The notes under the pieces: model-generated | Database searches by the model: none | What the model saw: the letters and a program-made list of their open reading frames with translations, nothing else | What the model was told of the DNA's origin: nothing | Assembly: GCF_051622035.1 (NCBI RefSeq) | Contig: NC_135357.1 | Coordinates: 37,183,691-37,247,690, forward strand | From: Arctopsyche grandis | Lineage: Eukaryota; Arthropoda; Insecta; Trichoptera; Hydropsychidae | Length of the DNA: 64,000 nt | Reading direction: 5' to 3' | Shown: positions 1 through 64,000 of the stretch, piece by piece | Numbering within the stretch: position 1 is the first letter of the stretch | How the letters are laid out: every line of letters starts with the position of its first letter | Position numbers and translations under genes: made by a program

Positions 1-262
1 AAACAGCGTAAACATGGCGAATCTAATAGTAAATATTCATTTGTTTTATATTGTTGCATGGACGTGAAGAGGGGGCTTCCAGAATCGGAGAGAAAGACGC
101 AGGAGGATTGTAGAAGTCTTTTATTCGGCTGCTCTCGTCAGCGGTCCAAGTCGGAATGGAATCCAAGCCGAGAGCGCCCATATTTATACCCGTTGGGCAC
201 AACACACATACATAAACTATTGGTCGATGAGTGGGGCGATCCCATTGGCCGTTACATACGAC
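1..262. other. unassigned flank left of a Harbinger element
   Basis: No gene is recognised here. The open frames are short and without family resemblance. The stretch ends at the TTA target-site copy of the transposon that follows. Confidence 0.4.
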
Positions 263-265
263 TTA

Positions 266-1069
266 AGGTCTGTTCATACCTAGTCAGCACGTACCGACTT
301 CAGCAGGTATCCGGCCGTACGAAAAGTATTCTTTGGTACATTTTGTATGGGTATATTCATACCAACCGTCACGTTTACGCCACGGCAGGCTTACAGCAGT
401 ACCCGAAATTTCCTGTTCATACCTTACAGCAACATCCGTCAACGTATCGTATCCGTTTTTTGGCCATCATGGAAATATACACGCGAATTACGTGCCATGA
501 GTCTGCCGCTTTGCTGTTTTGGACCAATTATCGATTGTGACAGTTGACAGCTGTTCAATCTTTCGACATGGTTTTGGCGCAAATATTTAAAAAAAATTTA
601 AATTTTTTTATGGAAATATTTAAAAAAATTTTGTCCATCATCCACAAGCTCCTTATACAGTGTCCAAAACTCTCCTTCGGTTTTTCTATTTTTTAACATG
701 GGATGCACATCAAAACGCCTCCGTGCTTTTTTATTGCCTTCTTGAGCTTCTTCTTCCAACAACAGCGCGATTATACATAATTTTTCGTTCGATAAACGTC
801 GAAACATTTTTGCTGACTTGTATTCTGACGCGTAGCTATGAATGCACGTGTATGCATTCATATTGCAAGTACTCGACAATACGACGTAAGCAATATTGTG
901 CCGTATCGTCATGGCCTCTATTGTATAAGTAAGCCGATTTTGCCTTGCACTCAGCCAAATAGCTGTAAACGTGACGTGACCACGACGTGTAGGTAGATAT
1001 GAATAGAAATGTAATAAAATGACATATTTGAAACGGAGTCGTGCAGTGCTGTTAAGTATGAACAGACCT
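266..1069. mobile_element. decayed PIF/Harbinger DNA transposon, 804 bp
   Basis: The ends are inverted repeats: AGGTCTGTTCATAC at the left and its reverse complement at the right. Each end is flanked by TTA (263-265 and 1070-1072), the target-site duplication typical of PIF/Harbinger. Inside there is a second inverted pair (GTCACGTTTA near 369, TAAACGTGAC near 964) and, on the minus strand, a remnant resembling the start of a Harbinger transposase. The element is too short to be autonomous. Confidence 0.8.
598..808 (-). pseudogene. Harbinger transposase N-terminal remnant
   Basis: The minus-strand frame reads a run of acidic then basic residues followed by RRRFDVHPMLKNR, then EGEFWTLYKEL and FFKYF. 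This matches the N-terminal pattern known from HARBI1-like transposases (acidic tract, Arg-rich tract, RFWVHPI, EFHxLYxEL, FxxYFRM). The frame stops right after KYFHKKI, where the family would continue into the catalytic domain, so only the N-terminal part is left. It lies inside the TTA-flanked inverted-repeat element, which supports the assignment. Confidence 0.7.
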
Positions 1070-1072
1070 TTA

Positions 1073-1431
1073 TTCATTCGGCGAGGACATTTTGGCGCGA
1101 ACGAGAGATCAGGTGATTAGCGCTCGTAAGCCATCGGTCCACGAGCGCCACCCACCTAATCTCTACGTTACAATATATTAATTTGTCGTCATATAAATGT
1201 TGTCTTGTTAACGAAATTCCCAACCAAAGATACATATATACTTACATACCAAGTCTCTTTCGAAATCATATACTAGATGAAATAAATTGAAAACTTGAAA
1301 TTGGAATTACACGACGAATAGAGAGAAGTTGTATTAACGGGGTCGGCGATCGCAGTGTTGCCACTGCACCAGATCGATGTGCACATTCCGTGTGTCGATC
1401 TAAGAATCGTCGAAGCCGGCCGAGAGTCGAC
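1073..1431 (+). promoter_or_regulatory. probable promoter and 5'UTR of COX5B
   Basis: This is the interval between the Harbinger element and the COX5B start codon. It becomes richer in GC and CpG toward the gene (about 1330-1431), as expected for a housekeeping promoter. No TATA box is obvious. The transcription start cannot be fixed from sequence alone. Confidence 0.4.
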
Positions 1432-2647
1432 ATGTCTGTGCTGCGAGTGGCCACGCAAATGGGGGCTGCGGCCCGCCGCGTCCCCGCCCTTTCGAGGTGC
1501 TTCGCCTATAAATGTGAGTCTTTCCTCTCGCGTCCACTCCCACCCGCCACCCGCCACCCGCCTCACGCGCTCTGCACTCGAGAGCGTTACGTAACATCGG
1601 CGACTCCGCCCCAGCCCCTGCCCTGCCCCCTTATCTGCTTCTCTTCATCGTGCCCTTTCGATTCGACTTACTTTACTTCGGTTTGAACGACACGAGCTGA
1701 CTTCAACTTCGACTGCCGTCCGCCGTCAACTACCTGACTGACAGATCGCACCACATTTGCAGGTTAAGTGCTGAACTGGCAGTGCGCGATCCATTTTCAT
1801 TCATTTGTTTACTTGTAAATTAAAATTCATTCATAAGCACGACCATACGTAACAGCTCTCACAAAAAGAAGAGGAAGAAGCGAATGACAGCTGAGTGAGC
1901 CGTAACGTCGACAATGGCGACCATGTCAATATATCGATTATTCCACAGGAAAAAGCTATTGATTTTTGTTTTATTATTTTTCATTCACCTCTAAGCGAAT
2001 GATTTGTGCAAAATAATTTAACATTTGCACTATAATAAAGAGCTTGTAAAAATAATAAATAAATTAAAATTTTCGCTAAACAAATGAATACACATTTCAT
2101 ATCTTGTACAAAAATCGACGATAAAACAACTTAATCTAAGAACGATTTCTGTTTTTTGTACAATACAAATGTAAAATGCGAATTTTCGTTATTATATAAT
2201 GTCGTTTTTCTTCCTTCAGCGTTTGCCGATCCTATGGAGCACGCGACCGGTTTGGAAAAGCGTGAACTCCTCGCCATCCAATCCGGAGACCCCGACCCGT
2301 TCAACAGCAACATTGTAGAGAGGACTGCTGGCACCAAAGACCAGCCAAATCTGGTAGCATCTGCGTTCGACTCTCGCATCGTAGGATGTATCTGTAAGCA
2401 AAACTCGACTCGTCGTACATCGAACACAACAGAATCATTATTCAATATATATTTTAATGATTTCAGGTAACGAAGATTGCGCCTCAGTGAACTGGATGTG
2501 GGTGCACAAGGTGATTTTGGAATCCAATGAGATATTTTGCACGTCGATTTCGAATGTTTTGACTTATTGTTTGTTTGTCGGTAGGGAACTCCTCGTCGTT
2601 GTGGTTGCGGTCATTGGTTCAAGCTGATCGAGAAGGCGGCCATATAA
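1432..2647 (+). CDS. COX5B: cytochrome c oxidase subunit 5B, mitochondrial
   Basis: Four coding exons join in frame: 1432-1513, 2220-2393, 2467-2510 and 2585-2647 (363 nt, 120 aa). Donors are GTGAGT, GTAAGC and GTGATT, and acceptors follow pyrimidine tracts. The start gives an Arg-rich, acid-free N-terminus suited to mitochondrial import. The mature part shows COX5B hallmarks: DPMEHATGLEKRELL, GTKDQPN, SAFDSRIVGCIC, VNWMWVHKG and CGCGHWFKL, with the CxC pairs that bind zinc in this family. The protein is a nuclear-encoded subunit of respiratory complex IV in the inner mitochondrial membrane. The length equals the usual precursor length. It is transcribed toward NCOA6. Confidence 0.96.
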
Positions 2648-2765
2648 GACGGTCATCTTTAGAGTACAACCGCGATGCTTTGCAGAGGTTCACTTTTGGT
2701 TTCAGAGGACATCTTGGAACGCTCCGGTCCTGCAACGAGCATCGCACACTTACATCCATTTATTT

Positions 2766-2771
2766 AATAAA
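2766..2771 (+). promoter_or_regulatory. AATAAA polyadenylation signal of COX5B
   Basis: A perfect AATAAA lies about 120 nt after the COX5B stop codon, a normal 3'UTR distance. Confidence 0.6.
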
Positions 2772-3952
2772 ATTTGAGTACGTAGAACACTTTTAGTCAA
2801 CGGCGACGGTCCACGTCCATCGAAGAATTTATTTTTCTGTTAAACACTCAGCTTACGAACGGAAGAGGACCCGCCTCCAAGAATTGCGTTTTCATTGTAA
2901 TGTTACAGCTGTTGCGTGTATATAGGTTTAATTGAAATATACTTAAGAAACTATCAAGTATGATGATGTTTTTTTTATTACCTCACTCCCCCTCCTATTT
3001 GATGTCCTGTTATGTAAAAATTAGAGGCAGCATAAGAATTCCATAGGTTTTGATACAACATGCAAAAGGCATGTGAAACAAGAAAAAAATTTATATTCTG
3101 CAATTTTGTTAATAATAATAATTGGAAATATTAGAAATTATCAGGAACGGGATGCATAATATGAGATGAGATGGGAATTTTAAAACTCATTTTTAACACA
3201 ATAGTAAGGTATCTATTCAACAATATAGATCTTATACATTAGCTATAATAATAAACCTGTCCACAAAAATCTACAATCATTACAAATTACAATTATTAAT
3301 TATTATTATAATCATTAATCAATATTTTTCTCAATTTAAAAGTTAATAATATACTCATCATCATCATACTAAAAAATACAAATGTAGGTTGTGATCCATT
3401 AATGCTAGGTTTTTTCTTCATATTTATATTAAATATATGTGTTTTATAAATCTAAAGAGCTAAAGCTGTTAAAATCTTTATAATATATATATATATGTAT
3501 ATAACATACAATATTTATGATTTTTTTCTCTAATCCTAATTTTATATATGCAATCAATTTTTTAATTTCCTTTTTTGTTTAAAATTACTACTTATGTTTT
3601 ATTAATTATTTATGCTACTTATTTAACTATATATTCACCTTTCGAACGTGTCTATTCAGCAAACATCCACACACACACACACATCTTTTGCGAAAAATCA
3701 TTACAATTATATATAGAGAAAAGGCGATTCGCATTATCATCATCAACATCATTGTAACATCTATGTACAGTTTGAAGCGTGAGGCTATATCTTCGCACAC
3801 GTACACTTTCACGCACATTCAACAAAACACACGCGGTGCAAAGGTGACACAAAAAAGGACAATAATTAAAATTCAACATTTTATACATTCAATTTACAAG
3901 TTCACTAACTATTTATAATCATTACTAACGATCACATTACGCGTATCAAAAA

Positions 3953-3957
<5 letters not shown>

Positions 3958-4005
<48 letters not shown>
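3958..4005. repeat. (TA)n microsatellite
   Basis: About 24 uninterrupted TA units. Shorter TA tracts occur near 3485 and 4298. Confidence 0.95.
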
Positions 4006-4007
<2 letters not shown>

Positions 4008-5284
4008 ATAAAATAAAAACCCACCAATGCCTACAATTTTTCCACACAAAACGTACGAGATTGCTTTTCACATTCAGCCAAGTCGAAACTCAAATCTGAG
4101 ATCAATTTCTATGGTGCAGCCGACTCTGATTTACACGAACACATGGCGATTCTCGGGAGAGGGAGGTTCACCCGTCAAAACGCGACTTTAACAAATTGAA
4201 AAATTAATTAGCTAACTCTCGTGACTCCCCCTCCATCTGACTTTGACTCGTAGCCAAAATGTGAAAGAAGCTTCGACAATCAAATATTATTTTAATATAT
4301 ATATATATATTAACCGTTGACTAGCCCCCGTACTGATAGTTTATTTGAAAAATTTCACAAAATGTAAAAAAAATAACAACAAAATCGAATAAATAATCAA
4401 CATCAACAAATAATGGGTTAGTTTTTTTTTTGTTTGCTTTATAATAATTGATAAATTAAAAAAAAAAAATCCACAACTTTAAGACTAGGGTCTCGTTTGA
4501 ACTATGCACGCACATGTAGACAGATGGAAACCCTCGTTTCATTTCGTTTTTGTTACAGTTCTCTTTTCGAATACGAAAACGGCTCTCATTTCATTTAAAT
4601 AAAAACAAAAAAATAAAAATAAAGAATAGACCATCACGTTCGAAGTCGACTATACTTATAAATATATCACGCTGGGCTTACAGAACATACGGGAAAATAT
4701 AATAGCATATTTACAAAGAACTAAATAATAAAAAAAAAACTTCATCTATTGTTACTACGTACATAAATAAAGTAAAAAAAAACCATCAAAAGCACCTAAA
4801 CGAAAGTACACATTTTTTGCATGATCGAAATAAAATAGAGACGTGAAAAATTGCAAGAGGAAAGAAATTCCATATCTAAAAAAAAAATTCTCTTTTCAAC
4901 ATATAAAACTAAAAATTAACAATTAAAAATAATTATAAATTCACCGTAACTGCTCTCATTTCTTACAAGGTTTTTTTTTAACTAGAATAAAAGTGCTACA
5001 ATATATGTAATATACATATAGCAATCCGTAATAAATAAACTAGCTATTTACAAAATTGTTACATGTTATTATATAATAATAAAAAAAATTGCACTGCTAC
5101 TTTCGCACTCCGTACTCGTATCGGAGAGGGGGAGGGGGAGTGTGTGGAGGGGATGAGTTGGGATGAAAAAAGGACAACGTCCAGACGCACCATTATTTAA
5201 AAAAAAATGATCCTGCTCTAAAAAAATAGATTTACTGATCCTGCTCTAATAATACAGAACGTACAGGGCGATTCGAAAAAATCA

Positions 5285-5297
5285 CCCCCCCCCCCCC
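5285..5297. repeat. poly-C run
   Basis: Thirteen consecutive C followed by TCCCC and CACCCC, in the likely 3'UTR of NCOA6. On the transcribed minus strand it is a G run. Confidence 0.8.
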
Positions 5298-5896
5298 TCC
5301 CCACACCCCACGTTCAACAATTATTAATATAAATCTAATACATTCTATTTCATTTATTTCTTTTTATACAAAAATATGTCACTGCAAGAATTCCGCGTAC
5401 TTTTATTTTAAAATTTAATTTTTGTGTGTAAGCTTGTTAAAAAAATATAACAATTTCACATGTGTGTACATTACATGTAATATATGTATGTGTGTATGCG
5501 ATCTGATGATCTATAGCGAACGTGGAAAATAGGGATTCTATTCTAGTCTGAATTTGGTCGTCAGGTCAGAACAACTACGACATAACACGGAGGTAATGAT
5601 TATTAAACTTGTATGTACGTACGTACGTATGTGTGTAAGGAAAGGTGACAAAACATGGTGACGATAAATATAAATAAAACAGAAGGGGGAAAAGACGAGT
5701 CATAGTGAGGACGTCAAGATCTGATCTGTCGTGTTTGCATTAGATAGCTACGGATAATAAATGGGATGAATCAAACGGCTGGAGTGAAGGCGGCGGGACC
5801 GCAGGACGCTGCTACGAGAGTGGCGAGGGGCACGATGGTAATGGTATCGGAGGGCGGCGCCTCCGGCGGGCCGGGCCGGGGGCGCACGCCACTGCG

Positions 5897-8800
5897 TCAC
5901 TTGCCCTCGCGCGAGCCTCGTCTTCGGCGGCCACTCCAATTCGGCGACTCGACTACTGGACACAAAAAAACTCTGATTTAAACACAATGCAAACGAATGG
6001 ACATAAAGACAATTAGAAAAGTGTGAACGGTGAATACTAGACTAGTTTACCTGCACTGCGGGTTTTTCTTCGAGCTGCGGCAACTGGGACGGTGGATCCC
6101 GGAGGATTGCCACCTTCCTCCGGCGTTTTCTTTCCGCTGCCTGATGACTGACGTACGGAGCGGCGTGTGCCGACTTTGTCCAGTGGTAGTTCGCAGTTTT
6201 GGATCTTGACTGAGACGCCTTTCATGCCGCCGGTGGCAGTCGTCGGTGGTTGCACTTTGCCGCCGGTGTGTCGGTTGTTTTGATTCCTCGTCATGTGCGG
6301 ATTGGTCTCGACCGTCTTGGGGCCTTTGCTGCGTACTTTGCCGGCGACAGCGATAAGCGGCTCGTCACTGTCCGAGTCGGATTCGATCTGTTCGGCGCCG
6401 TCCTTGTCGAGAGTCTTACGCGGCGCCTTCTCGGCGAACTTCTTCCCGTCTGGTTTCGCGAGGAGTTTTGCGATCTCGGGCGTCGCCTGCGTCACCAGGT
6501 CGTTCGATTTGGTGAATTCCGCCGACGTTTTGATGTCCATGAATTTTTTCACTTTGGTCGGTTTGCCGTGGAGGTTTGGCGACAGGCCGTCTTCGCAACT
6601 TATGCTGGAATGGTTGGAGCTCTCGGACTCTTGGCGCTTTCGTTTAACGGTCGTCGCCGCCAGTTTGGGGCTCATTTTGTCAACAGAGCCGCTGCGCAAG
6701 TTGTTGCGGACTCCGATCGTGGCGGGAGAGTTGGCTCTCGAGTCGGACTTGAGCAAGTTTGGACTGTGCTTTGGCGTTCTCAGCTTGTCGGCGGGGCTGT
6801 TCAGTTTGCTGCTGGAGCGAGTGCGCACAGAGCTTTTTATACAACTCTTGGGAGACAGCGAGTTAGATTTGTCCTGGTATTCAGAGTTGGGTATTTCTAT
6901 GAGGAGTTGCTGTAGAAGTGCTTTGTCGGGAAAGTCACACTTTTCTAAATGTTGGCGCGGGACTTGCTCGTCGTTTGATTGTATTATTTTCGAAGCTTGT
7001 TCATAATGCGACAGATCGCACGGTTTGTTTTCGACGGCGCCCATATCTTCCGACTTGATCTGTTCACGAATGGTCAACTTCTCCTCCGGCTCATGATCGG
7101 ACAGTTCGGAATCGCGTAATTTTTCTGGATTCGAGTATGTGTACAGAGCCGGCGTGACTCTCAATGGTAACGGTTCAAAGTCGTTCATTTCGTTTTTCAC
7201 GCAAACTTTTCCCATAGTCTTTTTTACACTATCATTGTGTCCGTTGTTCGTTTTGTTGTCGCCAATTTCGTCTGACTTCGTTTTTTCGTTGCAACACTTG
7301 TCTAGAATGTAATCGCTCTCCTCCTTTTTGATAATGTTCTTGTTTTCGTTCATGTCTTTACTCATTATGAGGTGTTTCTCGTTACCGACGAGAATACGTT
7401 CGAGGCTTTGATTCGTTTTGTGGCGATCTTGCTTACTAGACATCTCGATGTATTCGTCCATCAGCCGCCGTTGATTGTGCTCACCGTTGATGTGGTCGGT
7501 GTGTAAGCCTTCCATTTTGGCAAGTTCGGCTTCTATGTCGATCATGTCGTCCAATTCTTCGGGATGATACTCCATCATGTCAAACGCGTCCGTATTTCTA
7601 CACATTTCGATGTTGAGACCGTCGGCTGACGTCAAATCTTTGATTAGCTCCTTCCTCGATATAGTCTCGGGTAATATGCATCGTCCGATGGGGCGACTGC
7701 ACTCGTCTTTTTGAGCGGCCGCGCGCTGTTCTTTATTCTTCGAATTGTGCATTATATTGTCTAAAACGGCAACTGTCTGTAGTCTATCTTTGATCTCCTC
7801 CTTTCGGTGGTGTTGAGTGTCTTGATTTCGTTCGGGTACGCTCGATTTGTGAATCGGCACGGCACACATGTCCGAGGAAAGACAGTGAGGCGATTGACTG
7901 GCTTGGTTGGGAGATTTTTCAGAGAGTGCATCCATGGATTCGATGCCCGAGTCTTCACCCTGCGCTTGAGAGTTGGGAGATCGGCTCGAATTGCCGCCCT
8001 GCTGCGTCGCAACTTCCGACCCCATGTTCGAATGATCGACAGGCGTACCCTGAGATTCCTGACTAGGCGATCTAGATATGACGTTGCGTCCCGTGTCCCG
8101 GTGGATCTCTTGCATCTCTTGTACTATCCGATTCTCAGTGGACATTTTAAAATTTACCTCATTATTGTCCAATTCGTCTACCTTTTTCACGAGACCGTCT
8201 TTATGCGAGCCGACACTCGATTCTTGCGTCGTCAATATGCATTTGTCATAGTTTTTATTAAATTTTGTCTCCGCCGATATATCTTCGAGGAGCTTCTGCT
8301 TAAATTTTGCCTCCATCTCGGCGATGTTTCCCTGCGGCACGATCGTTTTCACCGACTTTGACTCCTTGTCTTTGAGGGTCTTCAAATCGGCTGTCATCTG
8401 CCGATCGAAGTTTGCCGACGTTTTTATGCTCTCCATGGACATTTTTTCTATTTGTCGTTCGACGACCAATTTGGAATAGGATTTGTCTTTGCTTCGATCT
8501 TTCTTCGGTTTCGATAAGCTCTGACCGGAGGGAGTATTCCAAGTTCCTAGCATGCCGCTATCTTTAACAGTAGTATTATGACTAGAAGTAACAGTTGTAT
8601 TAGAAATGGTGTGATGAGCGAGGGTTCCGACGTTGGTGGATCCGATGACTGACGCAGGAGGAGCCTCTCGCGACACCGGTGGTGGCAGGGTACCCATCTT
8701 CAAATTGCCAACTGTAGTATCTGAAATAGAAAAGAAACAGTTGAGAACTCAAATTGGATAACGATGCCGATACATTTTTGATTGTAATTAAGATTCTTTT

Positions 8801-11800
8801 GACTGCCGTTGTCAAACAAAAGATTTTAATCCAGTTTAAATGAAATCAATGGAATAGTAAACCTCGTCTACTGTAAAAATAGATTCATGACCCTTTTTAC
8901 CTAATGCATGAAGAGAGGAAGATGAGGCTGCCGTCTGAGCGAGCTTCCGCTTCTTCTCGAGGGAGGCAAGCCCGTTGGCACCCAACATGTCGGAGAGCCC
9001 CCGTTTCAGGGCACTGGGAACGGCGACCACTTCACTGTCGCTTCCCCTGCGGCACTCTAACTGTCTAACAGAGGATTTGCTGACACCGTCGATGCTGAGA
9101 GCCCGCTCGAGGCTCTGGCGCACTTTGGCACCATGTTCTGCACTGCCCTGTTGCAGGTAAATAGTATCGTCGCTCACTTTAGCACCGGTTTGAACACTTG
9201 AATTATCACTTCTGCTGTGCAGATAGTTCACGACGCTACTGCTTTTGCCCTTGTCCGTGAACTTGTTGAGCATGCTCGCCCACTTTTTGGCGTCAACGAG
9301 TTTCATCTGAACGGCGTCGTGGTTGTTCACTTCAGCCGATTCTTCTCTGTAACCCTCGTTGTGGGCATAGATTCCGTCTTTGGAATCCTCGGCGCTAATT
9401 TTACCCGCCGTCAGTCCATCGCCTTTCGCCTTGTGCTTTTCCGCGCCCAGCGGCTTTGTCTTCTTCAGTTTGTTCTTGACGTGTTCCAACGACTGCGTCT
9501 TCGAAGTCGGCCCCGATTTGGATAGAAGTTTGGAGACTATTGGCGATTTGGACACTATGTGAGCGTTTTTGAAAAGCGATTTCATGTGATAGTGCGGCGA
9601 GAGCGTTTCGTCTTTCGATTTGTGCTCGTCGGCGTCGGCAAAATGGCTGTTGAATTTTATATTTCCACCCATTTTCAAAGCATCACATAGTTTCGAACTC
9701 ATCATATCTTCGTCCAACTTCTTACTTTCGATATTGTCGAGACTATTTTTACCGTCGGACTTTTTATGCAGTCGTTCCAACGCAAAGTCGTCCCTTCGGA
9801 CTTTTAACTTCTTACTGAGCATAGACAGGTTGTTGCCGCCTTCGATATCCTTAGACGACAAGCTCAACGCGCCTTTCTTCTTTTCTTTCTTCGTTTTAAT
9901 GACAGCGGAGTTTCTGCCTCTGAGGCTTATGTGCAGCGGGGGTACGCGCAATTCAGCCTCAGCGCCAGACGTCGAGGTTGTGGGCTGCGGTATCGTCGGT
10001 TTGCCCGCTGAAACGCTCACCGTTCCCTTTTTAGCGACCTGCGAGTTGATGAAACTCACGTCGGCTTTATAAACAGGCGCCACGATCGGCTCGGAGGGTT
10101 CAGGTTTTTCCAACTTCAGTCTCAATTTAATCTTCTCCTTTTCAGTGCTACCGATCTCTTGCACCAGTGACGATTTAACCGACGCCACTTTCACAGGCAC
10201 AGCCTTCTCTTTCATTTGAACGATCTTCATCACCTTGCCGTCCTTGGCTATGAACTTCTCCTTGCCTAAAGAAATTTTATCCTTCAACACAAACTTATCT
10301 TTGATCTGCAACGGCCTCGTGTCTTTAGCGACGAGCAACTTGTCCTTAACCATAATTTTACCGTCTCTTACTAAGTTCTTATCTTTCTTTACACTTTTGA
10401 GTTTATTAGCACTCTTGGAGGACACGTCGAGACCGGACGTGCGAGCCGCCGTCTCCGAATCGCTCTGATCGGAATCGGCCCGCCTCGAAAACTCGGTCGA
10501 ACCGGACGTCTCGTCGTCGGAGAAACCCGGATTCGACCGCTCAGAGTTGAGCGCATCGAAGTAGGGATCGGGAGGCAGAGCCGGCTGATCGTCTTCTGCC
10601 TCACTGGATGACGATTCAGTCGGCAACGGTTCTAAGTCCCCAGTCAAAGAATTGATTAAATATTCGCGATTCTTGCCTTTGCTATTGAGTGCAACCGGAG
10701 GGGTGGGTGGTTTGACTGCTTCAGGCGCAGGGGCAGTTGCGTCTGCAGTTTGAGCGTTGCATAGAATGTCTAGTTTTGTGTCTTGTAAGACTTCGTTGAG
10801 AGGCATTTTGGTGTCGAGATCGCTGATGTCCGACAGGGCAGTGTCGAGGTTAAGATCGGCGGCGCTGATGCTGGGTAGTAGTTGGTCGAGATCGCAACCG
10901 TCGGCGATGTCGGGCAGAGCAGCGAGGGAGTCCGACGACCAAGGTTCAGACTTTTGAGCGCGGTTGGCGGCAGCCTGTTGCTGAGCGTTGTACTGCTGCT
11001 GGTAGCGCTGAAACTCTTGGAAGCTCGACTGAGTTTTCTGGTCCATGCTGCTAGCCGTCGGGATGAGTGCTTGTAGGTTTTCGTTGATCGACGACTGTCG
11101 GATGAGTTGGCGGTTGTATGGCGGCGCAGGCGGGCGAGGAAAGGCGGGTGGGCGCAGCCGTTGAGGCCCAGTAGAAGTCGAGGAAGGCACTGAGAGGCTA
11201 ACCGGCGGGCGACCTGTAGGCGTACCGGCGTATTTAGAAGGCATGGCGACAAAGGCACTGGTGGCGGGACCAAGCGCTAGCTCTGCCCGTCCATCTTCTA
11301 GGGTCTCCAGCTTGGGGCGAGTGATGGGCGGCGTGGGTCCCACACCGTCGTTCTGCAGCAGGTTCACGAGCAGCGGACTCGATATGGCGATGTTGGGCGC
11401 AGGCGGAGGTTTTGAAGAGTACGGAGGGGGCGGAGGAGCGAATCCTCCACCGCCGCTGGGACCAGCCTGCGCCAGCGCGAGCGTGTTCTCCTTCCGATGT
11501 ATCACCCTGGCTTGGGTCATACTGCCGAACGGGTATTCGCACTGCTCCGGTGAAGCATTTGGAATGTTCACCGGCAATTTGCCGTCCATCGGACAGACGG
11601 TGTTCGGGGATTTGAATTGAGGATCAGGCGGCGCCGGCAGAGACGACGATGATGGTGTCGAGTGCGTCGACTGGTGTGAGGTTTGAGAGGTTGAGGGTTG
11701 CGGCGCCGAAGCGTCCGTTGACAGAGCCCCACATTCGGCCAGCAGTCTGCCGAGCCCTACCGTTACGTCTGCATTGGAGCTTGTCGAGGGGCCTGCTACA

Positions 11801-12583
11801 TTATCTGTGGAAAAAAAAGGCAGTTATTAAACAGTACAATCGTGTATATGTGAATGTATACCATATATAAAGCAATGTTTGCTAAAATGTTGACAGTTAA
11901 ATCAGATAAATTGACGAACTCTGATAAGAAACGAGCCAATTGGACGTCACAACTATGCAAACCAGACCATAGAAATACTTTTTTTTTTAATTCAAGAGGA
12001 CTAATTAAGAGGTGTTGAACCCAGTTGGTAGCGGCACAAGCTAACTACTGAGTTGTCTTGCTGGCAACACATCATACACTATCGAGACTGATTACTTTGA
12101 ATTTTGAACAATGTGGAACACAGTCGAAGTAATATTCACCGGAGGATTGTTGACCAGATGACGTGGAAGCCGTCGGAGCGGCCAGTCGTAGCGAGAGGGC
12201 ACGGTCCCCGTCCAGTTGAACGGAAAGTACACCGAGAGCCCGCAGTTGTGGAGCACCCGTCGCAGCCAGTGCCCGGAGCCGCAGAGCGGCCGCCATCGGC
12301 ACCGACAGGGTTATCCTCACCGAATTCCACGGCTCCACCTGAAACACGAATTCGACTCGTATGAATGACGACGAACGCTCAATCAAATTGTGAAAATTTC
12401 AAAACGTGCTCATTTTACTACCTTGTCTAATTTAAGATTAGACTGGCGATGATCAGCAGTGAAGATGAGGTGACGAAGGTGGCGCAGCAAATAGCGGAGG
12501 CGTGCGGGGAAACCGGCATCGTGCAAGTCTCCCTCGCAGGTCACCACCACACCACACCACCCACCCAACCTATCCGCTGACAT
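5897..12583 (-). CDS. NCOA6: nuclear receptor coactivator 6 homologue
   Basis: Five coding exons, in transcription order: 12583-12422, 12338-12140, 11804-8901, 8720-6051 and 5955-5897. They join in phase to 5994 nt (1997 aa; human NCOA6 is about 2060). Residues about 1-120 match the conserved N-terminal NCOA6 domain: exon 1 ends LKLDK and exon 2 begins [14 protein letters not shown], then [17 protein letters not shown]. Residues 266-270 are LVNLL within [11 protein letters not shown], the classic ASC-2 NR box. A second LxxLL, LQQLL, lies at 1691-1695. Most of the rest is low-complexity, Ser/Pro/Lys-rich and probably disordered. The last exon ends in an Arg-rich tail. In animals NCOA6 is a nuclear co-activator in MLL3/4-type methyltransferase complexes. 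ATG 12583 is the first ATG of the domain exon; non-coding exons lie upstream. Confidence 0.92.
6051..8720 (-). CDS. NCOA6: NCOA6 large exon 4 (second LxxLL, C-terminal half)
   Basis: This 2670-nt exon encodes about residues 1089-1978. The acceptor is TTCTATTTCAG and the donor CAG|GTAAAC. Notable segments are [17 protein letters not shown], an acidic block ([19 protein letters not shown]), [25 protein letters not shown] and a basic end (RRKTRSA). Read through, the frame stops at 6037-6039, but the strong donor and the in-phase last exon make splicing the better model. Confidence 0.88.
8901..11804 (-). CDS. NCOA6: NCOA6 large exon 3 (NR box and lysine-rich repeats)
   Basis: This 2904-nt exon encodes about residues 121-1088. 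The acceptor is a T-rich run ending CACAG; the donor is TTAG|GTAAAA at 8901. It holds the LVNLL motif, Pro-rich runs, a Gln-rich stretch (about 380-405), an acidic Ser-rich stretch, then imperfect repeats around KDK and KDGK (about 580-660). Long antisense open frames here are by-products of its base composition. Confidence 0.9.
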
Positions 12584-12586
12584 CTC

Positions 12587-14968
12587 CTGAAAAACAAAAA
12601 AAAAAGAATTATATTTCATTCGCATAACACGAGTGTTCGATAAGAGAAGAAACCGACAAACCTATGATTTTATGTCACATTCCTCTCAACCAAATATCAT
12701 GTTTATAGTATTGAAGTTTTCACCCTGAAAAGGAAAAAAAAACAAATGGTTACTTTTTTTTTATATACATAATTTGCCAATGAAAAACAGTGCAAATCTT
12801 TCGATCGTATCACATAACATTGCATAGTAATATATTTCATAAATTGTCGACACAGCTTCGAATTAAATCATCGTATACATGTATTATGTATAGCAAAAAA
12901 AAAAAAAAAAGGTTAACTTAAAAATCTGAATCATAAATAAAAATTTATACTCGAGATGAGATTAGAACGACTAAAACTGAACAAACATAATAACATAATC
13001 TCACCATCGATTTGTTTACTGAAACTGTATGTTTACTAAACACGCATAGGACTAAACAAATTCTTGAGAAGTTTTAGTGATAATAAAATTACGTGGAAAT
13101 AATTTCAAACATGACGCTTTTAATATTTTGATTGATATTAACATTATAGGGGGTCAAACTCTATGAAAGATTTCACTTTGTAAATTCATAAAAAAACAAA
13201 TAAAGATACGATATGCATCATCTTGAAGATTCTCATCTTTGTGGATCAAAATTGTACTTAATTAAATGATGTAAAACAGGTTTCAATAGGTTGATTTAAA
13301 ACAATATAAACCTAATCCACACACAAGTAATTTGGTATACTAAATTGAGTAAAGCAAATTTGACAAAAAAAAAATTGTCATTACACTAAATGTATTAATT
13401 CCTCATGCTGAAAGGTAATCTGTAATTGTTTTTAAATTAATTAAAGAAAATAATGTTAATGAAACGAATACTTCTATAAAAAGCATTTCAGGGGGGAAAC
13501 AAAAGGAAATTATGTGTCTTCACGGGGAATTTTTTAAAATAAAATAATCAACACAATTTAAATGACAATTGACATTAGATTGAAATTAGACTAACTAGCT
13601 TTCATTATTTTTATTTTAAATGGCAACGAGAAGTCGACAGAATGTCGTACACATTTGACAAAGAATAAAATAATAGGACAATTCGACATATATATTAGAG
13701 AGTGAAACATTTCGAATGATTTACTGCGATCAAAAAGTGGAATATTCCAACTCGAATCGAAACGTAGTGATAAAATGTTCGAAATTGATAAGATAGAAAT
13801 CTGGAATGAAAACTATAAATAATATATGCAGCTTCGAAGCCTAAAAAGTGTGCCGAGATCATTGGAAAATGTTCTTGTTTTTTTTTTATTATGTTCTGGA
13901 ATGCATGTTTGATAATCATAGCTTGAAAACGAATGCATTCTGTTTTGATATAAGGAATGTGTCAACATTGAATGTTTTTGTTAGTTTGCGGTGCGAGGAG
14001 TCGACACGAGAGTCGTCAGACTGCTTTAGAACGAATCTATTCGACATATTAAATCAAAACTTGTCTGAATTGTATTGAATAATTTTATTCGTTACAAAAA
14101 AAAAACAAAAAAAACAACAGCTTTTCGATAGAAAATTCGAGATTATTTAACGGTTGAAAAATCCGCATTGAAGGTTCGATAAAATACAAAACGACCTATA
14201 TATCGAACGATCGAAATCGTGTCTTTCGATTGGGAAAAACAGGTTTAGGGAACTACGAACGGACTTTGTCTCGATATAAATGTGTCAACGTTGAACGTAT
14301 TCTCATCAGTGTCGAGGGTTTGACAAATCGTCCGATTGTTTTCATAGAATTCATCAGCGCAAATTATTAAATTTCAAATGGTCGAACTTTAAGGAGAGAG
14401 CATTGAACTGAAAATAAAATAAAAATAAAAATAACGAAAGCTGATAATAATTTGAAAAATAAATGAATGAAGAAAAACAAACGAATTAAATAGTAAAGTA
14501 AAGTAAAAAAAAAAAAACAAAACAAGTGAATGTTATTTTCTTCAATGGAAAGTGGGCAGGTGGAAGAGGGGATGGGCGGGGGAGGGGAGGCGGGGTGGGG
14601 GGCGAGGAAACGAAATTGTACAAGTGTTTGGATTGGGTAGGTTTGCAGCAGCAGAAGTGACGTTTCCGCGTTGCGAAATCGAGGCTTCGATTCGAACGGG
14701 GGCGACGGGAGGGAATGGGGGCGGCGGGCGAGGGGGCGAACTGGCGAGTCGAGTTGACGTTCGCGGGCTTCGGTCGGATGGTGGGGCCCGCGCTCGACTC
14801 GACTCGACTCGACTCGGATCGGCTCGGTTCGCGGGGATCAGCGCTTGGCCGAGTGTGGGGCGGGGAGGGGAGGGGAGGGGAAGGGGGGGAGGGGAGGGGA
14901 AGACACTCGAGGGCTTCCGAGGAGAGCGGGCGGGAGTGGGGGCGGGGGCGGGGGCGGGGGCGGCGTAC
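12587..14968 (-). other. presumed 5' intron of NCOA6
   Basis: AT-rich DNA between the first coding exon acceptor (TTTTTGTTTTTCAG ending at 12587) and a candidate donor at 14968 in the GC-rich tract. No coding exon is convincing. The T-rich and A-rich runs are typical of intron. Confidence 0.5.
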
Positions 14969-15300
14969 CTGGGGACTCGTCGGCTGTCGCTGGCTGAGGG
15001 GGGCCGCAGCGGGGCGGGGGCGGGGGCGGGGGCGGGGGCGAAGGCAATCACAGTCGCGGAGTCAATCACAGTGATAGAGTCGGTGGTAGAGGCGGTGGCG
15101 GCGACGGGCTCAGACGCGCGCCCTCGAAGAGACCCGCTCGGCGTGGGGGCGCGGGGGCGGGGGCGGGAGCGGGGCGAGAGGCGCGGGTGCGGGCGGGGGG
15201 CTGCGTGCGGTGCGCGGGGGGCGGTCACTGTCGGCCGAGCGACAATAACAACGGCCGCCATTTGCCGCTGGCCTCCTGACATGCGCACGCCGCCCCCTGC
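14540..15300 (-). promoter_or_regulatory. GC-rich promoter/CpG tract and likely first exon of NCOA6
   Basis: A sharp change from AT-rich DNA to runs of GGGGCG and GGGGA units (14560-14600, 14858-14900, 14938-14962, 15008-15040, 15150-15170). On the minus strand CCCCAG|GTACGC gives a good donor, so a non-coding exon probably ends at 14969. GGGGCG units are GC boxes of the Sp1/KLF type. Long frames on both strands here are only low-complexity Gly/Arg or Pro/Arg/Ala strings. Placement of the transcription start is inferred. Confidence 0.6.
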
Positions 15301-16478
15301 CCCCTACCCGACAACGTTGCACGCGCGTCTCACACCTGCACCCGCTGCACGCCAAATCTCTTTCCCTTCTCGACTCCTCGATCGCTCGATTTAGATCCTC
15401 CCTGCGCCCCCGATCTCCTCCGTATCTTCAAATTCACACTGCCAACGTTTTCGACTTTGGGATCCGAGCAAGAAAATCAAAATTTCGACGAAATTCGAAT
15501 TACGCGAACTTTAATCTGAGCGCGTATTTCGAATTGTACGAACACGCTCGCCGTAAGCGACCTCTACGATTCGACCGATTTCAAAATCGTTCCGAGATAT
15601 TTCATCTCCGATTCTTGAAAATTCTCGCTTTAAAAATTTAACGACGCCGACTGAAGTCGTTCGATACTCGTCGAATAAACAAATACGGACAATTATCACT
15701 TTTATACGAGCCATCGTATATGTATTGATATTAAATAAACTTTTTCATCGTTAAAATTAAATTTTTATTATTCTCGATTATTACGATTCTCGTTCATAAC
15801 ATAAAACATATATGTGTATGCATGTATTTACGACCGATTTATCCTTTTAAACTTTTATATTGCGCAAACATGTTATCAAGTATATTAAAATATAGTTACA
15901 AGTTTAAGTTTGCAATTGTTAATTGTAAAATTGTGAAATAATTCATTAGCAATTTGCTATATAATAATAAATAAATAAGTCAATAAACATAATCGACTAA
16001 TTCGATTATAATTTTCAATTAGATACTGAAAATAAATTACGAACCCAAAAATCTTCATTTTTACAAACCTCTTCTGTTTCATTTCACTTTACAAAAAATT
16101 GAACTGAAATTTCTAGTCTTCGAATCATTTTAAAACTTTGCCATTTTTATTAAATCATATACGCCAACATCCAAGAACAAATATATTTACTCATTTACGA
16201 GCTTTTTTAATTTAAATACATACATATATCAAAAACTCATGTTAAATTATCTACAAACCGTCATCGATACATCTTGTAAACTATCATGACACATAATACA
16301 TCACGCCGATAGTCTCTAGTGTACGTACATTAAAATAGTAATCGAAAATGAGTAATTCAGGTGATGAAATAAATACAACGGTCAAATTTTTAATTCATTT
16401 AATACGATTAAATATTATACTATTGTGGAACAAAAACGGAAAAATAAAATTCTGCAATAACTGTCATCGCTCCGAAGT
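15301..16478. other. short intergenic space between NCOA6 and COX6C
   Basis: AT-rich, without a recognisable gene. It should contain the COX6C 3'UTR; minus-strand ATTAAA variants occur about 80-90 nt after the COX6C stop. Confidence 0.4.
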
Positions 16479-16785
16479 TTACTGGCACGACTGGAACACT
16501 CCCTTTGACTTCATGATTTCGAATTCCTTCTCAGCATCGTAGTCCCTGGAAAACGAAATAGATGCGTTATATTTTACGACACGATAAAACGTATCGATCG
16601 GTATAAAAATATCACCTGTAGAAATCGGCGTATTTCTTCCTGCGAGGATCGGCGACCACGGTCTTCCAAAGGACTGCCGTTGTTAGACTGAAAACGATCG
16701 CAATCGACAAATGTTTTTTGATGGCAGAGTTCAAGAGACCCCTCAGTTGGGGCTTGGCAATGATGCTAACTTTCGCTTCGGACAT
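16479..16785 (-). CDS. COX6C: cytochrome c oxidase subunit 6C (cyclope-like)
   Basis: Two coding exons, 16785-16616 and 16545-16479, join in frame over a 70-bp intron (donor GTGATA, acceptor TTTTCCAG) to give 78 aa. The protein begins MSEAKVSIIAKPQLRGLL, has one hydrophobic helix (SIAIVFSLTTAVLWKTVV), then DPRRKKYADFYRDYDAEKEFE and KSKGVFQSC. This is the COX6C plan: a short matrix N-terminus, one inner-membrane helix and a charged intermembrane tail. A splice acceptor (ATGTTTTAG) lies directly before the ATG, so a non-coding exon lies upstream. Confidence 0.93.
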
Positions 16786-17189
16786 CTAAAACATAAATTA
16801 ATAACGACATGAAAATTTTCGACCATGCAAATTTGAAATAAAATTATCACGTTTTAAATTATATAACTTGAATCAATTCAAGCAAAGATTATTAACGTTC
16901 ATTCACCAGATATCATTGACACACAGGTATCATCGTTTCAGAAACAAGAAGTAATCGAACAGACAGTATCAAATCGTCTTAGTCTCAAATATGAAAGTCG
17001 TCTTAGTATCAAATATGAATTACTTGGAGATTTTACGTCAAAAGATAAGAGCCAGTTAATTAAAATGCCAGATTTTTTAATGTTTTATCAGAATTTGACA
17101 GTTATGGTTATGTAACGAGAATGTAAATTGTTGATGGATAAATCTTGGATAAAGATTCTGGTGTAAAGGTTTTGATAAAGGTCACCCGT

Positions 17190-17335
17190 TAGGGAATTTT
17201 ATTACATATATAACAATAGTGAAAAATTGATAACCTTGGCGATAGACGACGAACGCGACGACCGGATCAATGCTGAATATAACCAATGGCCGAACTCAGT
17301 GTGGCTACACCACTTAAATCACGGATGAAATAATA
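17190..17335 (-). promoter_or_regulatory. candidate promoter and first exon of COX6C
   Basis: A locally CpG-richer stretch about 450-540 bp upstream of the start codon. On the minus strand GCCAAG|GTTATC (donor at 17234) could end a non-coding first exon, and a CCAAT-type box sits near 17283. This is inference from position and motifs. Confidence 0.3.
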
Positions 17336-17339
17336 TGCT

Positions 17340-20246
17340 TGATAGTTTTTTCATATGGTATCAAAGTTGTGCTTTGTCATTTTAGTAATAAAAATAATGT
17401 CTACACCTTTCACTTTATGAAAATAATCTACGAATTGATTTAAAAATATAATTTTAGAAAAATATTACAAAAACTATTGACAGTTATTAAATATATTGGG
17501 TAAACCGATTATTGAGCAAATTGAGATCGCGTGCACGACAATTGTTGCCACAAAAATCTCAAATACAGAATCAGGGCTGACAAGAGGGGAGATGCAGTGT
17601 ATGCAAATAGCCTGGGTCCGTGATCCAGAAGGGCCCGATCAAAATATGAGCTAAAATATACATATATCTTTAATGGTGTCACCATAATAGTTTTCATGGG
17701 TTTCCGAAAACCCGTTGTTAAAAATCTAAAAATTCATATAGCTTTTGTCAAAAATTATACAAATCTTGAAAATTGTTTTGTAATCGACTTTTTTTTTCGA
17801 GTTTGCAGTCGATTACATAACAGGTAAAGAGAAAAGACCTTTTTACCGTTTTTTTTTATTCATATATTATTCATTATCCATATAACATTTTTCGACTTAG
17901 TTTTTTATGTTATAATTTATCAACCGACTTTTATAATTTACATTTTATTTACATGCATTTTCAAATTTCAAGAGCTGTTTGAACTTAATGCACCGTCTCT
18001 ATATATATACGCTAATATAAATTTTTATATCAGAATTTATCTATTGAGAAACGAAAATAAGGTTTACTTCATTTCATTTTTTCCAATTTTTTAAAGTTGC
18101 TTAGGTTTAAAAATATATACAATATTTTAAACTTATAATTATTGAAAAACCTTTAAGAGCTTCTATACTTTGTGATTGATTATCTTTATTTATAAAACAT
18201 TGAGCTAATGCACATCACTTATTTCCTATACTTATTGTTTTGATAAATTACCATTAATGATTAAAGTCAGGGCTTTTTTCAGCATGTAACGTGGTGGAAC
18301 GGCGTTCCGGCACCTTTTTGTCTCAGCATTTTTTATGTTTCAGACGAATATTCTATATAATATAATTTTAATATAATCTTTTCCAATAAAAAACTTGACA
18401 AGAAGTGAATCCCGGCACCTTTTTTTTCTTTCAATAGAAACTCTGATTGAAGTTAATCATTTTTTTATTATAATGCGATCCTAGACCAAATAAATTTCTA
18501 CACACAATTCATTGTTTATTGTACGACTTTATTTTGAAAATCATTAATATTATTGAATGCATCCATGATATTGAAGGTATTGGTAATTGGACTATTTGTC
18601 ACATTGCGGTGGTCGCAAAGACAATTTTTAATATAAAAATCGCGAATACACAATATTTGGCACTCAAGTTCTCGTGGGTATGATAGTTATCGTAAGTATG
18701 ATGGACTTTTCGGCTGAGATTTTAGTGACTTTGTGACCAGTATTCACCGAACCGAAGTATTTTACTAATGTGTTCGATTTTGTCGCATTGCTTACATTTT
18801 ACTTTTTTATTTTAAATTTAAATTGCTTACATACGGAAGCAAGATTTGAGTAATCCTTAAATCACAAGTAGGACAGTTCGATAGCTCTCAATTGATTATA
18901 AACCCACGCAAAATATAATGACGTAGAACGGTGACGTCATGGAGAGAATGTAAATACCAGGTGGATATGGTCGAAGTTTCAGTCGTGACGCTTTGTGAGC
19001 GCTTGTCAGACGTGTTTCGCTGCATCTCCTGAGTCTCCTTGAATGCGGAGCCCCCCGTGGTGAGCGCCAGCCCTCAGTTTTTCCCACGCACTTTCAACCA
19101 GCCCCTCGCCATTTATAACCCCCGTAAATCGATTTCAACATCAGCAAAATCACCTGTCACTATGACAATTAAACAATGACAGATGTGTCATCCTCTCACA
19201 CCGTGAGCAGTGCTTCTTCATTATTTTCACCTATTCGACCCCACAATTTATCACTGTTGATCAGAATGGTGTAGTGTTGTATTGCGTTTCCGTGTAATAT
19301 GCAGATGTCTATTGTTCTGTTTAAATTCATGTGAAAGTGTTTTGGAATTTAAATCTGCTTTACATATAAAGCGAATTGCAACCTTTCAAAGTACGGAAAC
19401 GTTATATTTAACACGTTCAAAGTGTGGTATTAATGGTCTTACTAAAGTTAGGATTATATTCACTGTATAAATAAATATTTAGTGTACTATTTTTTTTTTT
19501 ATGAAAGTACATTTCTGTATGCCGGTTAAATATCTTAAAAAATATACATATTGTACTTTTGCAAATATTTATTCTGCTATTTGCAGCTTAAGAATTAGAA
19601 AGTATTTAAACGATAATTGTCTTTAAATAACTGGTTATTCAATTTTTTTATATACATTTGCATACAGTTAATAGTATTTGTCTGTTGATGGTGGTCCCAG
19701 TCATTGTTAAACTCGTTAATTACATATATCCTACACTGTTCATTTCTAGATTTTTTCTTTTGTAATGTTTTGAGACAACAGTTATGTCTATCATAGTTTT
19801 ATTTATATAAAGAGGCTTATTGTCGTTTGTTATTCCATATATTTTTTAGTATAAAATAAGCCATTTCAGTAATACAAATAACGAAGTCAATATTCCAGAT
19901 TGAAACACTTTGAACGATGAGTAAATTAATTAAACTACATATATAATATTATCTTGAAAATACAGTGTATTCTCGATTATTCGGGCTATTAATGGTGGGG
20001 AAGGGGAACAGACATCCTCACTATTAGTTTCTATTTCGATTTTAATATCTGTATGATATCGTGTTTCTTATGTACAGACTAAACGAATTTTTATAAATAA
20101 AATCTTGTGATTTCTGAGAATTTTCTTTGACAAGTTTCTTATATCAATGCTAATTTTCTCGAGAACCATCCACCTTGATCGATCAACTCAATTAAATTAT
20201 CAATTGATAATTTCTCCCATTCATAGACACTGAAAACCCAGTTTAC
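17340..20246. other. AT-rich intergenic DNA with scattered repeat fragments
   Basis: No gene is recognised. A repeat fragment at about 18610-18765 has a second copy near 36215. The stretch 18900-19100 is less AT-rich and contains paired ACGTCA/TGACGTCA-type motifs (18917-18940), which could be a regulatory region. I cannot link it to a gene. Confidence 0.35.
18610..18765. repeat. dispersed repeat, partner at about 36215-36375
   Basis: Both copies share AATCGCGAATAC, ATATTTGGCAC, GTATGATAGTTATCGT, AGTATGATGGACTTTTCGG and GAGATTTTAGTGACTTT in the same order. The second copy lies inside a Harbinger-type element, so this one is probably a broken member of that family. Confidence 0.7.
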
Positions 20247-20250
20247 TTAA

Positions 20251-20790
20251 ACCTTTGAGTACAGACGTCTATTCTGTTGAAAACCCGCCACGCTAAAATT
20301 TTCGCCAACATTTCCAACTAGATTATTTATAAATCAGGTATAAAAATTGTAGCTAATCCAAACAAACCCTAGATCACTACCGAGGATGTAGAGGTTTGTA
20401 AAGTTTGGACTCTCTAATATATCTTGCAACAATATAAAATAAGTCTATTAATGAATGTATTTTTCCAAAACTAGTTCCATCTTCTTCATTGTTGTTGAAA
20501 TGTAATGCTAAAAATCAAAATGCCAAGCCACAATCTAAAGTACTCAACAGTTAGGGATTTCCATCGAGAAATTCTGCTATGGTTATAAATTCAGAAATTT
20601 CGATGTAAACCAGTCTTTACAAACATTGACACGGATTACACGACCCATGTTCAATGCTATCTGGAAAGGCTTAGCGGGTAGTATTATTGTTTATTTTTTA
20701 CATACTCAAAAAGCAAACGCCTATCGGCGTATTTCAGTCTCATAGAATTGTTGGCAAAACGCCGATTGGCGTTGGTCAGCATTCAAAGGG
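20251..20790 (-). mobile_element. piggyBac-type MITE, copy 1
   Basis: TTAA at 20247-20250 is followed by ACCTTTGAG; the other end reads CATTCAAAGGG then TAAA, a damaged TTAA. The interior matches copies at 32339 and 34892, which run in the opposite orientation (GGTAGCATTGAA, AAACCAGTCTTTA, TGTTGCAAGATATATTAGAG and others). There is no coding capacity. TTAA sites with CCCTTTG ends are the mark of piggyBac-type elements. Confidence 0.75.
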
Positions 20791-21437
20791 TAAATCACTT
20801 TTCATTTTCAAATCTTGCCATTAGTGTACACTTTTCATATATTTCACTTTCATCGGGTTTGTAAGAATCCAACGAATCTCTTTCCATATATTTGTCGCAG
20901 TATCGTTATTGACGAGACAACTTGATTCATGGTTGTGACAAAAGTCGTTCGTATTCGACATGTTTCATTCCATCAAAGAATAATCAATTCATGCACGGAT
21001 AATTGAGAGTGCACCGTAAACACCGACCATGATTTGTATATGAGATATATCTCACCGTTGTTGATGTCATGCTAACATTCATCATTGAGTATACGAGTTA
21101 CATATTATATCCATTGTTCATTGGTGTAATGGAAGTCGAACGTATGTATACGATCTTAGCGTTCGTTTTACCGTTACTTTAAGTAATTAATTCACCTCGA
21201 GACAGTTTGGGAAGCTTTGATTGTTGCCATCACCTTCAGTGTACCGAGGCAAGTACGCGTGCACCGAGCCAGTGCGTTCTCGGTGCACGTGCACTCGTTG
21301 ACCCGGCCGCTAATCCTACAGTTCGACTGTTCAACATTCGTACTCCACATCTTTTGTATTTCTGTTCCCCTTTTCTGACCCGTTTATACTTATACTTACG
21401 CCTTATACAAGGTAACAATTTCCTATATATCTTATAA

Positions 21438-21565
21438 TTAAAGCCCGGACCCAGAAGGTGCCGCGTATTGTTCAAATGTTGTAAATGCATTGTTAAAGGT
21501 TTGCCGAACCTTTTTTACGAAGGATTTACAACAATGGAACAATGAGCGGCACCTAGGCTAACCTA
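21438..21565. mobile_element. small palindromic hAT-type MITE, related copy
   Basis: It shares the core TTGTAAATGCATTGTTAAAG, GGTTTGCCGAACC and AAGGATTTA with the copy at 22349-22492, and both have arms ending in a GGTGCC/GGCACC-type inverted pair. The outer ends are too diverged to place exactly. Confidence 0.55.
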
Positions 21566-21595
21566 CCTCTACTTATAATGGGTATATCGGTCTGT

Positions 21596-21650
21596 TTATA
21601 CTGGCACAGTACAGACCGGCAACTGCCCGTAAACAGCAGCACATCTATGT
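21596..21650. repeat. Harbinger-like end sequence
   Basis: CGGTCTGTTTATACTGGCAC resembles the left end of the element at 36127 (AGGTCTATTCATTTTGGCAC). It is followed in both by CAGTACAG/CAGCACAG and then a GCAACTG/ACAACAG-type stretch. It may be the left end of a larger interrupted copy reaching to about 23775. Confidence 0.5.
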
Positions 21651-21670
21651 ATGTATATACACGGTGACAC

Positions 21671-21950
21671 GACACTCGTTCACAGATTTTCCGTAAACCG
21701 AGGATGCGCTCCAGGAATTACGTATACGGCCATCTCTTTCTCACCCCGTCTGTTCACCAAGATCTCGTTTACTATGCCATTACGTATGCAGCCATCTCTT
21801 TCACAGACCGTCTGTTCACCGATAACATGCATACGTAATGGCATAGTAAACGAGATCTTGGTGAACAGACGGCGTGAGAAAGAGATGGCCGTATACGTAA
21901 TGCCTGGAGCGCATCCTCGGTTTACGGAAAATCTGTGAACGAGTTGTCAG
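21671..21950. repeat. foldback element with near-identical arms
   Basis: The left arm, 21671-21790, is the reverse complement of the right arm, 21827-21950. Over the inner 74 bases I see one mismatch, and only a few further out. The 36-base loop contains a shortened direct copy of part of the left arm (GCCATCTCTTTC, CCGTCTGTTCACC). The long open frame across it is non-coding. It could form a long RNA hairpin if transcribed. Confidence 0.85.
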
Positions 21951-22195
21951 GTAACCCTATATACACATATATATAATTGAAGTCACCTAAAATCAGGTCG
22001 ATATTTGAATGAAATGATTTATTACAACATAATCAAAGGAAAGATTGATTACTGGAATGTAAAAAAGGCTTTATTAATAATAATACTGGACTTTTTAGAT
22101 TACAGTAACAGGATTTTTAATGACCGTTTTTCAATATTCTCTAGTTGACTTTCAATTACAAGTTCCTTTTGATATTTATCTACATATATATGTAT

Positions 22196-22698
22196 ATATA
22201 TATAAAATTGAATGTCTGTCTGTCTGTCTCCTAAACCATTCAACCGATTACGATGGAACTTTCAGGATTTGTTTTATGCATGTCCGGGAAGCATACGGTG
22301 AAAAAAAAACACGGGAAAAAACCTCTTAATAATAATATTCGTAATTACTAGAGACCGGAATCTGAAGGGGCTGTTTATTGTTCAAAGATTGTAAATGCAT
22401 TGTTAAAGGTTTGCCGAACCTTTTTTACAAAGGATTTAAAACAATGGAACAATAGGTGGCACTTTTCTGGCCCCTTCTGATTCCGACCTCTAGTAATTAC
22501 GATTTTACCGACGTGAAAGTTTGAAGCGCCATTGTGTAGTCGAGGAAATGTGTTCGTTGGTAACCACGTTACCAGTTGGTTTATGACGACACGGCGTTGA
22601 AGAGACGTTAGTTCACTTGAACAATCACTTGAAACGGGAATGGGAACGGGAATTGCATGCCTTATTCTGGCATTGCAACGCATGTCGGGTTCAGCTAG
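22196..22698 (+). mobile_element. Helitron-like element interrupted by a hAT MITE
   Basis: The 3' end shows GGCATTGCAACGCATGTC, a short hairpin, then GGGTTCAGCTAG followed by T, the Helitron pattern of a hairpin shortly before CTAG. A second copy at about 45970-46326 matches it from the TGTCTG-rich start through CCGATTACGATGGAACTTTC to the same end, but lacks the 144-bp insert at 22349-22492. The 5' boundary is approximate. No Rep/helicase coding is present. Confidence 0.7.
22349..22492. mobile_element. hAT-type MITE, 144 bp, with 8-bp target duplication
   Basis: Flanked by GTAATTAC on both sides (22341-22348 and 22493-22500). The inverted ends are TAGAGACCGGAATC at the left and, read inward, TAGAGGTCGGAATC at the right. 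The homologous Helitron copy at 46 kb has a single ATAATTAC at this point, that is, the empty site. The 8-bp duplication and TAGAG ends indicate hAT. Confidence 0.88.
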
Positions 22699-23107
22699 TC
22701 ATATATAATATCGCTATTCTGCCTGTGTGTCTCTCTGTTTGTCTGAGATAACGCTCGCTGTACTATAATAGTCGTTTCGATTCCACATACATATGTATGT
22801 ACGTCAAAGCTAAACCACTGGAAAAACGTATATACGAATACAATAACAACAGAAAAAAACTTCTATATATACTATTTGCTACCAAAGTTTCCTCTTGGCA
22901 GAGAATTTACCGCCATCTATTGAAAATTTATTTAATTAATTAATTAATTTTTCTATTGGTGTTTTATATGTGTTTACGTGTTGGTAGGTAGATAGTTTTT
23001 ACCATTTTTTAAAAACTAAATATTAATATTAAATTAACATTTCTTTTAATTTAATAACTTAATATGCCAACACCCATGCGATGATATTTCATCGGGTACA
23101 ACACTAG
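22699..23107 (+). mobile_element. Helitron-like element with hairpin and CTAG 3' end
   Basis: Starts directly after the preceding CTAG. It contains GAGATAACGCTCGCTGTAC and TAATAGTCGTTTCGATTC, shared with 47.7 and 52.8 kb. It ends with the hairpin CGATGATATTTCATCG, then GGTACAACACTAG followed by T. The 3' half is homologous, in reverse, to 51917-52260. It is non-coding. Confidence 0.7.
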
Positions 23108-24491
23108 TTCTATATAGATACATTCATATGTAGACGTAACAGCAGTAGCCGACACGATCTATTCACATTATCTATTGTTGCTTTATTATTCGCTTGTCCG
23201 GAGCATATTGGAGTTTGGGTCTGTAATTTGAAGTCGTACTGAAATTAAATTCTCTCTCTTGATAGAAAGAGTTAAAAAAAAGTTTCTTCGATACGTATAT
23301 ATGAGGAAATATAAATATTACCCCAATTTATTTCCCACTGCCTTTTAACAAGGTGTTCTAGGCTTTGACTCACTATCTTCGAGAAGATTTATTACCATTT
23401 ACAAATATTTCTATCGAGTATTAAAGGGGGAAGTATTTACAACCCTTCAATTTTATCGGAACTTAAATTTGGGCGCCTGAATGCGGTAGAGCTTTGCGTC
23501 ATCGTTTACTTTTCCAACCTATTGCTGCGAAAACGTCCGCTTTCAATAACTCGTCTCTTGTATATACCATCCGGTTTCATTTGGACCTGTTTGATTGTCA
23601 TGTTGATGAACTGGTCAATTTCATGAGATTCAACACGAGTCTATTTGAATGAGATGAATGATTGCCAACTTGTTATTGTTCAATACTTGTCTGAATGTGC
23701 GCTTCCGTATAGTGTGCGTAGAGGCAGTCTTTTACTTGCACTGCTGTTGACATGCAGTGCTGGATAATATAAATATAACTTATATTGTAAAATATACGAC
23801 ATTCGATTTTTTGCGATGTCCAATTCAAAGTTATTCAAATTTAATTATTTAAATGCGTATATTCTTTGGTATGATATATTTACATCGTATACCAAACCAA
23901 TAAATAAAAGAGGAATATTAAACCTTTATATTATTTATGATGAATGCTATTTACTAAAATATAGAAATTTAAAATTAATTTAATTGTACTTATGTAACGG
24001 GTTTTGTTCATTATACGTCTCTATTTATATCGTAAATATTCTTATTCAATCAGTTGACATTTAAATTTTGCTTTTTTTTTTTGCATTTCAAAGGTTTCTC
24101 TCCATTTAACGTCATAATATTTTCGATAAACAAAACTCGCGTTATCTTTAGATTAGATAAGAGCTAGCTAGCTCTCATTTAAATGAATCACGTTTTGTTC
24201 GCTCGATTATTTTAATTAAAATTTCATTTATTCGATTTATGCACCTCGGTGTTGAAAGAACCAAATTCAAATTCAGAAACCGGCCAATAGGCGCATTGAA
24301 ACGAGAACAATTATAGGAGGCTCATCAGCAAGAATTACAATAGTGTATAATTCGGGCGATTTGAATTTCATGTTGTAATCGATAACGTATGAAAGTTGTG
24401 AGTACTATATAGATATGTAGATCAGCTTGGAGTGTGAGTCCAACTAGTGATTATTTGACATCCTCACAAGTTTTTCACATATTATTGATAA
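23108..24491. other. AT-rich intergenic DNA with Harbinger-like fragments
   Basis: No gene is recognised. Segments near 23130-23170 (GTAGACGTAACAGCAGTAGC), 23565-23590 and 23680-23775 (CATGCAGTGCTGGATAATAT) match the interior and right end of the Harbinger-type element at 36127-36678, in the same order. Confidence 0.45.
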
Positions 24492-24817
24492 TTTAACGTG
24501 GGAACATGGAAGAGAGTATCCACTGTCCATGGGCATTCTTGGGTGAACAATAGAGACCCCGTATCAGGCTAACGGGACTCAGTAAGTGCCCGAACAAAGG
24601 ATACGCTGGGGCTCTCACAGAACGGGGCGAGTGCGGGTAGATATATGTACGTGCCTTGACAATAGAAACGCCAACGGATCGGGGAAGCTATGCTGGGCAA
24701 CTTGTCCTTTATAAGGAGGTACACGCGGTAGATCAGATAATTCTGGTGTGAGGGGTGGACCGTGTGGAATCGTTGATGGCATTTCATTTGGATCCTGAAC
24801 CTTACCCTTACCCAACA
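24492..24817 (+). mobile_element. LTR retrotransposon LTR remnant (solo LTR)
   Basis: Related to the LTRs at 48386-48652 and 49510-49890: it shares AACGTGGGAA, GATCGGGGAAGC, TTTATAAGGAGGTAC, TTTGGATCCT and a terminal CCAACA. The 5' end is damaged. No internal retroelement sequence follows, so it is a solo LTR or fragment. Confidence 0.65.
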
Positions 24818-25851
24818 ATATCAGATGACTTCAGGGCTCGGAGCCCGGGATCGAAGGACTTCACAACGGATTTTTTCCGTCTGCTATCTATCTACTAAAT
24901 TTTTCATTTTAGAATTGAGCTGCAGATTTAATCCACAGCTCAGTCGAAGCGTAGATGTGTTGATGCGTTTCTAAATTGAGAATTCATACTCATACCGATA
25001 ATGTTGCAAGATCGTATGTAAAACTTGTTTTTTTCGTTAGTTGAAATTTACATAGTGGGTATTTGAATATATGTAATTTCAATTTAATATTTTAACGATA
25101 CGGTTATTATTTTTTTGTTTTTATTTTTTTTTTAATTATTATTTATTTATGTGTTTATTATTGTAATTGTATTATTTACTGGCATGCGAGTATATTTTCA
25201 ATGTGCGTTTTTGCACCGAGGGGCTCCAGTACGCGCGCACTGGCCAATGCCGTATCTATTATGACGCGTCGCTTCGATTTTTCTAATTTTCATGGCGGTT
25301 TTCCTGTTATATGATATTTTTTACCACTTCCGGTATTGGGCCGGACTATGGATGGTATTGTTTTGAATTTAAAACAGGCTATAGAATATTAGGAAAGGAT
25401 GCAATGCGACTTTGGAATCAGTCGGTCGCGCGCTCCAGTGCACTTCGGTGGTGATTTTTTTTATCTCTCCTCTGAGTGGATTTCATTTGTTCTCTATTTA
25501 ATATACGTATGTATTATTTTTGTATATTTTACCTGTATTTAGACGTATTTTTCTATATATGCGAAATATCGATAGATAAAGTATTTCGAAAAATTTTGAC
25601 TAAAATTTGTAACCAGTGTCGATCCCTGATTACGCTTTTAAGCTTTTTACAGAATGTTTTAGTTTTAGGATAGCTTGCACACTATTTATCACATCACGCT
25701 GAGACTTTGTATCAGTCGACGAAATACCGTAATATCAAACAAAAAATCACAAATTTCTACCAAACATTAAAATCCTTTGTACTTGGGCCGTACCTACTTC
25801 ACAGTTTTGCACCAGAATATTCTGTATTTGAGTGTTTGGAACAAATTGTTT
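24818..25851. other. AT-rich intergenic DNA
   Basis: No gene is recognised. A weak inverted pair of CpG-containing segments near 25213-25245 and 25425-25455 (CACCGAGG, CTCCAGT, GCGCGC) may be the ends of an old, short DNA element; I could not find a duplicated target. Confidence 0.3.
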
Positions 25852-25855
25852 TTAA

Positions 25856-26547
25856 GGGGGTATTCTAGTCTAGAGAGACATATTTTGGGCGTTTTTTAAA
25901 ATTCAATAAAACAAAAACTAAAAAAAATTTTTTTACTAAATGTTTATTAATATTTCAATAATACATAACAAAAATGAAAAAAAAAAAACATTAAAAATTG
26001 AAAAAATTACAGGCTGGTAAAGTGGGGGAGGTAAAAATAAGGGTGCCTCCATCTTGACACGATTCCAACCCTTCTAGTCATCCGAAAAAAAAAAAAAAAA
26101 AAGATTCTTGATTAATAAGAATGTCGCTATGGTCCTTACCACGAAAAAAAATAAAAAAAATTTTTTCGCGAAATGGCAACTGTATAAAAAAAAACTAATT
26201 TTTTGGCCTTTTTTTTCAAAGTTTTGAATTTTTTTTAAATATTAAACAACAAAATTTTTACATAATTCTGGTACGGACCATAGAGGGATATATAAAAAAG
26301 AACCACACCAAATTTTAAATTAATTGGTACATTAGAACTTGAGATATCATGTCAAACTCGTTGGAAAAAGTAGTTTCGGGTAACGTTACGCGCCGGTTGG
26401 ATGCCACGTCACTAAAACAGCTATATCTCCGAAAATAATTTGAATTTTGAAAAATCCTCTTAAGGACATATTCTTAAAGGTTTAAATTTTGAAAATATGA
26501 CACAAAAAAAAATCGATTTTTTCAAATTTCTAGACAAGAATACCCCC
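25856..26547. mobile_element. MITE of 692 bp with TTAA target sites
   Basis: The ends are GGGGGTATTCTAGTCTAGA and the reverse complement of GGGGGTATTCTTGTCTAGA, differing at one position, with TTAA on both sides (25852-25855 and 26548-26551). The interior is A/T-rich without coding capacity. TTAA insertion suggests piggyBac-type transposition, but the GGGGGT terminus differs from the CCCTTTG family elsewhere in the window. Confidence 0.75.
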
Positions 26548-26839
26548 TTAAACATGTAGTACTCGGGTTATCGGGCGGACTGGTCTTTTTTAATAATGAA
26601 TTTAAAAAAATCAAAACCGACTGTACCGGTATTGACTTTTTTTCTTACGACAATACCGATATCGGAAATTTTAGTATTTTTTCAATCCCTATTTACGACG
26701 TTTCGGTATTTCAATTGTATTATGTTTGAATGTCGGATTAGAACAATTTCAAATCTCTTTGTTATACTTAAAATGTGAACTGAAATAGCATATGTCTATG
26801 AATGAATAAATAGAATGTTTGTCCGCTAATCTACCTCAC

Positions 26840-26945
26840 CAGTGGTGGCTCGTCCACATGGCTGCAGCCCTCCCTCTGTGACGAGCTCAACGAGTTCGAT
26901 TCATTTCTGTAGCCTCCCAATGTGAATTCTCACGAGCCGCCACTG
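26840..26945. mobile_element. hAT-type MITE, 106 bp
   Basis: The inverted ends are CAGTGGTGGCTCGT and, from the right, CAGTGGCGGCTCGTG. The flanks TACCTCAC (26832-26839) and TATCTCAC (26946-26953) are an 8-bp duplication with one difference. There is no coding sequence. Confidence 0.8.
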
Positions 26946-26953
26946 TATCTCAC

Positions 26954-29442
26954 CATATAATAACTTTCAACTTTCATCCCACTCGAGCAGCGCCAGGCAA
27001 TTCGGTTAGAGCCACACCGGACGACTTTATCGGAAAAAATGTACGGAAATGTGAGTGACCAAGAAGTTGACGGGTGTGGCACGCTCCATCTAACTGCATA
27101 CATTTGGTCTGGTCGCTTGCAAGTCGCACGGTTTGGCCCGATACTTGGGTTTTCATTCTATTTACGATCCAGATACTTTATTTATAAACTTAAGGATTTT
27201 TTTGATTAGAATTAGTGGTACCCAAAAGAATGTAGAAGAAATTTGAAAAATTACATGAAAAGCTAGAGGTAAAAATAAAGAAAGTAAGAATGTTGTGCAG
27301 ATGAACTGAACCGGGAGTGTGGGTGAATATTGCATGAGATATGAGATAAGTTGGAACTCCCACCACAGTTATATCATATTTATTATACTTGAACTCAGAG
27401 TTGAGTCGTTGGGGTACGTTCTTAGGATGTCTCAAGAAGATCATCTGATAAAGTGATCTTGAAAGTGACTCCAGTTGGAATAGGTCTTTGCGGCAATCGA
27501 ATACTATATACATGTTTGTACAGAAGAATTTGATCCGCAGAGTTCCCAACACAATATTAGATAAGAGGATTGAAGAAGAAGAATTGTGCCTTTTGTATTC
27601 ATTAATAATACACATGTACTTCGCAATTGCAACTATTTACATACGTCATATTTGTTTAATGCATTGTGAGTCATGAGAGTAGAGTTTGCGATTTGTTGTA
27701 GACTCAGAATGTAGATACTTGACCTTGATGTGCTTTGACACATTTACGAAAACATCAAAAGGTACTGGAAAAAGAAGTGCTTCCTACTAAAAGGTTGAGA
27801 TTTAAAAGAAGCTTATAATTGAGAACAGATCAAAGTCAAGCTTCCTATATTATACACTATTTGTTGTCGTTCCAAAGCACACGTGCTTCTACGGAAATAT
27901 GATCTACTTCATGCTCACGCAAGGCCACGAAACCTTGATCTGATCGATTTTAATCGAGAATACCTTGCTTCGAAGTGCATACGCGTGCATTCTTAAGCTG
28001 TGAGTTCTAAGTTTTGAGCGGTAAATGTCAAAAGAAAGCTTGCAACAAGACTTATTATAAGATCGTTACGGGTCAAAGTCCATATTTACGAATGGTACGT
28101 TGGTTGGATACTGTGTACGTAAGCTTGGCACACTTTATCCGAGTTTTTTTTTGTTTGTTCTTTTCTACTTCTTATTTGTCTACTACTAGTGCTTATCGAC
28201 AACCATATGTACATACATACATAGGGGTTTCGGTATCCGTTTTTTGACCGCAAGTGACTTTGTTGGCGTTCTGTTTCGTTTCCTATTTCTATGCTTTGTT
28301 TGTGAAACTCGATTCATCATTGTATTATATGACCCCGTTTTTTCTTTTTGCCCAGTCCTATTATATTACTGTCGATTAGACTAATTATTGCAAATGTTGG
28401 TTCATACAAAATGCATTAGAGTTCAACTCGGTTATTACAAGTTTCATCGTAACAGCTGAGTTTGTATTGTTTTATTTTGGCAATAAATGTAGATATGTAA
28501 ATTATAAAATATAGAGTGAAAAAGAAAAAGTTATTGGCGTTTAAACAATTAAAATCTGACATAGCGAGATGGCGGCGAAAAGGGATATAAAGTAAGAAGA
28601 GGCTAAAACGAACAATCTGGACGAACAGTTTGAACGATCAATTTGGACGATAGACGTCAAGAATAAATATGACTGAGTATTTTCAAACGGCGTCAATATT
28701 GATATTGATGACCAAACCGAGCAAAATGGCAAAGTTTGAAAACGATCGGATAAGAACCCAAACTTCGTCACATGTCCAAATCGTTTCTGAAGTAAGAAGA
28801 GATTTGTAATGTAATAAAAAATTGTTATAAAATTTGATCGGGGATCTACACTAAATACAAATCAGATATATTGACACTTTGATATATCTGATCAAATCAG
28901 ATATATTGACATTTCGTATATTTATACATAAACTACATAGATAGAGTGAAAATATATTATATGTATACTTGTCTTATATATGTACATATATGTATGTAGG
29001 TATAAATCCGTAACGGCGTCTGTAATTCGTTTCTAATTGGCTGTCGTCAAAGTCGTTTCTGATTGGCTGGATAGGTCAAAAACCTTTGTGATTGGTCGGT
29101 CTTTAAATGATTTAATAAATTTAATAAAAAAAAACGAATGAAGATTTTTTTCATGGTTTTCATTTAATTTCCATTTACCGAGCGAAGCCGGGTAGCACCA
29201 CTAAATTTATGCTAAATAAATTGTGGCTTTCCAAAATATACATAGAAACTGGAATCGAGATGGAAACCGCATGTAAAATAATAATTAAGCTAAAATAATT
29301 TTACATAACCGCTTTATCCTTGAATCACTTTCGACCAGGGCCAATTGAGGCTTTCCATATATGTAATATAGCAATTTACAATTAAAAAATTATATTTAAT
29401 CTTTAGATTTTATAATAAGTTGATCAAATTTTATTTTTGTTA
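26954..29442. other. intergenic DNA, no gene seen
   Basis: Mostly AT-rich. Open frames (for example about 27190-27615 on the minus strand) have no family resemblance. A recurrent terminal motif, CCGAGCGAAGCCGGGTAGCA, occurs at 29179-29198 and marks the end of a Helitron-like or similar repeat that also appears near 47665, 52880 and 61722. At 28862-28912 ATCAGATATATTGACA occurs twice. Confidence 0.4.
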
Positions 29443-29450
29443 CTGGCAAC

Positions 29451-30060
29451 CCGATCGAATATTCGAATTATTCGTTTGATTTTTCAGCCATTCGTTATTC
29501 GAATATTTCATCAACTATTCGAATATTATTCGTGCATATATTTTTTTATAAACTTAATAAAAAAGAACATGAAAAGAGTGATGACGAAGAAGCCGACGAT
29601 TATGAAGAAAATGAAATATATAATGGGGATAATTGTGATAATAAAGGAGGTTTGTAAAAATGAAGATAATGAAGAAGATGAAATGTCTACATGTGAAGAA
29701 ACGGATGTTTATTCATTAAATACGGAAATGTTTGAAGAAAATCACTTTTCGATCGATAATAATCTCTACGAAATTTTAAGAAAACATCAGAAAAATAATA
29801 CGAATATTTAAGAAGTCACCGGTGAAATATACATTTTTACAAGAAATCATAATGAAAAAAGAAAATAAAAAATTGAAATTATTATTGGCTGGTAAAAACG
29901 AGGTGGAATTCAATGGCAACTATTATAAGACGATTCATTCAAATTTATGCTTGGTACATATGTAATTACCTTTTTTTTTAAATTTTCGAATATTCGAATA
30001 GCTCTTGATTTACTATTCGATATTTGAATAGTTGAAGTTGACTAATATTTGGGATCCCTA
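29451..30060. mobile_element. decayed hAT-like element with 8-bp target duplication
   Basis: CTGGCAAC occurs at 29443-29450 and again at 30061-30068, flanking a 610-bp segment. The right end, read inward, is TAGGGATCCCAAATATTAG, a hAT-like terminus; the left end is damaged. Both arms are rich in ATTCGAATATTCG-type palindromes. A short frame inside (about 29570-29811, acidic, ending in RKHQKNN) is not recognised and is probably a remnant. Confidence 0.55.
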
Positions 30061-30068
30061 CTGGCAAC

Positions 30069-31030
30069 CCTGTGTTTTTGACGTTTGATTTTCCGGGCGG
30101 ACCCCGATTGGGTCGTGCGAGAAATTTTAGAGAGGGGCACTCTTTTTTTATTTGCAGGGCTAAATGTTTTAGAGATAGAGATACCAAAATTGTCTGCAAA
30201 TAGGGTTTTTTTCCGGGCCGATAAATGCTACCCTACTAGTTTTACCTAAGGGTCGTTTTCGATAGTTCCGATCGCGACATGAAATGTTCATAGATGATGG
30301 AGCAGTCAACATTTCGTGTTCCATTTGAACATATGCATACATATATCGTATTTATAAAAGTTCTCACGTTTCATTTGCCTGAAATTAACAACGCGCTCCG
30401 GAAATGTACGGTTAGCTATGTTTAGTGAATAATTGATAAGCTTTTGAGGTCGACGAGTACATTTTGCGAAAATAAAATATATATAAGTGATAGTGCTTAG
30501 CTCTGTGTATGTATGTATGTATGTTAATTTTTTATTTTTATTTGAATTAATTTTTTTTTTATTAAATCACAGTTTAATGAGAAACACAAAAAAAGAAGCG
30601 CTCACTGAAAATCCGGTCATAATAATTAATGTATTTTTACAGATTATATTCAATACATCGGATTTGTATTCTTGTTTTATGGTTTTTTTGAACCATTATA
30701 AAATATCTCACTATTCAACTCGTCATGACGCAGAAACAGATAAAAAACGTTAATTGTCACGTATTTTAAATGTTGTCAATCAAAATAGAAAAAAAGTGCA
30801 CTTTGTACTCTCCAATAGCTTTATATATATAATATATATTTATTTTTTGTAAAATCGTTTGGTTCTTGTATATGTTGTCTTGATCGGTTTTTAATTTGAT
30901 TCGATTTTGTCTTTTTGGAGATTGCTATTTTATTTTTACATTTTTTATCCTCAGTGGTTTCCAGCTGTTTTTCTAAGGTAACAGAATGACGTTGTATAAT
31001 TCTGACAATTTTATTTTTTTAAGATTGATT
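30069..31030. other. AT-rich DNA, no gene seen
   Basis: Simple A/T-rich sequence with short TA and GTAT runs (30507-30523). No coding or repeat structure could be supported. Confidence 0.4.
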
Positions 31031-31032
31031 TG

Positions 31033-31480
31033 CCAGCAGCATAGCTCGGTCGTTACGCTTCTGCTTAGTGTCTTGAAGCGCCGGGTTCGATCCCATGAGC
31101 TGACCTCGATTGAAAATAATTTTACCGAGTATATCTGTAGTGCTGCTGGTCAGACCTGGATATTTGTGACTCCAGGTCGATCGTTTCCTATCAGAGTTTG
31201 CCAATTTTCTCTGATTTCATTGTTGAAACGGTTCCCGATTAAAAATTGGCAAAAACCTTGCTATTTACTATGTCACCACTATTTGAGATAGATTAATGTA
31301 GAATAAAATTTATGTACAATTCGTAGATGTCTCGTTAATTTGCGAGTTTTTTAGTGTCTCGTAATTCAGCGACTTGTATAATAAAGAAAATGCTGCAATG
31401 TTTGTAATTGGCCAGGAAGGCGCATTGGGGTTACCTGTAAGGTTTTCCTGGTATATGTATATGTAAAAATAAATAAATAA
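31033..31480 (+). mobile_element. tRNA-derived SINE, copy 1
   Basis: The head has pol III boxes: TAGCTCGGTCGTTACG (A-box-like, about 31042-31057) and GGGTTCGATCCC (B box, 31083-31094). The body includes CCAGGTCGATCGTTTCC. The 3' part has the inverted pair GGCCAGGAAGG/CCTGGTA around GCGCATTGGGG and ends in an AAATAAATAAAT tail. Other copies lie at 37980, 38500 and 45190 on the opposite strand. Confidence 0.85.
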
Positions 31481-32079
31481 TTTGTACAAATAATTAGCTT
31501 TTCCAATTCAATTGGGATGTCCACATAAAAAAGTTTGTGATCGCTGGTGATTATTACGCACCACAAATATAAATGCACACATACATGTGTTCAGTCGAGT
31601 TTTGAAGTTCTGCGCGTGAGCACGTTTGTGTTCGCTTTATTTCGTTAGTTTTTCCAAAATTGTGTTTGTGATTTATTTTAATCATAATGTGAAGTATTCT
31701 TTTTTGTGAGCGCGACTTTAATTTTTTTGTGTGTGTGTCAGAATTAAATTTTAATTCTGTATGTGTTTTGTTTTGGATTGGTTCCATTTCAAAACCAGTT
31801 TTGTCAGTCGATAGTCAGAAGATGCATGCCAAAATGACAACTCGACAGTATATATAATTTTAAACGTTTTACGCAACTGCTGATGAACATTTCACATTAT
31901 CGATTGAGATAAAATGACTCTTCTCTTGTGAACGCATTTTTTTATCGTTGTCTCCAGTTACTGTTTTTTTTTTATTATTATTATCAACGTTTGATAACGC
32001 AGCAGAGTAAATGTGCCAGTGAAGTGTTGAAAAAGTAATTTAAAAATAACATTATTTGTGCTTGTTTGCTGGCTCAGAA
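31481..32079. other. AT-rich DNA upstream of a candidate first exon
   Basis: No gene is seen. TATATATAATTTTAAA near 31850 could be a TATA element for transcription to the right, but this is only suggestive. Confidence 0.25.
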
Positions 32080-32093
32080 ATGTCGAGACAAAG
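32080..32093 (+). other. candidate 5' exon with ATG for the RING-CH membrane protein gene
   Basis: ATGTCGAGACAAAG precedes a donor (GTAATT). Spliced to the acceptor at 39618 it would open a 33-codon frame ending at TGA 39700-39702, offset by one base from the main reading frame. It may be an upstream frame, the true start if the exon contains a one-base error, or chance. There is no direct support. Confidence 0.2.
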
Positions 32094-32338
32094 GTAATTT
32101 ATTATTTGAACGTTTTTAATGTTTGTTCTAAAATTATTAAAGATTACTTAAAATTGATAAATTAATATTGAATTCGGCTTTATGCTATGACGTGGCGTTT
32201 ACATTGCAAAAATTTTATCAAAATATGTATTATGTCTGTATGCCAAATACAAAGTTAAAAAGTATTCATATCTGGGATAAGAAGAAGGTTTTTCAAGATT
32301 GTTTACATCTTTTAAATATACTTTATATTCTGCTTTAA

Positions 32339-33100
32339 ACCTCTGAATGCCGATCGGCGTTTTGCCAACATGTCCATGGGCCTGAAAACCACCGACAGGC
32401 GTTGTATTTTGAGCATGTACTAAGTAAACAAGAATACTACCCGCTAAGCCTTTCCAGGTAGCATTGAAAAAAAAATACATGGATCGTGTAATCAGTAGAC
32501 ACCGGATAGTCACAGTACTTTTTCTAGGAATCGGGGCGGTTTAGTTATATTTACAAAGCTAGAGTAAAAAAAAAAAACGTTCGGCGAACCATTAACAATG
32601 CAATGAACAATACACAGCACTCTCTGGGTCCGTTTTTTTCAAGACGGCACCTTGGTTATCCGGCCTTTAGTAATCAGTTTAATTTATTTGTCCACGTTTA
32701 TAAAGACTGGTTTACACTGAAATTTCTGAATTTATAACCATAGCAGAATTTTCCGATGGAAATCCCTGACTGCTGAGTATTTTAGATTGTAGCTTGGCAT
32801 TTAGATTGTGAGCATTACATTTTAACAACAATGAAGAAGATGAACTAAACTAAAGTTTTGGAAAAATACATTCATTAATAGACTTGTTTTTTTATTTTAT
32901 ATTGTTGCAAGATATATTAGAGAGTCTAAACACACCTTTACAATACTCAATCCTCGGCGGTAGTTATCTAGGGTTTGTTTGGATTAGCTTCAATTTTTAT
33001 TCCTGCTTTCTATTGGATTTCTAAATAATTCTAGTTGGAAATGTTGGCAAAATTTTCAGCCTGGCGGACTTTCCACAGAAAATACGTCAGCACCAAAGGG
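32339..33100 (+). mobile_element. piggyBac-type MITE, copy 2, with an internal insertion
   Basis: Flanked by TTAA at 32335-32338 and 33101-33104. The left end reads ACCTCTGAATGC and the right CACCAAAGGG. The body matches copies 1 and 3. An extra stretch of about 200 bp (about 32500-32690) contains a piece resembling the palindromic hAT-type MITE (TTCGGCGAACC, AACAATGCAATGAACAAT), indicating nesting. Confidence 0.78.
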
Positions 33101-33104
33101 TTAA

Positions 33105-34887
33105 AAAACAAAGCTTTTGATAGTATGGATGTGAAACTAAATCAAGTGTACCAAAAGAAGTCTAAAAATAAATATGTATGTATATGAATGAAAAAGTCTC
33201 AGGTAGTGGATACACTTAATACGATTTTTCTAAACCTCTTAATACGAGATTTCTTTTGATCTGAACTAAATGAAGCTAGGCATACTACTTGAAAAGTTTA
33301 TATTAGGTAAACATGGAAAGAATTGCAGAAAGTGTATGGAAAGTAGAGAATGAAGCTTGGGCAAGATACATACATACATACGTAGGAATGGAAGAGCTTT
33401 CAATGATGATAATTTATTTTTGACTACTACGCTTTAATTTAATAACATTTTTCCATTGTACACCCTGTTACCTTTTTTTTTTGTTTTTAATATATGTATA
33501 TATGCATTATAAAATTAATTTTTATAATTTGTTTATTCGGTTTGAAGGTAATGTAAAATATAAAGTGGAAGTGAAACAACATGTGTTTTAAGTTTGGGTA
33601 AGAGTGAGACGCAAGATCGAATAGCACGCTCTGTTCTCACGAAATGTGCAAACCCAATACATTTTTTTTTTAAATTAAAACAAATCATATTCGGTTTCAA
33701 ATTAAAAAGTCGACAACCGACCATAGAAGTTGCAACTCATTTTCTGCTAGGCGCTATTTATTCACGGTGATTTACATAAACTATACGGAAAAAAATCAAC
33801 AACTATGGAAAATTTTGACAAAGCTCGTCAAACTTCTTTATGTGCATGGACGAATCCATTCTTTATTCTATACAAACCATTTAATTAATTGCGTTCTATA
33901 TGAAGTACATACTACACGACGGTAATACAGAATCATATTCGAATCCAAGGTCATCTGACGACTACACGTGTCATTATATAAAGAAAAAAAAACTAACTAC
34001 AAACCATCCATCCGTAAACATAGTAAAAGAGATAAACGAGACAAAAACGACCGGTTTTTTTTTTATTATGTAAATCAATTTTCGTTTAATCAATTAAATG
34101 CGTGCGTCCTTGTTTCGAACTATCTCTCATGACCCAAAAGTTCATTTGTTTGATCGGAGGGACAGAACCAAACCTCGTTGCGTACGAGTTTGTTGAACTT
34201 CTGGGTCTCGTGTGGGTATATTTATATGAGCGCTGGCACACGTTTTTGTTCACTGTTGTGACCAGTTTTCCGCGCTCGAGTCGACTTGATGACTTACACC
34301 AATTTAGGAAGACGCCATATCTCTTCAGCAATTCCGGCTAATCGACCCAATCAACAGATCGGTCTCGCACCCGATGACCACATTTCGAAACAGTTCCATT
34401 TAGAACGCGGCTTCGGTTCGAAAAGGGCGCAAGCGACTTTTTAGGGCGATTTTTAAGGTCACCAACCCAACTGATCTTTGTCATCTTTGGTGAGTTTGTG
34501 TTTTAGCAGTTTTGGGTGTCGGAATATCTGATTTGTATTCCACTGTCGGTTCATCTTGACATTTTATAACCAAGGACTTGAGAAATATAATGGTATCGGC
34601 CCGGCTCAGGACGTATTCTTCACATTCATATTCTGTTAACACAGTTGTTTGTGGATTTTGGTTCAGAAGGTCGACGTTTTCTTTTCAATCAAATCACATT
34701 TGTGTGTATCGAATTTGGTGTCTAGCAAATGGTCTAACGTTTGTACTAGTTCAAATTATCGATACATTTTAGTCGTTTGATGTCTCTTTTGAAGATGTGT
34801 CTGTTGTATACGCTTGCGTACGCATCCATGTGAAATTTATCCCTGATCAATATGCGTGGAGATACTGTGGAATGTTTTTCACATCAT
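33105..34887. other. intergenic or intron DNA, no gene seen
   Basis: AT-rich to 34 kb. 34090-34780 is less AT-rich with short unrecognised frames on both strands. No family match or splice-supported exon could be found. Confidence 0.35.
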
Positions 34888-34891
34888 TTAA

Positions 34892-35430
34892 CCCTTTGAA
34901 TACTGGTCAGTATCGATCGGCGTTTTTTCAACAAGTCCACGAATTACGCCCGTAGGCGTATTTTGAGTATGTAAAAAATATACAAGAATACTACCCGCTA
35001 AGTCTTTCCAGGTAGCATTGAACATAGGTCTTGTAATCCCTGTCAATGTTTATAAAGACTGGTTTACACCGGAATTTCTGAATTTATAACCATAGCAGAA
35101 TTTCTCGATGGAAATTAGTATTTTAGATTGTGGCTTGGAATTTAGATTGTGAGCATTACATTTAACAACAATGAAGAAGATGGAACTAGTTTTGGAAAAA
35201 TACATTCATGAATATACTTCTTTTGTTTATTTTATATTGTTGCAAGATATATTAGAGAGTATAAACACACCTTTACAAAACTCGAAATCCTCGGCGGTAG
35301 TTATCTAGGGTTTGTTTGGATTAGCTACAATTTTTATACCTGCTTTCTATTGGATTTATAAATAGTTCTAGTTGGAAATGTTGGCGAAATTTTCAGCGTG
35401 GCGGGATATCAACAGAAAATACGTCAACTA
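34892..35430 (+). mobile_element. piggyBac-type MITE, copy 3
   Basis: TTAA at 34888-34891 precedes CCCTTTGAATACTGG. The right side ends AATACGTCAACTA followed by TTAA (35431-35434), lacking the CAAAGGG seen in copy 2, so that end is eroded. The body matches copies 1 and 2, including TAGGGTTTGTTTGGATTAGC. Confidence 0.75.
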
Positions 35431-35434
35431 TTAA

Positions 35435-36123
35435 CTAGAAACATCAAAAAAAGATAAATGTACTTACATATAGGCAATGAAATTATATGGTAAATTGGTC
35501 TCACTCTCTCAGCTGCTTCGATTATCTATTATTTTGAAAGACACTAAAACAAGTCAACATGCAAAAATTTTTCAGGTAAAACCAAATAGACCACGTCCCT
35601 GATTTAAAAAAAATCTCATGCGGCGCATTTTCTCTCGTTTGGATCGCCCTCAAAGTAATCCTTATGACGATCATGGATCGTCATTATCAGAATGATGTGC
35701 ATACGTAAATTAGTTTTGGGTCACAAGTTGCTATTTTATCAATACGCTTGCAGTTCGTTTAATTTGTCCCACTCACGTTCAACGTGAGAATTGCTAATCA
35801 GCAAATTTGCAACACACTTGCATGTGTGCGTATAATTTATGTTCTCTAATGCAATTTTTAGCCACTTGTCGTCTAGTCGATTATAGTGATTGCAGAGAGT
35901 GGGTTGCGGGGACACGTCCCTTGAATTGGATAATTGCTTTCGTGATTGTGATTTCCTCGCCAGAGTTGTTTTAATCCCGAGAATCATTCATCCATAAGAG
36001 CAGACGAGCTGGAAATGTTATGGGATGTTGAGCATCGACATGGTCGATAGGCTCGTGTATTTTCAGTATTATTACAAATATAAAGAATCGCTCACACTAT
36101 TGTGACTCATCTTGCATCACCTG
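35435..36123. other. AT-rich DNA, no gene seen
   Basis: No coding or repeat structure could be supported here. Confidence 0.35.
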
Positions 36124-36126
36124 TAA

Positions 36127-36678
36127 AGGTCTATTCATTTTGGCACAGCACAGATCGACAACAGTATAAAATGTATTTTTTAGTACATTGGATTATAAGC
36201 CAAAAGACAATTTTTGCTATGAAAATCGCGAATACGGAATATTTGGCACCCGAATTCTCGTTAGTATGATAGTTATCGTTAGTATGATGGACTTTTCGGC
36301 TGCTTGATGTTCCATTATAGAGATTTTAGTGACTTTTGGGCGAGCGCTTTGTGACCAATAATCACTGAATCGTTCCGTAATGTACATATACGTGGCGTAG
36401 ACGTAAAAGCAGTGGTCGACAAATAAATTCATATTATACAGCAGTATCCTATCAAGCAAAATCGGTTTTATTTGGCCACCGTGGAAATATTCACGCACGA
36501 CGTGACGTCATAGTAGGAAGTGCACGCGTACTGACGAAAGTGCGCATGCGCATATGAATATGTTCGGACAATATTGACTTGCAATGAACGTGCGCTGCTG
36601 TATAGTTTGAATATAAGTCTTTTATGTCCACTGCTGTGCCGAGCTGTTGCCTTGCAGTGCTGGATAGTATGAATAGGA
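36127..36678. mobile_element. Harbinger-like non-autonomous element
   Basis: TAA precedes AGGTCTATTCATTTTGGCAC at the left. The right end reads CAGTGCTGGATAGTATGAATAGG followed by ATAA, roughly the inverse. The ends resemble AGGTCTG-type Harbinger termini elsewhere in the window. Matching fragments lie at 18610-18765 and, in order, from 21596 to 23775. It is non-coding. Confidence 0.6.
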
Positions 36679-36679
36679 T

Positions 36680-37485
36680 AATATGTGAGCTATTAGACGT
36701 GTCTTTTAAGTTAAATCGATTTGTAGTTAGAAATAATTGGAAAGTTTTGTTGTATAATATAATATAGTTTTAATATTATAGTATAAGTACGGATTTGATA
36801 TCATCAATTTTTTTATGCAACTCTAACATTGGTCCAAGTACTACTCCACATTGTGAAGTAATATTTGCCTTTTCGTGTCGGTTGCACAATCAATTGGTGT
36901 AGGCATTGACGGGTACACTTTCACCAGAATTTATACAGACGGTGATCACCGTGGTTTAATCCGTCTTCACGTGTAAATTTTTTTGGATATTTGCACATGT
37001 GGTGTGCGTTGCCAAGTTTAAATTACAATATTTGCATGTTTGGTGAATGTTGAATTATTTTTATTACACAAAGAACTCTTTTAATTTAGCCCGGGCATAT
37101 GTATGTATGCAGTATGGAAATTATCATGTACGGTAACAATGTCGCTTTCAAAGTAAATATATTTAGTATCTAAGCCAATATTGACGATTCATTATTGATC
37201 CAACGTTTTAATGCAAACCGTGTTTCTTCACAACGACTCACATTTTTATTGCTGTTGTTGTTTCGTAGAATATATAGGCAATTGCAATAGTTTTCGAATT
37301 GTCTACTGAATATTTGAATGACATTGACAGCTAAAGTGGGACTGCTTCGGGATATGTCAGCTTAGAAAACACGTGTATGTTTTGGATTTCATTAGACAGC
37401 TGATTATATTTCACGTTTAACTACATATTGACAATGATAGATGTGTAAGTACATATTTAAAGGGTTGGGTTGAGTCTGATTCACG
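36680..37485. other. AT-rich DNA, no gene seen
   Basis: No supported features. 36940-36975 contains a GGTGATCACC palindrome. Confidence 0.3.
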
Positions 37486-37486
37486 A

Positions 37487-37632
37487 TATCGATGGCTCCG
37501 GTGCACAGATATTGTATGTCCATTTTTGAATTTGTATCGAATTTTAAGTTTGTAAAACCTTTATTATTCCAGCATTTACAAACTTAAACTTAAAAAATGG
37601 ACATACTTTACCTGCGCACCAAGCCATCGAAT
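37487..37632. repeat. imperfect foldback of about 145 bp
   Basis: ATCGATGGCT, GTGCACAG, TATGTCCATTTTT and TTTAAGTTTGTAAA on the left reappear as reverse complements in reversed order on the right (TTTACAAACTTAAA, AAAAATGGACATA, GCGCACC, AGCCATCGA). Probably a small MITE; no target duplication is evident. Confidence 0.65.
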
Positions 37633-37979
37633 AGGATCGGGCCTGTTATTGTATTAAGTATAGCGTCATTGCAATTTGTAAGCATGTCATCAATCAGCTG
37701 ATGCTTTACGTGAAATTTATCATATTTTATTTCATTACATAAATTACCCTAAGTCGATACATATCGTTCGATTATTTTTATACAGAAGTACTAATTTTCT
37801 AAAAATAACAGTACGTGGAATACAATAGAGACATCTATGAACAATCAACAAAATTTTGGATACATAACAAATTTGCGAGAAATACATTATGTAGGTAGCA
37901 TTTATACGATTCAACATATTCGAGATTTTAATAACTCGAATTTGTGGGAAAGTCTTTATTTATTGGAGTCACAAATATT

Positions 37980-38456
37980 TATTTATGTATACCAGGAAGG
38001 CCCAACAGGTAACCCCAATGCGCCTTCCTGGCCAGAAACATTGTACATTTGATACAAGAATTATACAAAGTAAATACATATCAATTAACACCCACAGAGA
38101 CATCTATGGTTAAATTTGTAAATTTGCAGCATTTTTAAACAATTCAGTAAATACATGTCAATTTATATTCACACATACATTAATGGTCAGATTTGTAAAT
38201 TTGCAGCATTTTATACAATTTAGCGAAATTCGAGATTGCTGAAAACTCGAGTTTTTCGAGAAAATGGATAAGGTTGCCAATTTGTTGGAACCGTTTCAAT
38301 GAAAATCAGATAAATTGGCAAACTCTGATAGAAAACGATCGACCTGGAGTCACAAATCCAAGGTTTGGCCAGCAGAAACCAGTGAAATTGAACCGGTGAC
38401 TACTTTGTTCGAAAGAATTACGTATATGTTAACTAGTCTATGCTGGTTATATAATT
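37980..38456 (-). mobile_element. tRNA-derived SINE, copy 2
   Basis: In minus orientation it begins with a degraded tRNA-like head (about 38370-38456), runs through GGTCGATCGTTTTC and ends with the GGCCAGGAAGGCGCATTGGGG tail structure near 37985-38035. An internal segment, GTAAATTTGCAGCATTTT, is duplicated (38118 and 38188). Confidence 0.7.
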
Positions 38457-38499
38457 ATTTAATAAATTATTATATATTTTTTTACATTATACACGACAT

Positions 38500-38845
38500 C
38501 TGTGGTCAAACATTGCAAAGAAGCATTACAATCATTTATACAATACAAGAATTTATACGATCATCATCCACAGAGACATATATCGAGAAATTTGCAGCAT
38601 TTGTTTTGTATATACACACCGAAGAACCTAAAGATGCTGAATAGCTCGAGATTTGTAAGAGAAATAGGAAAGGCCAATTTTACAGGAACCGTTTCAATGA
38701 AAATTAGATTAACTCTGATAGGAAACGATCGACTTGGAGTCACAAATCCAAGGTCTGGCCAGCAGAAACCAATGGGATTTGAACCCGTGACCACTCTGTT
38801 CAAAGTATTATATGCCAACCGCTAGTCTATTAATCACAACATGGT
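38500..38845 (-). mobile_element. tRNA-derived SINE, copy 3, truncated
   Basis: The minus strand reads GGTCACGGGTTCAAATCC (B box, near 38781) and the shared body around CCAAGTCGATCGTTTCC. The 3' tail hairpin is missing. The segment with TTTGCAGCATTTTG matches the internal repeat of copy 2. Confidence 0.6.
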
Positions 38846-38867
38846 CGATTTGTGTTTAAATAACGAT

Positions 38868-38965
38868 AAGATCTCGCCAGAAGTGTATTTGGCCGGGACT
38901 TGAACCGACGACCTTCCTGCTGGTATGCAATAGTTCTGCCAGTGCACTACGCTCTGTCCATATAT
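38868..38965 (-). mobile_element. second type of tRNA-like SINE head
   Basis: The minus strand reads GAGCGTAGTGCACTGGCAGA then GGTCGTCGGTTCAAGTCCCG, giving A- and B-box-like motifs. The acceptor stem does not pair, so it is not a functional tRNA gene. The head differs from the other SINE copies. Confidence 0.55.
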
Positions 38966-39059
38966 GCTGTGGACATAAAATCTCTAAAATAAATGCATAA
39001 ACCAATTAGTTGATGGTCCGAGTGCCATTTACCGTTGCTTTTATTTGGGATCAGGTTGA

Positions 39060-39470
39060 ATAAATGCATTTTACTATACTAATATAAGTCTTCTTCTTAA
39101 TGCCCTGTCCGAATCCGGACGTTGGTGACAATTGGTTGGTGAAATCCGTATCGTTCTTCGGAACAGATCTTCGGCGCATGTTTCGAAGCCAAGACAACTT
39201 TTTCCTACCAATCCATTTCTTCCCTTCTATTTTCCCCATGGTATCAAACGGAGAAATTCGTATCATGTGTCCGAGGTACTCCATCTTTCTTCGCTTAATG
39301 ACAGAAATAAGTTCCCCGCCTCTCCCCATCATGCCGAGGACAGCTTCATTTGATATTTTTTTGGTCCACGGGATCTTCAGCATACGCCTGTAGACCCACA
39401 TCTCAAAAACTTCGTGCGGATGATCATCCTGGTATTCAGAATCCACGTCTCACATCCGTGTAATATCCGT
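39060..39470 (-). pseudogene. 3' fragment of an RTE-type non-LTR retrotransposon
   Basis: The minus-strand frame reads FEMWVYRRMLKIPWTKKISNEAVL, then LISVIKRRKMEYLGHMIR and IGRKKLSWLRNM. This is the usual C-terminal end of insect RTE-type reverse transcriptase proteins (FEMWCYRRMLRISWTDKVTNEEVL, RRKLEYLGHIMR). Upstream the expected YGCETW segment is out of frame (ETWIL), so the copy is frameshifted and truncated. Confidence 0.75.
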
Positions 39471-39617
39471 GTAGTATATAAGTATACATATTATACATCA
39501 ATCATATGATGGTCTAACACCAAATTAAGATCAAGTCTGTTATTGCAAATGGAATCGTTAAGGGTAGTCTCAATTATTATGTGTTTAAAACGTATTGATG
39601 TGTTGTTTTTGTTTCAG

Positions 39618-39824
39618 AGGCGGTGATCCGCTGGTGATCGACGGCGGATGCTCGTACTATGCTGCGAGGTGTGCTATCGTTGCTCCGTGGCAGCGGGTAT
39701 GATGCCATGGCCGGGTGCCTGGCTGACTGCAGCGGAAGGGGCGAGTGCTGGAACGGCACCTGCTACTGCGAAATCCAGTACTCGGGGGACGCCTGCAATG
39801 GGCCAAATCTGCCCTATCACCGAG
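39618..39824 (+). CDS. EGF-like exon of the RING-CH protein
   Basis: The acceptor TTTTTGTTTCAG precedes 39618 and the donor is CGAG|GTGAGA. In the main frame the protein reads AGCLADCSGRGECWNGTCYC then GDACNGPNLPYHRG, an EGF-like cysteine pattern. A stop lies 24 bases before ATG 39659. A different frame of the same exon is open from 39619 to 39699, ending at TGA 39700-39702. Confidence 0.75.
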
Positions 39825-42800
39825 GTGAGACCACCGTCTGAATTGATCACCGACGGAATAAATCAAATATTAATTTCGGTGTTGGAAATTGATATTGTAT
39901 ATTCCGATCCAACCTTGACGGTCGTTCATTATTTAAAAATGTTTTAATATTCAAAACGTCGATCGTATCACATCATATTTGAATTTCAATTCGCATCAGT
40001 ATAAGTAGTTGATTCGTATTCATCGGTCAAATGTAGGGGTTCCAAAATACCGCCCGAAAGAAAAAGCCGGTTTTCGGTTTTTTTAGAAATAAAAAGCCGG
40101 TTGGCCGGCTTTCACTGGTTTCAGAAAATTAAGATTTTTTTTAAGTTTAAAATTTTTGTATCGAGAAAATAATGTAAATATGTATTATATTATGCAAAAA
40201 AATAGTTTTTTTAAAATTAAATTGAGTTAAAAACATTATGAACTTTCATAAGATCATTATTATATATATTTTATTATTACAAATAATACAATTTGTATTA
40301 CACAATATGTATATCACAGCCGTAAAATGGCAGATCTTAAATACGCACAAATAATTAAATGATTTAAATAAGCTACTATCAATAATATATTATTAAAAAA
40401 ATAATGTGTAACCTCACAGAAAAACTATAATTGTGGAGTCGTGAATAGATATTAAGAAAACTGCTGAGATTCGTTCCGAGGTGCGCTCAACGTTGAAATA
40501 TTTCCATCTTACAAAGTTGTTTTTTCGCATTTGTTTAAGCTTAAAAACCCAAAAGCTTGTCAAACCGTTGCAAATTCCGGAAACAAATTCATTAGAAACG
40601 GCATATCACAAACATTTTAAAACCATAATAAAAAGTAGGTGTGTTGCCTCAAAATACATATAAAGGGCTTCCCATGCATTTTGCAAAAGGAAAATTCCCA
40701 TGCATTTTGTCATAAAGCGTTTGAGTTAAACTACTTTTTTGTTGTTGTCAAGTACAACGTTTTGCGATAGTAATGCTTTCTATTATTTTATACCTGAACT
40801 TGTGTAGGTCATTGAAACTACTTTCAATAATATTTTATTGGCTTATGACCTGGTCTCCGCCCAGTACTAAATCTCAAAGAAACCGCTAAGTGGTGTACCT
40901 TATTTTTGTTGTTCAAAGAAATACACGCCTACTACCTAAGAGAGTTTAGATATACACATTTATTTTGATCTTTCATTGACATTTGAAATTCATTATTTTT
41001 AATTTTGAGGAAAAAACATTAATTAAAGAAAACCTTAAAAAGCCGGTTTTTTGAAAAATGGTAAAAAAGCCGGCTTGTCGGTATTAGTAAAAATCGGCTT
41101 GGAAGTACTATGTAGGTCAAACGCTAACATTGGAATCGTTTTTTGATTTTCAGGAATAGGGGGCGTGTTCCTCGGCGTGGCTCTCGTCTGTGGGATGCAG
41201 CTCTTGGCGTGCGTGGCCGCCGACTATAGACGACAGAAGAGACCGAAGATATTGAGAGCATGTCGCGTCACCACGCAGAAGCTGCTCTATCTCGTCGTCT
41301 TCTTCGCGGCTCTTATACGAGCCGCTTACTTTTCAGCCCCGGTATATATTTTATATTATATCTATGATAACCCACCGGCAAATTCCTTTTGATTTTACTG
41401 AATACAAAGAAGTCCAAGCCTATCAAACACAGCTATGCACATAATTATACAGAATGGGGCATTTGAGGCTTATTAAATTTCAAACAATTCTAATATGATG
41501 GGTACAACTTTAAGAAACGGGTATGCGATTCAACTCGGGTATGCGATGAGTAGTTCCAGATTATTTTCTCGAATTCCTTTAGAATTCACCCAAGTAGTTG
41601 TTATTTTAGTTTAATGAATAGGAGAATACATTGTGACAAATTTAATTGATTTGGCATGTGTTAAAGACCTGTCACTTCCTCTTGTTCTCTCTTCCGGTGT
41701 GAGCAGGAGAATATATTGTGGCACAGATTTGGGTAGTTCAGTATGTGTTGGAGATCTGTCTTTTCTTCTCGGCCTCTCTACAATCTACTCCACCATCTAT
41801 GTAAAGTCGTTCATAACTGTTCACCCGGTGACGTAGCTAGAAATTTTGGGCCCTTGTGCAAAAAATTACGTAATAATATTCCCTAATAAAATAATTGTAA
41901 CTACATATTTGCACATAATAAATATTCATATAATAGAGTAAATAAGTCTTGATTATCCAATGGAGTTTCTTTTGAAGTTAATCATTTTTTTAACTTACTG
42001 AATGACTTTTCAACACTCGCCACTGTTATTGGTCGAGTAAAAAATAGCATAAACTTTTGAAAATTTCCCTTCAAAGCAACTGTATTTCGTGATAAGTGAT
42101 TATGAAAATTGTCTTATGGTTATATTTTCAGTCAAGTCTTTTTCAATAGTGTAGTTATATGAATGAACTGGGCATCAAGTTCCTCTGAAAAAACTTCTGG
42201 GTGTTTTTTTCGGGTTTCAAATGATTTTCTAAAATATTTGCTTCTGATGTACATATTTATAATATTGCGAGGTTCGAGAAAACTAAAATACTTTTTCAGT
42301 GACTGCATTCCTTGAAAGCGACTTTTAAGTTGAACGGTTACCTTGTCAATAATATTGAGCCCGACGCTAACTCATCAGCATGACTTTTGACGTTTGTTTT
42401 CTAAATAATCATCTAAACCCCACTTACAGGCTATTTCTTACGCTTCTGATTTTATTTCTTCAAATGAATTTCGTCATTTTTTAAATTGGGTATATGTTCT
42501 GTTTTAACTTTCCATATTTTTAGATTGCTAATAATTATTTTTTCGTATTGAGTGTTTAGAAATTTGGGCCCTTTGTTAAGCTGGGCCCTCATGTTTTGCA
42601 TGACCTGCTGTTAGGTAGCTACGCCACTGTGTTCACCTCTCTATACGTCCAAATATAGTTTCTACCTTATGTGAAGTTTCCTAAGAATAGATCTTCAACA
42701 TTAGCATTTATTTTATGTGTATTCGTTGTGTTTGATATTGTTCAGCTTGGGTATTTCTTCTTCGGTATCTACATAATTGTTTTTAGTTTGTACGTTTATA

Positions 42801-45800
42801 TATTACATTATATATATATGATAGTATGTATTGGTTTGAGATTTTAGCGTCCCGAGTTTATTGTATTGACATCTGCAATGTGTGTTGCATAAACTGTGTT
42901 CAACTGTGTTATTTTAGTTTATGTATAATACGATAGATGGCTCGTTTTGTATTTGAATCTATCTGTGTATAAATATATTTGCCACTCAAAAAGATTAACA
43001 GTTTCATCAATATGTGGCGCTAAATTCAATTATGCCAAAATATTTACAAATGACAGCAAATAAACAAACCAAAGATGAAATTTTTTTCTGCAGCAAGCTT
43101 GATATTTAATTACAGAAAAATAGATTTTTTTTTTATGAATGAATTTTAAATAAGAAGAGGTTAGTAAAAAGCAGATTAGGTTTTTGAAAAAATATATGGA
43201 AAGTGCTACAGCTATTGGCCAAGATATAATTATTGGCCATTTGAAGTATAACAATGTAAATTGAAGGCAGGCTATCGCTATTAGTTACCATTGAGAGTGT
43301 AAAAGGTTCTCAGTAATGCCACAAGCCTCTTATTTATTTACATTGAAATCCATGTGTCTAATAACTGTACATCGGCCAACTTATTTTGCGTTTTTTAGCA
43401 TCTTTTTTTGTTATATTGGATTTGTCCGTATATTGAGCTATTATGGCGAGTGCATATCGATGGAATGATTGAAATTTTTACTACAATGGATTGATTCTCT
43501 GCTTTCCATTCAAGTTTATCCATTATAAAGAGCTTTTCACATTCGATGTTTCGCATATTATGAGTTTCTATTATATAGTCCTAACTTTTGGAAGCGAAAA
43601 ATAACAAAAATCATGTCTAATTTTTTTTTGCAGTATAAAGAGACGTGGTCCAGTACCCTGCTGTCGGCGTACTATCCTCTTCTAATGTCCGGCGCATCCT
43701 TGATTGTTTGTTTTTGGGCTGAGGTGAGTTGTATTTTCAATATATATATATGTAGTACAATATGCCATTACTGCATTGTTACTCTTTGACAATGTCTATT
43801 ATATTGAGTGTCAATTTGACTCTAAAATGTGCTATATACGGTCTAATGATTTTGATGCGTCAACGCTACTACTATTTCAATAATGGTTTGTGAATACAAT
43901 TTTGCCTTTTAATTGTATTATTATATTTGAATTTTTAGTAGTCATTTAATCCGATTTATCGGCCTCACTGGTGTTTGCGAAGAATCCCAGGAGCCCCTGG
44001 GATTCTCAACACATTTTGACGCTATATATATTTTTTACTTTATCTACATATGTACGTAATAACAATATGTATATGAAGTTTTGTAATCGTGCGAAAATTC
44101 GAACTCGAGATTTTGACTGATTCGAACTCGGAATCGATCACTGATCGCGTTTTCATAGGCCAAAAAAATGTGTCTGTGAATTTTGGGGATTTTTTTAGTG
44201 CTATCGAACTGAAACTTAGTATCGGTTACTGAAATTCTTATCGATACGACGTAAATTTTTTTCAAATTTTTAAGTTGACCGGAAATGGTACCTCCCCTTA
44301 TAGGTGTCCTCTTTTTGTTAAGTTTTTGAATTCAATTATCTCGCAAACCGCTAACCGAATCAGAAATTATAAATAGTAGTGTAATAGAAATTATAAACAG
44401 TAAATGTAATAGAAATTATAAATTTTATACCCTAATATTTTTTCATCTGAACCGGAAGTAGTACTTTTACTCTAGAGAATCGAGGTTTTCTTTATGTTAT
44501 TCTCAGAAGCCTTTTATTTTTATTTACTATCGGCGAAATTTGTTAGATTTAAAGTTGTTTTAACTGCGTATTAAATCAAATTAAATGTCTTTACTGCATA
44601 TTGAACATATCGAGATAACTAGAAATCGATTTTCAAGTATTTTATTTTATGTTCCAAAAAGCATTTCCCAGCAATTTGTTGCGTTGCGCCAAGTCATTCT
44701 ACATTCAAACTCAAAAATGACTATTTTGATTAACTAAATTTGTATTTATTCATTTTTATTTTCGTTTTATAACCTTTATATGAATATTACTTATTACAGT
44801 ATATATCAGAAAAAAAAATTAATACTGAGAATTGAATATTAGCTGAGATAAATAATAAAATAAAGCCTACCCCTTTTTTTCTAAAAAATGCCTTGTGATT
44901 CTTCTCGCAGAATAGCTTGGGATTAAAAGGGCTAATCCAGTTTTAGTAAAAATATCTTTCAATTCAATTTAATATTCAATGATCTTGCAAAAGCAATAAG
45001 GAAAATTTTACGCAATAGGAAATTAATAAAAAAAAAAGAACTCGACAGTGTAATTTACGCATAGTAGGAAAATAATATAAGACTAAAACATAATTCTATT
45101 CAGTATAAATTACTTTTTATATGATTCACGAAAAGAAGTTCGTTTTTTTTTTCAAAAATTTTGTTTGCAGTTTGCATATTCATATTTTTTAATACATTTT
45201 GTACCAGGAAGGCCAAGTAAAACCCAATGCGCCTTCCTGGCCAATTACAAACAATATAGCATTTTTATTATACAAGTTGCTGAATTACGACACTGAAAAC
45301 TCGCAAATTAACATAAAATTTATAATCATACTCAGTGGTGACATAGAAGGTAGGAAGGATTTTAGCCAATTTTTAATCGGGAACCGTTTCAACAATGAAA
45401 TCATTGTTGAAAAATTGGTAGGAAACGATCTCTGATAGGAAACGATCGACCTGGAGCACAAATATCAAGGTCTTACGAGCAGCACTACAGATATACTCAG
45501 TAAAATTATTTTCAATCGAGGTCAGCTCATGGGATCGAACCCGGCGCCTCTCGGTGTTAGGCAGAAGCTTAACGACCGAGCTATGCTGCTGATGGTTTTT
45601 TTAATCCATTATTATGAATCATTCGATAGATTATATCGACAAGTGTTATGTTATCTTTAAATCTTACCTGTTAATTGCATTATATAATCTAAAAGTTGCA
45701 TTTAACAAAATATTTACAGTCCAAACCATTCTGGATACATTGAGCGATAAATCGTCACGATAAGTTGTACTAGTTGGTAGACGAAGCGCGTCTAATCGAC

Positions 45801-48800
45801 CTCATTAGTCATACTGACGTGACTTGAATACTAACGGAGTAATTCGTCTTTGCAATTATTTAGGCAATATATCGCTCGTAGACTCGCAGTGATAAACTAG
45901 TAGTAGGGTGACCATATTTCCCACAATTCAAAACGGGACGCGCCGCAAAAAATTGCCCGCCCCTTATATAAAAAAATGTTTGTCTGTTTGTGTCTCGTAT
46001 AGGCTTCTAAACCACTCAACCGATTACGATGGAACTTTCAGGATTTATTGTATGCATGTCTGGGAAGCTTACTGTGAAAAAAAATCGGGCAAAACCTCTT
46101 AGTAATAATATTCATAATTACGATTTTACCGACGCGAAAATATGAAGCACCATCGTGTAATCAAGGGAATGTGTTTGTTGGTAACCACGTTACCAGTTGG
46201 TTTATGATGACACGGCGTTTAAGAGACGTTAGTAGAGCTCCAACCATCACTTGAAACGGGAATGAGAACGAGAACGGGGATTGCATGCCTTATTCTGGCA
46301 TTGCAACGCATGCCGGGTTCAGCTAGTATGCGAATAAAAACAATATCGAATAAATAAACAGTGGACGGACAAAATGGGACAAATCAAAAAATTGTACGAA
46401 AACGACGGGACGAACTCAAAGCACGTATAAAACGGGACTGCCCCGGCCAAATCGGGACGTATGGTCACCATAACTAGTAAGCTTAGTATTTTTCAATCGA
46501 TGATGCAACTAAAGTTGGGCGATTTATCTCTTCGGTAGATCGAAGGTAGCTCTACGATCGAAAGTCCCTTGATCATCGTTCCATTTATGCCCACTTTAAG
46601 GCGGTCAGAGGTTTCATAATCAGGCATAACCGGTATAGAAGCTAAGAGTGTTTTGACTTTTGTGTCGAATTTAAACTTGATAATGCAGTGTCAAGGGTTT
46701 TGCGTTTAGTCAAAATTACCCAACAATTCAAGATGTCGGCACGTGCACGTGCACCCACGCTCGCGCTTCCGACCTTCGTGACATCTGGTGATGAGCGTTG
46801 CACAACAATCGACAGACATTTTGAGTCTGTATCTACTATGTACATATTCACACGCCCCTCGCACACTGTTAGTATTCTGCGACAGTTTAGTGTGTCAAAA
46901 AAAAACCCCGACTGATTTCCACGATTTGCACGAAAAGTTTGACCTTGGGTTCCAGACTGCAACCCATCCGGAATACAAAATGATCGCATCGAGATTTTCG
47001 GTTGTGCACTTCTAAGCTGCGTTTTAAATAAAAATCTCCATTGCAGTGTCCATACAAATTTGTATATGTAATGAAATCACTGATATTTTAATCGCACAAG
47101 ATAGCTATAGCGTGAGACGTACGAGAACTGAGAATGCTGTCGCATTCGTGCAATGTGTTGTAACATTGTAAGGACGTAAAATAATTTCTTTCAAATTATT
47201 TCTTATTGAACTTTATAATATTATTACTAGTCTTCGGCGGTGGAGCGTGCTTTTGGAACAAAAAATGGGAGTTTTGGGGCTATTTTCCAGGAAAGAGGGC
47301 AAACTACAAAGCTAGAGAGCAAAACTAAAAGGTTCACCATAAAAATGAACAATGGTGCGCAGGGTCGCGCCGAATCTTAATTATTACAATATAATTCAAT
47401 GCAAGTAACTGTAAGTAAGTCATAACATGACGTTGACAATTACTCTTAAGGTCTGACCGCACTATACGCCCGTCGACTGCTGCAGCACGACACAACACGG
47501 CAAAGTTGATACAAAAGGCAACTCTGTCGCGTGATGCGTAGTGCGTTATATCTCATACAATTTCATACAAACAATATTTGGCCGCACGCTGCCGTTCGTG
47601 TCGCAGACGCATAGTGCGGTCAGACCTTTAGATTAGCCATTTTTAAGCGGTTTATATTACAAATACCGAGCGAAGCCGGGTAAAACAAATAGTATATGTA
47701 TTAATATAATTTCGCTATTTTGTCTGTCTGTTTGTCTGAGATAACGCTCGCCGTACTATAATAGTCGTTTCGATTCAACAGATATTTATTTATTTATTTA
47801 GCATTTTGGACCATTTTGGCATTACAAGAAGACCGCACTATGCGTCAAACGAACCATCCGACACTTGCGACAACAGTGTGCGACAATATTAGGTAAACCT
47901 CACTTGAACGACAGCGATGCGACACTATGCAGTAAATTATGTCAATAATTCGTTCGGTACCTCGGAGCAAAATGGACGAAACGGACGCTATTATTGTATC
48001 TTTGATATGCGAGGAAGAAGAACAATCGAGAAAAAACAAAAGATTATGGATACATGCTATTTCAAAGTCGCGATATGATTAAGGAGAATAATTGTCGCAA
48101 GGCAACCCCCACTCAAAGACATTTGCGTCACGTTGCGAACGACACCTTGCGTCAAAGTTGGTCGGAAAGTCAACTTTGACGCACGGTGTCATTCTACGAC
48201 ACGCGACTGTCGCGCAGTGCGTTATGTCTCATACAATTTCATACAAACAATATTTAGTCGCGTACTGTTGTGAGGTGTCGGATCGTTCGGTTGACGCATA
48301 GTGCGGTCAGACATTTACCGTCAAAAAAATATAAATTTACATTAACATAAAATATATACGTATTCCCTAAATAAATTAATAATATTGTTGCGTAGGGGTG
48401 GGTTGGGGATCCATACGTAAGGCCAAAGTTGGTTCACAGTATTTATTGAATGATTCAGGAGGTCCACGCGCAGCCAGCGCTCGTTCCAGAATCCTCCCTG
48501 TACCTCCTTTTAAAGGGCAAGCTACTCACTACAGCTTCCCCGATCCGTTTCTTTATCCATTGTCTAGGCACGTACATTAATAAGGGTCTCCATTGTTCAC
48601 TCCCGAATGCACCTAACCGGCGGATCCTCTTCTCCCGTTTTCCCACGTTACAATATCAACAACTTGCGTATTTCATATTACAGTTTTATTAATGTAAATA
48701 ATACAAAATACGAAACACAAACTCAAAACTAACAAAAAATTTAAGTCAAATTCTACCGACCGCTATACGCACGAACATCGTTTTATTTCTTGACCAAAAT

Positions 48801-51800
48801 GCAATGCGATACTGAAACGAAATGTAATTTGTCATCGCGGGTCGAGTGGGGGGTGAATACGATAGCATGTACATTTTACGTAAGCCTCATGCATAGGTTC
48901 GACTTTAGAGTCATTTTTAGAGAGCCAGATTTAGATAGAAGGAATCATTTTTATTATTTACGTTTCACTTACGATTACAATTCAGGAAGAAATTTGCCTC
49001 TTATCCGATTGTTTTCGTACCTCGCCATATTGCTCATTTTGGTCATCAATATAAGTAAATGGATCCTCCGCCATTACGATGGTGCAAAAATATCGTGTAA
49101 GACGCGTTTGAAATTTGAATTTCTGAAAAGTGACTGACGTCTATCCAGTTTTTAGTTCTAAACATAGATGGCGGAAGTAAAATAAAATTATTGGTATTTT
49201 TATTCAAAATAATAATTTTAGAGAGGACTTAAGTGCGTATTTTGAGTGCGAAGATTAGTTCTAACTAATACTAAAATTTAATCATCTGGTAATCTCATTT
49301 TCCTGTCCGTTTTCTAAGAAATGAGAACTGCAGCATCGTGCAGTGATGCGTAACATTTTATTTTTGTATCAAAATACGTCAGAATATGTCTGAAATATTT
49401 GCTATATTAAGTAGAATAAGTTTTTACACTGTACAAGTGCACCGTTTTAATTCAAATGGCCTATAACTGCAACGTACTGGTGAAACGTTAAAAACTCTGT
49501 TCAAAGTATTGTAGCGTATGCTAAAAGGAGCCGCCGTTATAATTGGTTTCGAGGATTATCTCCAGGCTTAAGTGCAAGTCGGCTAAACAATGAGAAACCC
49601 CCAAATGCAATTAGCGGCGATAGCGGCACACGGTCGCATTCCCGTGCAGTTCTTAGAACTGACAACGCCAAAGCGTGGGACTGCACATCCGAGTACGTGA
49701 CTAAACAATGGGGAAGTAACCGGACGTCGAAGATGCCCTGAGTGACCTGTCCGTTATAAGGAGGTACTTAGGCGATATGAAGGCATTCTGGACGGAGCAC
49801 TGCCAGTGTGTGTATCTCCTGAATCACCAATAAATGCTGTGACACGACTTTGGCCTTTTACTTGGATCCTCCACCCACCTCTATGCAACAGTATTATATG
49901 CTAGTCTATTCTTCTGGTTGCCTAGTCTATTCTATGGTTTTGGCGAATTACCGGTATACCGGTATTGCAATCCCTAGTTCCAGGCTCTGTCATACACAGT
50001 TTTCTTCACATCGGAAATATTATATACATATATAATGTAAAAAAAACACGACTTGATTATCAATTCGTATGACAATTGCTTTTTTTTCTTCCCCCTCCAC
50101 GTGTACGTAATTTTTTATTCATGTGATTAGGAATCAATGGTTTTTCGTCGAAATATACGTTTCGTGGTTCTCGTACTGTTTGTTTTTGACCTCGTCTCTC
50201 TTGTTCGACATAGTGTAATATAAAAAAAAAAAACGATTCTGCATGTTGTGATGTGGCTCAGTCGTTTTCCCACTCCTGAACTGCTCTGATGTGTTTCCTC
50301 CATTGTTACGGGTCCCCCGTCTGTTGAACTTGGCTCGTGTAGGTTTGATGATGTGTTCAAAACTGTTCTCAATAGTTTTTCGTATTAGCGTATAAATTAC
50401 ATTACCAAAAGTTGTTCTTTTGAAGGATTTCTAGATTAAGTTTGCGCACTTGACTGTGTGGTTACCGACTTGAACTAGACCCAAAATTTTCTCATCTCAA
50501 TTCTCCAAATCTGTTTGTATACAAACTATGGACGTAACTTTCAGTGCCTGAGAATGCCCAGGAATATATTCTATTAATAACTTAACTTATTAAGTATGTA
50601 TGATATATCATTACTTAATATACATATATGTATGTATATTGTAATTAATTTCTTTTATGGCTGTTTTATTTTCCTTAGCCGACTTATATAATTTCATCTT
50701 TTCTGTATTTTTTCATCATTGTATTTATTAAAGTTTTATAATTATGCCAATTTTTATATGTATGTATATGTACATATTATTTAAATCTTTATAAAGTATA
50801 AAAAGTAATTATTTTTTTTAATTGTTTTTCAACCCTTTTGACTGGCTCTACTTAAATACAATAAATTAAAGATCTTTCTCAAGATCGAGACCTGTTGAAT
50901 TATTTTTTAAGCCATGATTAGAGAATGTTAAAACATTCGTCAAAATCGTCTAGTTTCATAATATTAATATTAAATTGATCAGTATTGTCAGTATTTTTTG
51001 AATGAAACTGTCAATATATAATAAATAAAATATAGTCAGTATAAATATGAAATGGTCACTATTCATATCGACTATACATTTCGGCCACTATAAACATATT
51101 TTCGGTCAGTAGATATATTAGATGGTCAGTATTATTTGATTTTGATTTTTAAATGCTTTTTATTATTACGAAATTATGTTCACAATACATATTATATCTA
51201 TTTTAATAGCTACTGATCTACTGATCATTTTCTATTTTACAATTTTAATTTATTTTTGTTAGTAATCATAGTATTATATTATTCTAATGTGTGCAGCATA
51301 ATAGGAAAAATAGCTCAAAAACTTATTTACAATTCTTATAAATGCTCACAATACATCTAATATGTAATATAGGTATTTACTAAAAACTCTCTAAAGTCGA
51401 CGATATATAGCAGATCTTTAGTATTATTTAAAACTTGTGCAATTGTGATTATGCACGCTACTGTTTTATATCCATTGGTTGAATTATATGCTATTATGAA
51501 ACGATATAACAATTATTTCTATGAAAATGTGTGATTCAGAACGAAAAACAGCGAGAATATCGGTCTGTTGACATTTGACAATTATGCCAACTAAAGAAGT
51601 TGGCTCTTAATCATTGTTATAATGATCATTTAATTGATACCAGCCGTTCATTAAAATTAAACTGATACTACAGATGAAATACTTACCTTTTTTTAAATAA
51701 AGATTGACCAAATAAAAATATGTATTTATTTGTTCAAAACGTCGTTCAAAACTTGTTTCGATTTTTATTCAATAATATTTATGAACTCTCTAAAGAAAAG

Positions 51801-54800
51801 AATTTATAAATATGATTATAAGCACGTTCAATATTGCGCTTGTTTTAGCTTTCAAATTTCAAAACAACGTCTTCAGCTTACATTCTCGATCTTCGATGTT
51901 AATATTATTAAATACACTAGTGTTGTGCCCAATGAAATATCATCGCATGGGTGTTGGCATATTAAGTTATTAAATTAAATGAAATGTGTCAGTTCTGTTT
52001 TTGATCCGCACGCGGTCGATTTTTTTTCAAATATCTTTTAAATATATTTAATTTAAAAAAAAATGGTAAAAACTATCTTCCTGTCTACATGTGAATAATA
52101 TAAAATAATTAATTAATTAAATACATTTTCAATAGATGGCGGTAAACGCTCCGAGACTTAGCATCGTCTATTTGCCTAATAGTATATATAGAAGTTCTTT
52201 TATTTTGTTATTATATTCTTATACGTTTTGGCAGTAGTTATGCTGTGACGTACGTATAAATGGCTCCTATTCCAAGAGCTATTCGACTTCTCAATGAAAT
52301 CTTTGCTGCCATGCCTGAATGCGATATTTTCCACCTAAGTGAGCGTATATTATCGGATATTATTTTAACATATCTGGTAACCTACGCTCATCATTATTTT
52401 CTTAATTTGAATGTGATGTATGTGTGGAATCTTAATCCACTCTCATCCATTTGGGCTTAGCAGGGATGTTTTGTATCTGTAGCTTGTTTTTATTTATCAG
52501 AACAGGCTGCAGATGCAAGACATTCCCTTCTTTGTATTTTTCCTTATTTTAATTTTAATTATTACTATAAAGTTTTTTATGATTGTGTTATATGCTGTTT
52601 TTTTTTTTACTTTTCTTTTTTTTTGTTTTTGTAAATTTTATATCTAAATTTTTTGCTTTTTGTTCTATCTATTAATTTTTTATTTTTTGTTTTCTCCCTC
52701 TCTTATATTATTATGTAGGCCATTGTGGCGCATTAGGTTCCTCCTGTAATGCCACAATGGTCTAAAATGTTAAATAAATATATGTCGAATCGAAACGACT
52801 ATTATAGTACGGCGAGCGTTATCTCAGACAGACAGACAGACGGAATAGCGAAATTATATTAATACATATACTATTCGTTTTACTCGGCTTCGCTCGGTAT
52901 TTGTAATATAAACCGTTTAAAAATGGCTAATCTAAAGGTCTGACCGCACTATGCGTCTGCGACACGAACGGCAACGTGCGGCCAAATATTGTTTGTATGA
53001 AATTGTATGAGATATAACGCACTACGCGTCACACGACGGAGTTGCCTTTTGTATCAACTTTGCCGTGTTGTGTCGTGCTGAAGCAGTCGACGGCCGTATA
53101 GTGCGGTCAGACCTTAATAGTTAACATTCTGAAACTAAACTGAAAAAGGAATCGGGATCCGGAACTGAAAGAGGAATATGGATCTGGAAATGAAAAAAGC
53201 ATTCGGAACCGGAACGGAAAAAGAAATCCGGAATCAGAATTGAAATCAGAACTGGGAATCGGAATTGTAAAGTCTCTTTCGAAATTATATATTAGATTCT
53301 CATACACGAGCGTTCGAAAGACTTATTTTGTCATTTCGAAATTAAATTATCCTTAAATAATTATTAGCTTTAAACACATATATGACAGTATTTGTCGAGT
53401 CGTTAATGTTTCATGTGTTTGCTCTCGTAGATTTTCCACCTGAGAGACATACGGTGGGAGCGGCCTCAGTTCCTGTCCAAGTCCTTCCTCGGCTTCGTCA
53501 CATTCAACATCATCATCTATTCGCTGCTGGCCGCCGAAGTGGTGACCACGCAATTCGCCGACACCACCACGGAGAAGAAGGTTTGTTGTTGTTTTTGCAA
53601 AAAAAAAAAGCGAAACTCTTCGAAATTCGAAACTTCGAGACTCTTACGAAAAGCGAAAAGAGTCTCGCACTGTACGTGGAATTTTCAACGAGTGTGCTGT
53701 TTAATTTTATTTGTGTGTGTGTAAATTACATTCTTAAATGTATTAATTGATTTTTCTTTATTGATTTTCAGAGCTTTTATACGCACGTCTTCAACGGATG
53801 CTACGCTGTTTTCCTCTTCATCGTCGTCGTCTTTTTCCTCATTTACGGAGTTGAGGTGTTTTTTAAGGTGACTTTTTTTATATTATGTACATCCTAAATA
53901 CATACAATCTAGATATTTATCCCAGTGGAATATATTTAATGTAAAACAATACAGCCTGCGAGTAAGTCAAGCTTGAAGCTTTGTACAAATTGTTTGTAGA
54001 GGCAATAAGTGTCAATATTCATGTTGTATTATAATATAATTCAAAACATTATTGAATGTAATTGTATTCTTTACACTGTGAAGTTTTGATTAAATATTGC
54101 ATTTATTGATTTTATAGGTTCGAGGTGGCTTTTTAACGGAGACGACAGTCACAACGATAGTTACTCAGAGGAATTCGAACCGTCGCCAAGGCAAGTCGAC
54201 TAAAGACAAAGCCGACGAGAAGGGAGAAGATCTCGAGCAGTTGGCAAAACCGTGCTGTTCGAAGGACTTCCTCGACGATGAAGTCAAACCGGGCGACGGA
54301 GCCGAAGCCCATGATCAACTCGTAACAAAACAGGTAAAATTTTTATTAATCATCGCTTAGCTTATTTCGGATTTGGATAGTTTTGGAATATGAAGGACGA
54401 ATCATTGTAATTACAATACTAAATGAGGACAATGATATAAAAGATTTGTCGGACGAGGTTTATGGCTTATGAGACATTGCCGAAAAATGAACTTGATTTT
54501 TTATCGACTGATTATAAATTCAATGGATTGGTTTTCCACCCAAGTGATCCTTGAACTTTTTCAATTCGCGTGTACCCATGATTTTATCGATATTCGTATT
54601 TATGTATATGATTATTCTATTGCTAATACATATTAATATTAAAACATATCATAGTAATAAAAATATCGTATTAAAAGTCATCAATGTCAACTGTTTTTCA
54701 ATTGATTCAAATTTTATGCTTAATTTTCAGGGAGTACGAGTTTTCGCCGGAGCTACTGGCGTCAACACGTCTCAGCTTCACCAATCCAGAGTCGGACTGT

Positions 54801-57800
54801 TGAGCCAAGCGTTCATGCTGATAACCATCGTCGGATTCCTGTTTTCGGAGACCCTCAGCGAATTTTGGAAAACAAAGTACGGGAAAAGCTTTTTTTTTTA
54901 ATATTTCTAGCGGCTATATGTAAGTCGGTTTGGAGACGAGTTTTGAGTGTGTTTTTCGTTTCAGAGTACCCGTAAACTCTCGCAACTGGCACGACGTTGT
55001 GTTCCGTGTGGTCGAGATCGGAGTAGCGCTATGGTTTCCGTGCGTGCTCTGGAACTGCATGGCTCCCGAGCAGCTCTGGATTCTGAATCCTCGCCGTCTC
55101 CTGTCGCAGCAGCAACCTGAAAATGAAGCTGCCGCACCGCAGACGACAACCGATAAAGTAAACGTTATTTATTTTTTCATTTTATCCATGTTAGGCTAGG
55201 AATTAATTTTTGATTTATCAGTCTGTAGTATTGAGTGTCTTTTGATGGTATAATATATATGTATGTAGATAGGGGTTGCCTATGGGAGGATGATATATAG
55301 TGGGGGGGGGGGGGGGGTCCTTAGGCCTATTTTATCACTTAGTTATGGGTACGATTTAACTGTACATTGAGAAAAATACTTTGTATCTTAAAAAAAATGT
55401 TTGTGCATTAAAATATTTGTGCTTTTTCGGTGCATTAAACAATCTCTAAATATTTTGGCATTATAAAGTGAACATTAAAACATATGAAACGATCATTCGA
55501 AAAAATAGATTTTAGCATTAGAATGGATACATTACAGGCAAATTTTTCCTGAATTGTAATCGTAAGTGAAACGTAAAGGAGGTTTGTAAAAAAGTGGCAA
55601 GGTTGCAGTCTTCCGCTATTGACAATTGTCAACTGTGTGACAATTGTCAATAGCGGAACAAAAAAGTGTTTACTTTGGTTTCTCACTAGTGAAATGTAAT
55701 CTTATATACATAAAACAAACCCTAACCTAACCAAACCATATATACATCAAACCTAAACAAACGTTGGTTCGTATTTTGGTATTCGCCATGTTGCCGATAC
55801 AGTTCATCTGTCATTTTAATGCACATTTCATCCACTTTTTAAGTAGCAAATATTTTTTTCAACGATCAAATGAAACTTTCTAATATCCGTCATTTAGAAA
55901 TGCACACAAATTTTTTGTAATGTAAAGAAACTTTAATGTCCAAAAATTTTTTTGAATTCACATTTATTTTATAAACTGGACGTTTAAATTGTTCCCCTTA
56001 GTTATTAGATGAAAATAAACCTAGACAGAATTTTAAAATGATCACATTCAATTTAATGTAATTAAATTTTTAGATTATAAATTTATTCATCATATATGTA
56101 CATAGATGTATGAAATTAAATTCTTATAGCATATCATGTACAATGCATATATTGTATGTGAAAGCATTTAACTTTTATCTACTTTACATAAACGAAGAAC
56201 AACACTGATATGTGTTTGTGTATGTAAATTATCAACTTTTATCAGGTCACACAGTTTATCATGTAATTTCTAAAGAAATTGAATAGTCATATGACGGCCG
56301 TACGTCCACGCATAATTATATTTAAATTTGAATGCAGGACGACGAAGAGGATATTGGGGGGAGCTGCAGCAGCTTGGGAGCCCGCGACTGCTGGATTTGC
56401 TATGACTCGGAGCGAGCCGAACCCCTCATTCAACCGTGCAAGTGCACCGGGGACGTCAGCAGCGTCCACCATGACTGTCTCCGACGCTGGCTCGTCGAGG
56501 TAAAAACGAAAACCGACAAATTTAATACATCGTCGTAATATAATTGTTTTATAAAATCTTTGGTATTTGCAGAGTTCTTCTAGCGCCGAAGAGTTACGAT
56601 GCAAAGTCTGCAACAGTCCGTACGAAGTGGAAAAGACGACTAAGTATATACGAATCTAATGATCTCTCTGTGGTTATTTAACATTGTAGTGTGTTACTTA
56701 TTTCATTGTCCACCTGATTCCAGGGTTAGATGGGAGCGGGCTTTCACGACGCAACAGTGGCTGTACACGTGTGTGCTGGTGACGTGTATGACGGTGGCTG
56801 GCGTGGCCGCTTGGGTCGTCATCCAAATATTCGAGAGCCCCATCGTCAGGGTGCTCAGCGCCGGTGTGGCACTCCTCATTGTCTACGTGTGTGTGAAGTA
56901 TGTATTGTATATAGCAGTTTCAAATTACATAGTGTTTATTTGCTACTTTATCTATGTACGTAGTAACAATAGATGATGTTTTGTGATCATGCGAAAATTC
57001 GAACTCAGAATCGATCAATGATTGCGTTTTTATGATTTAGAAAATATGTGTGTGTGTCTGTGTATTTTGGGGTTTTTTTTGAATACCGTTAGTCCTATCG
57101 GACTGAAACTAAATATCGGTTACTAAAGTTCTTATCAATACGACGTAAATGTTTTTCAAATTTTTAAGTTGACCGGAAATGGTACCTCCCCTTATAGGTG
57201 TCCTCTTTTTTAAGGGTTTGAATTCAATTATCTACCAAACCGCTAACCGAATCAGACTGAATTTTTTTTACATGTAATAGAAATTATAAATTTTATACGC
57301 TAATATTTTTTGATTATTTTTACCTGAACCAGAAGTGGTACTTTTACTCTAGAGAATCGAGGTTTTTTATGTTTTTGTCAGAAACCTTTTAGTTTATTGA
57401 ACTGAAATTTCATGTCTAGAAGTTTAAGCTTAATACCAAGCTATGTATAAAATTTGGTAAGCATCCGTCAACCGGAAGTGTCAGTCACTTTTTTTTCGAC
57501 CCCTTAAACATGTGTGCTCTTCACGAAAAAGTTCAACTATAAATCTTGTATCAATGTGATGAAAATAAAATAAAATCACTGAATTTAATAAACTAGAAGT
57601 GGGATTTTTTGGTCTTAGAAAAGTCAAATATGTTGTGACCATGATTCTTTCCACACCTCTGAATGTATTAAGCTGAAAATTTATATTTGTATTCTTTATG
57701 TACTAGCTTAGAGCTGATAAGGTTTTGATTTGAATTCGTAAACTGGTAGTGGTATTTTTTTTTAAAACAATATTTCATTATTTTATTTTGACCTTTTAAT

Positions 57801-58357
57801 TTATTATTATTTTCTTGATATTTAATGTGTATAATAATTATAGTGATTTTAAATAATAAAAAAATTTCGAACAAAATCCGACAACCGGAAGTAGAAATTT
57901 TGTCTTGTGTAAGTTTACCTACATTTGCGCTCAATTTGAATCGAAAATGCTCTCATAACCGTGTATGTTTGTTTAATTATCGAATTTTGTTTTGTGACCT
58001 TCGTATATTCCTCAAATACATAGATAGTCGTGGGTTGGTCACATCCGAATATTTTTTTTTTGTATTTGTATGGGTCTAAAATATGTAATGAAATATAATG
58101 ATGTATTTGGTTAAGATTAGACAATTGTGCACCATTTTGAAAATCTTAACCTCACTTAATGATTCTTATATTACACAGTTCTGATGGATTTAAAAATTTA
58201 AATTTGCAGATTCCTCGGAGTTAACACAGTGACGGCTTACCAACGCGCTAAAGTGTCTGGCATAAATATAGTCAGCGGCTCCGGGGCGCAGTTGAACACA
58301 ATCAGTAAGACGGTAACCGTGGAGATGAACACCAAGTCTTCACTGCAGATGCATTGA
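39659..58357 (+). CDS. multi-pass membrane RING-CH (MARCH-type) protein with EGF-like N-terminus
   Basis: Twelve coding exons join in phase: 39659-39824, 41154-41341, 43634-43723, 53431-53580, 53772-53867, 54118-54333, 54731-54876, 54965-55157, 56338-56499, 56573-56643, 56724-56897 and 58210-58357 (1800 nt, 599 aa). Order: a Cys-rich EGF-like motif (about 19-47), seven hydrophobic helices (about 57-390), RING-CH C4HC3 (C433, C436, C449, C451, H459, C462, C479, C482), then two helices (about 500-555) and a polar tail. A RING-CH followed by two helices is the MARCH ubiquitin-ligase module; the 7-helix part recalls TOM1/THH1 or GPR137 proteins (YYPLLMSGASLIVCFWAE). An E3 role on endomembranes is inferred. 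The 5' exon is an acceptor at 39618 with an in-frame stop before ATG 39659, so the start could differ. Confidence 0.88.
40034..41114. mobile_element. hAT-type element in the intron after the EGF exon
   Basis: GGTCAAATG (40025-40033) and GGTCAAACG (41115-41123) flank the element, a slightly diverged target duplication. The left end is TAGGGGTTCCAAAATACC; the right end, read inward, is TACATAGTACTTCCAAGCC. Both arms carry AAAGCCGGTTTT/CCGGCTT repeats. No clear transposase frame remains. Confidence 0.65.
41826..42629. mobile_element. hAT-type element, 804 bp, in an intron
   Basis: TGTTCACC occurs at 41818-41825 and 42630-42637 as a perfect 8-bp duplication. The ends are CGGTGACGTAGCTA and, from the right, CAGTGGCGTAGCTA, the widespread CAGTGGCGTAGC hAT terminus. 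GGGCCC segments lie inside both ends. No intact coding frame is visible. Confidence 0.85.
43982..44005. repeat. perfect 10-bp hairpin in intron
   Basis: GAATCCCAGG, a 4-base loop, then CCTGGGATTC. It lies just before the dispersed repeat at 44030. Possibly part of an element; function unknown. Confidence 0.6.
44030..44420 (+). repeat. dispersed intronic repeat, copy A
   Basis: Matches 56940-57340 in the same orientation: ATGTACGTAATAACAATA, GTGCGAAAATTCGAACTC, ATCGGTTACT, AGTTGACCGGAAATGGTACC and CCAAACCGCTAACCGAATCAG or close variants in order. Both copies lie in introns of the RING-CH gene. Confidence 0.75.
45190..45594 (-). mobile_element. tRNA-derived SINE, copy 4, nearly complete
   Basis: The minus strand shows the A-box region (CATAGCTCGGTCGTTAAG), the B box in GCCGGGTTCGATCCCATGAG, the GAGGTCAGCTCATGGGATCG context on plus, and the GGCCAGGAAGGCGCATTGGG tail hairpin at 45205-45242. 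It matches copy 1 along its length apart from a short internal duplication near 45400-45440. Confidence 0.82.
45903..46471. mobile_element. hAT-type MITE split by a Helitron
   Basis: AACTAGTA (45895-45902 and 46472-46479) flanks the element. The ends are GTAGGGTGACCATATTTCCC and, from the right, ATGGTGACCATACGTCCC. A Helitron-like copy (about 45970-46326) separates the two halves, so the MITE is the older insertion. Confidence 0.75.
45970..46326 (+). mobile_element. Helitron-like element, copy without the hAT insertion
   Basis: Homologous to 22196-22698. It ends GGCATTGCAACGCATGCC (perfect 5-bp hairpin stem) then GGGTTCAGCTAG followed by T. It carries the uninterrupted site ATAATTAC where the other copy has a 144-bp insert. 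Confidence 0.72.
46480..47445. other. intron DNA, no feature supported
   Basis: Unrecognised frames near 46640-47015 have no family resemblance. No repeat ends with target duplications were found. Confidence 0.3.
47449..47627. mobile_element. Harbinger MITE, 179 bp, copy 1
   Basis: TTA (47446-47448 and 47628-47630) flanks ends AGGTCTGACCGCACTAT and its reverse complement. The copy at 52936-53114 has the same length in the opposite orientation. It is non-coding, and the terminus matches the larger Harbinger remnants. Confidence 0.88.
47628..47828 (+). repeat. composite repeat block next to the MITE
   Basis: In order: a segment ending CCGAGCGAAGCCGGGTAAA, a TCTGTCTG-rich piece with GAGATAACGCTCGCCGTAC, then an ATTTATTT run with TTTTGGCATTAC. 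The same order, inverted, occurs at 52740-52935, adjoining the other MITE copy. Confidence 0.7.
47829..48314 (+). mobile_element. Harbinger element with transposase start remnant
   Basis: Inverted ends: GACCGCACTATGCGTCAA at the left and TTGACGCATAGTGCGGTCAG at the right. A direct relation to the 179-bp MITE ends is clear. The left terminus is eroded, so no target duplication can be shown. An internal frame resembles a Harbinger transposase N-terminus. Confidence 0.7.
47972..48082 (+). pseudogene. 36-codon Harbinger transposase N-terminal remnant
   Basis: ATG to TAA reads MDETDAIIVSLICEEEEQS then RKNKRLWIHAI. The acidic run followed by a basic run and (F/L)W(V/I)H is the start pattern of PIF/Harbinger transposases. 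It stops before any catalytic motif. Confidence 0.6.
48386..48652 (-). mobile_element. solo LTR, 267 bp
   Basis: ATAT on both sides (48382-48385, 48653-48656) is the target duplication. On the minus strand it starts TGTAACGTGGG and ends CGCAACA. It shares TATAAA-like and AAGGAGGTAC motifs with the LTRs at 24492 and 49510. No internal region is present. Confidence 0.85.
48657..49505. other. intron DNA, no feature supported
   Basis: A 115-codon open frame (48790-49137) has no recognisable similarity or splice support. The rest is AT-rich. Confidence 0.3.
49510..49890 (+). mobile_element. solo LTR, 381 bp
   Basis: GTAT (49506-49509 and 49891-49894) flanks a segment that starts TGTAGCG and ends GCAACA. 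A TTATAAGGAGGTAC motif and AATAAA (near 49830) give promoter- and polyadenylation-like signals. A 4-bp duplication suits a Gypsy-type element. It shares motifs with the other LTRs. Confidence 0.86.
49895..51916. other. AT-rich intron DNA
   Basis: No gene parts are seen. Near 50980-51150 the motif GGTCAGTA/GTCAGTAT recurs at irregular spacing, a sequence also found near 61327 and 61639. Confidence 0.35.
51917..52260 (-). mobile_element. Helitron-like 3' part, minus orientation
   Basis: On the minus strand the end reads GCGATGATATTTCATTGGG, ACAACACTAG, then T, matching the element that ends at 23107. Shared pieces include GGTAAAAACTATC, ATAGATGGCGGTAAA and AATAATTAATTAATTAA (reverse). The matching 5' part is at about 52790-52870, separated by an insertion. 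Confidence 0.68.
52261..52795 (-). mobile_element. insertion ending in a LINE/SINE-type tail
   Basis: Separates the two halves of the Helitron. On the plus strand its right part reads GCCATTGTGGCGCATTAGG, CCTGTAATGCCACAATGG, then AAATAAATATATG: a stem-loop with GCGCATT in the loop and an AAATAAAT tail, closely paralleling the tails of the tRNA SINEs (the A-rich tail shows it runs left to right). The remainder is unrecognised. Confidence 0.45.
52936..53114. mobile_element. Harbinger MITE, 179 bp, copy 2
   Basis: TAA (52933-52935 and 53115-53117) flanks AGGTCTGACCGCACTATGC and its inverse. Same length as copy 1 and inverted relative to it, with few differences. Confidence 0.88.
55302..55317 (+). 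repeat. run of 16 G in an intron
   Basis: Sixteen consecutive G on the coding strand, in the intron between 55157 and 56338. Length is uncertain, as homopolymers are error-prone. Confidence 0.8.
55611..55658. repeat. perfect palindrome with 21-bp arms
   Basis: TTCCGCTATTGACAATTGTC plus A, a 6-base spacer, then the exact reverse complement. Intronic. May be the core of a MITE. Confidence 0.85.
56338..56643 (+). CDS. two exons encoding the RING-CH zinc finger
   Basis: Exons 56338-56499 and 56573-56643 encode DCWICYDSE, IQPCKCTGD, HHDCLRRW and then CKVCNSPYEV after the intron. Spacing C-x2-C-x12-C-x-C-x7-H-x2-C-x16-C-x2-C fits RING-CH (RINGv). The conserved Trp after the second half (RRW) is present, and all eight metal ligands are intact. 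Confidence 0.93.
56940..57340 (+). repeat. dispersed intronic repeat, copy B
   Basis: Second copy of the repeat at 44030-44420, same orientation, in the last intron of the RING-CH gene. It continues with TTTTACTCTAGAGAATCGAGG, also present near 44465 in the first copy. Confidence 0.75.
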
Positions 58358-61060
58358 ACTCATCGTCGAACTTCAAACTTTCTGTCAATTTACATAACGA
58401 TCGCTGCTGCCGCAACGGCTCCGCAGAGCGATCCCGTCTCTACGCGAAAATCACCAAACAGATCCGTCATTAAGATATTACACACAAAATTTAGATTGTA
58501 GTTGTGTAAGTGTTGATTTCACCACACATTCCTAGTTGTTTACTCTCCGGGATTTGTAAGGATGGTCGAAGATGAAAATGTATCACTTTTTAATACGTTA
58601 ACCTGAAAAAGCTTGGTTAATCTCAAATTTTCATCGTGTCAATTTGTCGTGTATAGTTAGAGCTAATTACGATCAGTATTCGGTGTTTTTTGAGAAAAAA
58701 AAAGAATTAAAAAATACTACCCCTCGTTTCAATGTAATGGCGCATTCATACCGATGTATTTCACATGTCAGGTGTGAACGTTCCAACTTTCAAATGTTAA
58801 TATTGAGACCGATCGGTTTCAACAGTTGCCAAATATTTTAACACACACATAATCGATAGTTTTTCGTTCGGTATTGTATTTTATTGTAATTAAAATAATA
58901 ATATATATATAGTATTCATCATCTTAGATGTATTCTCAAATAGTTTTTAAGCGTGATTGGATCGTTAATGTGAGCCGATTGTCGAGGAAAAGATCTGTAC
59001 ATAGTGTCTAATTTAGATTGTAAGAGTAAGTTTGGTCTCTGTTCGTTCATTCCCTTATTCGTATACATGTATGTGTAAGATGTTGCGCCGAATTTCGAAA
59101 TTTGCCGAATTCATGAATTACACAAGAATTTGCTCGATTCACGAATTGCTGACGGATAGGTCAAAATCATAAATTAAGCAAAACTTTGCCCAATTCACGA
59201 ATTTCGCAATTTCACAAAATCGACGTAAAATATACATAGGGTGAGTCAAAACTGTTTATGCAAGGTACACTTTGTATATATATAATATATATGTACGAAT
59301 ATTTGTATCTCTCACTTGTGCAGTATTTAATTTGGCACGTTTTTATCAAACACTGACAACATTGTGAAATTACAATACTGACGAGAGATCTTTCACATGT
59401 ATTTGTTTATTTTTTTATTATTAAAATTTAATATTTGTATTAAAAGATGTCATAAAATTTGACTGTTTAAATGCAATACGTTGTACCTTATTACGTCTTT
59501 CGATCAATCATTTATAATTTGTCAGATGGAAGTTTCGCATAAAGTTTTCAATAATCTCATGAATGTTCTCGATGGAGCGATTATATTATATTGACGAAGT
59601 GCGACGAAGCTTTCATCGGTGTGTGATGTAGCGTTTGTCTTGAACGTTTTAAAAGTAATTATATATTTACGTATAATAATATTATAATAGTCTGTGATAA
59701 ACCTGAAATGTAGGTCGTTAAGTCTGTCATTTTTAAGTGCATATTGTATGTGTGTTGTTGGTAATTTTTTTTTTTTTATTTGTCTAGAGTTGACGGTTAT
59801 ATTACGTATATTGTATATTGAATTACATAAGTTTCATGTTGGTTACCCCAGTGTACTTGTGTTGAAAATTGAAAAATGTGTGTGTATTAGAAATATGAAT
59901 ACAATATATACCTATATTATGCGTTTTATTTTTTTTTGTTTATTATTTCGAAATGTCTGCGAATTGTGTAATTTAAAACAAAATTTTCGTTTTAAATTAC
60001 ACAATTGGCGCTAGTATATGAAATAAGTCTCCGTCTACATACGCTTCCAATATATAATTCTTAATTACTAGTAGAGCTATAATTCACACGTACATATATG
60101 TATGTATATTTGTTTTGGGTCCACTACAAGTTTATGAACTCTCAAGTCTCAAGTCTCGTCGGCTTAGTACTAATACATGCCAAATTGGAAGGAAACAGGG
60201 GTAGAAATCGTGTCTACGCGTGTATGCGTGAGCTATCGTAGTAACTAAGAGTTCATTTCATTTAACCCATGTTGATGAAACCAGGCCCACCGATTTGTTT
60301 CCAATTCCTTAAAATTTTAATCATTCACGAACACTTGATGCGTTTGTAATTCAATCTTCCTGTATAATAAATAAACATTTAATTTCAAGAAGATAAATTA
60401 AATTTCGAAATCCCCAAACTGTTCCACGGTCCGTCACATGTTACAAACATATTTACATATTTATTTATAAATATAATATTTACATGCCGATAATTTATTT
60501 TATAATAATGTAGGATTCGAGATATAGGGAGGACTGTAGGAGAGATAAATTAAAGGCGATCTTAGGCCACTTTACACGTTTATTGTTCTCTACTCTACTA
60601 GCTGGCGTCAGTTCTGCCAACCTATAACAGTGTACACTCATGTGTACCACTGTTTGCCATTACCCCTCAACATTACATTCATTCACATAATATTAAACTA
60701 AATTGCTCAAATTCATTATTAATCGGATCATACCAGTGATTTTGTTGGTTGCTGGAACAAAATATCATCTCCAAGTTTTGTACTAGAATTGTGTTACAAC
60801 CACGGACTCGGTCCAAATTTGACCCTGATGTTTTTCCTTCGTTGGAGCTTTGGAGTTTTTCTTTCCTTCGCTATCAAAGAATCGCCAGTATATTTGCAGG
60901 GTTTCTCTGATGTTTTCTACATATTAAGTGTGACATCGAAGGAGCTTTTGACCATATTCAAGACCCTTCATTCCAGCCGGAGGGGGTTGTTGTTAGAAGA
61001 TGGTTAATTCGCTCAGCCCGGGCGACCTCCAAACAGTAGCTTTTCTTAGTATAGGCTACA
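58358..61060 (+). other. 3'UTR and downstream region of the RING-CH gene
   Basis: No further gene is recognised. The UTR extent is unknown; AATAAA-type signals occur near 60367. Repeated GAATTCACGAATT-like segments lie at 59090-59210. A hairpin with 18-bp arms lies at 59962-60006. Confidence 0.4.
59962..60006. repeat. palindrome with 18-bp arms
   Basis: AATTGTGTAATTTAAAAC and its exact reverse complement are separated by nine bases. If in the 3'UTR, the RNA would form a strong AU-rich hairpin; it could also act as a terminator-like fold. Confidence 0.8.
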
Positions 61061-61067
61061 GGTTGTG

Positions 61068-61245
61068 ATCGAGAAATCTCGTCTCGAGATTTCTCGAGAA
61101 ATTTTGATTCTCGTTTCTCGAGAATATTTTATTTGTGAAATTTCGAGATTCTCATTTCTCGAGAATATTTTATTATGAAAATTCGAGATTCTCATATCTC
61201 GAGAAATCGTTATTAGAATCTCGAAAATATCGAGAATATTTTTAA
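61068..61245. repeat. array of CTCGAG palindromes
   Basis: TCTCGAGA and close forms (GAGATTTCTCGAGAAAT, GATTCTCATTTCTCGAGAAT) recur about every 25-50 bases. Similar A/T-CG palindromic arrays occur at 29450-30050 and 40060-41090 inside hAT-like elements. Confidence 0.7.
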
Positions 61246-61317
61246 TTTATCACTACACGTTTTTGTTCAATAAACTGACTGATTTGTATACTTGTTAACT
61301 CGTAAATAATTTTGTAA

Positions 61318-61672
61318 TATGTATAGATGGTCAGTATTTTTATTATTTGTCCGGTAAGTTATTATTCGGTCATCATATAAGTACATATATGTACACATGT
61401 TACAATGAAATCGCACCATTTTTAAGTTACATATACATATGTGCATTTAGGTACTAGTCACTGGTGGGAAAGTATTGGGTTATGATTTCACTAAAACGCT
61501 AGTGAAAATATATTTTCACTGACAATATGACCCCACTGTAATACACATAAAACAAAAATGTTTGATTTATTATTTATTTCTTCGTGTATTTGTTCCTTAG
61601 AAATTAGTCAATTTATAGTCAGTATTTTAACATGCATAGATGGTCAGTATTTTTATTATTTGTCCGGTATGT
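61318..61672 (+). repeat. pair of direct repeats around GGTCAGTAT
   Basis: TAGATGGTCAGTATTTTTAT followed by TATTTGTCCGGTA occurs at 61322-61355 and again at 61634-61667, more than 30 bases without an evident mismatch. The intervening 280 bp is AT-rich. Confidence 0.75.
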
Positions 61673-61721
61673 CCAGTATTTTTATTTTTTGATCAGTATG
61701 CTATTTTGGTCACAAAAACAC

Positions 61722-61928
61722 GGGCAAAGCCGGGTAGCAACTCTGGGAATTTTTTGTCACATATTGTTATTTTTACTATTTTAAATTACTTTTGCATATT
61801 TTTATTTTCTTTTATAATATTTTTTTTTATATAATTTTACTTTTTTTACTATTCAGTGTTCTATTATATCTCTCTATATCTTTCTTTCATCGTGTCTTTA
61901 ATAAAGTTATTAACCCCTGATATAATAT
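61722..61928 (+). other. boundary and 5' leader of the RTE element
   Basis: An ACGGGCAAAGCCGGGTAGCA motif (61722-61741), related to repeat ends elsewhere, is followed by AT-rich sequence to the retrotransposon start. The element's exact 5' end is not determinable. Confidence 0.35.
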
Positions 61929-64000
61929 ATGTACATAGTGTTTGTGTATAACATACGAAAAATTGGTACATGGAACGTTAGGACCATGTATCAAGCAGGT
62001 AAAATTGAAAATCTGCAAATAGAAATGAAAAAAAACCAAATACAGATGCTCGGCATAAGCGAAGCTAGATGGCCTGGAGCAGGAAAAACGATGCATTGCA
62101 ATGGATATACGACTTACTACTCGGGATCGCTTGACGGCACTCATAAGAATGGTGTTGCTGTGATTCTGGAAGACGACATCAGTAAAAGTGTGAGAAACTT
62201 TATTCCGTTATCTGAACGAGTCATGATGATACAATTAGCAGGAAAACCTATAAATGTTAACATAATACAAGTGTATGCCCCCACTTTTGATAAAGAAGAA
62301 AATGAGATTGAAGAATTTTATCAACAAATCAAAGAATTGATGACATATACGAAAAAACATGATGTTAACATTATAATGGGAGATTTCAACGCCAAAGTTG
62401 GAGACGAAGAAACAATGGGTATAACTGGTCGCTTCGGACTTGGAGAAAGAAATGAGAGAGGAGACAGACTAGTTCAGTTTTGCCAGGAAGAGCAGTATGT
62501 TATCTTGAATACTTTCTTTAAGCTACCTAAAAGAAGATTATACACATGGAAATCCCCAATGGACTGTCCTGATAATATTGTGCGAAACCAAATTGACTTT
62601 ATTTTGATAAACAGTAGATTTAAAAATAGTATAAAATCGGTGAAAACCTACCCTGGTGCAGACGTGGCATCCGATCATAATCTACTTTGTGGGAAATTGA
62701 AGATAAGACTGAAAAAGATTTTAAGAGCATCAAAACCTAAACCAAGATTGGATTTAGAGCTGCTTAAAAATCTTACGATCCACGAACAATTTACAAAAGA
62801 TCTCAATAAAAATTTTAAACAAAAATGTATTGAAGAAAATAGTAATGTAAACTTAAAGTGGGAAGGTATGAAATCAGCAATGACCCAATCTGGGAAAAAG
62901 TTTCTTGAAACAAATCAAATAATTAATAAAAAACAACCTTGGATGACGGATGAAATTATACATTTAATGGAAGAACGTAGAAAACACAAACATAATAATC
63001 CAACACAATATAAAAATATTCACCGCCAAATTCAAAGGAAAATTAAAGAAATCAAAGAAAAATGGATGGAAAATAAATGTAACGAAATTGAAAAATTACA
63101 AGAAAAACACGACGAATTTAACGTACATAAAAAACTAAAAGAAGCAACAGGATCATTCAGAAAAAAAGATTTCATACTCCTTAGGAATAAAGATGGAAAA
63201 ATCATTTTAAATATGGATGAGAAGAAATCAGAATGGACCGAGTACACAAAATTGCTCTTTAAAGACAATAGAGAAACCGGAGGGCATATTGAAGATCCAG
63301 AAACGGGACCATATATATTGAAATCCGAAGTGGAACATGCTATAAAACTAGCAAAGAGTCGGAAAGCTACTGGACCGGATCTGATTCCTGCCGAATTTCT
63401 CAAGTTATTGGACGACGATAACATAGAAAATCTAACAAAACTCTATAATAAAATATATTTATCAGGCGAAGTACCTAGCGATTGGTTACAATCCATATTT
63501 ATCCCGTTGCCCAAAAAGAGTAACGCGAGGACGTGTAGCGACTTCAGAATAATTAGCCTAATGAGTCACACATTGAAGATCCTACTAAAGATAATACAGG
63601 GCAGAATTTACTCACGGTGTGAAGAGGCGATTAGCAGAGAGCAGTTTGGGTTCAGACAAGGCTTGGGTACCCGAGAGGCCCTTTTCTGTATGAAAACACT
63701 ACTCCAAAGATGCAGAGAAGTCCGTAAACCTGTGTACATCTGCTTTATAGACTTTGAAAAGGCCTTTGACCGTGTCCAACACGCTCGCCTGATGGAAACA
63801 TTAAAAAATATTGGCCTGGATGACAGAGATGTCAGATTGCTACGAAATATTTATTGGAATCAGACTGCAGTAGTACGTGTCGATGATCAATTCACTGATG
63901 AGATTCCTATAGAACGGGGCGTCAGGCAAGGATGCATCCTATCACCTACTCTTTTTAACACCTACACCGAATCCATCTTCCACGATGCTCTCCAAGAGGC
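61929..64000 (+). CDS. RTE-type non-LTR retrotransposon ORF (endonuclease-reverse transcriptase), open at the right edge
   Basis: An uninterrupted frame of about 690 codons from ATG 61929 (stop TAA six bases before) to the end of the window. An APE-type endonuclease comes first: GTWNVRTM (13-20), SEARWPG, VYAPTF, GDFNAKVG (151-158) and SDHNLL (248-253). A linker follows, then reverse transcriptase: RKATGPDLIPAEFLK, FIPLPKKSN with FRIISLMSHTLKILLK, EQFGFRQG, motif A FIDFEKAFDR (606-615) and motif B ERGVRQGCILSPTLFN (from 662). The catalytic YADD motif would lie beyond the edge. All visible motifs are intact, so this is a young copy. Confidence 0.9.
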   Translation, partial: MYIVFVYNIRKIGTWNVRTMYQAGKIENLQIEMKKNQIQMLGISEARWPGAGKTMHCNGYTTYYSGSLDGTHKNGVAVILEDDISKSVRNFIPLSERVMMIQLAGKPINVNIIQVYAPTFDKEENEIEEFYQQIKELMTYTKKHDVNIIMGDFNAKVGDEETMGITGRFGLGERNERGDRLVQFCQEEQYVILNTFFKLPKRRLYTWKSPMDCPDNIVRNQIDFILINSRFKNSIKSVKTYPGADVASDHNLLCGKLKIRLKKILRASKPKPRLDLELLKNLTIHEQFTKDLNKNFKQKCIEENSNVNLKWEGMKSAMTQSGKKFLETNQIINKKQPWMTDEIIHLMEERRKHKHNNPTQYKNIHRQIQRKIKEIKEKWMENKCNEIEKLQEKHDEFNVHKKLKEATGSFRKKDFILLRNKDGKIILNMDEKKSEWTEYTKLLFKDNRETGGHIEDPETGPYILKSEVEHAIKLAKSRKATGPDLIPAEFLKLLDDDNIENLTKLYNKIYLSGEVPSDWLQSIFIPLPKKSNARTCSDFRIISLMSHTLKILLKIIQGRIYSRCEEAISREQFGFRQGLGTREALFCMKTLLQRCREVRKPVYICFIDFEKAFDRVQHARLMETLKNIGLDDRDVRLLRNIYWNQTAVVRVDDQFTDEIPIERGVRQGCILSPTLFNTYTESIFHDALQE

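Follow-up and report, generated by a model that had tools for sequence, protein, structure and literature searches.

The window, 64,000 nucleotides of an Arctopsyche grandis contig (NC_135357.1), contains a gene model in which 12 exons on the plus strand (39659-58357) encode a 599-aa protein that starts at the ATG at 39659. All 11 introns are GT-AG, and their phases are consistent, with no in-frame stop in the model:

39618-39658, plus strand: 5' part of the first exon, after the acceptor at 39618; contains a stop in the frame of the 599-aa protein, upstream of its ATG
39659-39824, plus strand: exon 1, aa 1-55; EGF-like motif at aa 20-46 (39716-39796), N-glycosylation sequon at aa 32
41154-41341, plus strand: exon 2; TM1 (aa 60-78) and TM2 (aa 99-117), separated by a basic loop
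43634-43723, plus strand: exon 3; beginning of TM3 (aa 134-152)
53431-53580, plus strand: exon 4; rest of TM3, a basic loop and TM4 (aa 168-186)
53772-53867, plus strand: exon 5 (96 bp); TM5 (aa 211-229)
54118-54333, plus strand: exon 6; aa 231-302, a long charged loop that is predicted to be cytosolic
54731-54876, plus strand: exon 7; TM6 (aa 323-341)
54965-55157, plus strand: exon 8; TM7 (aa 362-380), then a linker toward the RING
56338-56499, plus strand: exon 9; first part of RING-CH, which starts at 56389
56573-56643, plus strand: exon 10; final two zinc-ligand cysteines of RING-CH, which ends at 56611
56724-56897, plus strand: exon 11; TM8 (aa 508-526) and TM9 (aa 532-550), a MARCH-type pair with a 5-aa loop
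58210-58357, plus strand: exon 12; C-terminal tail, aa 551-599, then the stop

This chain reproduces the protein proposed in an earlier, sequence-only reading, at the length given there. The predicted transcript is confirmed to hold, in one continuous, phase-consistent frame, seven hydrophobic helices between an EGF-like motif and a complete RING-CH, with a further pair of helices behind. Hydropathy finds nine helices (mean Kyte-Doolittle score over 19 residues, 1.71-2.81), two behind the RING and, as the reading had claimed, seven in front of it. An Rfam search of the window gave no match, nor did an NCBIfam search with a 567-aa model that omits helix 5.

The RING-CH domain was claimed to be part of a complete MARCH module with intact C4HC3 ligands, and both claims hold. 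In the joined protein, Pfam RINGv matches across the exon 9-10 splice at 50.7 bits (E 1.9e-13), far above the cutoff of 21.6; the spacing is C-x2-C-x12-C-x1-C-x7-H-x2-C-x16-C-x2-C, a tryptophan is present in the CLRRWL segment, and the two hydrophobic helices of exon 11 follow directly (hydropathy 2.23 and 2.27). Among PDB sequences, the RING of the 567-aa model matches Doa10 (phmmer, 1.2e-06), an entry named “cellular modulator of immune recognition” (c-MIR; 6.5e-06), which we take to be MARCH8, and ORF K3 (7.6e-06). Like MARCH8 and viral K3, the protein has two helices in close succession behind a C4HC3 RING-CH; unlike them, it carries seven helices and an EGF-like motif ahead of that domain, placing the RING at residues 433-482 of 599. 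This arrangement violates the usual MARCH layout, in which RING-CH lies near the N-terminus with no helix before it; the accessible text of a review describes most MARCH proteins as RING-CH plus two helices, with exceptions (PMC4897099).

What, then, are the seven helices that precede the RING? The sequence-only reading sensed a likeness to plant TOM1/THH1 and animal GPR137 proteins and suggested searching with PF06454. The profile, THH1_TOM1-3, is indeed the best Pfam match of a 188-aa piece covering helices 1-5 (23.5 bits, E 4.3e-05), but it falls short of the cutoff of 25, describes a partial domain (colinear over profile positions 46-184 of 273, helices 2-5 only) and disappears in longer constructs, the full protein included. 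All five pieces that include helices 2-4 and measure 117-198 aa were matched, at 18.2 (117 aa), 21.8 (154), 19.3 (156), 23.5 (188) and 17.9 bits (198), whereas the profile was absent from the results for six of six constructs longer than 198 aa (224, 232, 281, 348, 567 and 599 aa), presumably because of HMMER's filters. None of nine controls made from the 188-aa piece (eight block-shuffles and one reversal) was matched; two pieces holding helices 6-7 alone gave no profile match, and a PDB sequence search with the seven-helix part gave zero matches up to E 10, to solved GPCRs or otherwise. Kinship with THH1/TOM1/TOM3 is thus likely, not proven, because the match was lost in every longer construct. 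Seven hydrophobic stretches and the match over helices 2-5 speak for the likeness; the score below the cutoff, the long charged third cytosolic loop and the fusion to EGF and RING-CH set the protein apart. GPR137 may belong beside THH1/TOM1/TOM3 as a seven-helix relative. It differs from the protein described here in that, according to the available text of an eLife 2025 survey of GPCR families, it has no domains outside its seven-helix part (PMC12716839); the same text calls the structural link of another family, RSF, to THH1/TOM1/TOM3 weakly supported and notes that RSF is missing from metazoans.

The count of seven depends on the 96-bp exon that encodes helix 5. The first exon chain, which yielded the 567-aa protein, did not include 53772-53867 and placed six helices ahead of the RING, an arrangement in which the RING would fall on the EGF side of the membrane; it was replaced once the exon was found. 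Scanning the 10 introns of that model produced eight in-phase hydrophobic exon candidates; two are versions of 53772-53867, where the combined splice score is best, and the other six (four versions within 42659-42823, one at 49926-50036 and one at 51397-51528) were set aside on the sole ground of weaker splice sites. A comparable exon arose in 0 of 1000 dinucleotide-shuffled introns, a result that overstates the strength of the case because the thresholds were taken from the observed helix-5 exon itself. Inclusion of the exon raised the THH1_TOM1-3 score from 19.3 to 23.5 bits.

With seven helices in front of the RING, loop charges suggest a consistent orientation: lysines plus arginines number 8, 4, 15, 14 and 5 in the predicted cytosolic loops versus 1, 2, 3 and 0 in the lumenal ones, with 4 in the N-terminus, and the two large predicted cytosolic stretches are also rich in aspartate plus glutamate (14 and 21). 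The EGF-like motif would accordingly be lumenal or extracellular, and RING-CH and the C-terminal tail cytosolic.

The start of the protein is less firmly placed. The EGF-like motif is present as claimed, with six cysteines in EGF spacing (C-x3-C-x5-C-x4-C-x-C-x8-C), and the proposed profile check came out divided: EGF_2 scores 22.7 bits on an excised 41-aa piece, just above the Pfam cutoff of 22.1, but 17.8 bits in the full protein. A different frame, starting at 39619, is open through 39618-39658, is coding-like and reads GGDPLVIDGGCSYYAARCAIVAPWQR up to 39696; over 26 codons it scores 12.7 bits versus 6.3 and 1.3 for the other two frames. This frame stops at 39700-39702, so the N-terminus of the 599-aa model is uncertain. 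Upstream scans for a signal-peptide exon gave no convincing candidate: strict settings returned zero, all six candidates at relaxed settings had negative codon scores, and the best candidate of a further upstream scan (14545-14636, 12.1 bits) is GC-rich sequence that lacks a hydrophobic start.

How might these parts work together? The model that we favor, and hold to be right on balance, is that the gene product is a membrane-bound E3 ubiquitin ligase of nine helices with a cytosolic RING, whose helices set the membrane in which it resides, perhaps that of endolysosomes, and select neighboring substrates. By family precedent, RING-CH would recruit a ubiquitin-charged E2, while the TOM1-like bundle, together with the paired MARCH helices, would keep the ligase in a particular membrane and pick adjacent membrane proteins, which would be ubiquitinated and sent for lysosomal degradation. 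Since the helices would both hold the ligase in place and choose its substrates, the seven-helix bundle may serve mainly to give the ligase its address and to pick its targets, with a lumenal contact perhaps contributed by the EGF knob. An endolysosomal or vacuolar location is suggested by analogy: in the text available from these sources, GPR137 is lysosomal (PMC12716839), ARL8 co-purifies with TOM1 (PMC3234234), and MARCH2 and MARCH4 route their targets to lysosomes (PMC4897099).

Could the protein instead serve ER quality control in the manner of Doa10/MARCH6 or HRD1, its many helices handing misfolded membrane proteins over to the cytosolic RING? In the PDB, the RING matches Doa10 best, and the MARCH6 pattern, RING-CH with many helices, is similar in outline (PMC4897099, in the part available). 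Yet the match to c-MIR is nearly as good, and RING similarity cannot tell a Doa10-like from a MARCH8-like protein; Doa10's full-length chain is matched over a single stretch, at the RING. In Doa10 and MARCH6 the RING is N-terminal, unlike here, where it follows seven helices. Neither has an EGF motif, and ER quality control would leave that motif and the TOM1-like helices without a role. We therefore regard this alternative as unlikely, although it is the strongest of those considered.

Next in plausibility, and also improbable, is that two adjacent genes or alternative transcripts, one for the seven helices and one for RING-CH plus two helices, were joined by a modeling accident at the exon 8-exon 9 junction. 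The splice that connects the two halves is predicted from signals and phase alone: no domain model spans it, the exon 9 acceptor is average (11 pyrimidines in 20 positions versus a mean of 10.1 for all AGs at 39-59 kb), an in-frame ATG (56332-56334, M-Q-D-D) lies directly before this acceptor, and the 1180-bp intron between exons 8 and 9 holds six AATAAA/ATTAAA hexamers. On the other hand, the phase fits on either side of the junction with no stop, exon 8 is open as far as its donor (score 6 of 9; range in this gene, 5-8), and the hexamers are also frequent elsewhere, with seven in the 1329-bp intron 1 and three in the 397-bp intron at 54334-54730. Among the nine of 11 introns counted, others have a lower density (4 in 2292 bp, 24 in 9707 bp and 3 in 1312 bp).

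Least probable is that receptor and ligase are one: a seven-helix receptor of the TOM1/GPR137 type, its EGF knob in the lumen, would read a ligand or condition of the lumen or the cell exterior and directly switch the activity of its own RING-CH, without a G protein in between: the EGF-like motif and the seven helices do stand before RING-CH, and the predicted topology puts EGF outside and RING inside, but the sequence holds no sign of sensing, the EGF motif is only 27 residues long with a weak score, the available text of the eLife survey gives the GPR137 ligand as unknown (PMC12716839), and ligand sensing by these parts is possible but unsupported. No such layout appears among the matches listed from openly licensed PMC papers, as far as their available text goes.

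The same set of matches, which leaves subscription papers and preprints outside its scope, contains no description of EGF, seven helices and RING-CH in one protein. A possible orthologue is Drosophila CG2991, presumably a RING-CH protein that may also carry an EGF-like site; in the available text of openly licensed PMC papers, the gene is named in lists with no description of its protein. Pattern searches with the 599-aa protein gave 15 matches among prokaryotic genome contigs and 24 among viral contigs, and the RING-CH module gave six among viral contigs; none was confirmed, a result confined to prokaryotes and viruses that carries no implication for animals.

If it is modeled correctly, the protein unites in a single chain a ubiquitin ligase and a TOM1-like bundle of seven helices. 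To our knowledge, the role of THH1/TOM1-type bundles in animals is poorly known; a fused E3 would offer a direct handle on their substrates, membrane and partner GTPases. A TOM1-like bundle joined to RING-CH in an animal would extend the picture drawn in the available text of the eLife 2025 survey (PMC12716839), and the definition of a MARCH ligase would broaden to include a protein with seven helices ahead of its RING.

The RING-CH domain of the 599-aa model is of the MARCH type, as had been read from the sequence: the RINGv profile scores 50.7 bits (Pfam's own cutoff 21.6; E 1.9e-13) over aa 433-482, covering all 47 profile positions and spanning the exon 9-10 splice; all eight C4HC3 ligands are in place (C-x2-C-x12-C-x1-C-x7-H-x2-C-x16-C-x2-C), and two helices separated by a 5-aa loop follow. 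Compared by sequence with PDB entries, the RING of the 567-aa model (the earlier exon chain, without the helix-5 exon) matches Doa10 (1.2e-06), “cellular modulator of immune recognition” (6.5e-06), which we take to be MARCH8, and ORF K3 (7.6e-06).

The proposed length of 599 aa was regained from the ATG at 39659 through twelve plus-strand exons to a stop at 58357. All 11 introns are GT-AG with agreeing phases; donors fit 5-8 of 9 consensus positions, and 10 of the 11 fit at least 6, a level reached by 14.6% of all 1226 GT dinucleotides at 39-59 kb. The 12 acceptors, including that of 39618, carry 10-16 pyrimidines of 20, whereas the 877 AG dinucleotides of the same interval average 10.1; those of exons 9, 10, and 12 (11, 11, and 10) are indistinct from background by this count. 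A rough codon score, circular because it was trained on this same gene, detects all exons but 3 and 10 (10 of 12) in the correct frame and marks shadow frames too.

How many helices precede the RING? The six-helix chain of the 567-aa model was superseded once 53772-53867 (SFYTHVFNGCYAVFLFIVVVFFLIYGVEVFFK) turned up when the model's 10 introns were scanned for in-phase exons encoding a hydrophobic segment; its addition brings the protein to 599 aa. Two of the eight candidates are versions of this exon, which has the top splice score among them (donor 8 of 9; 16 of 20 pyrimidines) and a hydropathy of 2.81 (mean Kyte-Doolittle over 19 residues); the other six, in three places, have weaker splice sites and were dropped. 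Dinucleotide shuffles of the host intron yield a candidate in 0 of 1000 cases, with thresholds set on this exon itself. On an otherwise identical piece, the exon raises the THH1_TOM1-3 score from 19.3 bits (profile 46-140) to 23.5 bits (46-184), a gain that offers an independent sign that the predicted exon is real.

The likeness to THH1/TOM1 noticed in the sequence-only reading holds in part: THH1_TOM1-3 matches all five excised pieces that contain helices 2-4 (117-198 aa; 17.9-23.5 bits) but stays under its cutoff of 25 and is absent from all six longer constructs, the full protein among them, presumably through HMMER's filters. None of nine controls (eight block-shuffled copies and one reversed) matches. 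Helices 6-7 match no profile, and PDB holds nothing similar to the 7TM part at E values up to 10. Kinship of the seven-helix part with THH1/TOM1 is likely, not established.

The EGF-like motif has six cysteines (C-x3-C-x5-C-x4-C-x-C-x8-C). The EGF_2 profile, with a cutoff of 22.1, gives an excised piece of 41 aa 22.7 bits but the full-length protein 17.8 bits. EGF models of teneurin and tenascin match this part as well, under their cutoffs, and reelin entries in PDB match it weakly (0.09 and above; 567-aa model). With the motif outside and the RING inside, the basic loops are predicted to be the cytosolic ones: K+R counts are 4 at the N-terminus and 8, 1, 4, 2, 15, 3, 14, 0, and 5 in successive loops. 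The two long predicted cytosolic stretches hold 14 and 21 acidic residues, with 3 and 5 K+R at most 15 residues from the helices. The sequon NGT belongs to the EGF motif and is predicted to face the lumen; another, NTS at aa 314, falls in a predicted cytosolic loop.

No domain model reaches across the splice from exon 8 (helix 7) to exon 9 (RING), and an in-frame ATG (56332-56334; MQDDEED) directly 5' of the exon 9 acceptor is a possible start of a separate RING-CH-only transcript. At the other end, the 599-aa frame has a stop between the acceptor of 39618 and the ATG at 39659; the frame at 39619 (GGDPLVIDGGCSYYAARCAIVAPWQR), one off the EGF frame, is open straight from the acceptor to a stop at 39700-39702 and scores best for codons over 26 codons (12.7 bits versus 6.3 and 1.3). 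Either 39618-39658 is 5' untranslated, with the start at M1 or at M17 (GCCATGG, a favourable start context), or the protein begins upstream and the frame shifts before 39700 through assembly error or mutation. Scans upstream of the first exon found no signal-peptide exon. The coding-like 39618-39702 suggests that part of the N-terminus is missing or that the frame changes within this assembly.

At the level of sequence, the modules and their order are established for this predicted protein. What might it do? The cytosolic RING-CH would work as an E3, and the helices would locate the ligase in a membrane and select neighbouring membrane proteins. Since GPR137 is described as a lysosomal protein that acts on mTORC1 (PMC12716839) and tobamovirus replication involves TOM1 together with the small GTPase ARL8 (PMC3234234), an endolysosomal address would be the preferred guess; targets of MARCH2 and MARCH4 are described as sorted to lysosomes (PMC4897099). 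That the EGF and 7TM parts might sense a ligand is speculation. In most MARCH proteins two helices accompany the RING-CH; there are four in MARCH5 and up to 14 in MARCH6, and MARCH7/10 have none, with the RING closer to the C-terminus (PMC4897099). Six arthropod vectors have 11-22 RINGv proteins per species, in a survey whose main text contains neither “EGF” nor “transmembrane” (PMC3804464); the EGF, 7TM, and RING-CH layout is not named in the accessible text of a ubiquitin-system survey (PMC4327156). An eLife survey of GPCR families gives GPR137 no domains beyond its 7TM part and reports the RSF family, weakly linked to THH1/TOM1/TOM3, as missing from animals (PMC12716839). Among the matches listed from openly licensed PMC papers, no accessible text describes the three modules in one protein. 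Uncharacterised orthologues are very likely in databases, so this would not be a new kind of protein. Drosophila CG2991 may be the fly orthologue. Its protein is undescribed in the accessible text of papers that mention the gene.

Neighbouring features in the window
6058-12380, minus strand: coding-like segments by codon score, Ser/Lys/Gln-rich (e.g., 10672-11793, 9769-10347, 6058-7092)
14501-15500: GC-rich island (GC 0.55-0.77 per 250 bases versus 0.21-0.38 in 12751-14500 and 15501-16500)
39051-39449, minus strand: ORF of 132 aa, its high end 168 bases 5' of the first exon
53138-53245: 25-bp tandem repeat, ~4 copies, in the 9.7-kb intron, 185 bases upstream of exon 4
63621-63791: reverse transcriptase fragment of a retroelement (PF00078, 30.8 bits, cutoff 29.6)

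The three minus-strand segments named have no Pfam match above cutoff, and 10672-11793 has none in PDB; 12162-12380 (minus) has a single weak PDB match (0.025), likely by chance. The ORF at 39051-39449, which we take to resemble the tail of a non-LTR reverse transcriptase, has no reverse-transcriptase match in Pfam. The GC-rich island is perhaps a promoter shared by the minus-strand gene and the 599-aa gene.
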